Shown here: piece by piece, positions 1-64,000 of the stretch | Layout of the letters: each line of letters starts with the position of its first letter | How positions within the stretch are numbered: the first letter of the stretch is position 1 | Origin: Cephalotus follicularis | Taxonomy: Eukaryota; Streptophyta; Magnoliopsida; Oxalidales; Cephalotaceae | Assembly (NCBI GenBank): GCA_001972305.1 | Contig: BDDD01001471.1 | Span: 38,277 to 102,276, forward strand | Length of the DNA stretch: 64,000 bases | Direction of reading: 5' to 3' | The notes under the pieces: model-generated | Seen by the model: the letters and a program-made list of their open reading frames with translations, nothing else | Database searches by the model: none | Told to the model about the DNA's origin: nothing | Position numbers and translations under genes: made by a program

Positions 1-580
1 CGACATATATATATTTGTCAAAACATATATATAACACTTCATTTCCCAAGTAAATTATGATTCATAAAATACATGCAACAATACATTTCTCTTTGAACAT
101 TTCAAGTAATTTATAGGTATAAATACTTGAAACATATATATTTGTCAAAATATATATAACAATCATTTTCTCCAAAACTCAAGTATCAAAATACTTGTAA
201 CGGTACACTTTAGTAAAACCCGATTATTTGAACTACATTCAAATACCTCAAAAATACATATTTGTAAATCAGTTTCGCAATCTCTCGAAAGCCATTTTCT
301 AAATCCTTTTTGGAACCATTTTCCAAACACTAATGATTTTAATAAACCATTAACCAAACACATTTCAGAATGTTTTGGAAGCCATTTTCACAATCTTTCG
401 AGAATATATATATATATATCTCAAAACGTACATTTCACATAAAGTAATGATTTATGTAAATCACATTTGCACTTCCAAAAAGGGGTAAAACGTTTCACAA
501 TCCTCAATAACCAACTCGAAATACGATTTAACACAGTACAATATGCATACATATACTCACAATGCAAAACGGTCCCAAAC

Positions 581-1067
581 AGTTGGTCGTTTCTCACTGA
601 CAGTCGGCTGTTCTCCTTCAACAGTCGGCTATCCCACAATTGGCAGTCGGCTGCTCTTAACCACCAGTCGGCTGCCCTCCTTGGCAGTCGGCCGTCCTAT
701 ACTAACAGTCGGCTGCCCTCCTTGGCAATCAGCTGTCCCTCACATAGCAGTCGGCTGCCCTCTCCAGGCAGTCGGCTGGTCCAATACAATACACATTCCA
801 TGCTGCCACCTGTCCCAGCATGTCCGGGAGAGTGACACGTGGACAGTCAGCTGTTACCCAAAACAGTAGGATGCACCACCACACTGTCGGCTGCCTTCCT
901 TGGCAGCTGGCTACAAAATCAAAAGGAAGCAACCTGCATCACCAGGCGCGAACAGTCGACTGGATCCAATGCCCAGTCGGCTGGTTTCCATGGGTAGTCG
1001 GATGTTCCTCACGAACAGTCGACTGCTGGCCTAGAACAGTCGACTGTCCTCCCAGGACAGTCGACTG
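581..1067. repeat. Phased palindrome array, CAGTCGGCTG flavour (large cluster, LTR A left copy)
   Basis: About 20 copies of a 10-bp near-palindrome, CAGTCGGCTG or CAGTCGACTG. Unit starts are at 581, 601, 622, 644, 665, 685, 706, 726, 748, 769, then 844, 864, 884, 904, then 954, 974, 995, 1016, 1037, 1058. Steps within each block are 20-22 bp. The DNA between units is not conserved, so this is not a simple tandem repeat. Some units have lost the central CG (caatcagctg, cagtcagctg), as expected from methyl-C deamination. Confidence 0.92.
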
Positions 1068-1583
1068 CCCCTACGGGCAGTGCCCAAAAACAGCAGCAAT
1101 CACACAAGTTTCAATCCACTTTAAACAATTCAAAGCCATAAACACTATCACCATAACACACATTCAGGCTTCTATCACAATATAACACATGCACTTCACT
1201 CATAACATCATTATAAATGACTTTGAATCACAAATATAGGTTTCCCCTACCTTTGAACCCCAAGTTAGGAGTTGCAATCCACCTCTTTAAGTCCCGGATC
1301 CGAGGTCCTTGCACTCCTAAGCTCGCCCAGCAGCCTCCATTGGTTCGATTCCTCCGCTGGTCCGGCCTCCAAGCTTCCGGTTCAACACCAAGCTCCGTAT
1401 GTCCTCAACACACACACACACACACTTTCACTCTCAAACTCACCTTCAAACACCCTTGAATCACAGAGGAGATGGAGATTGAGGAGAGGAAGTTGTGTTT
1501 TTATCAAGGAGACCCGGCCCCTCTCTCTGCCAAATGCCCACAAATGCCAAAACACCCCCTTTTTCTCACTTAAAGGCTGACAG

Positions 1584-1737
1584 CACGTGGCTGACTGGTA
1601 CATGGCAGTCGACTGCCATGGATTGGCAGTCGACTGTTTCTGACGACACTCAAAACAGACGGCTGCTTCCTCACAGCAGCTGGCTGCCACCTTCACCAGG
1701 GGAGTCCAGTCGGCTGCCTCTCTATGGCAGTCGGCTG
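1584..1737. repeat. Phased palindrome array, small cluster near the LTR A start
   Basis: Units at about 1584, 1605, 1627, 1656, 1677, 1707 and 1728, mostly cagtcgactg or cagtcggctg. Steps are 21, 22, 29, 21, 30, 21. This cluster lies on the other side of the leader-like segment (about 1100-1580) from the large array. A (CA)n tract lies at about 1410-1424 between the two. Confidence 0.88.
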
Positions 1738-1883
1738 CCCCCTGCACCAAAAACACACTAACACACTTTTCCTTGCAAATTTTACCACACCAAAGGGGGA
1801 AAACACAATCATCATTAATTCCACGTATAAAATTACATTTAAAAATGCAATATTACACCTTAACGAAAAACCCGAGCATTAGA

Positions 1884-1895
1884 TCCACCCCTCCT
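1884..1895 (-). other. Polypurine tract of element A
   Basis: On the minus strand AGGAGGGGTGGA lies directly before the LTR start. It is preceded by a GAGGACGAAATT-like block typical of plant Ty3/gypsy elements just upstream of the 3' LTR. Confidence 0.75.
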
Positions 1896-2172
1896 TCAAG
1901 GAATTTCGTCCTCGAAATTAGAACAACACAAGGACAACTGAGAACAATGCTCTCGCATTTTCTCTTTCACGATCCCCCGTCTGTCCACGGCCCACAGCCG
2001 CATATGGTTCACTTTCACTTACAACCCTTACAAGGAGTTGGTCCTCCCAAACAGTTTACTTACAACACAGGTGGTCCGTAAACCCAGAACAACTCTTGTT
2101 GGTAACAACAAGTCACTTAGAAAAGCAAAAGAAAACAAGCTCATGCTTAAAACAAAAGTAAGGACTTTTACC
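1896..2172 (-). other. Non-coding gap between gag stop and polypurine tract, element A
   Basis: Only about 280 bp separate the gag stop from the polypurine tract. No protease, reverse transcriptase, RNase H or integrase similarity is visible, so the element carries gag and nothing else. Confidence 0.7.
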
Positions 2173-3114
2173 TCACATGATGCCCTTGCTGGTGTCCCTT
2201 CGCTGCAAAGGCCCAGTTGCAGCGCCACTTCCGCCAGTAGGTCCCACGGTTACTACCATAGAAATCTCTGGACAATCCCTCACCAAGTGACCAGATGCTC
2301 CACACTTCATACACAACCCTTTCTTTACCCGACAATCCTTCACTTGATGACCGGTGCGACCGCAGTGGGAACAAACCCCAGGCCTTACATTACTCCCCTG
2401 ACTAGGAGTTCCTTGGTTGGCAGTCTGCTGAGACTGGTTCTCAGATGATCTGGGCGGAGAATCACTGCCTTGCCATTGTGATGACGCTAGCCTGAACTGA
2501 GTAGGGCCCTGTTTGCTCTGCTGCCTACGATCCCTTTCCGCACGGTCTTCGTTTGAGATACTCTCTAACAACCTTGCCTTCTGAGCGACGTCCACAAAAG
2601 TCCCCAGTTCGATAGCCCTGATCCTTGACCGAAGATCCGACCGCAGACCTTTCAAAAACCTCCGTATCTTTTTACCATCATCAGCTACCAGATAGGGGGA
2701 ATGCCTGGCTCGCTCCATAAACCTTGCTGTATACTCTACCACAGTCATCTCTCCTTGACGTAGCACCAGGAGCTCTGACTCCCTTCGTTCTTGCTCAAGT
2801 CGAGGCACATAAGCATCGAGGAACTCCCTCCGGAACCCCTCCCAAGTACAACCGAGTCCAGTTGACTCCCACTTTGCCTTGACCATCTCCCACAAGTGGA
2901 TGGCCTCGCCCCATAAACGGTAGACAGCAAACTTTAGTTTCTGGTTATCTGTACAGTTCATCACATCAAAGATCTTTTCCAGATCCTGCAACCACCTCTC
3001 AGCAGTGGTAGCATCCAACTCTCCTCTGAAGCTCGGTGGACTCTGCCTCATGAACCTTTCAAGGTCCCTCCCAAACTTATTACCGTCGTCACATGCACCC
3101 TGAGCTGGAGCCAT
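2173..3114 (-). CDS. gag: Gag of gag-only Ty3/gypsy element (TR-GAG type), intact
   Basis: A 313-residue uninterrupted frame from an ATG at 3114. Residues about 35-165 match the retrotransposon Gag domain (AERWLQDLEKIFDV, then WEGFRREFLDAYVPRLEQ, then EYTARFMERAR and FLKGLRSDLRSRI). Two CCHC zinc knuckles follow: C248-C251-H256-C261 and C268-C271-H276-C281. Gag packages the element RNA into virus-like particles in the cytoplasm, and the knuckles bind nucleic acid. The same frame runs 25 codons further upstream to 3189 inside the truncated LTR. I chose the MAPAQG start because it lies at the junction where LTR homology ends. This is the only long unbroken retroelement frame in the window. Polymerase functions would have to come from an autonomous relative. 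Confidence 0.9.
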   Translation of the reverse strand: MAPAQGACDDGNKFGRDLERFMRQSPPSFRGELDATTAERWLQDLEKIFDVMNCTDNQKLKFAVYRLWGEAIHLWEMVKAKWESTGLGCTWEGFRREFLDAYVPRLEQERRESELLVLRQGEMTVVEYTARFMERARHSPYLVADDGKKIRRFLKGLRSDLRSRIRAIELGTFVDVAQKARLLESISNEDRAERDRRQQSKQGPTQFRLASSQWQGSDSPPRSSENQSQQTANQGTPSQGSNVRPGVCSHCGRTGHQVKDCRVKKGLCMKCGASGHLVRDCPEISMVVTVGPTGGSGAATGPLQRRDTSKGIM

Positions 3115-3227
3115 GTGCACTTCCAAAAAGGGGTAAAACGTTTCACAATTTTCAATAACCAACTCGAAATACGATTTAACACAGTACAATATGCATACAT
3201 ATGCTCACAATGCAAAACGGTCCCAAA

Positions 3228-3715
3228 CAGTCGGTCGTTTCTCACTGACAGTCGGTTGTTCTCCTTCAACAGTCGGCTATCCCACACTTGGCAGTCGGCT
3301 GCCCTTAACCACCAGTCGGCTGCCCTCCTTGGCAGTCGGCCGTCCCATACTAACAGTTGGCTGCCCTCCTTGGCAGTCGGCTGTCCCTGACATAGCAGTC
3401 GGCTACCCTCTCCAGGCAGTCGGCTGGTCCAATACAATACACATTCCTTGTAGCCATCTGTCCCAGCATGTCCGGGAGAGTGACACGTGGACAGTCGGCT
3501 GTTACCAAAGACTGTCGGCTGCACCACCACATAGTCGGCTGCCTTCCTTGGCAGCCGGCTACACAATCAACAGGAAGCAACCTGCATCACCAGGCGCGAA
3601 CAGTCGACTGGCTCCAATGCCCCGTCGGCTGGTTTCAATGGGTAGTCGGCTGTTCCTCACGAACAGTCGACTGCTGGCCTCGGACCGTAGGCTATCCTCC
3701 TTGGACAGTCGACTG
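3228..3715. repeat. Phased palindrome array, CAGTCGGCTG flavour (large cluster, LTR A right copy)
   Basis: Copy of the array in the left LTR. The first units are at 3228, 3249, 3270 and 3292 (21, 21, 22 bp) and the last is at about 3706. Individual units differ from the left copy by transitions (for example cagtcggttg for cagtcggctg), but positions are unchanged. Confidence 0.92.
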
Positions 3716-4230
3716 CCCCTACGGGCAGTGCCCAAAAACAGCAGCAATCACACAAGTTTCAATCCACTTTAAACCATTCAAAGCCACAAACACTATCACC
3801 ACAACACACATTCAGGCTTCTATCACAATATAACACATGCACTTCACCCATAACATCATTATAAATGACTTTGAATCACAAATATAACTTTCCCCTACCT
3901 TAGAACCCCAAGTTAGGAGTTGCAATCCACCTCTTTGAGTCCCGGATTCGAGGTCCTTGCACTCCTAAGCTCGCCCAGAAGCCTCCATTGGTCCGATTCC
4001 TCCACTGGTCCGACCTCCAAGCTTCCGGTTCAACACCAAGCTCTGTATGTCCTCAGCACACACACACACACTTTCACTCTCAAACTCACCTTCAAACACC
4101 CTTGAATCACAGAGGAGATGGAGATTGAGGAGAGGAAGTTGTGTTTTTATCAAGGAGACCCAGCCCCTCTCTCTGCCAAATGCCCACAAATGCCAAAACA
4201 CCCCCTTTTTCTCACTTAAAGGCTGACAGC

Positions 4231-4383
4231 ACGTGGCTATCTGGCGCATGGCAGTCGGCTGCCATGGCTTGGCAGTCGGCTGTTTCTGCCGACACTCAAA
4301 ATAGCCGGATGCTTCCTCACAGCAGCTGGCTGCCACCTTCACCAGGGGAGTCCAGTCGGCTGCCTCTTTGTGGCAGTCGACTG
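4231..4383. repeat. Phased palindrome array, small cluster, LTR A right copy
   Basis: Counterpart of 1584-1737. Units at 4252 and at 4374 (cagtcgactg) bracket a few others. The cluster lies about 150 bp inside the LTR start. Confidence 0.88.
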
Positions 4384-4529
4384 CCCCCTGCACCAAAAGC
4401 ACACTAACACACTTTTCCTTGCAACTTTTACCACACCAAAGGGGAAAAACACAATCCTCATTAATTCCACGTATAAAATTACATTTAAAAAAGCAATATT
4501 ACACCTTAACGAAAAACCCGGGCGTTACA

Positions 4530-4870
4530 GTTCATGAACGAAACTATCCTACTGATGACCTTGAATTGGCTGGAGTCATTTTTGCACTAAAGATTTGGCG
4601 GCATTAACTATATGGAGAAAAGTGTAAAATTTTCGCAGATCATAAAAGCCTTACATATACTTTTACTCTTAATGAGCTAAATATGAGGCAAAGGAGATGG
4701 TTGGAACTACTTAAGGCCTATGACTGTACTATTCAGTACCATCCAAGAAAGGGAAATGTTGTGGCAGATTCTTTCAGTAGTAAGAGCATAGGAAATTTGG
4801 CAATGATGGTTACCGTAGAAGAGGAATTACTAAGAGTTTTCTAGAGATTGAACCTGGAAGTTAGAAAAGA
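4530..4870 (+). pseudogene. pol: Gypsy RNase H fragment of element C
   Basis: The frame begins abruptly at the element A junction with VHERNYPTDDLELAG and FALKIWRH, the start of a Ty3/gypsy RNase H. It continues with FADHKSLTYTF (catalytic DHKSL) and MRQRRWLELLKAYD with YHPRKGNVVAD. A stop follows IWRH at about 4605, and another lies near 4842. The reverse transcriptase that should precede it is not in the window, because element A inserted at this point. Known family order puts RNase H between RT and integrase. Confidence 0.88.
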
Positions 4871-4951
4871 AGGAGAAGGAGATTACCTAGCTAAACTCAT
4901 AGCTCGACCATCTTTAGTTGAAAGAATCAAGAATTAGATGACTCAGAATTT

Positions 4952-6275
4952 ATGAAAATAGAAGATGAGGTGCGAAATGCAAAATTATCACATTATAACT
5001 TGGGAGTCGATGGTGTGTTAAGATTTGAGTCGATATTATGCATTCCGTCCAATTCAGACTTGAAGAAACAAGTAATGATGGAAGCACATAGTTCAAATTT
5101 CTCTGTTCACCCTAGAAGTACTAAGATGTATAGGGATTTGCGAGACCTATATATATGGAATAACATGAAAAGAGAAATTGTAGACTTTGTGTCAAGATGT
5201 CTTATTTGACAACAGGTTAAAAATGAGAATAAATTACTGAAAGGGGATTTACAATCACTTCCTATACCTGAGTGGAAGTGGGAGCACATTAATATGGACT
5301 TTGTAACCGAACTTCCAAGGATAGTCAAAGGAAATAACTCTATATGGGTGATCATGAATCGATTGAAGAAATATAATCATTTCCTACCGATTAAGGATAG
5401 TCACTCTTTGTATCATTTGGCCACGATATATGAGCAAGAAGTAATCAGGTTACATGGCATACATTTGTCAATTGTTTCGGATCGAGATCCACGTTTTACG
5501 TCATGATTCTGGATGTGACTACAAAAAGCTCTAGGTACAAGATTGGATTTTAGTAAGGCCTTCCATTCACAGACCGATGATCAATCAGAGTGAACTATTC
5601 AAACTTTGGAAGACACGTTGAGAGCATGCATTATATATTTTCAAGGGAATTGGGAGCAACATGTGACTCTGATAGAATTCGCCTATAATAACAGCTTTCA
5701 AGCTAGTATACAGATAGTGCCTTTTGAAGCTCTTTATGGACGAAAGTGTAGGACGCCAATATGTTGGAATGAAGTAGGAGAAAGGAAATTATTAGGACCA
5801 GAAATGATACAAATAACTACTGAAAAAGTAAGACTAATTTCGAAGCGTCTATTAGCAAACCAAAGTAGACAAAAGAGCAATACAGATAAGAGACGAAGGG
5901 AATTAGAGTTCGAAGTGGGTGATCATGTAATTCTAAAAGTATCACCTTGGAAAGGAGTTATGAGATTTGGTAAAAAGGGAAAACTTAGTTTGCTATACAT
6001 CAGAGCATTTGAAATTCTAGAAATAATTGGAGAGGTTGCGTATAGGCTTGCATTGCCTCCCAATCTCTCTCATGTGCAAAATGTATTACATGTATCTCCA
6101 CTTCAGAATTATATGGCAAACTCATCTCAAGTTCTAAGAATCGAACCAATACATGTACATAAAGATTTATCATAAGACGAACGACTAGCACGAATTCTGG
6201 AATATAAAGAGCAAGTACTATGGACAAAGACAATTCCGTTAGTAAAGGTTTTATGGAGAAACCATGGAGTTCAAG
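4952..6275 (+). pseudogene. pol: Gypsy integrase with chromodomain start, element C
   Basis: The HHCC zinc region is visible (AHSSNFSVHPRSTKMYRD, then RCLI). The second Cys of the CxxC pair is now a stop near 5206. The catalytic triad residues are present in INMDFVTELP, SDRDPRF and the E of DDQSE before a stop. FEALYGRKCRTPICWNE and HVSPLQNY mark the integrase C-terminus. ILEYKEQVLWTKTIPLVKV and LWRNHGVQ begin a chromodomain-like tail, so C was probably a Tekay-like chromovirus (inference). The frame is cut after HGVQ by element B and resumes at 15977. Stops near 5206, 5504, 5517, 5592 and 6174 make it dead. Confidence 0.9.
6271..6275. repeat. Left target-site duplication of element B
   Basis: tcaag here and tgaag at 15977-15981 match 4 of 5. 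Removing B plus one copy rejoins the chromodomain reading frame of C. Confidence 0.85.
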
Positions 6276-9210
6276 TGTAATATCCCGCATATTCATGTGC
6301 ATATTTTCGAGTTTTTATTTTGTGTTGGTTATATTGTTGGTCTATTTTGTTTTTGAGCCCTTATGTTTTGGGATATATGATATCATTTTTGGGCTTTTGA
6401 TATTTATTGGAAGATGATAATGGATAAGTAAAATTAATTGTTTGATATTTTAAATTAATCTCTAAATCAGTTTTTATATTAGTAATATGGTAAAATTGTT
6501 TTATTTGGAAAATAAATCCGTTTTTCTATTTAAAACCTATTTATTTCATATTTCTCCCCTCCCTCTCCCGTATGTTTCATCTTCTTTCTTCCCAAACCGA
6601 TTCTTTTCCTCTATTTCTCCCTATCAATCCCGAACTTTTCTACCTTTTTCCTATCCTATCAGATTTAGAATTCTTCTTTCCTTATCTAAGCTGATTTTCG
6701 CCTCTTCCTTGTTGTATATGTATGCCATTATTTATTGTTTATGCATCCACAATGTCATTGTGCCTGGTAGCCAAACCTGCAGAGTTTTGGAATCTATTTT
6801 GTTCTCCTTTGCTTCATTGAATCAGGTTTGTTTTCCTTTGTGCATCACGGTTTAACTTATCGATGGTTATCTTGTGTTGTTATGATTTTGTTTGTATACA
6901 TAAACTGTTAGAATTCAATTTTGATTCCTGCCATGCATATTCTGTTATTGTTTGTGAGATTGTTAGCAAGTCCTAAAGTGTCTTGTAGTAGTAGTAAACA
7001 AATTGTGAAACTAGCAATTGGTATATCACAGAAATTGATCAATAGCTGTGCGTACAATGAATTAGAATTTTGATCCTCTTCAAAGTATGATCACCAATCG
7101 CATAAAATTATTGTTTCTTTATGATCATAAGTAACTGTTGTCTCACATAAGTCCTATTTAAATGTTTATGACCCCCTGGTATTGAGAAATCCAAGTTTTG
7201 ACAGAAAATTTGCATAAGACTGCTATGTTTTTTTTTAAAAAAACCAAAAAAAAAAGAAATTTTCTATGAACAGACAGCTGCTGCACTTTGAGTAGTCGGC
7301 TACCTCTTCAATCAATCGACTGTTATCCCATGCACAGTCGACTGGACCGCTGTACCAGTCGACTGGCTACTGTTCTGCTTGTGTAGTCGGCTAGCCATGT
7401 GATACAGTCGACAGCCATGTCTCAAATAGTCAACTGGATTTTGTTACAGTCGGCTGGAGGTGTCCAGGAAATTTCTGGTTTTAAGTTTAGTTATTCATTT
7501 GTTCATCTAATGAATCAGAATATGTTTTAGAAACTGTTAAATTTCTGTTTTGATATTCGGAAGTAGTTTTTGAATCCTTATGTGAATGATATTGTATCAT
7601 TTATATTTTTGTGCTACGAGGGGCAATTAGAAATTGTTGTTCAATTCTTAAGTGATTTTTTTAATCGCTTAAGGTACGGATTATTCGTTCTTGGCTTATT
7701 CCTTCAGTATTAATGAAATGAATTCAAAAATATTTTGTACGGATATTTCTCATCTTTGACATCGGATTTATTTGAAATAAATCCAGTTTTTTGAATATGC
7801 CTCTTTCGGTTTACGAAATTTGTTATGTTTGGATTTGAAAATAAAGTCACTTGATATTGTATGAAATAAATATTTATAACTTTACAATTGGTTATGATAT
7901 GTTTATGAAAGGTTATGCAATAGTCTATATGTTTTGAAAATAAATAAGTTGATTCTGATTTATGAAAGTAAACTGATTTTGATATTGAAAAAGACTTTCA
8001 CATTAGGAAGTATGTTAAAGACTATGATATGTTCAGAAAATGTTTAGAAGATCTGTTATGTTTTTAAAATTGTTTTGGAATAAAAAAATATTTTGGAATA
8101 AGGATATACAGAGATATTTACTACCTATGGAGGTACCATAGGCATGTCGTAGGCCTGGCACAGGGACATGACACTTCTGTAGCGGTGTCATTTGACTACG
8201 ACGTCTCTCTATGTTATGAATAAATCCCATGAGGTGGATTTATGGATCCATTATGTATGATAGATGCGTATGGGTTGATCTTAGGATATGTTAAGGATTT
8301 GGATATTGGGGATTGATTGTGTAGTGCCGTACACGTCTTTCAATCAGATCATGTGGGCCTTGCAAACCCCTTGCAATTATTCATATGTGTATGAAATTTT
8401 GGATCTCTGTGATGAAATTATGGAATCAGATAAATCTCTGTTTTGTTTATGTTTTGGAATCTTTAACTCGGATAATGTTAAAGAAATTGGATATTGTTTC
8501 GGATAATGTTTTGAAATTTAGATTTGGCTTTGAAACTTGGATTATGCTTTGAAATTTGACTATTGTTTTAAAAATCAGATTTTGCCTTCGGATATCGATG
8601 TGAAAAGTTGATAATGATTGAAATGCGAATATTTTTTTTGAATAGACATAATTGTTTATATGACTACTTCCTTTTTGCTTTTCGAAATAACGTTAAATTA
8701 TTTTATTCATGAGATTTTGATATTTAAAGGTTCAAGTATGTTCTATCCTTGAAAGTATCGTTTTATGTATTATGATTATATATCTGTACTGAGGTTTGCT
8801 CAGCCGCCTTTTCGTTTTCCATGCGACAGGTATTCTGGGAAAGTATATGGGAAACGTGTGATGAGTGATGACACCATGTCTGAGGATCATCTAGGAGTGT
8901 AATCCTACTATGTTTCTCTTAGGATTAGTTTATGAACAATAAGTACCTTTTTGGATTATTATTTCAGTATTTGACTTAAGGAATATGTTTAAGAATTTTG
9001 ACTTATGTTTAATCTTTCAGATTATGAATAAAGTTTCAGACTATGTTTTAGACTTTGTTATATCCATGATATGTTTAGACCAACACGTTTGAATAAAGTT
9101 AAGAAAATATTATGGATAAAAAGGAATAAAATCGAGCTTTGTTATCTGATGTGTTATGTTTAGCTTCGGATTCTGAACCGTAACGACTCCCGCAGTTCGG
9201 GGGTGTTACA
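6276..9210 (+). mobile_element. 5' LTR of gag-only gypsy element B
   Basis: 2,935 bp, beginning TGTAATATCCCGC and ending GGGGGTGTTACA, so the ends form an inverted repeat. It matches 10660-15976 once the rearrangement there is removed. It contains a 7271-7456 palindrome array, an ATCAG|GTTTGT donor-like site at 6825/6826 and a TTAAG|GTACGG site near 7672. An A/T homopolymer block at 7230-7257 replaces the sequence around the first array unit seen in the 3' LTR. Confidence 0.88.
7271..7456. repeat. Phased palindrome array, CAGTCGACTG flavour (LTR B 5')
   Basis: Units at 7271, 7293, 7313, 7335, 7356, 7384, 7405, 7427 and 7447; steps 22, 20, 22, 21, 28, 21, 22, 20. They include perfect palindromes CAGTCGACTG (7335, 7356) and variants tagtcggcta, caatcgactg and tagtcaactg. 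Confidence 0.92.
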
Positions 9211-9212
9211 GA

Positions 9213-9226
9213 AAAGTTATCAGAGA
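9213..9226 (+). other. Degenerate primer-binding site of element B
   Basis: AAAGTTATCAGAG lies three bases after the LTR and resembles the tRNA-Met site TGGTATCAGAGC with several substitutions. Confidence 0.5.
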
Positions 9227-9385
9227 ATAGGTTTTTCTTTCCTTAAAAGACATATCTAGGTTTGACCTGTTAGATTCGGTAGACCTTGGGTTAGGATCTT
9301 TTCATTGTGGTCTTTCTGACATGTGTTTTGTTTCAACCTTGGTTTCTTTTGTTGTTGTGTTATGTTTTGGATTTATGTTTCATAG

Positions 9386-10545
9386 ATGGTATGAATAAGG
9401 AATACCCCACAAGGAAACGAACCGACTGAGACTCATGATGAAGTAAGAAAAAAGCCTACGGTTGAGGAGTTGGTGCGACAGGCAGTTGCCAAAGAAGTGG
9501 ATCGATTAATTCATGCTATGCAAAAACAAGGGCAAGGATGCCAAGAGCAAGTTGCAACGGAGAATGCACCGGCTGATGTTCAGGTTGGTAGGGAAACTGG
9601 GGACCGACCCGACACTCCTGTATATGTCTGGCTGGAGCGGTTCAAAAAGTAGAGGCCGCAGTCCTTTAGTTCAGCCCTTACACCTGTAGTGGCTGAGCAT
9701 TGGATTACGCACATGGAGAAAATCTTTAATGTGTTGGGATGTGATGACGAACAGAAGGTAAGGTTGGCAACATATAAGTTGGAAGGAGATGCTCAAAAGT
9801 GGTGGCAAACATTGAGGTTGGCTAAGGGAGGAGACTATATTGATGCCTTGACATGGTTTGAGTTCTGTGAGGTCTTCTATCAGTAGTATTTCCCCATTGC
9901 TGACAAGGAGGCTTACGCAAGAGAGTTTGTAAATACTAGGCAGAAAGATGGTGAATTGGTCACTGAGTTTTTGGCCCGGTTCACTAGGTTAGCCGGTTTT
10001 GCTGGATCCGCGACAGGGTCGGCATTTGAGCAATCTGAGAAGTTCAAATGGAAATTGCAGTACCAGCTTAGAGGGAAACCGATAAATTCCAGATTTGCTA
10101 ACTTGGCGGAAGTAGCGAATGCTGCGAAGAATATTTAATTGGAGAGGTTGGACTTTCAGGCAGCTAGGCAAGAGGGGGAAAGGAAGCGGAATAGGATCGA
10201 TTCCTGAGGACAAGGTTTTTAGCAGCAAGGTGATGATAAACATCACAAAAAGGATCATAATCAGAATAAGGATGGGGGTAACCCCAATGTTCGGATTACT
10301 TTGTGTGACACGTGTGGGAGGCGACATCCGATTGGGACATGTTACAAGGCCACTGGGGCATGTTTTGCTTGTGCGCAAATGGGTCATCTCTTTAAGAATT
10401 GCTCGAATCCTCATACAAGGAATAAAGGAGGAGATGGCAATGATGCGGGAAAGTGCAACGTGGGTGGAAGAGTCTTCGCCATGACAACGCATCAGGCTAC
10501 GAACGCTCCAGGTATTGTTTGGGTTATTCTTGTTGTTTGGTAACC
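9386..10545 (+). pseudogene. gag: Broken Gag of element B, with start of protease
   Basis: Aligns end to end with the J gag at 60221. Shared blocks include PTVEELVRQAVAKEVDR, TPVYVWLERF, MEKIFNVLGCDDEQKVR, KWKLQYQLRGKPINSRFA and a zinc knuckle CFACAQMGHLFKNC (first pair CFAC). The ATG at 9386 is followed two codons later by TGA, where CGA stands in J. Other stops are TAG after LERFKK (9650), TAG in FYQ*YFP (about 9883) and TAA after AKNI (about 10137), with frame changes near 10140-10300. Three of these stops are C-to-T changes of CGA or CAG. After NVGGRVFAMTT only about 30 codons of a protease-like segment remain. Confidence 0.9.
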
Positions 10546-10659
10546 GTAAGGATATTTATTTTCTTGATATGTCAACTAATTCTATAGTAACTGAGTTATT
10601 TTGTTATGCCTATTGGGATGCGTTTTCGGTTATTTTATTCGGATTGAAGGGGGGAAGGA
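10546..10659 (+). other. Deleted pol region and polypurine tract of element B
   Basis: Protease-like sequence runs straight into AGGGGGGAAGGA (10648-10659), which abuts the 3' LTR start TGTAATGCCCC. The rest of pol is absent, so B, like A, is a gag-only element. Confidence 0.75.
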
Positions 10660-12979
10660 TGTAATGCCCCGCTTATTCATGTGCATATTTTCGGGTTTTT
10701 ATTTTATTTTGGTTATATTGTCGGTCTATTTTGTTTTAGGGCCCTTATGTTTTGGGCTATATGATATCATATTTGGGCTTTTGATATTTATTGGAATATG
10801 ATAATTGATAAGTAACATTAATTGTTTGGTATTTTAAATTAATTTTTAAATCAGATTTTATATTAGTAATATGGTAAAATTGTTTTATTTGGAAAATAAA
10901 TCCTTTATGCTATTTAAAACCTATTTATTTCCTATTTCTCCCCTCCCTCTCCCGTACGTTTCTTCTTCTTTCTTCCCAAACCGATTCTTTTCCTCTCTTT
11001 CTCCCTATCAATCCTGAAATTTTCTGCATTTTTCCTATCTTATCTGATTTCAAATTCTTCTTTCCTTATGTAAGTCGATTTTTGCATCTTCCTTGTTGTA
11101 TATGTATGCCATTATTCATTTTTACTGCCTCCACTGTGTCATTGTGCCTGGTAGCCGAACCTGCAGAGTTTTGGAATCTGTTTTATTCTCCTTTGCTTCA
11201 TTGGATCAGGTTTGTTTTCCTTTGTGCATCATGGTTTAAGTTATGGATGGTTATCCTGTTCTGTTATGATTTTGTTTGTATACATAAACTGTTTGAATTC
11301 AATTTTGATTCCTGCCATGCATATTCTGTTATTGTTTGTGAGATTGTTAGCAAGTCCTGAAGTGTCTTGTAATGGTAGTAAACTGATTGTGAAACTAGCA
11401 ATTGGTATATGACAGAAATTGATCAATAGCTATGCGTACAATGAATTAGAATTTTGCACATGTTCAAAGTATGATCACCAACTGCGTAAAATTCTTGTTT
11501 CTTTATGATCATAAGTAACTGTTGTGTCACATAAGTCCTATTTAAATGTTTATGACCCCCTGGTATTGAGAAATCCAAGTTTTGACAGAAACTTTGCATA
11601 AGACTGCTATGTTTTTGTTTTCTGACGGCCATCACAGTCGGCTGTTTTCTATGAACAATCGGATGCTTTGCTTTGTGTAGTCAGCTGCCTATTCAATCAG
11701 TCGACTGCTATCCCATGCACAGTCTACTGGACCCCTGTACCAGTCAACTGGCTTCTGTTCTGCTTGTGTAGTCGGTTGGCCATGTGATACAGTCTACTGC
11801 CATTTCTCAAACAATCGGCTGGATGTGTCTAGGAAATTTCTGGTTTTAAGTTTCGTTATTCGTTTATTATTCTAATGAATCGGAATCGGTTTTAGACACT
11901 GTTAAATTTCTGTTTTAATATTCAGAAGTAGTTTTTGAATCCTTATGTGTATGATATTGTATCTTTTAGTTTTTTGTGTTGCGGGGGGCAATTAGAAATT
12001 GTTGATCAATTCTTAAGTGATTTATGTGATCGCTTAAGGTACGTATTCTTCGTTCTTGGCTTATTCCTTTAGTTTTACTGAAATAAATTCCAATATGTTT
12101 TGTATGGATATTTCACATCTTGGACATCTGATTTATTTGAAATAAATCCAGTTTTGTGAATATGCCTCTTTCGGTCTACGAAATCTGTTATGTTTGGATT
12201 TTGAAAATAAAGTCACTGGATATTGTATGAGATAAATATTTATGACTTTACAATTGGTTATGATATATTTACGAAAGATTATGCAATAGTCTATTTGTTT
12301 TGAAAATAAATAAGCTGATTCCGATTTATGAAAGTACACCGATTTTGATTTTTAACATGACTTTCACATTAGGAAGTATGTTAAAGACTATGATATGTTC
12401 AGAAAATGTTTAGAAGATCTTTATGTTTTTACAAATGTTTGGGAATAAAATAATATTTTGGAATAAGGATATACAGAGATATTTCCTACCTATGAAGGTA
12501 CCATAGGCATGTCGTAGGCCTGGCACAGGGACATGACACTTTCGTAGCGGTGTGATTTGACTACGGCGTCTCTCTATGTTATGAATAAATCTCATGAGGT
12601 GGACTTATGGATCCGTTATGTATGATAGAGGCGTATGGGTTGATCCTAGGATATGTTAAGGATTCGGATATTGGAGATTGATTGTGTAGTGCCGTACACG
12701 TCTTTCTGTCGGAGCATGTGGGCCTTGCAAACCCCTTGCAATTATTCATATGTGTATGAAATTTTTGATCTCTGTAATGAGATTATGGAATCGGATAAAT
12801 CACTATTTTGTTTATGTTTTGGAATCTTTAACTCGGATAATGTTAAAGAAATTGGATATTGTTTCGCATACTGTTTTAAAATTTAGATTTGGCTTTGAAA
12901 CTTTGATTATGCTTTGAAATTTGAATGTTGTTTTAAAAATCAGATTTTGCCTTCGGATATCGATTTGAAAAGTTGATAA
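10660..12979 (+). mobile_element. 3' LTR of element B, first part
   Basis: Starts TGTAATGCCCCGC and follows the 5' LTR colinearly to 12979, where it breaks into foreign LTR H. The segment 11425-12979 is present again at 13865-15417. Confidence 0.88.
11636..11825. repeat. Phased palindrome array (LTR B 3', copy 1)
   Basis: Same positions as the 5' LTR array, with units such as cagtcggctg, caatcggatg, tagtcagctg and cagtctactg. An extra unit (cagtcggctg near 11636) is retained where the 5' LTR has an A/T homopolymer. Confidence 0.88.
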
Positions 12980-13864
12980 CGAATTCGACATAATTTCGAG
13001 ATGCATACAACATAACAGTTAAAGAGGACATCTTAAGGTTTCAAAACATCCAGCCATTTAATTTTTCATCAAGAAACGAATGAGATATGATTTAAATAAG
13101 CTACTGCATAATCCAGGAATAGAACAGTGACTGAACAACAATTTAAAACTTGGAATTCCATCAATAAAACGATAAAATCTTGAAATATGAAAAGCATAAC
13201 ATTTAAAGAAGACATTTCAAAGTTTCCAGAACATCCAACCATTCACAAATCCATTTAGAATTGAACAAGTTATCGATTGAACAATCTGCTGCATACTTAA
13301 GAGCAAAACAGAGGAAGTTTTTAACAATAGTGGGTATAGAATTTCCTTACCTTAGCTCTAGAATTTCCTTTCCTTTTGATCACCACGAATTCTCCACTTC
13401 ACTATCTGCAGAAATACTCTCTTTCTCAGCCCAAAATGACTGACATCAAGCTTCCTTGCCATTAAATTGAGGGATGGCTTCTTGGGTAAGTTTCTTCCCT
13501 CTTCTTACACATTCAATTGTTTATTTTGGCAGCCCATGTGACCAAATTTAATCCAATCCAAGTGTTACACTTGTTAGATCCCCAGATAATACCTTATAGC
13601 ATCTTCCCCTGGCCTGCCACGTGTCCCCAATTAGAGAATTCTACTCACAAATGCCAAAAAGTCAGATTTTACCTTTTGTCTGCAGCTCAAAGCGTCGACC
13701 GTTTCCTTCTAAGCGTCGGCGCCTAAGGGTTTAACCTGACTTTTTCACCTCAATCCCGACTAAAGCGTCGACTCTTTATTTCTACGGGTCCCTTAAATTA
13801 TCTACCGATATACACAATAGCAATCATATTTAATATCTTACATGGAAAAATTTGGGTCCTTACA
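12980..13864 (-). mobile_element. LTR fragment H, foreign gypsy LTR inside LTR B
   Basis: 885 bp unlike the rest of LTR B. Read on the minus strand it starts TGTAAGGACCC at 13864, a proper gypsy LTR end, and is truncated at 12980. It contains AAGCGTCGAC-type palindromes and, on the minus strand, a good splice-donor match CTAAG|GTAAGG at 13351/13350. No coding sequence is seen. Confidence 0.75.
13692..13772. repeat. Short palindrome array, GCGTCGAC flavour (LTR H)
   Basis: Cores gtcgac at 13694 and gtcggc at 13715 are 21 bp apart, with a further gtcgac near 13767. Confidence 0.75.
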
Positions 13865-15417
13865 AATAGCTATGCGTACAATGAATTAGAATTTTGCACA
13901 TGTTCAAAGTATGATCACCAATTGCGTAAAATTCTTGTATCTTTATGATCATAAGTAACTGTTGTGTCACATAAGTCCTATTTAAATGTTTATGACCCTC
14001 TGGTATTGAGAAATCCAAGTTTTGACAGAAACTTTGCATAAGACTGCTATGTTTTTGTTTTCTGACGCCCATCAGTCGACTGTTTTCTATGGACAATCGG
14101 ATGCTTTGCTTTGTGTAGTCGGCTGCCTATTCAATCATTCGACTGCTATCCCATGCACAGTCTACTGGACCCCTGTACCGGTCAACTGGCTGTTGTTCTG
14201 CTTGTGTAGTCGGTTGGCCATGTGATACAGTCTACTGCCATTTCTCAAACAATCGGATGGATGTGTCTAGGAAATTTCTGGTTTTAAGTTTCATTATTCG
14301 TTTATTATTCTAATGAATTGGAATCGGTTTTAGACACTGTTAAATTTTTGTTTTAATATTCAGAAGTAGTTTTTGAATCCTTATGTGTATGATATTGTAT
14401 CTTTTAGTTTTTTGTGCTGCGGGGGGCAATTAGAAATTGTTGATCAATTCTTAAGTCATTCATGTGATCGCTTAAGGTACGTATTCTTCGTTCTTGGCTT
14501 ATTCCTTCAGTTTTACTGAAATAAATTCCAATATGTTTTGTATGGATATTTCACATCTTGGACATCTGATTTATTTGAAATAAATCAAGTTTTATGAATA
14601 TGCCTCTTTCGGTCTACGAAATCTGTTATGTTTGGATTTTGAAAATAAAGTCACTGGATATTGTATGAGATAAATATTTATGACTTTGCAATTGGTTATG
14701 ATATATTTACGAAAGATTATGCAATAGTCTATTTGTTTTGAAAATAAATAAGCTGATTCCGATTTATGAAATTACACCGATTTTGATTTTTAACATGACT
14801 TTCACATTAGGAAGTATGTTAAAGACTATGATATGTTCAGAAAATGTTTAGAAGATCTTTATGTTTTTACAAATGTTTGGGAATAAAATAATATTTTGGA
14901 ATAAGGATATACAGAGATATTTCCTACCTATGGAGGTACCATAGGCATGTCGTAGGCCTGGCACAGGGACATGACACTTTCGTAGCGGTGTGATTTGACT
15001 ACGGCGTCTCTCTATGTTATGAATAAATCTCATGAGGTGGACTTATGGATCCGTTATGTATGATAGAGGCGTATGGGTAGATCCTAGGATATGTTAAGGA
15101 TTCGGATATTGGAGATTGATTGTGTAGTGCCGTACACGTCTTTCTGTCGGAGCATGTGGGCCTTGCAAACCCCTTGCAATTATTCATATGTGTATGAAAT
15201 TTTTGATCTCTGTAATGAGATTATGGAATCGGATAAATCACTATTTTGTTTATGTTTTGGAATCTTTAACTCGGATAATGTTAAAGAAATTGGATATTGT
15301 TTCGCATACTGTTTTAAAATTTAGATTTGGCTTTGAAACTTTGATTATGCTTTGAAATTTGAATGTTGTTTTAAAAATCAGATTTTGCCTTCGGATATCG
15401 ATTTGAAAAGTTGATAA
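13865..15417 (+). repeat. Second copy of LTR B segment 11425-12979
   Basis: 1,553 bp, about 97-98% identical by eye to 11425-12979. Both copies are clearly closer to each other than to the matching part of the 5' LTR. It begins immediately after the intact end of H (ccttaca|aatagc). Confidence 0.88.
14073..14265. repeat. Phased palindrome array (LTR B 3', copy 2)
   Basis: Duplicate of the 11636-11825 array, including cagtcgactg at the start, caatcggatg, tagtcggctg and cagtctactg. Confidence 0.88.
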
Positions 15418-15976
15418 AGTTTGAAATGCGAATATTTGTTTTGAATAGACAGAATTGTTTATATGACTACTTCCTTTTTGCTTTTCGAAATAACGTAAAA
15501 TTCTTTTATTCCTGAGATTTTGATATTTAAAGGTTTAGGTATGTTCTATCTTTTAAAGTATCATTTTATGTTTTATGATTCTATATCCGTACTGACGTTC
15601 GTTTTTGTTTTCCATGCTGCAGGTATTCTGGGACAGCATCCGGGAAACGTGTGATGAGTGATGCCACCACGTCTGAGGATCATCTAGGAGTGTGATTCTA
15701 CTATGTTTCTGTTAGGATTAGTTTATGAACAATAACAACCTTGTTGGTTTATTATTTCAGCATTTGACTTAAGGATTATGTTTACGAATTTTGACTTATG
15801 TTAAAGATTTCAGATTATGAATAAAGTTTCAGACTATGTTTTAGACTTTATTATATACATGATATGTTTAGACCACCACATTTGAATAAAGTTAAGAAAA
15901 TATTATGGATAAAAAGGAATAAAATCAGGCTTTGTTATATGAACCATAACGACTCCCGCCATTCGGGGGTGTTACA
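15418..15976 (+). mobile_element. 3' LTR of element B, distal part
   Basis: Unique continuation after the duplicated block, colinear with 8620-9210 of the 5' LTR. It ends CGGGGGTGTTACA at 15976, followed by the right target-site copy tgaag. Confidence 0.88.
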
Positions 15977-16048
15977 TGAAGAGGCAACTTGGGAATCAGA
16001 AGAAATGATGGGACAAAAATATCCTCATATTTTTAAACCTGAAGTGTA
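15977..16048 (+). pseudogene. pol: C-terminal end of element C polyprotein
   Basis: After the target-site duplication the chromodomain frame resumes as EATWESEEMMGQKYPHIF and ends with a natural-looking stop at 16046. It joins to HGVQ at 6275. Confidence 0.88.
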
Positions 16049-16075
16049 ACAAATTTTGAGGACAAAATTTTTGTC

Positions 16076-16087
16076 AGAAGGGTAGAA
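16076..16087 (+). other. Polypurine tract of element C
   Basis: AGAAGGGTAGAA, preceded by a GAGGACAAAATTTTTGT block and followed directly by the LTR. Confidence 0.75.
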
Positions 16088-16161
16088 TGCAATAATCGGA
16101 ATTTTTGTTGAATTATAGATTATGGAAGATCACTTGTTTTATGTCATTTTGTTAAGCACCA

Positions 16162-16268
16162 AGCGGCAACGCTTATTGAAAAGTTTCAACGCTTCGAAGA
16201 TCAACCGACGACGCTTCACCTAAAGTGGCAGTGCTTTGTTATTGAAAAACTGTCAGCGCTAACGCTTA
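16162..16268. repeat. Degenerate palindrome array, AAGCGTCGACGCTT flavour (LTR C)
   Basis: Units agcggcaacgctt, gtttcaacgctt, cgacgacgctt, agtggcagtgctt and gtcagcgct. Core starts are about 16165, 16185, 16207, 16226 and 16252; steps 20, 22, 19, 26. The arms survive better than the centres. Confidence 0.7.
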
Positions 16269-16360
16269 AAGAAACATAATCCACGTTTTGTGTTTATGTC
16301 AACAAGTTATGATATTAGAGGACATGTGTCAAGCAAAAGAAGTTATGTCCTTTGACTTAT

Positions 16361-16482
16361 TGCTAGGTGTCAAGCTACAAGAGTTGGTCTTGATGACTCA
16401 TCCAAAGTAAACTTACACCAATGCTAGGTGTCAAGCTACAAGAGTTGGTCTTGATGGCTCATCCAAAGTATACTTACACCAA
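16361..16482 (+). repeat. 61-bp tandem duplication in LTR C
   Basis: Two near-identical units beginning tgctaggtgtcaagctac at 16361 and 16422. They lie between the palindrome array and the TATA block. Confidence 0.92.
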
Positions 16483-16497
16483 CTGCTTCAATCATCC

Positions 16498-16516
16498 TAT
16501 ATATATACATATATAG
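16498..16516 (+). promoter_or_regulatory. Probable TATA box of LTR C
   Basis: CTATATATATACATATATA lies about 70-85 bp upstream of a splice-donor match. The position fits a U3 promoter. Confidence 0.55.
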
Positions 16517-16582
16517 CTATGACCATAGAGTAGAATAGTTTTGCTGAGTTCTTTCATAGGAGGAAGGAAGGAGAATAATTTT

Positions 16583-16591
16583 CAGGTAAGG
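16583..16591 (+). promoter_or_regulatory. Candidate 5' splice site in LTR C leader
   Basis: TTTCAG|GTAAGG matches the plant donor consensus. It follows a purine-rich segment (aggaaggaaggag) and is a candidate start of a leader intron. Confidence 0.45.
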
Positions 16592-17743
16592 ATAACCTTA
16601 CTCTTTTATTCTAAAGTGTCACATTTTAAAACATATTCTCATGTTTTCTTATGCTATTACGCAGTAGTTGTTTTTATCATATCTCTCTCATTTCTGGATG
16701 AAATCTCAATTGGTTTACTGTTATAGAAACTTGAAGATGTTCTTTATCACTTTGATATTTTTTGTATTCATAAATTTTCCTCATTTCTAAACATAAATTT
16801 GTGTATAAAGTTATTGCGCATTTTCGTCCTACATGCAATACAAGTATCTTTGATAAATCACTGCAGTTTCGTTTCTTATCCAAAAATTATGAATCTTATC
16901 ATTTTGAAATCCTTAAGATGTCTCCTATATCTTTTGTGCTTTATGTGTTTCCTAAATTTAATACATGTATATGAAATGTCAACTTCAAATTTGTTGTGCG
17001 ATCTTGTCTAGTATAACGTTCTATTGCTTTTAAGCCGTTTACTCAAAGTATTGAGAAACTGTTGACAATCATGAAACTTGTTGAGCTGAGATGAAAAAAT
17101 CTTGGATATTGAAATCCATAGAGGATGATGTAATGAGCCTGAGCATGCTCTCGGACATGCATGTGATGTAAGGAAAGTAATCGAGGAGTGCACATGTCCC
17201 TGGTGAAGCGAAAGTGTTTAGTTGGGTTTTCTTAAAACCCCTCAGCTGTTTTGAAATGTTTTGATTTTGAAATATTATCAAGAATTGAATTTTGATGAAT
17301 TATTTATTGTAATAATCCTTGATGGGCTATTCGAGCTCATCACTTTGTTATTTTTAAAAGTGTGCAGAGAATAATTGAACGTTGGCTGCCAGGCTTTAGG
17401 ATAAAGTATGTAAAAGGATTTTTGGAAACAAATATGTTATGTATGAATTTGTTTTAAGCTGTAATAAGATGATACTTCTGCTGTATAAATTCTACTATGA
17501 CAAGTTATGTATAGCGTATAGACACTAAGATGGATTGCTGTGGAATATGGTGGCTATAATAAGTGCATGATAATTTGAAATTTGGTGTTTAGAATTGTGA
17601 GATTTATTGAGGTTTTAAGAAATTAATGAGATGTGTTATAAACAAGCGAGATTATTAATTGATTAACGATCTCCCCCTAGTAATGCACCAAACCCTTATA
17701 TCACACTTTGAGTATTTAGTGATCTCGGATCGGGGGCGTTACA

Positions 17744-17955
17744 GTGGGTCAAAATAATCTGTGATGCCTCTTTTTCCTTCTGAAACAACCTCTGATAGAG
17801 GTAGATCAAGGGGACCGAGTTCCAAGGGTAATGTCCCAAAGAAGAGGCAGTTATCGCAAGGGGAGGCCATCAAGAAACGGATCCAAAAGCTTATTAAGGT
17901 GAATGTATGCTTCTATTGTGGGAAGCGAGGGCATTGGAAGAGAGACTGTAGGTAG
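17744..17955 (+). pseudogene. gag: Copia 1 Gag C-terminus with zinc knuckle
   Basis: Ends with CFYCGKRGHWKRDC, a CCHC nucleic-acid-binding knuckle of Ty1/copia Gag, preceded by a basic linker (NVPKKRQLSQGEAIKKR). The N-terminal Gag lies to the left of the window, because element C is inserted just upstream. A TAG follows RDCR at about 17953. The flanking gtggg after 17743 is probably one target-site copy for C. Confidence 0.85.
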
Positions 17956-18310
17956 TTCCTTGCCTCCATTGCTTAGGGTGACTCGGGATCAAGTACCTTC
18001 ATGATTAAACTCCACCTAACTTACAATGTAAGTTCAACTTCGGTATTGGACTCAGGTTGTCGGGCTAACATTTGTAACTCTTTACAGGAGCTAAGAGAAG
18101 CTAGGAAGCTTAAAGCTGGATATGCAATGGACCTACTACTTGGTGATGGATCGAAGATCCACTCTAGTTATGTAGGCATTTTTAATTTGTATCTGGCAGG
18201 GTGGCTTTGTATTGAAGAATAAACCCTTGTAATATTGTTGAGAACATTGTTCAAAACATTATTAGCATGTCCTATGTATATTTTATGGCTTGAGAGCCCT
18301 TGTTTAATAC
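17956..18310 (+). pseudogene. pol: Copia 1 protease region
   Basis: VLDSGCRANICNSLQ holds the aspartic-protease active site (DSG, usually DTG or DSG). ELREARKLKAGYAMDLLLGDGS follows. The frame runs 18001-18222 and then hits TAA. The rest, to about 18310, is in a broken frame. Confidence 0.82.
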
Positions 18311-19235
18311 ATGTGGATTTATGCTATTGTCTTCTAGAAGGGTCTCAGTTGGTACTGGACATCTAGATAATGGGATATATGTCTTGGACACTAATCAAAC
18401 ATTGACAATAGGTATTGGGCAAGGAACCACTGGTAAAAGACCAAGAGAGATAAATGATGTAAACCATTCATATATTTGACATTGTATATTAGGTCATCCT
18501 AGCGAGGCTAGATTAACACGTTTGGTTAAGGATATACTTTTGGACATCTGGGACATGGAGTCCTTTCCAACGTGTGTACCATGTTTCATTGGTAAGATGA
18601 CCAAATCTACCTTCTCCGAACATGGAGAAAGGGAAGTCGACATATTAGATCTTGTCCATACAGACGTTTATGGTACAATGTCGGTCAACTAAAATACCCA
18701 AGTCTGAGTCCTTCGAGAGATTCAAGGAATACATACATGAAGTAGAGAAACAAACGGGTAAGCCCATTAAATAGTTCTGTGGGACCGAGGGGGTGAATAC
18801 CTGTCTATCGAATTCCAAAGTTATCTTAGAGATAATGGAATTCTCTCTCAATGGACACCTCCCGAAACACCACAGCACAATGGTGTATCCAAAAGGAGGA
18901 ATCGAACCTTGATGAATATGGTCCGACTTATGATGACTTTTACCAATCTTCCTATCTCCTTCTGGGGCTATGCGCTGCAAGCGGCAACGTACATTCTAAA
19001 TTGGATTCCTTCGAAATCTATCCCCTCAACACTTTACAAGGTATTTAAAGGGAGAAAACCCAACCTAAACAATTCGAGGGTTTGGGGTTGTCCAGCATAT
19101 GTTAGAAGGCAGGAAGCTTCTAAGATGGAGGCACGATCGGAGCATTGCCGGTTTGTGGGATATCCTAAGGAAAGCTTAGGATACTATTTCTACCAACCCA
19201 GCAAACAAAAGATATTTTCTTTCACGTGCTGTTAA
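18311..19235 (+). pseudogene. pol: Copia 1 GAG-pre-integrase and integrase, internally deleted
   Basis: HCILGHPSEARLTRLVKD and FPTCVPCFIGKMTKSTF are the H..C zinc region. LVHTDVYGTMSVN gives the first catalytic Asp. Right after MSVN the sequence jumps to ESFERFKEYIHEVEKQTGKP. Copia 2 has about 25-30 extra residues here (LGEYLYFITFTYDLSRFGY), so roughly 80 bp are deleted. The core continues through ISFWGYALQAATYILN, WGCPAYVRRQEASKMEARS and RFVGYPKESLGYYFYQP. Several stops and frame changes are present. Confidence 0.88.
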
Positions 19236-20235
19236 ATTCCTAGAGAGGGAATCCGTACTACCATCAAGCAGTAGTAGTAAGGTGGAACAAAGAGAGTTAC
19301 CACTAGGTGAAACCCCAGGGGACGATAAGGATTTAGAGGTTGGAACCTCTAAAGACACAGTTGAGGTGGGATCCCAACCTGAGATGGGATCTCAGCTTGG
19401 CAATCCTCAAGTGAGGAGGTCAGGCAGGGTCATGACAACGCCTAAGAGATATGATTTTCTCGTTGAAGGCACTGACGAACCCAATGACGTCGATGATAAT
19501 TAGCCTTTAAGCTACCAGGAAACAGTGAAGAGTACTTATTCCATGGCATGGCTAGAAGCCATGAAATCTGAAATGGACTCCATGAACGCCAACCAAGTGT
19601 GGAACTTGGTAGATGCACTCGAAGGAATAGTGTCTATCAGGTGCAAGTGAATAATCAAGAAGAAGATAGGTGTTGATGAAAAGGTTGAAACCTACAAAGT
19701 GCGATTGGTCACGAAAGGGTATAGACAACGACAAGACGTTGACTATACCAAAACTTTCTCCCTAGTTGCAATGCTTAAGTATATTCGGATTTTGCTTGCA
19801 ATTGCTGATTATTATGATTATGGGATTTGGCAAAAGGATGTCAAGATGGCCTTCCTTAATGGCTCTCTTGAAGAGGACATCTATATGTCCAAGCCTGAGT
19901 GGTTTACATTCAAGAAGCATCCGCACAATATGTGCAAGCTCCAAAGGTCTATTTATGGCCTTAAGCAAGCATCCTGTAGCTAGAACATCCCTTTTGACGA
20001 GGCCATGATAACTTTTGGCTTCATAAAAAGCGTTGATGAGCCGTGTGTCTACCAGAAACATGATGACCTAGGTATCACTTTCTTGGTACTATACGTGGAC
20101 GACATACTACTCAATGGGAATGATGTAGGCATGTTACAATCCATTAGAGTATGGTTAGCAAAGAACTTATCCATGAAGGATTTGGGGGAGGCTTCCTACA
20201 TTTTGGGAATAATGATCTATAAAGGATAGATCTAG
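19236..20235 (+). pseudogene. pol: Copia 1 reverse transcriptase
   Basis: RRSGRVMTTPKRYDFLVEG is the usual linker before copia RT. Then MAWLEAMKSEMDSM, GYRQRQDVDYTKTFS, QKDVKMAFLNGSLEEDIYM (first catalytic Asp), SIYGLKQAS and FLVLYVDDILLNGNDVG (YVDD motif) follow in order. Stops at 19501, near 19648 and at 19981, plus small frame changes, make it non-functional. RT would copy element RNA to cDNA in cytoplasmic particles. Confidence 0.92.
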
Positions 20236-21051
20236 TAGGTTGCTTGGGCTTTCCCAAAGCCAGTACATCAGTAGGGTGCTGAAAAGGCATGGCAGCAAGA
20301 ATTCCAAACATGGGCTTCTACCAATTGGCCAAGAAATTTACCTTTCCAAGGGGATGTCTCCACAGACGTCGGAGGAGAGGGTAAGCATGACTAGACAGCC
20401 CTATGCTTCGGTTGTGGGCTTCATCATGTATGACATGATTTGTACTAGGCCTGATGTCGTATATGCCTTATGAATGGCAAGTCGATATAAGTCCGATCCC
20501 GGTGAGAAGCACTGGGAAGTTGCCAAGGGGATTCTTAAATACCTGATGAGAACTCAGGATACCTTTTTAACATATGGAGGAGATAGTGAGTTGAGACTTG
20601 AGGGTTATACTGACTCTAGTTTCAATAGTGATCTAGATGATCACAAATCCATTTCAAGATACGTGTTTGTCTAGAAAGGAGGTGTTGTGAGTTAGAGAAG
20701 TTCCAATCAGAGTAAGTTGCAGCCTCTGATGCCGTAAAAGAAGTTGTTTGGATGCAAAAGTTCATTGCGAAAATTGGAATGGTTCTAAACACTAGTCAAC
20801 CAGTTGTGGTGTACTGTGACAATAATAGGGCTGTTGCACAGCCATGGAACCCAGGTCTCATTACCATTCCAAACATATGCAGCGACAGTATCATTTGATC
20901 AAAAAGATCATAGATAGAGGAAACATTATCCTAGAGAGAGTTGCTTCGGAAGCAAACTTAGCAGAGCCACTGACCAAAGCCATGAGCAGTGTAGTACTCG
21001 AGAGAAATAGGAGTGCGATGGGATTATGCTATAGGTCTTCGTGGCTTGAAA
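20236..21051 (+). pseudogene. pol: Copia 1 RNase H and polyprotein end
   Basis: LGLSQSQYISRVLKRHG and PYASVVGFIMYDMICTRPDV are the RT-RNase H connection. RLEGYTDSSFNSDLDDHKS is the RNase H start (catalytic Asp in YTDS). Later parts (about 20670-21050) are frame-shifted but recognisable by comparison with copia 2 at 48442-48801. Confidence 0.88.
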
Positions 21052-21066
21052 GGCCAAGTGGGAGAT
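21052..21066 (+). other. Polypurine tract of copia 1
   Basis: GGCCAAGTGGGAGAT directly precedes TGTTAGATTAGGGGTG. The same tract occurs in copia 2 and, reversed, in element E. Confidence 0.85.
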
Positions 21067-22754
21067 TGTTAGATTAGGGGTGTCCCTGCAAGCCACGAGG
21101 TGGCTACATGTAAATGTATTTTACATATATTACACTCTTAATTAAAACATCCTTAGTGCCATTTATGTTTTAATGTGCAAATTCCTGTAACAATGGCATA
21201 TCCCAAACCATCACTATGGATCAGATTAATTAACACTTTAACTGAGTACGCATATAGCGCCCTGTCGATCAAAGGGTTGGGTCTCATGCCGGGAGGTTAT
21301 TGGAATGCGATCCTTACTCCTTTCTGGGAAAACGTTCCAAGTCATAGGTTCACTTTCTTAGGGACATTAATGAACCGAATAGACTTTCCGCATTATGCTT
21401 GCTCTTGGGTTCAGTGGAGGATAGATCATCTCATTTCCATTTGGGTTCACTCAAAAGCTAATACGGGGTGCATGCTGAAAAGCATGTTTACTGAACCGAC
21501 CAACCTTAGGAAACCTATTTTTATAGTCATTACCTATGTCAATAGGATTCCTATAGGTCTAAGTAGTGTATAGTCAATGGTGACTAGTAGGCCATACATG
21601 ACCTGTGTTGTTTCCTTAGACTTGAGCGACTAGCATGCATGGTGTAGCAACCGCTTGACATTGATTTTCGCCTTCCCCAGCTCTAGCCACGAGCTTGCAA
21701 AAAAGTTCTCTTTGGGCCTTGTGGAAGAAACATTGGTGTATGGGTGAGTTGGCGCAATAAGGGATCATCACACCTGTATTGAGCATGACCCACTCTATAA
21801 TATCTGTGTCTGTTGCAGACATGCAGAAACTTGGCTAGCTACAGGCGGATTGGAAACAGGGTTTACGAGGAGGTCCGCCAATAATCGCAATGCGTTCATA
21901 GATTTATAATTGTCATGGATTTAGCTAGGAATCACATTTATCCAATCCCTAGGCCGTGGTTGGAGCCAAGGATGACAAGGGATACATTACACCCAAATCA
22001 ATCATAGGATAAAGTATCGGTTAACCGGATATCGACTAAAAGATGTGGTTATAAATTCCACGGATCCAAGGATGAGTAGGATCATACCGGGGCTATTTTT
22101 ATAGTCGGGGACTATTAGGATGCTCGTACCATAATCATGGGATGTTCTGGGAAATTTATTGTCGTACCAGATTCCAACTAGGCTTTCGAGTCCCACCTGA
22201 TTTCAGAATAGGTTGACATGTTGGGCACACATGTCATTTAGTGAGAGCTTAGCATATGAGAGATGTTACTTTGTAAGGGAAATTTTATTTGCTGGACACA
22301 TGTCATCTCCATGTAGATGAGTCCTAGCATCACCATAAAAAAATATTCTAGTCAAAGGGTTAAGTGTTGAACAAGTTATTAACTTCGAGAGAGTGAATTG
22401 GGATGGCTAGGATTGGAATAACCCTAACCCATTTAGGGTCGAACCCTATCCATTCATATGGAAAGAGTTCGGTCGCCGCCCCATGTGTTTTATAAGCCCA
22501 CATTATTCAAATCCAAACTTAGTCAAATGTCACATGTGGTGGAGTAAGTTACACTCAAAGACATGTGAAGGGTATGGGCCAAGAATGGGAAACATGACAC
22601 AAATCATGGTCAAAGGAATGGGGTACCATTCCTTGTGTGTCATTGTCGGCCACCTTGAGAGAAAAGACAGATAAGTGACATTAGTCTCACTTTTCCAATA
22701 ACACATTATTGATTATGCACACCTCTCTCTCTGTCTCCCTTTCAACCCACGGGT

Positions 22755-22786
<32 letters not shown>

Positions 22787-23277
22787 CCTCCCAATTCATC
22801 TCTCTTGTCCTCCATTAAAGGACTAAGAAAAGCTTCAAGCTTCCTAGAAGGAAGACAACACTCTAACCTCTCCTCACCCTCCATGATCATTATAGATAGA
22901 GATACTAAACATACTGTGTTTTATCTTTACTTCTAGTGATCTCTAGTTTAGGGTTTCAAAGCTCACCATACAACTAGGTAACCTAGAAAACATTATTGTC
23001 TAGGATACCTTACATGGTATTTGTTAGAAGCTTTGATTTTGAGTGTTGAGTGAACAAACAATTTCGGCCACCTCAAGCCCTTTGTAACTGTGAGTATTGG
23101 AGCTTACTCGGAGCACAAGGAGCTTGGATTTAAAGTGTTGAGAGAGCTCATGAAGGATGGAGTTGAAGACCTTTTGTAATGGTTATTCTATCTTTCTTCT
23201 TCTCCCTTTTACTTTTGTGTCCTGTGGTTTGTTGCTTCGGGTTCAAGCTAGGGTTTTGTAACCCTAGCCGAACCCTT
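21067..23277 (+). mobile_element. 3' LTR of copia 1 (interrupted by element E)
   Basis: Starts TGTTAGATTAGGGGTGTCCC, related to the LTR starts of E (minus strand) and copia 2. About 2.2 kb is visible before E at 23278. No coding sequence. A (CT)n tract lies at 22755-22783 in a leader-like region. A donor-like CTAG|GTAACC lies near 22977. There is no palindrome array. The end of this LTR is not defined and may lie past E, after 33563. Confidence 0.7.
22755..22783 (+). repeat. (CT)n microsatellite
   Basis: About 14 uninterrupted CT units inside a longer pyrimidine tract in the copia 1 LTR. Such tracts are common in plant core promoters and 5' leaders. Confidence 0.9.
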
Positions 23278-25887
23278 TGTTGGAAACCCGGGGGGTCTCC
23301 CGGTCAATTTTGGGTCTAGGATGCTAGTGTGTATAATTTTAATTTTTCAAAAGACACCAAGACAGCAAGTCAAGGTTCACACTGACATCTTGCTACAAAA
23401 ATCAATATGCCAAGGATCTCCGTTTGATGTTCAATCGAACAATTACGAAATCAAGCCTGCACGCAAAACCATAAAGTTTAAGCACAGCGGAAAACATAAA
23501 AGCATAAATGAAGCAACCATACCAACGTTGGAGGCTCCACCACTTTCTAATACACGCTTGCAGCAGCCACTGCCGGTCACCGATAACACCGCTGGATTTC
23601 GAACAATTCACGTTAGGTCCGATCTTAACACCACCGGACTCCAAAAAATTATCTATACACGTTTTTGGAGGAGACACACCGGGAAGCGCCCCAGAAGCGG
23701 AGACCAGAGGGGGCAACTCACTGAGTTCGGACTTAGTGAGTCTCGGTCAACACGCCATTGACCGGCTAAAACATATGTGGACGCCAACACCAAGACGAAC
23801 GCACCGGTGGCCGAGACTCGGGGAGACTCGGCATGGAACGTAGAGAACGACCGGTAGCGAGTCACGGGGTTGAGTCTCCATTCCTCACCAGCGACTGGAA
23901 AGCCACCAAACGGCTCAACGACACCAGCCCGACACACCCCAGCCCAAGACTCACCGTGACTCGGCACGGAACGCCAAGTCACAGTAGCCTAACGCGTCAA
24001 CTTGGAAAAGTCAACTGACCAACGCAAAACGGCCAGAAAACGACCGGAAAAAGCAAAAGAAGGATCAAAATGGATAGAGCCATTGATTATCTCAACCCAA
24101 TGTGATCATCGGCGATGGAAGAGACACTGGGAGTAAGCGGCGGCGGCTGAAACGCGATTCTGCCGCCAGAGAGAAACAGGGAGAAAGAGGCAGAAATGGG
24201 AGAGAGGGAGGGAATGAGACTTACCAGGGAAGGACGCCCGCCTTCACCCAATCACCGGTGGGAAGCGCCGTCGTCTTTCCCGGCCGCACAGCGCCAATGC
24301 GCTGTGCGCACGCGTAGCGCGCATCTTCCTCACCCAAAACGCACGAGAGAGAATGGGAGAGAGTGTTTTAAAAAAAATTGATTTTTACAATGCATTTTGA
24401 CTTAATAATATAAGTCTCTCTCTTTCTCTCTTATTTCTCTTTCTCTATAAATTTAAAATCTCTTTCAAAATTAAAAAGTTTCTCCCACATGTTTAATAAT
24501 TCTCTCAATTAATTAAACATGTTTCTCTCTTTTATGATTCAATTAAGGTCTCTCACTTTAAATAATTAAAGACTCTCTCTTTAATTAATTTAATTAAAAT
24601 TAAATCATGCTTCGACTTTAATGTCTCTTTATATATCAAGATGACAATTAGTGGAATGAAAAATAAACCACTAATGTCAAAATAATATATACTAGTTAAA
24701 AAACTAGATTTACCACCAAGCGAGCATGTGTGCAGCATGAGTCACTTTTCCAATAATTACGCGGGACCCAAAAGCCCGGTGGATTTTCGGTACAATGATA
24801 AATTTCTCAGAACATCCCGAAGTTCTGGTACGACTATCTAACTAATAGTCCCGATGTGATCTATAAGCACCCCCGGATCCGAAGACCAAAAAGTACCACA
24901 TCTATCATTCGTTAACCGATTCCCCAGTACTTTATCACCATCATCAGTTTGCGTGCCACGTATCCTTCATCATCTCGGCTCTGATCGCGGACTAGGGTTT
25001 GGATAAATGTCACCCCTAAGTAAAACCGCGATAACTATAATTCTATGAACGCACTGAGACTATGGAAGACATCCCCGGAAACCTCTCATTCCCTATCTCC
25101 AAGTGCCCGGCCGGGACTTCAAGTCTTCAACGGTCACAGATGTTATAGAGCCTATAACCCTCAACACGGGTGTGACGATCCCATCTTGCGCACTCGTCCA
25201 TACATCTCAATGTAGCTCCCACAAGGCCCAAAGACAACCCTTTTGCCAGCACGTGGCTAGTGCTGGGGAAGGCGGAAATCAAAGCCAGGCAGTTACTACA
25301 CAATGTATGCCAGCCGCCCAGGTCTAACAATACAACGAAAATCACGTATGATCTACTAGTCCTCTTTGACTAAACACTAACGTGACAATAGGAACTCTAT
25401 TGACAGAGGTGTTGACTCTCCAAATAGATAAGCTATGGTGGGTCTGTTCAGTGTCATGCCTCTGCACGCACCACACATCAGCTTTAGGGTAAAACCCAAA
25501 TGGCAATGAGATGATCCATCCTCCTTTACCATTCGGAGCAAGCATAACACGGAAAGTCTTTGCGGTTCATCAATTGCCCTAAGAAAGTGAACCTATGATT
25601 TGGAACTTTTGTCACAAGGGAGTAAGGATCTCATTCTCATAACCTCTCAGGCACGAGATCCAACCCTTTACGGACAGGGCGCTATATGTGTATTCTGTTG
25701 ACATGGTGATCAATTGATCCGTAGAGACGGTATGGGATAATACATATAGCCAGATGCCAATCTTTTACTGAAAATGCACAATAAAACATGAATGGAACTA
25801 AGAATGTACGATTCAAGAGTCTATCATATGTCAACTCCAATATGTCTGCAGCCTTCTGGTGGCTTGCAGGGACACCCTAATCAAACA
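23278..25887 (-). mobile_element. 3' LTR of copia element E
   Basis: 2,610 bp. On the plus strand it runs TGTTGGAAACCC to ATCAAACA, and it matches 30958-33562. A G/C-rich segment at about 24090-24330 ends, on the minus strand, in CCCTG|GTAAGTC, a good donor match. An A/T-rich TCTCTCT stretch follows at 24410-24600. The flank is ccctt (23273-23277) on the left and ctctt (33563-33567) on the right. Confidence 0.9.
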
Positions 25888-25902
25888 ATCTCCCACTTGG
25901 CC
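25888..25902 (-). other. Polypurine tract of element E
   Basis: GGCCAAGTGGGAGAT on the minus strand immediately before the 3' LTR, identical to that of copia 1. Confidence 0.85.
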
Positions 25903-26500
25903 CTCCAGCCACGAAGACCTCTAGCCTAAGCATATCGCACTCTAGCACTGCTCATGGCCTTGGTCAGTGGGTCTGCTAAGTTAGCTTCTCGTGCAACTCT
26001 CTCTATGGTGACATCAACAATCAAGATGTCTCATATATTTCCTCAATAACATCTCTTTAGAGACGTTATATTCATCTATGATCTCCATGATCAAATGATA
26101 TAATTGTTGTATGTGTTTGGGCAGTAATGAGACTCGGGTTCCAAGGTTTATGCAAAGCCCCATCCTCATCCTTGTGCTACACAAATGGACAACGATGGAA
26201 GGAACCTCATAAAGTTCCACAATGAACATCCGCAGCCAAACCAGCTACCATAACCGGTATCACAGGTTGCACATACTTTTATTCTCTTGTGAAGTCTGTA
26301 GTCCTTGACTGCCACAAACTCCTCCCACTCATACAGTAATTACATTTAGGATCAACACATATCCTGAAATGAATTTGTGATCATCCAGATCACAATTAAA
26401 ACTAGAGTTAACCCAACTCTTACGTCTCAATTTACTATATTCTCCATGTGTAAAGAAATAATCCTGAATCTTTCACAGGCATTATATCCTCTTGACTATG
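25903..26500 (-). pseudogene. pol: Element E RNase H remnant
   Basis: Minus-strand pieces FIVELYEVPSIV and PKHIQQLYHLIMEIIDEYN match the RNase H C-terminus of copia 2 (KFIIELGVVP and the following block). Frames are broken and no full catalytic set is visible. Confidence 0.8.
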
Positions 26501-27480
26501 TCCCTATATCTCTTACAGGGACTGGACTAAAATCGACTAGCCAAACCCTTAGGCATATCGACGTCAAGCCTAGTACGAAGTATGGCATACATGATGGAGC
26601 CTATTGCCAAAGAATAAAGTTGTCTATTCATGTGTGTCCTCTTCTCATAAGTCTTAGAAGAAATCCTCTTGGACAGGTGAATTCCTTGGCTAATTGGCAG
26701 TAAGCCATATATGGAATGCATTCCATACCATTTCAGCACTCTGCTGATGTACTGGATTTGGGAAAGTCCAAGCAATCTACTCAATCTACTCTTTAGATCT
26801 TCATTCTCTAAAATGTAGAAAGCATCTCCCAAATCCTTTGTGGTGAAGTTATTGCTTAAATGTACTTCAACATACATACATCATTCTCTATGTGTAGTAT
26901 GTTTTCTACCTACAGCGCCAAGAAAGTGATTTCTGGGTTATCCAGTTTGCGGTAGACATTAGGCTTATCCACATTTTTGATAAAATCAAAATGGATATTT
27001 CAGCTATGGGATGATTGCTTAAGGTCATAGACCTTTGGATCTTACACCTCTTGTGCAAATGCTCCTCGGATGTAAACCTCTCGGGTTTGGGACATAAAGA
27101 TGTCCTCTTCAAGATAATCACTCTTGCAGACTGTCTTCACATCCATTTGTCATAGCTCATTATCACAATGAGCGGAAAAAGCAAGCATAATCCGAATGGA
27201 CTAAAGCATTGCAACTGGTCAGAAAGTTCTCAGTATACAGACCTCTTGTCTTACTGTATATCCTTTCGCGACCAATTGAGCTTTAAAAAGGTTTCAACCT
27301 TTACCATTAACGCCAATCTTCCTCTTGAAGATTTACTTGCATATGATAGGATTTTAATCCTTCGGGTGCGTATACCAACTCCCTCACTTGGTAGGCGAAT
27401 ATGGAGTCGTTTTCGGATTTCATGATCTCTTATCATGTCCTAGAATCAGTGCTCTTAACTACTTCCTTGTAGCTGACAGG
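26501..27480 (-). pseudogene. pol: Element E reverse transcriptase remnant
   Basis: A 116-residue minus frame (26877-26527) holds NNFTTKDLGDAFYILEN, RLLGLSQIQYISRVLKWYG and IMYAILRTRLDVD, the C-terminal RT and connection. Upstream, PERFTSEEHLHKRCKIQRSM is the pre-YGLKQ part. The YVDD region between them is damaged. The N-terminal RT is frame-shifted around 27168-27436. Confidence 0.82.
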
Positions 27481-28400
27481 TTCGTCATCTCGCTGACATT
27501 AGGTTTGTAAGTGCCTTAATGAGAAAACCTCATTTCTCAGAAGTTGTCGAAAACCTTTGCCTGATCTCCTCTCTAGAGGAGTGCCTTACCAAGACTCTAT
27601 CTCAGATCGGGATCATTTCCCAATTATGTCTTTAGAAGAATAAACTTCTTGTTCCTTATCATCCTGTGGGTTTCTACCTGGTGGAAACTCTCTTTGTTTC
27701 ACCTAACTCCCACTGCTTCCTACAATAAGGTATTCCTCTCTAGGAACTTTGCAGTACGCGAAACAAAACCATATTTGTAAGCTGGGATGGTAGAATTAAT
27801 ATCCTAAGCGTCTCTTAGGACATTCCACAAACTGGCAACGTCTCGATCGTGCCTCCAACTTAGAAGGTTTTCGCCTTCTAATATAAACTGGAAAGCCTTT
27901 AACCCTCTTGGTTTAGACTATGTTTCCTCCATTTGAATATCTGACTAGATATGGAGGGGACAAATTTCAAAGGAATCCGAATTAGGATATACTCTGCCAT
28001 CTGCAATGCATAACCCTAGAAAAAGATTTTGGAAGATGTATAAAAGACATAATGGACCTTACCATTATCTACTTCTTGTCATAAATCCATGACACTTTCT
28101 TAGGATTTTAGACTTGTTTTCCTCTTGAAACACTTACCCAAATCCGTGACAAAACACCGGTGAAGGTATTGAAGTAGTGAAAACCTTCATTTGCATTGAC
28201 AAATATTGGTTCACTACCATCGGAATGGACTTAACCTAATATGTCCACTAACCTTTCTCTACACTCGGAGAAGGGAGATTTGGTCATCTCACCAATCACA
28301 CATGGTGCACGCATTGGATAGGACCACATGTCCTGGATGTTCCATAGACAATCCTTAACCATTGTGTTTATCTAGAATCTCTAGGATGACCTAATCCACA
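27481..28400 (-). pseudogene. pol: Element E integrase and GAG-pre-integrase remnant
   Basis: Reading minus from about 28390, LGHP-like sequence, VKDCLWNIQDM, APCVIGEMTKSPFSE and RERLVDILG align with copia 1 at 18490-18650. The first Cys of the CxxC pair is lost. Later integrase blocks are recognisable at 27830-27900. Many stops are present. Confidence 0.75.
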
Positions 28401-30943
28401 ATGCAATAAGAATGAAAGATTTATATCATTTCTCTCATAGTCTTTTATTAATTTGTTCCTTTAAATTGTTAATGTAATGTTATGGTAATTGTATAAGACG
28501 TAGATCTCTTTAGTCTACGTGCCTCTTGCACTAACTAGAACATTGAAATGTATAAGACTAAGAATTTATACAAAAAATTTGAGCTTCCAGCTCATCTTAT
28601 ACATATATCACATAGAAACAAAGTTCCTTACAATGTTCTTTATATACAGAGATCAAATCATTATTACATAACCATTTACAAAAATTACAATTCATAAATG
28701 CCATCTACATAGGTGTGAATCCTCGATGCATCACCATGGCGATAGTCCATAGCTTTACCAGCTCTCTCAGCTGTCTAGCGTCTCTCAGCAACCTGCAAAG
28801 AGTTACAAATGTTAGTCACACAACTTGAGCCAACTACTCAAATTTAACTTACATTGTAAACTAGATAAAACATGAAAGTACCTAACCACGAGGTATTTCA
28901 TGCTTTGGACTATAGGAACATATTATATCTCTTCCAATTGTCTTAGCTTCCCACAACGGAAGTAGACAAACTCCATTTAAAACTTTTAGATCATTTTTCT
29001 AGAATGGAATCCCTTTGCACTAACTGCCTCTTCCTGGGGTTTTCACCCATGGAACTTAAATTCACTTGATCTATCTCCCCTTAAGATTATTCAAGTAGGA
29101 AATCGATACATCACAGACGATCAAGACCTCTCTTGGTCAAAATCCACCTTTACAGTCCTCGACTAGGTGCCATACAACTCCTCGAGTTGTGTAAGCATGA
29201 CACACAAGGTTTGTGAGTGCATAACCCAGTCATGCAGAATTGTGGTAATATGCCAACAATTGATAGGGTACGAGCTCGATAATCGTCGTCCCACCATTAA
29301 GCCCAACGGACCTTGTGGTGGTCGGATACATTGTTCACTAGCTCGAGGTTATCTCAGTCATGACATGAGCAACTCTCATGCTCATGAGAATGTTAAGCTA
29401 AACGCGTTTCAATTTAGTGAAATACGGATGTTCAAGTTTTGGAGTGTTAAACATGTTTGATGTTGGTTTGTGCTGTTTGCCAATTTGAGTATATAATCAA
29501 GTATGTGAAAACTAGCAACCTATAGGAGGAAAAAGAAAGAGAATATTAATAAATCCTTCTATTTATGTTATTACCATAATCCTTGGTCTTTTGTAATTAT
29601 GGCTTCGCCAACTATTCTAATCGTATCCCACACCTCCAATGTGGAAATCGAGAAGCCTCTTACCTCCAAGTGGGGATCGGAATCTATCCCGCCCTATCAT
29701 GATCTCAGCTTTGGCATGACAAACCACAATAGCGAATAGTTAGGCTTAAAGCACCATATTTACATTAGGGCTTCTTGCCCAAAATGTAAGATCCGATACA
29801 AGTTGCGGCCTCCTAGCCCATACAATCCACAGCTTTGGCGTTCCAATAGTATGACCCCAGTATAAGTCCGAACACACAATCCTCAAAGAAATGAACCCGT
29901 TTTGACACCCACACGCTTTGGCCTGTCAGAGTGCCAAAACATGATTATTTCCTTCCAGTGCACCTCACACTGAAATTGAACAGAAATGGTCATACGGGGG
30001 ACCTCTGCTTTGGCAGTGCTATCCCCAATACGTCCACACCATTCAACGAAAATTCTGGAAGGACAAAGACGGGACAGCCTTATGTCCCACCGCTTATGGA
30101 CTTATTATTTCAAAAGTTGGAGGAATTTGGTCTCATCAAATTTTATATATTACCATGCCGTTAATTAGATTGATTTTATCTTCCAATCCAATTGAGTGGC
30201 TTAGCATGCTTGACGTGTTTGGATTGTTTGTAAAAAGAAAACATCCATCTCATGCAACTTATTTCCCACTTAGAAATAAATATCGCATGACCAGGGACTA
30301 AATCTATGAGTGACCACACATGCCAATGTGACCACTCGATCTCCTAGGTGAACTATTTAAAACTACTTTATTACAAAATGCACCACGCATACATGGCCTT
30401 CACTTGGACTTGTAACTTCCTTTATCTTCCTCTACAATCTCCTTTGTTATTCTTTTCTTCTTTGTTAACAAAAAGAAATTTCTCAAAATACATTTAAAAA
30501 ATAAAGAACAGAATACAAATGGGAGGGAGAGAGAGAATAATACAAATAAGGAATCAATGGTGCTCGAAGGCAACCAAATTACAGACCAAATAAAAACACA
30601 AGTTAAGAAAGCAAATTAAACCATCCACAAAAGAAATCAAAAGCTAGGTCCAGTCCCATAACCAGCCATCATGCATAAGACATTTAAAATCTACATCCAC
30701 TATAGACTTTAAATAAAAAAAAAAGTAATTTCAATTTTCGATGGCCAATCGAAATAATTCCACAAGTTCACCGACATTCCAGTAAACCTCCCACTAGATT
30801 ATTTAAAACCTAGTTTCCCGAAAAAAAAATTTATTTTATAAAACAACCATGGGAAGGGAATTAAACCAGAATTTCAGGTACTTTAATTATTCCAAAATAG
30901 CCACCAAAACCGAAATCAAAGTACAATTGAAATTAAACGGATC
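28401..30943 (-). other. Long non-coding leader of element E
   Basis: About 2.5 kb between pol remnants and the primer-binding site. I see no Gag zinc knuckle. The block 29560-30200 aligns with 36530-37100 in element F (shared ctattctaatcgtatccca), so this is a family leader rather than random sequence. No palindrome array is seen here, unlike in F. Confidence 0.65.
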
Positions 30944-30955
30944 GCTCTGATACCA
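30944..30955 (-). other. Primer-binding site of element E
   Basis: TGGTATCAGAGC on the minus strand, two bases from the LTR end. Complementary to the 3' end of plant initiator tRNA-Met. Confidence 0.9.
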
Positions 30956-30957
30956 CT

Positions 30958-33562
30958 TGTTGGAAACTTGGCAAGGGTTCCTGGTCAATTTGGTCATAGG
31001 ACGCAAGTGTGTATGATTTTAATTTTTCAAAAACACCGTGACTGAAAGTCATGGTCCACACTTACATCTTAGTAACAAATTGAAAAGCCTAGGATCTCCA
31101 TTTGATGTTCAATCGACCAATTACGAAATTAAGCATGCACGCAAAACCATAAAGTTTAAGCACATCAGAAAACATAAAAGCATAAGTGAAGCAACCATAA
31201 CAACGTTGGAGGCTCCACCACTTTGCCGCTACACGCTTGCAGCAGCCACTGCCGGTCACCGGTAACACCGCTGGATTTTTAACAGTTCACGTTAGGTCCG
31301 ATCTTGACACCACCAGACTACAAAAAATATACTCTACCCGTTTTTGGCGGAGAGAAGCCGGGAAGCGCCCAAAAGACGGAGACCAGAGGGGGTGACTCAC
31401 TGAGTTCAGACTCAGTGAGTCTCGGTCAACACGCCATTGACCAGCCTAGACATATGTGGACGCCAACACCACGACGAACGCACCGATGGCCGAGAGTCGG
31501 CAGACTCAGCCTGAAAAACAGAGAACGATCGGCGGCGAGTAACGGGGTTGACTCGCAATTGGTCACCAGCGGTCGCCAAGCCACCAAACGGCTCAACGAC
31601 ACCAGCCAGACACACCCAAGCACAAGACTAGCCGTGACTAAGTGCGGAACGCCAAGTCACAGCAGCCTGACGCGTCAACTCTGCAAAGTCAACTGACCAA
31701 CGCAAAACGGCCAGAAAAAGACCAAAAAAAGCAAAAGAGGGATCAAAATGGATAGAGCCATTCATTGGCTCCACCCACCGTGATAATCGACGATGGAAGA
31801 GACGTCGGGAGCAAGCGGCGGCGGCAGAAACGAGATTCTGCCGCCAGAGAGAAACAGGGAGAAAGAGGCAGAAACGGGAGAGAGGGAGGGAATAAGACAT
31901 ACCAGGGAAGGACGCCCGCCTTCACCCAATCAACGGAGCAAAGCGACGTCGTCTTTCTTGGCCGAACAGCACCCCTGCACTGTGCGCAAGCGTAGAGCGC
32001 ATCTGCCTCCCCCAAAAATCACGGGAGAGAATGGGAGAGAGTGTTTTTAAAAAAATGATTTTTAAAATGTATTTTGACTTAATAATATAAGTCTTTCTCT
32101 TTCTCTCTTATTTCTCTTTCTCTATAAATTTAAAGTCTCTTTCAAAATTAAACAGTTTCTCCAACATGTTTAATAAATCTCTCAATTAATTAAACATGTT
32201 TCTCTCATTTATGATTCAATTAACGTATCTCACTTTAAATAATTAAAGACTCTCTCTTTAATTAATTTAATTAAAATTAAATCATTCTCTGGCTTTAAAG
32301 TCTCTTTATATATCAAGATGACAATTAGAGGAACAAAAAACAAACCACTAATGTCAAAATAATATATACTAGTTAAAAAACTAGATTTACCACCAAGCGA
32401 GCATGTGTGCAGCATGAGTCACTTTTCCAATAATCAGGCAGGACCCGAAAGCCTGGTGGATTTCTGGTACGATGATAAATTTCTCAGAACATCCCGAGGT
32501 TCTGGTACGACTATCCATCTAATAGTCCCGGTGTGATCTATAAGCACCCCCGGATCCGCGGATAAAAAAGTACCACGTCTATCATTCGTTAACCGGTTCC
32601 CCATTACTTTATCACTATCATCGGTTTGCGTGCCACGTATCCTTCGTCATCTAAGCTCAGACCGCGGTCTAGGGTTTGGATAAATGTCACCCCTAGGTAA
32701 AACCACGATAAATATAATTCTATTAACGCACTGAGACTATGGAAGACATCTCCGAAAACCTCTCGTTCCCTATCTCCTAGTGCCCGGCCGGGACTTTAAG
32801 TCTTCAACGGGCACAGATGTTATAGAGCCTATAACCCTCAACACGGGTGTAAGATCCCATCTTGCGCACTCACCCATACATCTCAATGTAGCTCCCACAA
32901 GGCCCAAAGAAAACCCATTTGCCAGCACGTGGCTAGTGCTGGGGAAGGCGAAAATCAAAGACAGGTAGTTACTACACAACGTATGCCAGCCGCTCAGGTC
33001 TAACGGTACAACGTAAATCACATATGATCTACTAGTCCTCTTTGACTAAACACTACCGTGACAATAGGAACTCTATTGACAGAGGTGTTGACTCTCCAAA
33101 TAGATAACCTATGGTGGGTCAGTTCAGTGTCATGCCCCTACACGCACCCCGAATCAGCTTTAGGGTAAAACCCAAATGGCAATGAGATGATTCATCCTCC
33201 TATACCATTCGGAGCAAGCATAACATGGCAAGTCTTTGCGGTTCATCAATTCCCCTAAGAAAGTGAACCTATGACTTGGGACTTTTGTCACAAGGGAGTA
33301 AGGATCTCATTCTCATAACCTCTCAGGCACGAGATCCAACCCTTTACGGACAGGGCGCTATATGTGTATTCTGTTGACATGGTGATCAACTGATCCGTAG
33401 AGACGGTATGGGATAATACATATAGCCAGATGCCAATCTTTTACTGAAAATGCACAATAAAACATGAATGGAACTAAGAATGTACGATTCAAGAGTGTGT
33501 CATATGTCAACTCCATATGTCTGCAGCCTTCTCGTGGCTTGCAAGGACACCCTAATCCAACA
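30958..33562 (-). mobile_element. 5' LTR of copia element E
   Basis: 2,605 bp direct repeat of 23278-25887, running TGTTGGAAACTTGG to CTAATCCAACA on the plus strand. With its partner it delimits a 10.3-kb element with a 4/5 target-site duplication. Confidence 0.9.
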
Positions 33563-34560
33563 CTCTTCATGGTTTCAAGAGGAAACCTTACCAAACCCTG
33601 TTGATTGTGCTAGGCTAGGGTTTTGGTGTGCAAACTCTAGGCCAATTTTGTGTTGGGCCAAAGATAGGGTTAGGGACACCCTAGCTTCAAGCTGTGACTT
33701 TTTGTGCATGCATGGATGTAATTGGTTCAATTGGATGCTTAATTAGAGATCCTTGGCATTATATGGAAAATTATGGACATAAATCTTAGGGATTTCCTTT
33801 GCTTTGGAGTACTTATGGACAAAATTTTAAAATTGAACCCTTATAGGGCCTATGACCTAAATTGCTCCGTACCCTCTTATGAGCCTTACACTAACACCCT
33901 AATGATAGATCACGGGCTTTAACTACTATGACTTTCTTGAGTTGTAAGCAAGCCATTGGTCTTAACCCTAGGTGTAATTATTACAATATACATGCCATGA
34001 GTCTTGTAACATTTCTTAATGGCTTGAATCTTCTCTACTTCGCTTCTATTGCAAGTCTCAATCATAAAATACAAATTCCTACTTTAAACTACATAAACCT
34101 CAATAATTAAATCCAGGGGAGTTACAAAGAGAAAGAAAGAATTAATGAATACATAATTAAGAGGGAGAACAGTCATGCAAGCTCCAATTAAAAAATATTA
34201 CAATAAGCCCATCAGTGATGTAAAATCACACTCATTCAACAATTGAATATAAAACACCAAACTAGGTCAAGTCCGTGAACTACCGTCATGCACGTTATAA
34301 TTCAATCCCGAGAAATAATAAGACCTATGATTTATCTTTCACCATCACCATATTTAATCGATTGAGTAATTATGGAAGTTTAAAAGAATACCCTAAGGGT
34401 TAGGCACCTAGGATTAGAAAAACCCTAAGGGTTTAGGGTTTCAAAAACCCTAAGGGTTTAGGGCTTCTAAAACCATTAATCATAAACAAATGCCACATGT
34501 CATCAAATGACATTTCCACCTCTCATTAAATCCTAACCTTCCATTATGATCTCATCCTAA
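33563..34560. other. Non-coding segment right of element E
   Basis: No coding potential. The start may be the rest of the copia 1 LTR or its flank. The block 34130-34340 resembles the copia leaders at 30500-30720 and 37440-37580. Four ccctaagggttt(aggg) motifs at 34390-34470 look telomere-like but are not a tandem array. A 22-bp unit tcctaaccttccattatg is repeated at 34528-34572. Confidence 0.5.
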
Positions 34561-34575
34561 CCTTCCATTATGTCC

Positions 34576-34872
34576 TCTAAGCGTCGACGCTCACTTCCAT
34601 AGCTTTAGCGCTTTGTCCAGTAATCTAAGTGTCAACAACTATCTTTGGCGTCGACGCTTCAAGATAAGGATCCTTGAGCATCGGAGCTTATCACTTTGGC
34701 ATCGAAGCTTTGAGGTAGAACCTCAGGCGTCAAAATCCACGTACTCATTTGTATGCATATTCGAAAAAGGCGTTGACGCTATCTCTAAGCGTCGACATTT
34801 ATCGTCAATCCAGTACATGTTCTTCGCATAACAGGTCAAAACGTTGATGCTTCCATCGTAAGTGTCGACGGT
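34576..34872. repeat. Phased palindrome array, AAGCGTCGACGCTT flavour (LTR G, distal)
   Basis: Core starts 34583, 34631, 34650, 34680, 34701, 34729, 34772, 34791, 34843, 34864; steps include 19, 30, 21, 28, 19, 21. The 19-30-21-28 pattern is the same as in LTRs D and D2. Confidence 0.9.
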
Positions 34873-35639
34873 TACACAGTCCAGAACATCATCTTCCTTG
34901 TTTTAACACCATACCAGGGAAATTCAATCAATAGAACATGCGATCCAGGTTAATATTCACTCAATTAGAACATCCACAAAAGGTCAAGTACTCACAGTAT
35001 GCATGGCATCAATCATTCAATCCACAGTCCACAAAAACCATGCAATCATCAATGATCAATCACTATTTTTGAATTCAAAATTGTATGTACAAGTCCCCTA
35101 CCTTTGGTTCCAAGTTAGGAATCTGAAAGTCGACATCTTTAAGTCTGTAACAACGACATTTTGAGCTCCCCAGTAGTTCCAACCAGGTCCAATAGCTCCA
35201 AACTGAGTTCCCAAGCTTCTCTCTTGGTTCAACAATGGAGGAATGGCTCCTCCCTCTCTCTCTTTCCTCAATGTTTTCTTCTAACTCTCTCTGTTTTCTT
35301 TTCTTTTCTCAGCTCATGGGTGAGAGGAATGAGGAAGGAAGTTTTATGCTAGTTCCTTCCCTGTCCTTTTTCCCAAACTCGTTTTGCATGGTGCCATATG
35401 CCATTCTCTCTCTCTCCCAACAGTTTCATGCACACACATCAATTCTCCCTCTTTCATTTGTTGCATGCACACATATGTGTCACTCCCACTCTCCCATCTC
35501 AGTCACTGAAGAATCAAGAGTTGTGGTGCATGCCCAACACATTTCATTTGACATGTGATGGCGCCTACAAGGTGACCTTCTCCTGCATTCATCACGTTCT
35601 CCAGATAGCATTTTAGATGTGTCTGATATTCGCCATTAA

Positions 35640-35795
35640 GCGTCGCTAGTTATCTCGTCGGCGCCGAAGCTTAACTCAGCGCATGCATTGGCCTCGACGC
35701 TTATCTCTAGCATCAACGCTTTGAACACTTACATTTAAGCGCGTGTTGCATTCCTTTGGGCGTTGACGTTTACCTCTAGGCGTCGACGCTTTTGC
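35640..35795. repeat. Palindrome doublets (LTR G, proximal)
   Basis: Pairs of cores at 35642/35662, 35693/35712 and 35762/35782, each 19-20 bp apart. Confidence 0.85.
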
Positions 35796-35952
35796 CAATT
35801 TCCAGTGTTTTAAATTCCATTTGACACCTTTAACATTCTTTACTCAAATTGGCAACATTATAAACTAGAAAAATCCATCATTTCTCATTAATTCACGATA
35901 ATTTACAATGCGAATCATAATAGTAGGTCCAATGAAAATCCCGGGCATTACA

Positions 35953-36469
35953 ACTCCACAAACTGTGAGAACAATCGAGGGAGGGATGTAAGGATAAGAT
36001 CTACATATATATCATGATCCATGACAAAACCTAATTGAGTAAGCTGCTCAAACATGTCTATCATCTCCAGTCCATGATCATGGACCGAAGCTCCCTCTAG
36101 CATCTGTGGCATGAAGAGCCTGTGTGAGAGATTAAACCTCCGAGTCCTACACCCAGCCCCATACATCGCCTCGAGATAGAGTAGTATAGAGGATAAGGTC
36201 TCCATCTTCTCGTACTTGCGTTGTAGCTCCGAAGTCATCCCAAAAAGGGCCATACACCAAGTTTGCCCATCGTCCTCCAGCCACATCGCGAAACGATCGC
36301 ACTCATCAGGTGTAGGATCATCACCTAGTGATGGAGGCCTCTATTTTATCACATACACAAATTTATTGGCTATTGGGATGAACTTGAGGTTACGTTGCCA
36401 ATCGATGAAGTTTGGGCCTATCAATTTGTTTGTCTCTAGAATGCAGGACATAGCAGATTGTAAAGCCAT
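35953..36469 (-). pseudogene. gag: Copia F Gag, N-terminal part
   Basis: From an ATG at 36469 the frame reads TNKLIGPNFIDWQRNLKF, then one TAG at about 36341, then DECDRFAMWLEDDGQ, YLEAMYGAGCRTRRFNLS, GASVHDHGLEMIDMFEQL and VDLILTSLPRLFSQF. This is the Ty1/copia Gag (UBN2-type) pattern. It is cut by LTR G at 35952, so the zinc knuckle and pol are not attached here. Confidence 0.87.
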
Positions 36470-37766
36470 TTTATTGCAACCTAGATAAGGAAACATAAAG
36501 TTGAGTCAGCATTTATTCCAATTTTTAATATATGACTACCATAACACTTGGTCTTTAGTGTTTATGGTTCCCCCACTATTCTAATCGTATCCCATACCCC
36601 CATATGGAACTCGAGAAGTCCAACTTCCTAGTGGGGATTGGAATCCATCACAATCATATTATGGCCTCAGCTAGGGCATGACAAACCATAATATATACAA
36701 TGGGTAGGCTATCTTGCCAATTTGCCTCCAATACAAGATCCAATCATAAAATTTGGCCTTAGATTCAATATGTCCTCAACTAGGGCATGACAAGCCATTA
36801 GAATCACGGTAAGTCAAACACCCACAATTTGCATTGGAATGCACTACTTTTAACACCAACGCATAGGCGTGTCCAAGTGCTAAAACATAGCCACCCATTG
36901 CGGTGCCCAACGCCGACGTTGACATAGTGTCCCACAGGTTACCAGCCTCAGCTTGGGCATGACAAACTAATAACCCAGGTACACCACTCAACGAAATTTG
37001 TGGAAGGCCACGGGGAACCACTCCATGGGTTCCTACGTTCACACTTATTATTTAATTGAGGGAATTTACGGTCTCAAATTTTAATTACCAAGCCTTTAAT
37101 TAATTCATTGGATTCATTAAACACTTCAAATTAATTACGGCTTTGCATGCATGACATGTATTTGGACTATCCATCTTATGCACCTTGGACTTATTTCTAA
37201 AATAAATCAATGGAATGGCAAGGACATCACTAAAAGTAATGACTTGAGCCCAAAGTCATTTCTCTGTCTTACTAGGTGCTATGATTTAAAACTATCTATT
37301 ACAATCATTACCAAGCATACATGGCCTTCAATGGTCTTGTACTTCGCTTTTCATCTCATCCATCTCTCCTTGCACAGTCTTCATTTACAAAAAGTGCTTT
37401 ACATTTCAAAAATGAAAATTACATAAAACATATCAAGGAAAATTTACATAAGAGGAAAAAAATGGTGCACGCAGGCACCTTATTACAGACCATTGAATAA
37501 GAGATAAAATTAATCACCCACAAAAGAAAACCAAAGCTAGCTCTTGTCCTTATAGGCCATCCATTGTACATAAGAGTATTAAAGTACATATCTAATATTA
37601 CTTCAAAACAATACACAAAAGCCTCTCATAATAACCAATTAAAATTTTAATATCAGAGGTTGTTTATAGGTCAAACTCCAACTAAATCAATCAATGATTA
37701 ATTGTCCTTTAAGTGCCTCAATGCAAAAATTCCAAATTTAAGCAACATAACAATTTATTGTTTTAG
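36470..37766 (-). other. Non-coding leader of copia F
   Basis: Aligns in blocks with the leader of E (29560-30720). No reading frame of note. Confidence 0.6.
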
Positions 37767-38047
37767 GCATCGATGCTTTCAATAGGCGACGACGCTTAAC
37801 ACCTAAGCGTTGAAAGTTTTCCACAAACCGTCAACACTGTAAACTTCTTTCAGCGCACAGGTAATCATCGACGCTTATGAAAGGTGTCCACGCCTTAACC
37901 TTTAGCGTCAACACTTTAACCAAGACATTGACGCCTAGTGCCTAAGCGTCGATAGTTCACCACAAACCGTCGATGCTTAACACAGTTTTAGCGCTAAAAT
38001 TCAAGTCACCTAGATAAGCATCGACACTTTAACCAAAAGCGTTGACG
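37767..38047. repeat. Phased palindrome array in the copia F leader
   Basis: Cores at 37769, 37788, 37809, 37830, 37867, 37886, 37907, 37927, 37948, 37969, 38020 and 38041; steps 19, 21, 21, 37, 19, 21, 20, 21, 21, 51, 21. Arms are of the AAGC...GCTT kind. The array lies about 300-575 bp from the primer-binding site of a Ty1/copia element. Confidence 0.9.
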
Positions 38048-38343
38048 ATTAAACCTACTGTTTGTCGACAACATGTCACAAAACAACAGTTTTCAGTGTT
38101 TGGATTTTGGCATTCCAACTTTTGCAATCCAAACTGCACTTTGCAGGTTCTAAACATGAATTCCAAACATATCAAAACCAGTTTATGAATTAAATCAAAT
38201 TTTACATTTAAAAACTTAAGAACATAAAGAAAAAAATTAAGGGGCTTATAGGATGAGTTTAACCATAAAAACATAACAACATATTAAAACTTCAATTTGT
38301 CATTATACTAGGCATAATAATTCAACTATGTATGTTGTGGTTG

Positions 38344-38355
38344 GCTCTGATACTA
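38344..38355 (-). other. Primer-binding site of copia F
   Basis: TAGTATCAGAGC on the minus strand, one base from the tRNA-Met consensus, next to the LTR end at 38357. Confidence 0.82.
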
Positions 38356-38356
38356 C

Positions 38357-40566
38357 TGTAGGGAATGGTATGACATCCCCAGAGCTGAATCCGGACCAAA
38401 GGGTGTTAGAATGTCAAACAAAAAAAAATTCTAACAATTATGCAGCGGAAGAATGAACATTTAACTCCAGCAAACAGGTCCAATACAGCAAAACAGGTCA
38501 AAAGGGATCACCACAACATAATCATAATAGAATTGACATCACTTAAGCATGCATAAGTGATACAAAAACATGGAAAGTTAGAGAGAGAGACAAGGAGATC
38601 ATACCACACGGTGATTGCTACTTCGTCTTTGCCGCTTCAAGCTTGAGTAGATTCCCTCTGAAAATTTGAGATCCTCCAAGTCTCCAAGCTCTAAAACCAC
38701 CAACAACAAGTATCCTTAAAAACAGACTCTGTTTAAGTTCATTCTCTCTCACACACAATGCTTACAAAGAGAATATTGAATTCACAAGTGTTGTCAATAG
38801 CAATCCACCCTAGGTTAGCTTCAAACTTGGTGCAGTAATCAGTGAAGGCATATCACTCTAAGTGTGCAGAAAACTCGCCCAATAGTCTATTGCATCACTC
38901 TCATAGTGTTCAGGTTCCAAAACCAATTTTATTGCCAGCCAAGTTTCTCTCTCTCTTTCTTTGTTCCCACTACCCCACTCTTGCACACATATTCGATCAT
39001 CGCGCTACCTCTAAGGAAGCATGTATCCATGATCCAAAGTGCTCCTTTCCACTTTCTAAGACGTGGAAATCGCTGGAGTGAGAGGGAGAGAGAAAAAAAA
39101 AAGTGCGCCTATGATGTGTCCGTGTAGGGAACCCAGGTTACCGCTCTAAGTGTTGACCCTTCTAAAAAGCATTGGCACTCAGACAAGTTAAGCGTTGACG
39201 CCTTACCAAAAGGAATTGACTCTTAGACGGGGTTTAAGAGTCGACGCTTTTCCAAAAGGCGTTGACGCTTAGAAGGCTGGACAAACATTTTGAGTCTAAC
39301 TTTTATACAAATGAGTCCAACTCATTTTAATGATGACACATATCCCTTCGATTATTAATCAAGTAAGATCAAGCAAATGTTTTTCCACAAATTACAAAAT
39401 CCACATAACCGATATTTGATTTTATAAAATTTCACCAAGACTTAATACGTGTAACATATTTATGAACTAATCATTATCGGCCAGGGACCCTATAAAATCT
39501 CGGTTATAATCGGTGATGTTCATAAATTACTGAAATGCCCCTAGAATTCGGTTAAGCCATTTTAAATAGTCCCAGACCTATTTAAATTCTACTGGAATAA
39601 TAACCAATATTATCCAGATGAGAAAAATTAATCTAATTAATTTTCCCATTATTTATTACACATCGCCGTAACACAAGACTTTCTAAGTTATCGGTTCGCC
39701 TGTGCTATAATCCCTTGTCATACTTGGATTCGATTGAGGTCTAGGGTAAGGATATGTGTCAACCCTAGATAATACCTCAATGCCTAAAATATCTGATCAT
39801 CAATAGGACCTTTGATAGATTCTCTGGAAATCTTATTTCCTGTCCACCTCAACCTTGGCCAAGGTTTTCATAAGTCCACCGTACAGTCAGACGATAATAT
39901 AGCCGATCACCTTCTCTCAGGTGTGACAATTCCATATTGCGCACTCGCTTACATTCATATAGATTCAATCATATACAAAGAACACCTGATTGTCTGTCCT
40001 GCACAAGAGCTGGGTAAGGTGGAGATCAAAGTATAACCGTTTCCATACAATATAGAGCAGTCGCTAAGGTCTAAGGATCAGACAAGATCAAAAACTCGCT
40101 AAGTGACTAGCACTTATACAAAACCGCAACAAGTAGGAGTCACTACTGGTCCAGTTCAGTGTACATGCTCCCAGCGTGCACCCCGTATTTGCCCTAGTAT
40201 TCCAACACAGATGGTAGTGAGAGAATCCATCCACCAATTCCAAAAGCAGGCAACATACATGCAAGTCTATCCGGTTCACTAATTCCCACAGAGTGAACAT
40301 ATGACTTGGAACTAATTCGACATAAGGAATAAGGTAGCCAATCTCACAGCCTCCATGCTTGGCATCCAACCTTATGTTAGGGCATCACAAGCGTAAGCAG
40401 ATCTATAATAACTACTTCGATTATATGATAAAACACAAGTGATATTGCCGTATAAAATTATAAACAAAGTTGCACGTGTCATATATCTGGAATAAGATTG
40501 TTTATATACATAGATAGATGCAATATGAAAACCCATCCAATGGCTTGTCGGGTCATCCTATCTAAC
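38357..40566 (-). mobile_element. 5' LTR of copia F
   Basis: About 2.2 kb, TGTAGGGAATGG to CATCCTATCTAAC on the plus strand. The part 39480-40400 aligns with the E LTR (24890-25700), confirming copia kinship. It contains a palindrome array at 39150-39275. The right end abuts copia 2 Gag directly. Confidence 0.78.
39150..39275. repeat. Phased palindrome array in a copia LTR (element F)
   Basis: Cores at 39152, 39171, 39194, 39215, 39240 and 39261; steps 19, 23, 21, 25, 21. Units include agcgttgacgcc, gagtcgacgctt and gcgttgacgctt. Confidence 0.87.
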
Positions 40567-41160
40567 TGAAAAGGCTTGCTTCCACTGTGGGAAGTCAGGT
40601 CACTGGAATAGGGACGATAAAGTGTTCCTTGCTTCCACTATTGGTGCCTCTCATTCAGGTATGTTCATGGTTGAACTTAACCTAGCGTACAAAGTTTGTT
40701 CTACTTGAGTGTTGGACACTGGTTGTGGTACTAATATTTTTAATTCTTTGCAGGGAGTAAGAAAAGCTAGGCAGCTTGGAGCTGACGAAGTAGTTGACCT
40801 ACGAGTAGGAGATGGATCTAGGATGATCACAGTAGCTGTAGGAGTTTTTGATTTATTACTTCCTAGTTGATATGTATTAAGGTTAGACCCATGTTTTTAT
40901 GTACAAAGCTTGATTCCAAATATTATTAGTGTATCACATGTATGTAAATTTGGCTTATAGCTCATTTCTAATACTAATGGTTGTTCACTATTGTCATGTA
41001 AGAAAGTTTTGATTTGTGCTGGGCACATAGATAATGGGCTTAATGTGTTAGACACTAACCACAAATTGGCATTATCAATACAGCAAGGAACTGGTAATAA
41101 AAGACAACGAGAGATAAATGATGTTAATCCTTTGCTTGGAACTGTAGATGAGGTCATCCT
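40567..41160 (+). pseudogene. gag-pol: Copia 2 Gag zinc knuckle and protease
   Basis: CFHCGKSGHWNRDD is a CCHC knuckle whose last Cys is now Asp. LDTGCGTNIFNSLQG is the protease active site (DTG), followed by DLRVGDGSRM. KVLICAGHIDNGLNVLDTN and NKRQREINDVN lead to GAG-pre-integrase. Stops occur near 40708 and 40870. Confidence 0.85.
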
Positions 41161-42023
41161 AGAGATATGTCACAGTTGGTTAAGGATGGTCTTTTAGACA
41201 TTCAGGTCTTGGAGTCTTTTCCAACATGTGAATCCTGCCTACTTGGAAAGATGACCAAATTAACCTTCTCCAGGAAAGGAGAGAGAGCTGTGGACAAACT
41301 GAGAATTGTCCACACCGAAATCTGTGGTCCGATGTCAGTCAATGCGCTAGGAGAATATCTTTACTTCATAACCTTTACCTATGATTTATCTCGGTTTGGG
41401 TATGTGTTTTTGATGAGACACAAGTGTAATTCCTTTGAAAGGTTCAAGGAATTTAGACAATAAATAGAGAAGCAAACATGTAGGCCCATTAAAACACTTC
41501 GGTCAGACTGAGGGGGCAAATACCTGTCTGAAGAATTCAAAGATTATCTTAGAGATAATGGTATTCTCTCTTAATGGACACCTCCCGGAACACCGCAGCA
41601 TAATGGTATGTCCGAACGAAGGAACCTTCGTATCTCCTTTTGGGGTTACGCCCTAGAAACAACGTCGTATATCCTTAACCAAATTCCATCAAAATATGTG
41701 CCTCCCACTCCATACAAAGTATGGAAAAGGAGGAAACTCACCCTAAACCACTTAAAGGTTTGAGACTGTCTAACTTACATGAGAAGGTTGGAACCTAGTA
41801 AGATGGAGGCATGATCAGATCGATCCCGGTTTATGGGGTATCCCAAGGAAACAATGGGATAATATTTCTACCATCCCAGTGAACAAAAGGTTTTTGTTTC
41901 AAGCAATGTTTTGTTCTTAAAGAGGGAGTACATTCTTGAAGGAAGTAGTGGGAGCAAAGTGGAACTCAAGGAGTTGCCACCGGGAGAAACACCACGGGAT
42001 GATGAGGACTTAGGGGTTTGAAC
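41161..42023 (+). pseudogene. pol: Copia 2 integrase
   Basis: LVKDGLLD-like sequence, then TCESCLLGKMTKLTFSRKGE (CxxC), VHTEICGPMSVNALGEY (first catalytic Asp replaced by Glu), YFITFTYDLSRFGYVFL and FERFKEFRQ. This is the stretch missing from copia 1. The C-terminal blocks continue out of frame to GETPRDDEDLGV, where solo LTR L begins. Confidence 0.87.
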
Positions 42024-43024
42024 TGTTATATAGGATCTAAATAGGGTTGGAACATTTAGGGAATCGGGGTTTAAGGGTAACTTTTAAAACTTTTTAATCC
42101 CCAAGCAGTGGGATATCCTAAATGCTAAGTCCAGAATTGTCCCAATAAGCCCTGGGATCTCCAATTAGGATATCAATTGAACCATTACATAAATCCAAGC
42201 AACAAATGGGGTGGGTTGGAGCTAGGGTTACACAAACCCTAGCTTTCATCTCTCCCAAAATAGTGTTAGGGTAACACACCAAAAAACCTAACACCAAATT
42301 GTCCACCCGAAACCCTAACATAGAAAAACCCTTAGGGTTTTCTAGGGCACCGAACAAGCAACACATGGGCATCCCAGCCCTTAAACCTGACATATACAAC
42401 ACACCAAAAACATCAACATTAAAGAGGAGAATTAGAACCATTACCTAATTTCTTTGCTCCTTCACTTTGGTGTTCCGTCAAACTTGGAATCAAACCTTTT
42501 GTCTTCACAAAAGAGCTTCAAGAACTGCCACACCCCGTTTCCATAACAACAATAACAGTGGTGGCAATCAACATAATATCCGGCTTATACAATTTTACAG
42601 GAGATAAAAACTTTTGAAAAAGTTAGTGTTTTGCAAAAGCATTCAAGTATAAGCCGAATTATACAATGTAACATGCATCCCATACTACATGTTACTAAAA
42701 TACAATATTTAAATTTGTTAATTGCCCTTAACGGAGCATGATCAAAACATTATCCACTAATCTCATTCAGTACAGTCATCCATCAAAAATGATAAACATT
42801 GTTCCAAGTTTACAATAGCAGTTCAATAACTCCAACAGGAAATACAAGTCCATCAGATAACATTATTACAACTTCGTTCTTCTCCAGGCTTGTCCATGTC
42901 TGTCTCACCGCATCAATCTGAAATTGTATGGGGTTAGCCTTTGTCCTCACTCGGTTAAATATAAATATAGCTTGAGTTCAATAATAACGAATGTCAAGAA
43001 TGGATGCACAGTGATGCAGCACAG

Positions 43025-43039
43025 TATATACATATATAT

Positions 43040-43071
<32 letters not shown>

Positions 43072-43086
43072 GTATATGTATATTAC
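43025..43086. repeat. (TA)n/(TG) microsatellite
   Basis: Alternating tatata and tgtata tracts of about 60 bp within LTR D2. The corresponding place in LTR D (50305-50330) has a shorter version. Confidence 0.9.
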
Positions 43087-43785
43087 AATCACAGTATAGG
43101 TGTGACCCGTTAAGGCTACATCAACATAATCCAGTAATCATGTCCTAAAAGGGACCAGTCAAAACATACAGCGTACGAGATCGTCGCCATCTCCGGGCCC
43201 CAACGTCTCACACTCCATACTTCAGCCCCAGCTCCGGACGGCTCGAAGCAGGTCAACAGTATAGGTTACTAGCACGGTGGCTAAGTAATAAATAGTGGGT
43301 ATCCCTAGCCATCTATTGGTAACTAGAGCCAAACCCTACGACTAGACAACCTTGGAAACCTCCACCACGCAGCTAGTACGGCCACAGTCACTGTCACTGT
43401 CCAATTTAAGCAATTTTATAAAATAATTACTTGATGAAATATATTTGTCAAAATATATTTCAGTCCATTCTTAGGTCATTTAAAAGTTATAAACACTTGA
43501 ATCAATACATTTTCATTGTGTAGAAAATCCTTTAAACAGTTCATAAACATTGGAAACTACATTCCCCTATCATTCAAAAATATGCATTTTAGTACAAAAT
43601 AATGATTTATTCAAAATCATGCATGTATTTATAAAATGATAATACTTTTAGAAATCAGTCACATTTCAAGCCACAATTCAATTAACAGTTCAATATGCAA
43701 TTCAAACATATGGTCAAATGCATATAGGCTTGAATCGGGGTCAACACATGTCAATTAAGCGAAAGTGTCCAAACAAGAAGCTTAA

Positions 43786-44122
43786 GAGTCGACAATTAAC
43801 CTATAGGAATAGACGCTTATGTTCTTTAAGCATCGACGCTCAACCCTATAGCGTTAGCGTTTTACAGTAACAATCTTTGCGTTAACAATAGTCTTTAGCA
43901 TCGACGCTTCAAGGTAAGGAACCTTGAGCGTCGACGCTTAATCCTTTGGTGTCGACGTTTTGAGGTAGGACCTTAGGAGTCAACGTTCAAGTGTCCATTC
44001 CTTACGCATAATCGCACAGGGCGTCCACACTTTCTCTAACCGTCGACGTTTTCCATCGAACCAGTACGTGTTCTTAATATAACAGGTAAAGCGTCGACTC
44101 TTCCCTTGTAAGCGTCGAAGGT
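43786..44122. repeat. Phased palindrome array, AAGCGTCGACGCTT flavour (LTR D2, distal)
   Basis: Cores at 43788, 43809, 43832, 43853, 43881, 43900, 43930, 43951, 43979, 44023, 44042, 44093 and 44114. Steps 21, 23, 21, 28, 19, 30, 21, 28, 44, 19, 51, 21. Confidence 0.92.
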
Positions 44123-44911
44123 TATACAGTCCATATTTCATCTTTTTCGTTACAACACCAAAACAGTAGGTTTCAATCCAAACATACATGCAATCCAGTT
44201 TGATATACATCCAGAAAATAACATGCGTGATAAGTTTACATATCAGATGTATCACAGCGTCAATCCAGTCAATGTAATCAATCCAAAATAGTCATGTAAT
44301 ACATGCATTTCACCAATGGCCATTTAATATAATTAGACTCAAACATTGCATGTATAAATCCCCTAACTTTGGTTTCGAGTTAGGAATCCGAAAGTCCACC
44401 TCTTTTAGTCCTCTGTCCAGTCACTTCGAGATCCCTGCTTCGGCCTGTACCTCTAAGCAAGCTTGTTTCCCTTCCTGGTTTGAGCTCCCAAGCTTGCCCA
44501 GGTCCAATAATAGAGATTTTATCCTCTCTCTCTATCTCTTTCTTTTCTCCCACCATTTCTCGCTATTTCTCTCATGTTTTCTTTTTCTGTTTTCTCAGCT
44601 GAAGGGTGAAAGAAAGAGTGACGTTTTATGCAGGTGACATTTTTTTTTCCTTTGCATGAATGGGCATAAGTCTCTTTCTTCCTTCACACATAGTTGCATG
44701 GCGCACCAGGTGTCTCCCTCTTCCTTAAGCTGCTACATGCATGCCCACATGTCCTCTCATTTCTTTCCTTTTAAGTCCTTACAAGTCAAGGAATCTTGGT
44801 GCATGGTCAACACGTCTTCTTGACTTGTGAAGGAGCCTGAATAATGGCCTTAACATGTACCCATGCACCACGTCTCTGTCAGTGCTTAAACGTGTCTGAT
44901 ATTCGACACAA

Positions 44912-45065
44912 AGCATCGACGCTTCTCTATAACTGTTAGTGCTTATAGCGGTTTGTTCTATTGGCATCGATGCTTATCTCTTGCGTCAACGTTTTAAACG
45001 TTCCACTTAAATGCGCATTTCAGCTGTCATGGCGTCGACGCTTTAGCCTATGGCGTCAACACTTT
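44912..45065. repeat. Palindrome doublets (LTR D2, proximal)
   Basis: Pairs of cores at 44915/44935, 44966/44985 and 45034/45055, each 19-21 bp apart. Same layout as LTR G. Confidence 0.88.
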
Positions 45066-47228
45066 GGACCAATTTCTCAACATTTTAATTCAATGAAATC
45101 TTTCAACATTCCTTTACTCCAAAATTAACATTATCAATTGAGAAAATCACCAATCCTCATTAATTCATGATCAAATACATCAAAAATAACAACATTATAT
45201 TTAATGAAATTTTCAGGCGTTACAAGAACGCACAGCCAGCAGCTTCTATGAAGGCTTGACATGTTTGTCAGAAACTAATCTCCAAGATAAGTAAAGATAG
45301 AATCCAACAAAGAGACTATCTCCACCTATTATGAAGTTTGGAGGGTGAGAGGATGATTGTTTGGTTCTTTTCTCTAAAAGAGTCTCAAGCTCTATCAATG
45401 TCTTCTAATGGAAGAATTTCTCATGGCTTGGAGAGGAAGAGAAAAGAGAGAGAGCGCACGGGTAAGGAGAAGAGATAATGTTATAAAAGTGTTGAGTAAG
45501 TCACACAAATATCTTAAGTCACCTTAACCCATGTAAGACTAGTCATAGATATTTGTACTAAGCTTGTCCCATAAGCTTCATGACTCACCTATTCTCTCTT
45601 TAAATTCACTCAAGGGACGGCCACACCACAAGAGAAATGGCAACGTGTGAAGCCCATAAAAAAGAGATGAATTCATGGTTTAAAAGTCAACAAAAGTAGG
45701 CTTAGAAACAAACATTGGACTAGCCATTCTCTTGAAAATTTTAAGGCACAATTCAAGGAAAATTTAAAGCCTAATTTTTTGGTCCATTAAGGGAAGTAAA
45801 TGCCAAGCCCAATATGCTACAAAGCCCATTTGCGCTCTCTACAAGTAAATACTCAATGCACTTACAAGTAAAACAAACAACCCTTTGAACGGTACATTCT
45901 ATTATGGAAATGCATGAACTCACTTCTAAAGAAATGATATATGTTAAGCAAATAAAATGTACACTAGAAAAGTAACATCTCCCAGATGCTAACCTCTCAC
46001 TAAATGACATGTGTCCACCTATTCCAAAATCAGATAGGACCCAAAAGCCCGGATCGATTCCAGTACAATGATAAATTTCCCAGAACATCCCAAAGTTCTG
46101 GTATGACAATCCTAATAGTCCCTGACTATTAGAATAGCCCCGGTATGACATCCAATCATCCCACAGATCCGTGGACCAAAGTTCAACGTCTATCATTTGT
46201 TAGCCGATTAGCCAATGCTTTATCCTGTCATCGGTTTATGTGTCATTTATCATTCGTCATCCTCGGCTCCGACAGACTAGGGCTTGGATAAATGTCAACC
46301 CTAGGAAAAACTGTGATAACTATAAATCTATGAATGCACTGAGACTATCAGCAGACCTCCCACAAACCCCATTTCCAGTCTACCTACACTTGGCCAGGAT
46401 TTTAAGTCTACAACGGTCATAGATAATATAGTGCCTGTTAAACTCAATACGAGTGTGACGATCTCCTGTTGCGCAATCACTCATACATCTCAATGCAGCT
46501 TCCATAAGGCCCACAAAAAACCATTTTTCCATCTCATGGCTGGAATTGGGGAAGGCAAAAATCAAAGCCAAGTGATTACTACACAATGCATGCCAGTCGC
46601 TCTGGTCTAAGGACACAACGCATGTCACGTATGGCCTACTAGTATCCATCGACTATGCACTACCGAGACTATTGGAATCCTATCGACAAAGGTATTGACT
46701 ATCCAGATAGGTTTCCTATGGTGGGTCGGTTCAGTGACAAGCTTCCCAGCATGCACCCCACATCAGCTTTCGGGTAAACCCAAATGGCAATGAGATAATC
46801 CATCCTCCACATTACCTTAGAGCAAGCATAATACGGCAAGTCTTTACAGTTCATCAATTACGCTAAGAAATTGAACGTATGACTTGGAACGTTCTATCAA
46901 AAGGGAGTAAGGATCTTATTCTCATAACCTCCCAGGCACGAGATCCAACCCCTCAAACGACAGGGCTCTATATGTGTATGCAATTGATGTGTTAATCAAG
47001 CTGATTCCATAATTATGGTTGGGATAATACATATAGCAGATGCCATTGTTATTGGAATATACACATTAAAACATAACTGGAACTAAAAACGTAGATTTAA
47101 GAGTGTAATATATATACATGCAACCGTCTCTCGGCTGGCATGGACTTCTCCAACCAAGGAGTGTATCACATATATATGTAAGCAGTTACCTCTAGCGGTA
47201 TGCATGAACACCCTAAACTAACTAGAAC

Positions 47229-48440
47229 CTCTATAGACATAGCTGGGGTAAGATACCAGCATGAGATTATATCTCATTCAGGCACTCCTTAGGTGAGGAG
47301 ATCAGGCCAAATTTCAACAGCGCCTGAGAGATATGGTTTTCTCGCTGAAGGCACTAATGAACAAAACGTCATCGAGGATGATGCGCCTATCAACTATCAA
47401 GAAGTAGTGCAAGGCACTGATTCTAAGGCCTGGCTATAAGCCATGAAGTCCGAGATGGATTCCTTGAATGCAACCAAGTTTGGATCTTAGTAGATGCTCT
47501 CGAAGGCATAGTGCCTATTGGTTGCAAATGGATCTTCAAAAAAAATATTGGCATTGATGGAAAGATTGAGACATACAAAGTGTGACTGGTCGCAAAAGGG
47601 TATAGATAAAGACATGGTGTCGACTAATATCGAGACTTTATCTCTAATTGCGATGCTCAAATCCATTCGGATTTGCTTGATATTGCCGCTCATTACGATT
47701 ATGAGATATGGAAAATGGATGTCAAGACCGCCTTCTTGAGTGGGTATCTTGAAGAGGACATTTATATGTCCTAACCTGAGGGGTTTACATCTGAGGAGTG
47801 TTCGTACAAGGTCTGCAAGCTCCAAAAGTTTATCTATGGCCTAAAGCAAGCATCTTGTAGCTGGAACATTCATTTTGATGAGGCCGTCAAATCTTTTGTC
47901 TTCATCAATAACATGGATGAGCCATGTGGTAACTGGAAACAGGATGACCTTGTATCACTTTCCTGGTGCTATGCGTGGATTACATCCTACTCATTGGGAA
48001 TGATGTATGGATGTTGAAATCCGTTAAAGTATGGCTTGCCAAGAACTTCTCCATGAAGGATTTGGGAGAAGCCTGCTATATACTGGGTATAAATATCATC
48101 AGGGATAGATCTAATAGGATGCTTGGGCTTTCCAAAAGCCTGTAAATCAGTACGATGCTAAAGTAATTTACTATGGAGAATTCAAAATGTGGTCTGCCAA
48201 TTGGCATGAAATTCAATTCTCCAAGAGGATTTTCTCGTAGACATCTAAGGAGAGGATGCACATGAGTCGGATCCCTTATGCATCGGCTGTGGGATCAACA
48301 ATGTATGCCATGATTTGTACAAGGCCTTATGTTGCGCATGCCCTAAGGACGGTAAGCCGATTTTAGTCCGATCCCTGTAAGAAGCATTGGGAAGTAATCA
48401 AGGCAATCCTCAAGTTCCTTAGACAGACTCAGGATGCGTT
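47229..48440 (+). pseudogene. pol: Copia 2 reverse transcriptase remnant
   Basis: RRSGQISTAPERYGFLAEG linker, MKSEMDSLNA, FTSEECSYKVCKL-type sequence in shifted frames, YASAVGSTMYAMICTRPY near 48270. The YVDD region (about 47960-48000) is frame-shifted. More decayed than copia 1. Confidence 0.85.
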
Positions 48441-48953
48441 CTTGATTTATGGAGGAGATAGTGAGTTGAGATTGGAGGGCTATAAAGACTCCAGCTTCAA
48501 CAGTGATCCGGATGATCACAAATCCTTGTCAAGATATGTCTATATGTTGAACAGAGGTGCTGTGAGATGGAGAAGTTTGAAGCAGGAGACCACTATTGAC
48601 TCCATGACAAAAGCTGAGCACATTGCAGCGTCGGATGCTGCAAAGGAGGGGTTTTGGATGTGTAAGTTCATTATTGAACTCGGTGTTGTTCCATGCATCA
48701 GTCGTCCAATGGTGGTATACTGTGATAATGATGGGGCCATTGCACAAAGGAACCCAGGTCTCACAAGTGTTCAAAGCACATCCAGCGGCATTATCATCTG
48801 ATCTGGGAGATCATCGATAGAGGAGACAAATTGTTGGAGAGGCTCGCCTCAAAGGCGAATATAGCAGACCCACTAACCCAGGCTTCACCAACCACTATAT
48901 TCAAGCATCATCGTAGTACAATGGGCTTGAACTTTAGGTCTTCGTGGCTGGAA
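48441..48953 (+). pseudogene. pol: Copia 2 RNase H, largely open
   Basis: The frame 48442-48801 reads GDSELRLEGYKDSSFNSD (catalytic Asp of YxDS), AVRWRSLKQETTIDSMTKAE (catalytic Glu), HIAASDAAKEGFWMCKFI and VYCDNDGAIAQRNPG (catalytic Asp). The frame is lost in the last part, after RNPG. The best-preserved enzymatic segment of copia 2. Confidence 0.9.
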
Positions 48954-48968
48954 GGCCAAGTGGGAGAT
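48954..48968 (+). other. Polypurine tract of copia 2
   Basis: GGCCAAGTGGGAGAT just before the LTR start TGTTAGAGAG. Confidence 0.85.
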
Positions 48969-49678
48969 TGTTAGAGAGAGAGTGGCTGTTTGTACTTATA
49001 AACATTTCTCTTACTGTATATATATATAGATATATATATGTCTGTTTGTACTTGTAAACACTTCTCTTAATATATATATATATATATATATATACCATCA
49101 TATTCCTTCATGTTATATTGTGCAATCTAATTATTTAATGGAAATTGGTATGTGTTTTATCTTATAATTGTAGTTGTTTTCTAAACTACTTATTCTTATG
49201 GCGCCTAGTCACATAATGGTTGGATGTCAGGCCTGGGGGCTATGAGAACGACTAACGTAATCCCTGTGACTAAATGGTTCCAAGTCATAGGTACACTTCT
49301 AGGGAATTAGTGAACCAGATAGACTTGCTGCATTATGCTCGCTCCCATGGGTGGGAGGGTGGAGTATCTTATTGCCACTTGAGATGAACCCTAGAGCTAA
49401 TGCGGGGTTTGTGTTGGAAGCATGTACACTGAACATGACCCACTATAGGAACATTACTTGCATAGTCACATATCTAGTGTCAGTAATGGTTCTTATATGT
49501 TGCGGTAGTGCATAGTTAGTCACTGGCAGGATCTAGGATGTCCTATTTGTTCCTAAGACCTCAGCGGATGCTCTTCATTGTGTAGAGACTGTCTGTCTTT
49601 GATATCCATCTTACTCAGTTCTCTTGCGGGACTGACAAACGGGAGGTCTTTGGGCCTTTTGGAATATATATGGATGTA
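48969..49678 (+). mobile_element. 3' LTR of copia 2 (interrupted by element D)
   Basis: Begins TGTTAGAGAGAGAG. An approximately 60-bp unit (ctgtttgtacttgtaaacac) is tandemly duplicated at 48984-49095 and ends in a (TA)n run. The end tctttgggccttttggaa aligns with 21707 onward in the copia 1 LTR, showing that D at 49679 is inside this LTR. Confidence 0.8.
48984..49095 (+). repeat. Tandem duplication with (TA)n tracts
   Basis: Two copies of tgtttgtactt(a/g)taaacattctctta, each followed by alternating TA. Confidence 0.85.
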
Positions 49679-50457
49679 TGTCACACCCCGTTCCCATAAC
49701 AACAATAATAATGGTAGCAATCAACATAATATCCGGCTTATACAGTTTTACGCGGAAATTTAAAACTTTCAGAACGATTAATAACTTGCGGAAGCATTCA
49801 ATTATAAGCCGAATTAACAACGTAACACGCATCCCATACTACGTGTTACCAAAATACGACATTTCATTGTTAATTGCCCTCAAAAAGGAGCGTGATTAAG
49901 ACATGTCGATACAATATTTCCTTCAGTGCGGAAATCCATCAAGTACAATAAATACATTATCCCAAATTAGTAAAGTCATAAACCATTATACATTACTCCA
50001 GTACAAGATTCCATCATTACAATAACCAATGATACAATATCCAACTGATAATTCTTAACAAGCACGTCACATTATTCTCTTAAAACACGAGTATGGTTAT
50101 TGCAATACAATACAATTAAAACAACCTTCAGAAAAGAAGCTTGCAACTCAGCTTCAGCAGCACTTGTCCGATTGCCCCTGTCAATCTGAAATTGTAGGGG
50201 GTTAGCCTTTGTCCTCACTCGGCTAAGTAGAGAAAGTATAAATACCTTTCGGGATCAACAATAATGTAAATCATGTAATAAATGCATAATGATGCAGTAC
50301 AATATATATATACAATATGTATTTGTATATGTATCTCGATCAATAGTTACGCAACCATGCCAAGTGACTACATCAACACAATCCATCAGTCATGTCACTA
50401 AGGACCAATCAATTCAATCAGTATTCGATAACAACCACCCGTAGGTTAGCATTATCT

Positions 50458-50830
50458 CACGTCGACGCTAACCGGCCCATAGGCGGAGGAAAGCTCGATC
50501 AATAATTGACACTAACCGGCACGTAGCGGAGGAAAGTTCAACAAACAAATGAGTCTAACCGGCACAAGGCAGAGGATAGCTCATAGTGTGGATGTCAACC
50601 GGCACGTAGCGGAGGAAGACCATCCGGTGTGGTGTCCCTAGCCATCTCCTGGCCCCTAGGGCACAACCTGCCATTAGCGTAAGTGACAACCTCCGTCACC
50701 GCACTAACAACGTAACAATCACAATCAATCTAACAATTCAATCATTGATGCTAATCGGCCCCGAGCTAGGAAAGCACACAGCTAACCGTCCCGTGGTGCT
50801 AGGAAAGCTCAATCAATCCAAAAATCAATC
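50458..50830 (-). repeat. Diverged short repeats in LTR D
   Basis: Five or more copies of a unit with the pattern (c)taaccggc(ac)...ggaggaaagctc at irregular 45-65 bp spacing, with a further copy at 51058-51090. Confidence 0.75.
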
Positions 50831-51143
50831 CTTTCCAAGTAATTCATAAGTTATAAAATACTTGAAATAATACATTTATTCAAAATGTAAACAGTCTTCG
50901 AAATCACGTTTCCATCCTTCGAAAATATACATTTTCATGTAAAGTAATGATTTGTTATAAAATCATGTATGCACTTCTAAAATGATAAAACACTTTAGAA
51001 TTCAATCACATTTCAATTCACAATTCAGTTCACAGTTCAATTCATACCTACATCGACGCTAACCGGCACAAGGCAAGGAAAGCTCGACCAATCCACAATA
51101 ATATGCAAGCAAACATATGCTCAAAATGCAACCCGACCCTTCG

Positions 51144-51494
51144 GCGTCGACACCTAACCTCTAGGCGCCAAATCGTTCATATTAGTCGCTTAACCCTAGG
51201 CGTCAACACTTATACCCTTTAAGCGTCAGCGCTTAACCAGTAACCCGAGTGTCAACAATTGCCCTTGACGTCGACCCTTCAAGGCAAGGATCCTTGAGCG
51301 TCAGCAGTCATTACTTTGGCGTCGATGCTTTGAGGTAGGACCTCAAGCGTCAACATCCATGTGTCCATCACTACGCATATTCAAACTAGGGCGTCAACGC
51401 TTTCTTTAAGCGTCGACATTTATCGCGAAGTCAGTGTACATTCCTACGCGTAACAGTCCTTAGCGTCGACACTTATCGTTTAAGCATCGACGGT
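51144..51494. repeat. Phased palindrome array, GCGTCGACGCTT flavour (LTR D)
   Basis: Cores at 51146, 51167, 51185, 51202, 51225, 51251, 51270, 51300, 51321 and 51349, and later 51465 and 51486. The 19-30-21-28 run (51251 to 51349) matches LTR G and D2. Confidence 0.9.
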
Positions 51495-52039
51495 TAGAGA
51501 AGATCAGAAACACCTTCTTCTCCAACACGTTCAATACCAAGGGATCAACATGCATAATCACACATGCAATTCGATCCACAATCATTTCAATCACAATATG
51601 CAAGGCAGGTAATCTACTCATAGCAACCTAACACAAATCACACCATTCACACACCAAGGGAAAATCATCCCAAAACGTGCATGCAATTCAATCCATAAAG
51701 TTCATGCATTTCATCAATGATAAACACAATTCTTGAACTCAAATGTGCAAGTATAAATCCCCTACTATCACCTACCTCTGATTCCGAGTTAGGAATCGCA
51801 GTATCAACAGCACAGTCGAGCCGTAGGTTCAATTGCCGAACCTCTCCAATAACCGCTGAACCGAAGCCGGTTCTTGCTAATTTATCCTTTCCACTGCCAA
51901 ATCCAATTGCCGCACACACTGCACATACAACACATTTCACTACGATCAACACACGCAAAACATTGTCGTCGCCGAAACGTCGACCAAATTCCGGCCGACT
52001 CACCTAGATTACGAAACACCCATCAACGGGTTCCACATT

Positions 52040-52640
52040 GAATGGTCTGCACAGAACCGCTCATGACTCACCGGGAATCGACGCCGAACACCGCGCCAAG
52101 GCCGTCAGTGAGTTGTGACTCACTGAGTCAACTCGCCGGACCTCCACAGGTCCAATCGCCACCTAAAAACGCCACACATTCAACAGTTTTACATATCCCT
52201 AACTCCAACCAGCCAAGACTCGGCGCTAAACGTGCTGTCCAAGGCAGTAGTGAGACGACTCGCTGAGTCAACTCAGCCAAGCTATTTCGGCCAATTCCGG
52301 CCAAATCACGCCTCACCGGTGGTGGAAATGGGTAGAGCGGACCTTCTACACCATAACCCACGCCATCCGCGACGCTAACGGTGTCAGGAAATGCACGGCG
52401 AAGGCACGACAGTGGCGGGGAAGAAAAGAAAAAGAAGAGAAAAGAGGGGAAGGGGGAGGAGCTTACCGGCGGTAGGCGTGCCTGGGTGGTCCGCCGTCCT
52501 CTCCCGGTCACGTGGCTTGCTCCGGCGTCGTCTCCGGTGCCCTCTCTCCCTCTCTCTCCCGCTGTCTCTCCCATGCTCTCTCTCTCTCATCTGCAGGTAC
52601 CACTTCGCACGGGCGCGCTATGCGTCCGTGTCTCCCCCTT
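52040..52640 (-). promoter_or_regulatory. G/C-rich promoter or leader-like block in LTR D
   Basis: Much richer in CG than the rest of the LTR, with purine runs and, on the minus strand, CCG|GTAAGC at about 52467/52466 as a donor-like site. A similar block lies in the E LTRs (24090-24330 and 31770-32010). Short frames here have no recognisable protein. Confidence 0.45.
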
Positions 52641-52942
52641 CTTCCTTTATTATTTTGCTCCCTCCTTAGTATTTTCTGGTAAAATACTAAGGTATGAGTC
52701 CCGATTTTTCCGCAAATCGAGACATAAATTATCCAAACGACCACCAAAAGAATCGTAATAAAAATGCGAACATTTGGGCTTTATTGTCGCGCATTAAAAA
52801 TAGGTTTTATTAGCCGGCTTAGCTAACACGATTACGACTTAAATGCGTAATGCCTTTTTATTACTCCAGGCTCTATCGATTTTATCACAACTGTACACGC
52901 ACCAATTTCATAACAATTCTTTATGAAATTCGGGGCGTTACA

Positions 52943-52960
52943 TCCTACCCTCCTTAAAGA
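52943..52960 (-). other. Polypurine tract of element D
   Basis: TTTAAGGAGGGTAGGA on the minus strand adjoining the LTR start TGTAACGCCCC, with a GACGAGATTTC block upstream as in other gypsy elements. Confidence 0.85.
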
Positions 52961-53009
52961 AATCTCGTCCCAAGATTACCTAGATTAAACATGTGAAGGT
53001 AGAATGCCT

Positions 53010-53231
53010 TCACTTCTTCCTGACGTTCCAAGTGGCTTTCCAAGCCCATGGTATTACCATCACACTTCCACCAATATCGAACTTCAGATCTCGATACATC
53101 TTGCTAATCTCCGGATGTACGGAGAAACTGGAGCGATAGGCTTGTGACCACAGCTCATCGACATCAATCAATTCATAATCATACGATCCATAGTCATATG
53201 GTTTATGACCGTACATTCCGTAACCGTACAA
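53010..53231 (-). pseudogene. Integrase and pol-end remnant in element D
   Basis: A 73-residue minus frame. Residues about 33-50 (RSSFSVHPEISKMYRDLK, 53082-53135) match the HHCC region of gypsy integrase; compare NFSVHPRSTKMYRD in element C. The end, WKATWNVRKK, recalls the ATW motif of the chromodomain. The two parts are joined by deletion of the integrase core. The N-terminal YG-rich part has no known match. It shows that D descends from an autonomous gypsy element. Confidence 0.65.
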
Positions 53232-55645
53232 TCTGTGTCCGTTCGATATGTAACCGTACTATATCCATATCACTGGGTCTCCAAGAACCCAACATATCAC
53301 ATATTATTATTCCCCAACTTCAAATAACTCCAATTACCACTTTATCAATCATATCACATCAACGGAATAATCAATTGAATACATTTCAACTCTTATAATC
53401 TGCCGAAAATCGGGCATGAAGTATTCGTTTACAGGACTATGCCCCCTGTAAAGAAAACACAATTTATATATTCACACTCCCAAAGGAGGAACCAACAGTT
53501 CACAATTGGGCTCAGCCCTCAACAACCACAATTTAGATCCGAATCATCATTCTAGAACCTCAATTGATGAATCCATTAAAATCCAACTCTTAAGATTTCT
53601 CGAAATTTCGGCATGAAGTATTCGTTTATCGGACTCCATGCCACCTGATAAACCACAGTTTATATGTGTTTGGGGTTTAACCCTCATATCATCACAATCT
53701 ATATGTTGGGGGCTCCGCCCACACCATACTACCTCTCAATTAAATCCAAATATATCATTTGCATGCAAAGGACAATCCTTTCAATACCCTCAATGATGGG
53801 TTTGATCATATCCACTAATATCATACGCATGCGAAGGATAATCATGTCAAAACCTCAAATGATGGATCTGATCATATCCAATAATATCATACATCGATCA
53901 AATGATACACTGCCACATGCCGGCAGGTCCAATACATCAACACACATTTATATTCTCGCACTGCCACAAGCCGGCAGGTCATATAATGTACAATAGCAAA
54001 CCTCAAAATATCGGTTCACTTACTTTATTCATATAACATAAGATAGGCAAGAGAAATGAAATTCTTACCATGCGCTTGTCTTGACTAATCACTGTAGCTG
54101 CCATATGAACCTGAACCTGACCCACTTCATTTCCATGAAACGGTCAGCAACCAATGGCTGTGTACAACACACATATGCAATGAATGTATACAAAGGTGTA
54201 GCAGATATATATATAATGTCAATCATGTAAGATACGTACATAGCATAAACAATGTGAACAATGTCGTTTCACATTTATACAAGTCATAACACAATACGTC
54301 ATCAGTAACTCTGCCATATACCGTCAACCGGGGCCTTTCGTCCCGTGTCAATCCATGATTGTGCTCTATCCATTGCATTTCACATCCGTTTACGGTCCAT
54401 AGCCATTTACGATCTATATCCATTCGCAATTCATATCCGTTTACGGCCCACTGCCGTCCGTGGTCCATATCCGTTCACTCTACTAGGAATCTAGAGGCTA
54501 ACAACATGTGTAGTTCACATCTAACGGTCGACTAAATATATATAATGTCTCATACCAGCACATATAAGTAGTTGGCCGCCCTATCAGTTCATTCGCAATC
54601 TAGTCCGAGCATCCACGCAATGCCCATCCATCCGATAACAGTCCATTCGATCGACATCCGACCAATAACGACCCATTCTATCACTAACCGTTCAATAACA
54701 ATTCATACGATCACTAACCGCTCAACAACGGTTCATACGATCGCTAACCGCTCAACAACGGTTCAAACGAACAGTATCCATTCAACAACGGTCCATATGA
54801 TCGCTAACCGCTCAACAACGGTTCATTCAATCATGATACGATCGATAATGATACGATACGATCAATGATGATACACTAGCCATTCGCAATGACCAGTCAT
54901 ATTCTTTTATGATCAACCACTATTCGATACGAAAACTTTTCTGACAACACTTATGCCTTTCGGCTCATCCGATCGACCGTTTAGCCATTACGGCTTATTC
55001 GGTGGGTCACTTAGCCATTATGGCACATTTGGTCGGTCACTTGACCATTTCGGACTTCAAAGCCCTCACTATCACTTCATTTGATATATCCCATAGGATT
55101 TCGGGAGGTCTGCCGCCTCGAGGTCAGCCTTCCGGGAAAGTCTAGATTGCCTAGCAGCCTTAGGCGCTATTTCGAAGGCTTAAACATTTGCCTGATCTCA
55201 ATCAAAATCAAAATCCATGCAAAACTGGGCAGTTTCACTAAAACAGGGCTATTGGCGTCAACACCGTCCCTTAGGCGTCGACGTCATCACTCAAGGTATC
55301 TACGTTCATATCAGGCTCTTCCAAAACGGTTCCCATCATACCGTGCAACATGGTCAAGAACCATGTGCCTTGGCTATGCTTGTGCGTACAATCGACACAT
55401 ATCCTCCACATTTGCAGCATTCGCAGACATCTGCTGCTGGAAGTAATCCGCTTTACGGCTCATAGGGTCCGCTCTATCATTTACTTCCTTAGGAACATTT
55501 CCATTAACGGCTCAAAGCCTTCCACGTTTTCTACTTCCATCCGTTTTGTTTCCTTTAAGGAAGATCATGATTAATCACATCTTTAGGAAACAATAGTTAA
55601 TTACCAAGGATAGTATCTCAGCGATAGCTTATATAAGGAATATAA
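53232..55645 (-). other. Non-coding internal region of element D
   Basis: About 2.4 kb with no Gag, protease or RT similarity, so D is a large retrotransposon derivative (LARD). It contains short diverged repeats of the kind cgtttacggtccatatc (about 53150-53265 and 54365-54475) and the 30-bp array below. Two palindrome units (ggcgtcaacacc, ggcgtcgacgtc) lie 22 bp apart at 55255-55285. Confidence 0.7.
54628..54838. repeat. 30-bp tandem repeat in element D
   Basis: About seven units of exactly 30 bp (accgctcaacaacggttcat followed by a cgatcgcta-type end). The inner seven bases aacaacg and the ccgctc block are best conserved. Confidence 0.9.
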
Positions 55646-55657
55646 GCTCTGATACCA
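55646..55657 (-). other. Primer-binding site of element D
   Basis: TGGTATCAGAGC on the minus strand, four bases from the 5' LTR end at 55662. Confidence 0.92.
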
Positions 55658-55661
55658 CTGT

Positions 55662-56066
55662 TGTCACACCCCGTTCCCATAACAACAATAATAATGGTAG
55701 CAATCAACATAATATCCGGCTTATACAGTTTTACACGAAAATTTAAAACTTTCAGAAAGATTAATAACTTGCGAAAGCATTCAATTATAAGCCGAATTAA
55801 CAACGTAACACGCATCCCATACTACGTGTTACCAAAATAAGACATTTCATTGTTAATTGCCCTAAAAACGGAGCGTGATTAAGACAAGTCGATACAATAT
55901 TTCCTTCAGTGCGGAAATCCATCAAGTACAATAAATACATTATCCCAAATTAGTAAAGTCATAAAACATTATACATTAATCCAGTAAAAGATTCCATCAT
56001 TACAATAACCAATTGATACAATATCCAACTGATAATTCTTAACAAGCACGTCTCATCATTCTCTTA
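55662..56066 (-). mobile_element. 5' LTR of element D (interrupted)
   Basis: Matches 49679-50075, then is cut by LTR I at 56067. The remainder of this LTR is not found before the window end. Confidence 0.88.
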
Positions 56067-58337
56067 TGTAACACCCCCGATGGTGGGAGTCCTTACAGGT
56101 CATAATACCAAACTGAAACATAACGGAATATCTAAACAATAGACTGATGCGAAACGGATGTGGTGGTCTAAAACATATCTTTTAACAAACTGATATAAAA
56201 CAGAGTCTGAAATTTTAGTCATTCATAAAAACAAACCATAATCTGATATACAAATACTGTTTAAGATGAAAACTAGTCTGATTTAAAAACAAAATATGAT
56301 CAACACTACTGTAAACACAATAGACCAACACCTAGATGGTCCTCTGACAAGTGGGTAACTCTCATCACATGTTTCCCCCATCCTTATGAAAACCTACCGC
56401 ATAGAAACAAAAAACGCGGCTGAGCAAACCTCAGTACGGATAAGGAATTAAAACAGTAAACGGTGAACAAATAATTGGAACTTTAAATTTAGCAAAGTAA
56501 CATAATAAATATTCTTGAAATGTAAAATAGAATATTTAAAACGAACAGTTATAAAATCATCATAACTTTATCAAAACATAACATCATAATTCAAAACTTT
56601 ATCTGATTTTATAATTCCATAACAGAGAATTCTGACATACATACATATATAGGTGCAAGGGGTTCGCAAGGCCCACATGCTCTGACGGAAAAGTCGTGTA
56701 TGGCACTACACAACAATCCCAAATACTGAATTTCTGAATTCTGACAATAAGTAGAGTATACTCATACGCCTCAAAAGGATCCATATCCTATTCTCAGGAT
56801 GCATATTTAAAAGAAACGCCGTAGACCGATCACACCGCCACGGTAGGTGTCATGTCCTCCGTGCCAAAGAACATGCCTATGATACCTCATAGGTAGGGTT
56901 TTTCTCTGTATGTTGTTATGATAAAACATTGTTTTATTCTAAAACAATTCTAGAACATACTTATGTAAACTGTCTCCAGACATATCTGAAATTATTTAAA
57001 AAGAATCGTAAACATACTTTCATACCAAAATCAAAATCAAAATCTGATATGTATCTGAAATCTCAACATACTTCCTGAAGTGGAAGCCATGTCCAAAACA
57101 GTAACACATTTTTTATAACAGAAAATATGTATATCCATATCCGATGTAATGAAATTCATTTTAATAAAACTATTATCAAAACGAGAATATCTGTATCCAA
57201 ATATGGGTTTTATTTCTAATAAAACCAGGAACATAAATCTGTTCAATAAAATGTACAAAATCATCAATTAATGAAAGTTTAATCGAAGGAGAACCAAAGA
57301 ACGAAGAATTCGTACCTTAGCAGATCAAAAATCTAAACAATCTAGAATACCGGATAAAATCACCCTAGAAGTGTCCTAAACTCCACCACGAATGATATTA
57401 AGACCTAAACATATGAGTCCAAACATCACATAACATAAAAAGTAGCAATTATCAAAACTACCAGACAAGGCGTCGACAGTTTGTTCCTAGGTGTCGACGG
57501 TTTCATTACACAAAAGACAAAGCATTGAGCAAAGAGTCGACTGACCATAGCACAAAACAATACAAAGCGGCGACGCTCAAGGCATAAGTGTCGACGGTTT
57601 GCGTCAGACACAGAATACCAGCGCAGAAACTAGTTTCAAATCCATGATCAAATCTGATTTTTGATAAACACAATGCATAATTAACAACATGTAGATTCAT
57701 TGACAAGTTATATTAATTTCAAAAAGCCAGAACAACCCTATGATTTCATGCAAAGCATAAAACACCTTTTTAAATTGCAATTTTCGGATATTTAAACAGT
57801 TTGTACAAATCAGGAACTATAATCCGATTTTTTTTTTGTTGCCCAGAGTGTAAAACAGTATCATATACATATCTATAGCATAACTTATTTGATTAGAATT
57901 ACCAGTATAACAAAAGATGTAGATGAAATTCATATATGAGCAGTTAAGAACAGCAGAAATTTAGTTTCAACAGGCCTCTAAAATCATGCTCACAAATGAC
58001 TTCTAGCATGTTTCAATACGAAGTAATGGGTGATATAGAAACTACATAGTGCAAACTACAATTTTCGTTTAGAAATTAACTTCAAAAGACGTCCAAATCG
58101 ATGCAGAAAAAGGCTTGCAAAGTTGATGTTCGTGTTTGGTAAAAAGTGCAAAAATGAGTTTTCTTTCAAATTGATACTTGGATTTTAAAAACCAGAAAAA
58201 CGAGTAAAAATTAATGGTAAATCGTGCATCTAATGAGTTTTCCTTTCTTGCAGATTCGGCTTCAAACAAAGAAGGAAAATAAGATCAACAAAAATGGCAA
58301 AAACCCCTTTTTCCCTAAACATGTCACCGTCCAAACT
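56067..58337 (-). mobile_element. LTR I, B-family gypsy LTR
   Basis: Plus-strand start TGTAACACCCCCGA is the LTR end read backwards. The whole block is the reverse complement of sequence resembling 7000-9210 (shared features: ctgagcaaacctcagtac, the ccataggcatg block, TAAG|GTACGAATTC at 57316/57315). Its promoter end is missing, because element J inserted at 58338. No coding sequence. Confidence 0.8.
57470..57598. repeat. Palindrome array, GTGTCGACGG/GCGTCGAC flavour (LTR I)
   Basis: Cores at 57472, 57493, 57524, 57536, 57569 and 57590; steps 21, 31, 12, 33, 21. Its family relatives B and J have CAGTCGACTG units at the same place; one unit here, gagtcgactg, is intermediate. Confidence 0.8.
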
Positions 58338-60220
58338 TGTAATACCCTGCTTGTTCGTATGTGTTTTTACGGATTTTTATGTAAGTTTCGGACTTTTTAA
58401 ATTTTGTTGATTTTAAAAGTCCGGTTGCCCTTTGTTTTGGGCTTATGTGATTTGGGCTGACTGATACCAGTCCGAATTTTGGATATGTTATGCTATGTTG
58501 GGTTTGGAGTTTTTATTTTATTTAATCAAAATTTTATTTTAATAAAACAATTCATTTCTATTTTATAAATCCTTTTAATTCATTTTATTTATTTTAATTA
58601 AATTTTCCTTCTTTTCTTCCTTTTTTCCTTTTTCTTTCTTATTTTCTTCTTCTTTCCTATTCTTCTCCCTCCTTCACCCGAACTCTCTCCTCCCCTCTTT
58701 ACTTCCACATGGCAAAAATCCATTCTTTCCATTCTCGTTCCCTAGAAATCCTCCTTTCTTCCCTTTTGGGCAGATTTGTCTACCTTTTTCCTTTTTGTGA
58801 GTGCCATTGTCATTCTATATTTGCCTTCTTCTTTTTGTGCTATGTGCCACTGCCGACAACTACTTGTGGAGTCTGTGTAATCTGCTGTGTAATCGTTTCC
58901 TTAAGTTTGAAGAGGTAATCTCAATCCTTTGGTTATTCTTTGGGTTGAATTCTTCTAGTTTGTTAAGCATGTATGTACTTCTTGTTTTGTTTTCATGTCC
59001 TCCTTCTGTGTACAGCTGATTAACCAATAAAATTGTGGTGTTCTTGATGTGTTTTCGTGTTCTTGGTACTCATTACAGGTTAGTAATCTTACTATAATGA
59101 TTCGTTTCTCTAGTCTTTGGTTTTTGTTGTTGGCATTCTTGGTATTTTTCTAAGTTTTGATCTCCTGTATAATTATATGTTCTGTCATGGTATTAGTAGG
59201 TTGTCAGCATGTTTTGTATACCATGACTTGTCACAAACTGGTTTTATAACATTTGTAATTGATAATGGGCAGAATCAGGACATATATGTATGCATGTTTT
59301 CTTACTTTCTCTTAAAGATAAGTCACTGTCCAGATAATTCTATGTCAATCATGTGTTTCTATGTCACCTAAATGTCAGATATGATCATATAATTATGTCC
59401 TTGTGTCTCTGGTTTAACGTGGTACTCGTTTGAATCAATTTCGGTATTGAATTGTCTAGTTTCCTACTGTTCTGTCATCCAGAACAATCGGCTGTTCCTG
59501 TGGACAGTCGGATGGATTGGATGAGCAGTTGACTACCATATGAACACAGTCGACTGTCTTGGGTTGAGTAGTCGACTGGATCTATGAACTAGTCAACTGT
59601 CTGCATGCTGGTTTGAGTAGTCGAATGGCCCTTGTGATTAGTCGACTGCCAAACTTCCCCAGTCAACTGGTGCTCTGTAATAGTCGACTGTTTTGCCCAG
59701 AAATGTACTGTTTACAACTGTTTTGATCTGTTTGTTCCTCGAATCGATCCGGGTCTTTTCTAAACAATGTTATGAGTCTGTTTAAAATTTCTGATGTATC
59801 TTAGACTCTTATACGTATGGCTTTGGTGTCTTTAGATTGTTGTGCCTCAAGTGGAGTTTGTTGAATCACCTATCCGTAAGTGCATTATAAACACATAAGG
59901 TACGGATACTTCGTTCCTTGATACACTCTTATGATTTTATCAAGTAAAATTAGTTTTGCTTTATGCTATGCATCTTCATTTATGAAATTGATAATGTTTT
60001 ACGGTTTTGACACGTTTCGAAAATAAAGTTTGTTTTACATTATAAATGATTTCGATTTTATACATATGATATGAAATGATACGATATGTTATGGAATGTA
60101 TGTTATGATACCATTGTGAGCGGTTTCCGAATATGTTATGTGAAAACATATTTTATGTGGTTTTAAAATTTATTTCGATAAATCAATGTTTTGTTTTATG
60201 TTTTGGGTGCCTTTTCGTAG
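58338..60220 (+). mobile_element. Truncated 5' LTR of gypsy element J
   Basis: Starts TGTAATACCCTGC and follows LTR B up to the AAG|GTACGG site near 59903 and the next 300 bp. It then passes directly into gag at 60221 without an LTR end (GGTGTTACA) or primer-binding site. About 1.2-1.5 kb present in LTR B is missing. A donor-like AGAG|GTAATC lies at 58914/58915. Confidence 0.8.
59485..59690. repeat. Phased palindrome array, CAGTCGACTG flavour (LTR J)
   Basis: Ten units at 59485, 59505, 59526, 59547, 59569, 59590, 59618, 59639, 59660 and 59681; steps 20, 21, 21, 22, 21, 28, 21, 21, 21. Regular array with several perfect palindromes. Confidence 0.95.
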
Positions 60221-61372
60221 ATGGCACGTACAAGGAACGCTGCTCGGAGGACTGCACCCGTTGAGGCTCAGGAAGCTAGAAATGAGCCTACTATGGAGGA
60301 GCTAGTACGTCAGGAAGTCGCTCAGGAGGTACGACGCGTGTTGAGTGAGCAGAATCAGGAACAAGGCCGTAGGGAGCCGGTTGTGGAAGAGGATGCTCCA
60401 GCTGATGTTCAGTTGGGAAGAGAAGCTGGGGATAGGACTGAGACACCCACTTATGTCTGGCTAGAGCGGTTCCAGAAGCAAAGACCGTAGTCTTTCAGCT
60501 CAGCCGTGATTCCTGTGGAGGATGAGCACTGGATTGCTCATATGGATAAGATCTTCAATGTGCTTGGTTGCAGTGATGAACAGAAGATTAAGCTAGATGT
60601 TTACAAGCTTGAGGGTGATGCTCAGAAATGATGGAAGGCTGTGGATTTGGCTAAGGGTGGTAACTATGCAGAGAATTTGACCTGGTCCGAGTTTTGCGAA
60701 GTCTTTTATCAGCAGTACTTTCCCACTGCCGATAAGGAGGCTTATGCCAGAGAATTTATCAATACCAGACAGAAGGTTGGAGAGACGGTCACAGAGTTTT
60801 TGACTCGTTTCACTAGGCTTACTGGTTTTGCTGGGTCCGCGGCGGGGACAGCACTGGAGCAGGCAGAAAAGTTTAAGTGGAAGTTACATTATCAGCTCCG
60901 GGGTAAACTTATCAACACCAGGTTTGCTGATGTTTCTGAGGTAGCGAATGCAACGAAGAACATTGAGCTGGAAAGGTTAGATTTCCAGGCAGCTAGTCAG
61001 GAGAGTGACAGGAAGAGAAAAAGAGGAGATTCTCAAGGGCAAGGTTTTGGACAGAATAAGAATAGAAATGGCAAGCGAGGAAAAAGGAATGATAACCGGG
61101 GACAGCAACAGCCAGGTAATGATCAAAGGCAGACACAGGGAGCTGCAGATGTTCAGATTGCCAAGTGTGATGTGTGTGGTAGACAGCATCTGGTGGGAGT
61201 GTGCTACAAGGCTATCGGGGCCTGTTTTGTGTGTGGTCAGAAGGGACATTTCGTGAAGGATTGTCCTGATCCTCATGCAAAGGAAAGGAAGGGGAACAAT
61301 GCAGAACACGGACAGCGCAACGTGGGAGGTCGTGTCTTTGCAATCACGACTCAGCAGGCTGCTAATGCACTA
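60221..61372 (+). pseudogene. gag: Gag of gypsy element J
   Basis: Begins MARTRNAARRTAPVEAQ right after an AG (tttcgtag|ATG). Blocks include YVWLERFQKQRP, WIAHMDKIFNVLGCSDEQK, FCEVFYQQYFPTADKEAY, EKFKWKLHYQLRGKLINTRF, a basic linker (RKRKRGDSQGQGF), and CDVCGRQHLVGVC followed by CFVCGQKGHFVKDC (a CCHC knuckle). Two stops break it: TAG at about 60488 (CAG in B) and TGA at about 60629 (TGG in B). From 60641 on it is open for 283 codons into protease. Confidence 0.93.
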
Positions 61373-61840
61373 GGTACTGTTTCGGGATTTATTTATGTTG
61401 GTAACCGTAGGGCTAATGTTTTGTATGATACTGGATCGACCCACTCGGTTGTAGCAAGGTATTTTGTTCGGCATCTTGGGATGTCTTCATAGTTGATTGA
61501 TCCAGCTTTGGTTCTTTCGACTCCTACGGGTTCTTCTGTTGAGAAATCTGAGTGTTTTTTTATGCTTGTCCTCTTGTTTTCGATGATCGGGTTCAGGATT
61601 CGGATCTTTTGCTAGTAGATATGTATGACTTCGATATGATTTTGGGAATGAACTGGTTGGATTGTCATCAGGCTACGATTGACTGCTATGCTCGAAGGAT
61701 TCTGTTTGGGGATGTGAACAGTCCTGAGTTTGTTTATCAGGGTTCACAGCCTAGGAAAGAAGTGAAGGTTATATCAGCTCTGAAGGCTAGGAAGTTGGTA
61801 GCTAAGGGTGCTGAAGGTTTCTTAGCTGTTGTGAAGGATG
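61373..61840 (+). pseudogene. pol: Protease region of element J
   Basis: GTVSGFIYVGNRRANVLYDT and GSTHSVVARYFVRHLGMSS give the aspartic-protease active site as DTGS. A TAG follows at 61490. A frame change occurs at the T-run around 61555, after which [19 protein letters not shown] and [15 protein letters not shown] complete the protease fold and connector. Confidence 0.9.
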
Positions 61841-62374
61841 TCTCAAAGGTTGAGCCTTGCCTTGAAGACTATCCTCTGGTACGAGAATTTTCTGATGTGT
61901 TTCCGGAGGAGTTACCGGGTTTGCCACCGCAACGGGAAGTGGAGTTTACCATCGAACTCATTCCCGTAGCGGCACCTTTATCTAAGGCACCTTACAGAAT
62001 GGCACCGTTGGAACTGCAAGAATTGAAAGAACAGTTGCAAGAGCTGTTGGATCGGGGTTTCAATCGGCCAAGTGTTTCGCCTTGGGGTGCTTCGGTTCTT
62101 TTTGTGACGAAGAAAGACGGGTCTATGAGGCTATGCATAGACTACAGAGAGTTGAATCGGATTACTGTTCGGAAAAAATACCCGCTACCAAGGATTGATG
62201 ACTTGTTTGATCAACTCCAAGGTGCTCGGTATTTCTCGAAGATCGATTTGAGATCGGGATATCATCAGCTTCGGATATAGGATGAAGATGTGCCTAAGAA
62301 TGCTTTACGTACTCGGTATGGGCATTATAAGTTTCTGGTGATGCCTTTCGGACTCACAAATGCACCGACAGTTT
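61841..62374 (+). pseudogene. pol: Reverse transcriptase start of element J, cut by LTR K
   Basis: [20 protein letters not shown] is the classic RT entry. [59 protein letters not shown] and [14 protein letters not shown] follow, with the first catalytic Asp in KIDL. A TAG lies at 62278. The frame then reads [20 protein letters not shown] and is interrupted by LTR K. The YVDD motif, RNase H and integrase are not in the window. Confidence 0.95.
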
Positions 62375-62577
62375 TGTAACGCCCGAGATTTTTACACAAT
62401 TTGATATTTCAATTTTATTGAAATACTATCATTGAATTCATGGGAATGGCATAATTTTGACCTAGGTGATGCTTTCCAAAAACCTAAGGGTTAGATTTTG
62501 GAAGAGGGAATGATTGGGATAATAAAGAAATTCTAACTGATGCAATTAGGGGCAAAACGATACAGTTTTGGGCTAAA

Positions 62578-62728
62578 AGCGTCGATGTCTTTGTAAAGAC
62601 GTCGACGCGTATGGGAACAAGGGGGCGCACGTAAATGCATAAACATGCACGTCGATGCAGGCGAAGGCATCGACGCCCTTGTACAAAAGAGGAAAAGACA
62701 TTGACGTCTAAAGAAGACGTCGATGTCT
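62578..62728. repeat. Palindrome doublets, AGACGTCGATGTCT flavour (LTR K, proximal)
   Basis: Core pairs at 62581/62601, 62651/62669 and 62700/62719, that is 20, 18 and 19 bp apart. Units agcgtcgatgtct, agacgtcgacgcg, gcacgtcgatgc, gcatcgacgcc. Confidence 0.87.
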
Positions 62729-63250
62729 TTGAAAATAACATCAGTCACGTTATGAACTAACAGATTAACGTGCAAAGGGAGACCATTCTGGGCTTGTTGC
62801 AGGCACCTTGGGACACGAAGGGGGACGTGATGGCCATGCATAATAACCTCCTGACCTGCATGACTGAAGATGGATGGAGAATGTAACAAGTGTTGTGATG
62901 CATGCAACCTGCAAAAGGAAAGGAGAAGGAAACAAAAGTGAGAATGCAGAAATGGAATGGGGAAGAGGGAGAGGACACGGGAAGGTTCATTTGGTGCAGA
63001 AAGAAAGAGGGAGAGGGAGCCATCTGCATAAGAACAACCCCATCCCCACCTCTCTATCTCTCATTTAAAACACCGGAGAAGAAGAAAAGAAAGAAACAGT
63101 GAGTGTGAAAGAAGAACATCACCATTGTAGAACCAGTGGAGCTTGGGAAACTTGGAGTTGGAGGCTTGCAGCAACGGGGCAACCTTGGAGCTGCTGTGGA
63201 CAATTCTTGGAACAAAAAGAGGTGGACGTTCAAGGTTTCTAACTTGAAAC

Positions 63251-63262
63251 CAGAGGTAGGGG
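63251..63262 (+). promoter_or_regulatory. Candidate 5' splice site in LTR K leader
   Basis: CAGAG|GTAGGG, in a block (ctaacttgaaaccagaggta) conserved in LTRs A, D2 and G on their own sense strands. Confidence 0.4.
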
Positions 63263-63496
63263 AATTATACGTACATATTTGAGTTCAAAGTTAATGTGTT
63301 GCCATGAATGAAATGCATGAATTGCATGTTGGTTGGGAGTTGAACTAAATGTTTGATTGATGGTATGAACACCTGTTGGTGTAGACTGTATATGCATGTT
63401 GATTTCTGGGTGAATACCATGCTTGATTGTATGTGTATATGGGTTGAGTACCCCTGGTTGTGGATAGAAAGAAAGAGACAGTGTTCAGGACTCTTG

Positions 63497-64000
63497 CACG
63501 TCGATGCTTTTGTGATAAGCATCGATGTCTTTAGGCGATGAGACGATAGACATCGACGTCTTGGTTAAGCGTCGATGTCTATTTCAAACATTGCAGAGCA
63601 GCAACGTTTGCTTCTGGACTTATGGACTTTTTATGGGTTGATGATTTGGTTATACATTTGGATAACCTGTGGTGTGCGTTATGCCGTATGTGGTGTTTCT
63701 GGGAAGTGTATGCATGAATGGAGGATGGATTCTTCTTTGAAATGGAGTTTGGTTGTGGTGACACCTTCTGGTACAACTTAAGCATCGACGTCTATGGAAG
63801 GCATCGACGTCTTTGGTTGCCATGCATCAGGTCTTTTACATAACGCGAGGACGTGTTAAGGTTCCTACCTTAAACGTCGATGCGTTGTGATGAATATCGA
63901 CGCCTAAGGGTTTTGGTTCGTAGGCATCGACGCCTACAGAAAGACATCGACGCATTCGTGTTGGTTCAAGCTGTGACTTTGGGAATGAACCTCGACGCTT
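63497..64000. repeat. Palindrome doublets, mixed ATCGACGTC/ATCGACGCC flavour (LTR K, distal)
   Basis: Core pairs at 63500/63521, 63552/63571, 63784/63803, 63876/63896 and 63926/63946, each 19-21 bp apart. The array continues to or past the window end (ctcgacgctt). Confidence 0.9.

Follow-up and report, generated by a model that had tools for sequence, protein, structure and literature searches.

The LTRs of Sireviruses (Ty1/copia) carry repeated motifs (RMs) that are palindromic, numerous, clustered before the TATA box and CpG-rich (Bousios 2010, PMC2829016). The RM of the Vitis Sirevirus is CGGTCGACCG, with a GTCGAC core, and the portion of that account drawn on here describes RMs as specific to Sireviruses and missing from classic copia elements, and states no rule for their spacing (PMC2829016). 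For Ty3 elements, the corresponding portion of a maize survey reports that, as a rule, they have no structure peak of the kind found in copia LTRs (PMC10760457). The preliminary description of the DNA analysed here knew of no described plant system of this design, which is too strong a statement given the palindromic motif clusters of Sirevirus LTRs (PMC2829016). A search of the open-licence literature gave no other description of palindromes arrayed at 21 bp.

VANDALs are DNA transposons that encode VANC, and CRT/DRE elements are known as sites in the promoters of stress genes. The targets of VANC are reported, in the sections concerned, to be arrays of motifs in tandem repeats of noncoding TE regions, introns included (PMC5735166, PMC10398659). 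PLACE entries, as quoted, give GTCGAC as CRTDREHVCBF2 (barley CBF2) and RYCGAC as CBFHV (PMC9138379), and a DREB1D site has been reported to be associated with plant LTRs (PMC11656987).

The window, that is, the whole stretch of 64,000 nucleotides of Cephalotus follicularis DNA that was analysed, contains a Ty3/gypsy-type element, element A, with the following parts:

464..1882, minus strand: LTR A copy 1, the 3' LTR of the element (94.4% self-match to 3112-4529)
580..1067, minus strand: LTR A array block 1, 20 class I units in blocks of 10, 4 and 6
1606..1737, minus strand: LTR A array block 2, 6 class I units
2173..3114, minus strand: gag ORF of element A (Retrotrans_gag E 6.9e-16, Ty3_capsid 5.9e-8, zinc knuckles)
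3112..4529, minus strand: LTR A copy 2, with two array blocks as in copy 1 (3228-3715 and 4252-4383)

The 5' end of LTR A copy 1 was set by alignment with TGTAACGCCCGGG of copy 2, and the limit at 464 is perhaps short of, or beyond, the true end of the LTR. A PPT-like GGAGGGGTGG is found at about 1885-1894, just upstream (in the sense direction) of copy 1. Named gag relatives are from Cephalotus and Artemisia. The gag ATG of element A adjoins the end of the LTR match (window 3112-3116). An iMet primer-binding site was searched for between LTR A copy 2 and gag and was not found, and this arrangement resembles the fixation of a deletion or of a spliced leader. No target-site duplication of element A was seen on inspection by eye.

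Class I units are near CAGTCGACTG, class II units are AAGCGTCGACGCTT, and a third type is AGACATCGACGTCT. The units of LTR A block 1 follow one another at steps of 21, 21, 22, 21, 20, 21, 20, 22 and 21 bp, then, after a gap of 75 bp, at 20, 20 and 20 bp and, after a further 49 bp, at 21, 21, 21, 21 and 21 bp. The blocks of ten, four and six units described previously are thus confirmed, with 17 of the 17 in-block steps at 20-22 bp. In block 2 the steps are, in plus-strand order, 21, 29, 21, 30 and 21 bp. The units had been called ten-base palindromes, which is correct for the consensus of the 26 units of copy 1, which is symmetric, and not for most individual units, which are off by at least one base: only four of the 20 units of block 1 are exact palindromes (953, 1016, 1037 and 1058), seven are CAGTCGGCTG, one base off, and the remainder deviate further or elsewhere. 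The core in LTR A is often GTCGGC, the class cores being GTCGAC. A dyad-symmetric unit in at least eight copies per LTR, as in the Sirevirus RM, is present in LTR A copy 1. In the sense direction, block 2 lies at 150-272 bp from the start of the LTR, before a TATA-like box (GATAAAAAC) at 378, and block 1 lies after this box, at 820-1277 bp and slightly further.

These arrays are like the Sirevirus RMs in their palindromic units, present in at least eight copies and clustered in the LTR, and the Vitis RM has the same GTCGAC core. They differ in their hosts, given that Sireviruses are Ty1/copia whereas LTR A flanks a Ty3-type gag and the element of LTR J (below) has gag, RVP_2 and RVT_1. They also differ in having no CGG-CCG core (a signature that the Sirevirus Tnd-1 is also reported to lack; PMC2829016), in the second block placed after the TATA-like box, and in the dominance of one step. 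By this comparison the Sirevirus LTR palindromes are the closest known kind, and the arrays are a Ty3/gypsy counterpart of them with one dominant step; what is new here is the Ty3/gypsy hosts, the dominant step, the unit types that differ between related LTRs, and the abundance. With the VANDAL21/VANC arrays of Arabidopsis they share a dense short motif in noncoding TE DNA, growth by tandem duplication and variation between related TEs, but the VANDAL motif YAGTATTAY is not palindromic, and a Pfam scan of 26 ORF pieces, from elements that are truncated here, showed nothing like a VANC gene. The likeness to the CRT/DRE (CBF/DREB) element lies in the core, RYCGAC being present in both the class I and the class II consensus; neither the extended flanks nor a 21-bp array is known as part of CRT/DRE.

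Similar arrays are present in other elements of the window:

7271..7456, plus strand: class I array of LTR B1, 9 units, steps of 20-22 bp and one of 28 bp
11635..11821, plus strand: class I array of LTR B2 (LTR 5' end 10660)
14073..14259, plus strand: class I array B3, a 98% duplicate of the B2 region
34579..34873, minus strand: class II array block 1 of LTR G (G34; LTR 5' end 35952)
35638..35791, minus strand: class II array block 2 of LTR G, followed in the sense direction by a TATA-like CATAAAAC
37765..38050, minus strand: class II array in the leader of copia F, 12 units between PBS and copia gag
39148..39270, minus strand: class II units in the LTR of copia F, an LTR inferred from the PBS position
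43784..44123, minus strand: class II array block 1 of LTR D (D43; LTR 5' end 45224)
44911..45064, minus strand: class II array block 2 of LTR D
51142..51495, minus strand: class II array of LTR D2 (LTR 5' end 52942)
59485..59690, plus strand: class I array of LTR J (LTR 5' end 58338)
62577..64000, plus strand: class II/III-like units in two blocks, in an LTR starting at 62375, with forms between AAGCGTCGACGCTT and AGACATCGACGTCT

Window 11425-12979 and 13865-15417 are 98% identical copies of the B LTR region. The J element has gag, protease (RVP_2) and RT (RVT_1) pieces from 60632 onward, and LTRs G, D and D2 are probably Ty3/gypsy, as judged by LTR homology to A only. The assignment of F to copia rests on its gag (35951-36340; PF14223, E 1.3e-11); its PBS, tRNA-iMet-like with up to two mismatches allowed, is at 38355. 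Copia pol-like sequence at 40577-42023 seems to resume at 47225-48577, and 42024-47224 looks like a nested insertion that includes LTR D.

The step of LTR A had also been claimed for LTRs B, J, D, D2 and G and for copia F. It is seen in the long runs of sites in B, J and the copia F leader, whereas G, D and D2 contain mostly pairs of sites 19-21 bp apart, at about 30, 50 or 70 bp from pair to pair. The two-block placement is common to LTRs A, G and D, which have a backbone in common: block 2 comes before the TATA-like box, its end lying about 100 bp from it in A and about 290 bp in G and D, and block 1 comes after the box. LTRs A and D have roughly the first 124 bp of the LTR and an internal segment of 115 bp in common (70% identity) and differ in unit type, whereas the class I unit is common to A and B/J, and the sole match found between A and J lies inside the array. 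The unit type is therefore not tied to the LTR backbone. The third unit, often asymmetric, occurs at loci L016, L022 and L029 as well as at window 62577-64000, and L016 has the two-block layout too, at 180 and 1387 bp from an LTR-like end. Between the LTR start and block 1, LTRs A, G, D and D2 have in common a segment like CCTAACTYGGAACCAAAGGTAGGGG (1269, 3917, 35119, 44384 and 51793, minus strand), which is splice-donor-like, with AGGTAG in four of the five, so that block 1 may be intronic.

The arrays are real and abundant and are no artefact. Scanning the window with a symmetric weight matrix that had been trained on the sites of the window itself yielded 82 class I and 92 class II sites; neighbour gaps of 20-22 bp number 52 in class I and 26 in class II, the latter with 10 more of 19 bp. 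No gap of 20-22 bp arose in 20 dinucleotide shuffles of the window. A genome sample outside the window consisted of 200 kb chosen by coordinate (188.6 kb readable), with preset positions on contigs already known from array-similarity matches. Here, gaps of 19-22 bp made up 45 of the 64 class I gaps of up to 110 bp, 43 of the 83 class II gaps and 19 of the 45 gaps between exact GTCGAC cores, the last against none in the shuffle, and one shuffle per stretch left no gap of up to 110 bp. The sample has 83 GTCGAC core sites (13 in one shuffle), and arrays occupy about 2.2% of its readable bases (4,178/188,586). When the 64 six-base palindromes were compared over window and sample, GTCGAC came out on top, with 26 pairs at lags of 19-22 bp where 2.2 were expected; GACGTC had 6 against 1.1.

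The test of genome-wide distances against shuffled sequence that the preliminary description had proposed was run on this sample and on genome-wide pair counts, and the step is seen in both. Genome-wide, exact CAGTCGACTG pairs 10-40 bp apart (0-30 bases between) number 48,687, against 166 in a reversed control, and 37,144 of them are at 20-22 bp (132 in the control); class II pairs number 4,236, against 7. Among the matches listed, 69 class I plus-strand pairs, all of one contig, have steps of 19 (3), 20 (12), 21 (40), 22 (2), 27 (4) and 28 bp (8), and a hand tally of the 50 class II pairs listed gives 37 at 20-22, 4 at 19 and 9 at 23-40 bp. When the entire window was searched de novo for palindromes recurring at fixed lags, AT repeats drowned out any signal. 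Scans of viral contigs found no class I pairs and no relatives of the J gag; four class II pairs, in arrays of 2-3 units on contigs of 57-68% GC, were judged to be chance.

The step might be history only, a founder of about 21 bp having been duplicated in tandem, also as 41-bp dimers, with the units surviving because they bind something and the spacing not selected. As a full account we regard this as rather unlikely, but in part it is at work. Tandem Repeats Finder gives LTR A a period of 41 bp (4.5 copies, 75% matches), and the spacers of LTR A are alike (z 5.6 and 2.9 for copy 1 and 6.8 for copy 2), which indicates that part of the array was built by duplication. The G at position 7 of the A1 units (16 of the 22 counted) is on the plus strand throughout, and one A copy (L011, matching window 1602-1622) is missing precisely one unit with its spacer (21 bp) from block 2. 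The 26 distinct spacers of the 21-bp step among the genome matches listed are also more alike than shuffles (z 10), so descent contributes to the step. On the other hand, the spacers of B and J are mutually unlike (z 0.5, 0.9 and 1.2) and 20-22 bp is kept nonetheless, and gaps of about 30, 51 and 72 bp recur in several LTR families, which a 21-bp unit alone does not predict. Traces of simple tandem duplication, which had been named as a possible refutation, are seen in the A array and not in the spacers of B and J, and the claim that the bases between units are not conserved stands for B and J and not for A. The value for copia F (z 4.7) is inflated, given that its spacers include outer unit bases. 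The spacers of the 27-28-bp class I step (10 of 12 compared, among the matches listed; z 14.6) have a common word like TGATGCGTGTTGTG, possibly a second site. The arrays are partly explained by duplication, and their function is putative.

The constraint on units and spacers was followed in 22 copies of LTR A, two in the window and 20 elsewhere. The copies were picked by array similarity (40 scored of 2,308 candidates), which biases them against array indels; ranks 9-28 were used for the rates, where this bias is lessened and still present. Units have 0.0128 transversions per column, against 0.0280 for spacers and 0.0340 for flanks, the units being below the spacers (p 0.0012) and the spacers not distinguishable from the flanks (p 0.153). 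Transitions are about equally common in units and spacers (0.038 and 0.037; flanks 0.050), as is expected of CpG-type decay. Distinct indels number 1 over 260 unit columns, 9 over 217 spacer columns and 64 over 904 flank columns, and 399 of 418 steps are identical to the window copy. Substitution and indel rates together indicate that the units are protected and the spacers drift. In LTR A, then, the units are constrained and the spacers are not; the short time covered gives no proof that spacer length is constrained, the spacer indels being not significantly rarer than those of the flanks (p 0.13), as unselected spacing would also have it. Between the two window copies, identity is 90% in units, 94% in spacers and 96% in flanks, and the unit changes may represent decay of methylatable sites after insertion. 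Between B and J, units are 72-76% identical, spacers 45-50% and flanks 53-55%. For the class II LTRs, identities of spacers and units are 71 and 71% (G-D), 72 and 79% (G-D2) and 68 and 76% (D-D2), with flanks at 58-63%; the spacers are nearly as conserved as the units, and the notion of free spacers fails there.

Gaps other than about 21 bp cluster at 28-31, 49-53 and 70-73 bp. In the window there are 25 off-step gaps, after a reduction by hand that counts each once per LTR lineage. They have R 0.31 at 10.5 bp, for which p is 0.12 when the phase is left free, cosine p values of 0.053 (10.5 bp) and 0.013 (10.2 bp), and R 0.594 at 21.0 bp (p 5e-5, or 0.018 with periods of 18-24 bp scanned). Outside the window, the 50 off-step gaps of 22 arrays have a mean cosine of 0.244 at 10.5 bp (p 0.0018) and of 0.361 at 10.2 bp (0/10,000), p-values that are optimistic because the arrays are not all independent families. 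The single best period is about 21 bp and not 10.5 bp, in the window and outside alike; outside, gaps near 30, 51 and 72 bp fall between the multiples of this best period. Off-step gaps outside the window thus favour whole helical turns. The common 27-28-bp class I step (12 of the 69 pairs among the matches listed) is off-phase at 10.5 bp, and the order of steps in the window has no register-restoring tendency (p 0.33), which is in line with a step left by duplication. The earlier proposal that a protein reads the sites on one face of the helix remains the best reading, with the whole-turn gaps outside the window and the unit constraint in A in its favour; the weak phase in the window, the best period of about 21 bp, the off-phase 27-28-bp step and the lack of register restoring speak against parts of it.

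That the array works as RNA, with palindromes of the leader pairing together and seeding small RNAs or genome dimerisation, is in our judgement very improbable. Of ten stretches folded, all but B2 and G34 do contain array windows below -40 kcal/mol per 110 nt, the eight including the antisense strand of A, and block 1 lies downstream of the TATA-like box. Clusters of Sirevirus palindromes in maize are reported, in the part of the survey concerned, to attract small RNAs (PMC10760457). Across the 22 copies of A, shuffles are exceeded by the number of Watson-Crick pairs inside units (2,196 of 2,855; 2,171.5 +- 4.9 in shuffles), by that of double changes (24 versus 10.5) and by that of double changes giving Watson-Crick pairs (12 versus 4.9, p 0.004), but these shuffles ignore the relatedness of the copies, and the Watson-Crick share of double changes (12/24) is the same as the shuffled one (4.9/10.5), so that the compensatory signal is not specific. 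The commonest A variant gives, by hand assessment, a C-A mismatch in sense RNA and a G-U pair in antisense RNA, and B and J are oriented opposite to the A variant, so no strand is favoured for RNA. Block 2, moreover, is upstream of the TATA-like box. The 21-nt siRNA register offered earlier as an alternative is unlikely, because the steps range over 19-22 bp and include 27-28 bp.

We likewise give little likelihood, by analogy with VANC and the VANDAL repeats, to the arrays being targets of a co-evolving anti-silencing protein encoded by the elements. Such a protein would explain why unit types differ in related LTRs (A against G and D), as in A and D, which share LTR ends and an internal segment, and VANC targets are themselves reported to be motif arrays in noncoding TE regions (PMC5735166, PMC10398659). 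CpG o/e is 1.28-1.60 in class II arrays, whereas the remainder of LTRs G34 and D43 has 0.27 and 0.56, and the commonest class II core changes are G>A and C>T at CpG, as in methylated DNA, to judge from their type; class I arrays, at 0.45-0.67, are near the rest of their LTRs (0.56-0.66). Against this, no extra DNA-binding domain was found with Pfam in the 26 ORF pieces of these truncated elements, and the occurrence of one unit class in both gypsy-type and copia elements fits a shared host factor better.

From the sites, their positions, their step and the unit constraint of LTR A, we infer, with about even confidence, that the arrays are a platform for a protein that binds double-stranded DNA and serves transcriptional activation or protection from silencing. 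The arrays would offer many near-palindromic sites with a GTCGAC core to a sequence-specific protein, with block 2 upstream of the TATA-like box and block 1 in the presumably transcribed leader. With sites at about whole helical turns (about 21, 30, 51 and 72 bp), bound proteins could sit side by side on one face and, acting together, might raise transcription of the element or keep it open against methylation. Given that GTCGAC and RYCGAC are listed CBF cores, the most economical candidate for the binder would be a host AP2/ERF factor of the DREB-CBF type, a lead and not a result. The class II units in both the G, D and D2 LTRs and the copia leader are as a shared factor predicts, but conserved flanks reaching 10-14 bp, beyond the 6-base CBF core, count against CBF. 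In the window, at least one strand retains RYCGAC in 32 of the 53 class I units and in 28 of the 58 class II units, a retention not above that expected from unlinked halves, and half-sites show no coupling of their decay, which leaves the dimer of the preliminary description without support. Units selected for having at most one mismatch do not count in this comparison, as the selection makes their values invalid.

A further idea, bolder and in our view doubtful, is that of a genome-wide address code, in which helically phased arrays with one GTCGAC core would be common to many LTRs of Ty3/gypsy type and to one or more Ty1/copia elements. In related LTRs the flanks of the units (AG..CT, GC..GC, AC..GT) would have changed together, the core and step being kept, with each dialect following its own cognate DNA-binding or anti-silencing protein.

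If the arrays are indeed protein platforms, a large share of the Ty3/gypsy elements of this plant would be controlled by one site grammar, palindromic LTR arrays would extend past the copia Sireviruses, and the role of helical spacing in plant promoters could be tested on arrays that occur in nature. The arrays could scatter tens of thousands of sites like those of stress factors, and this may sequester the factor or rewire genes.
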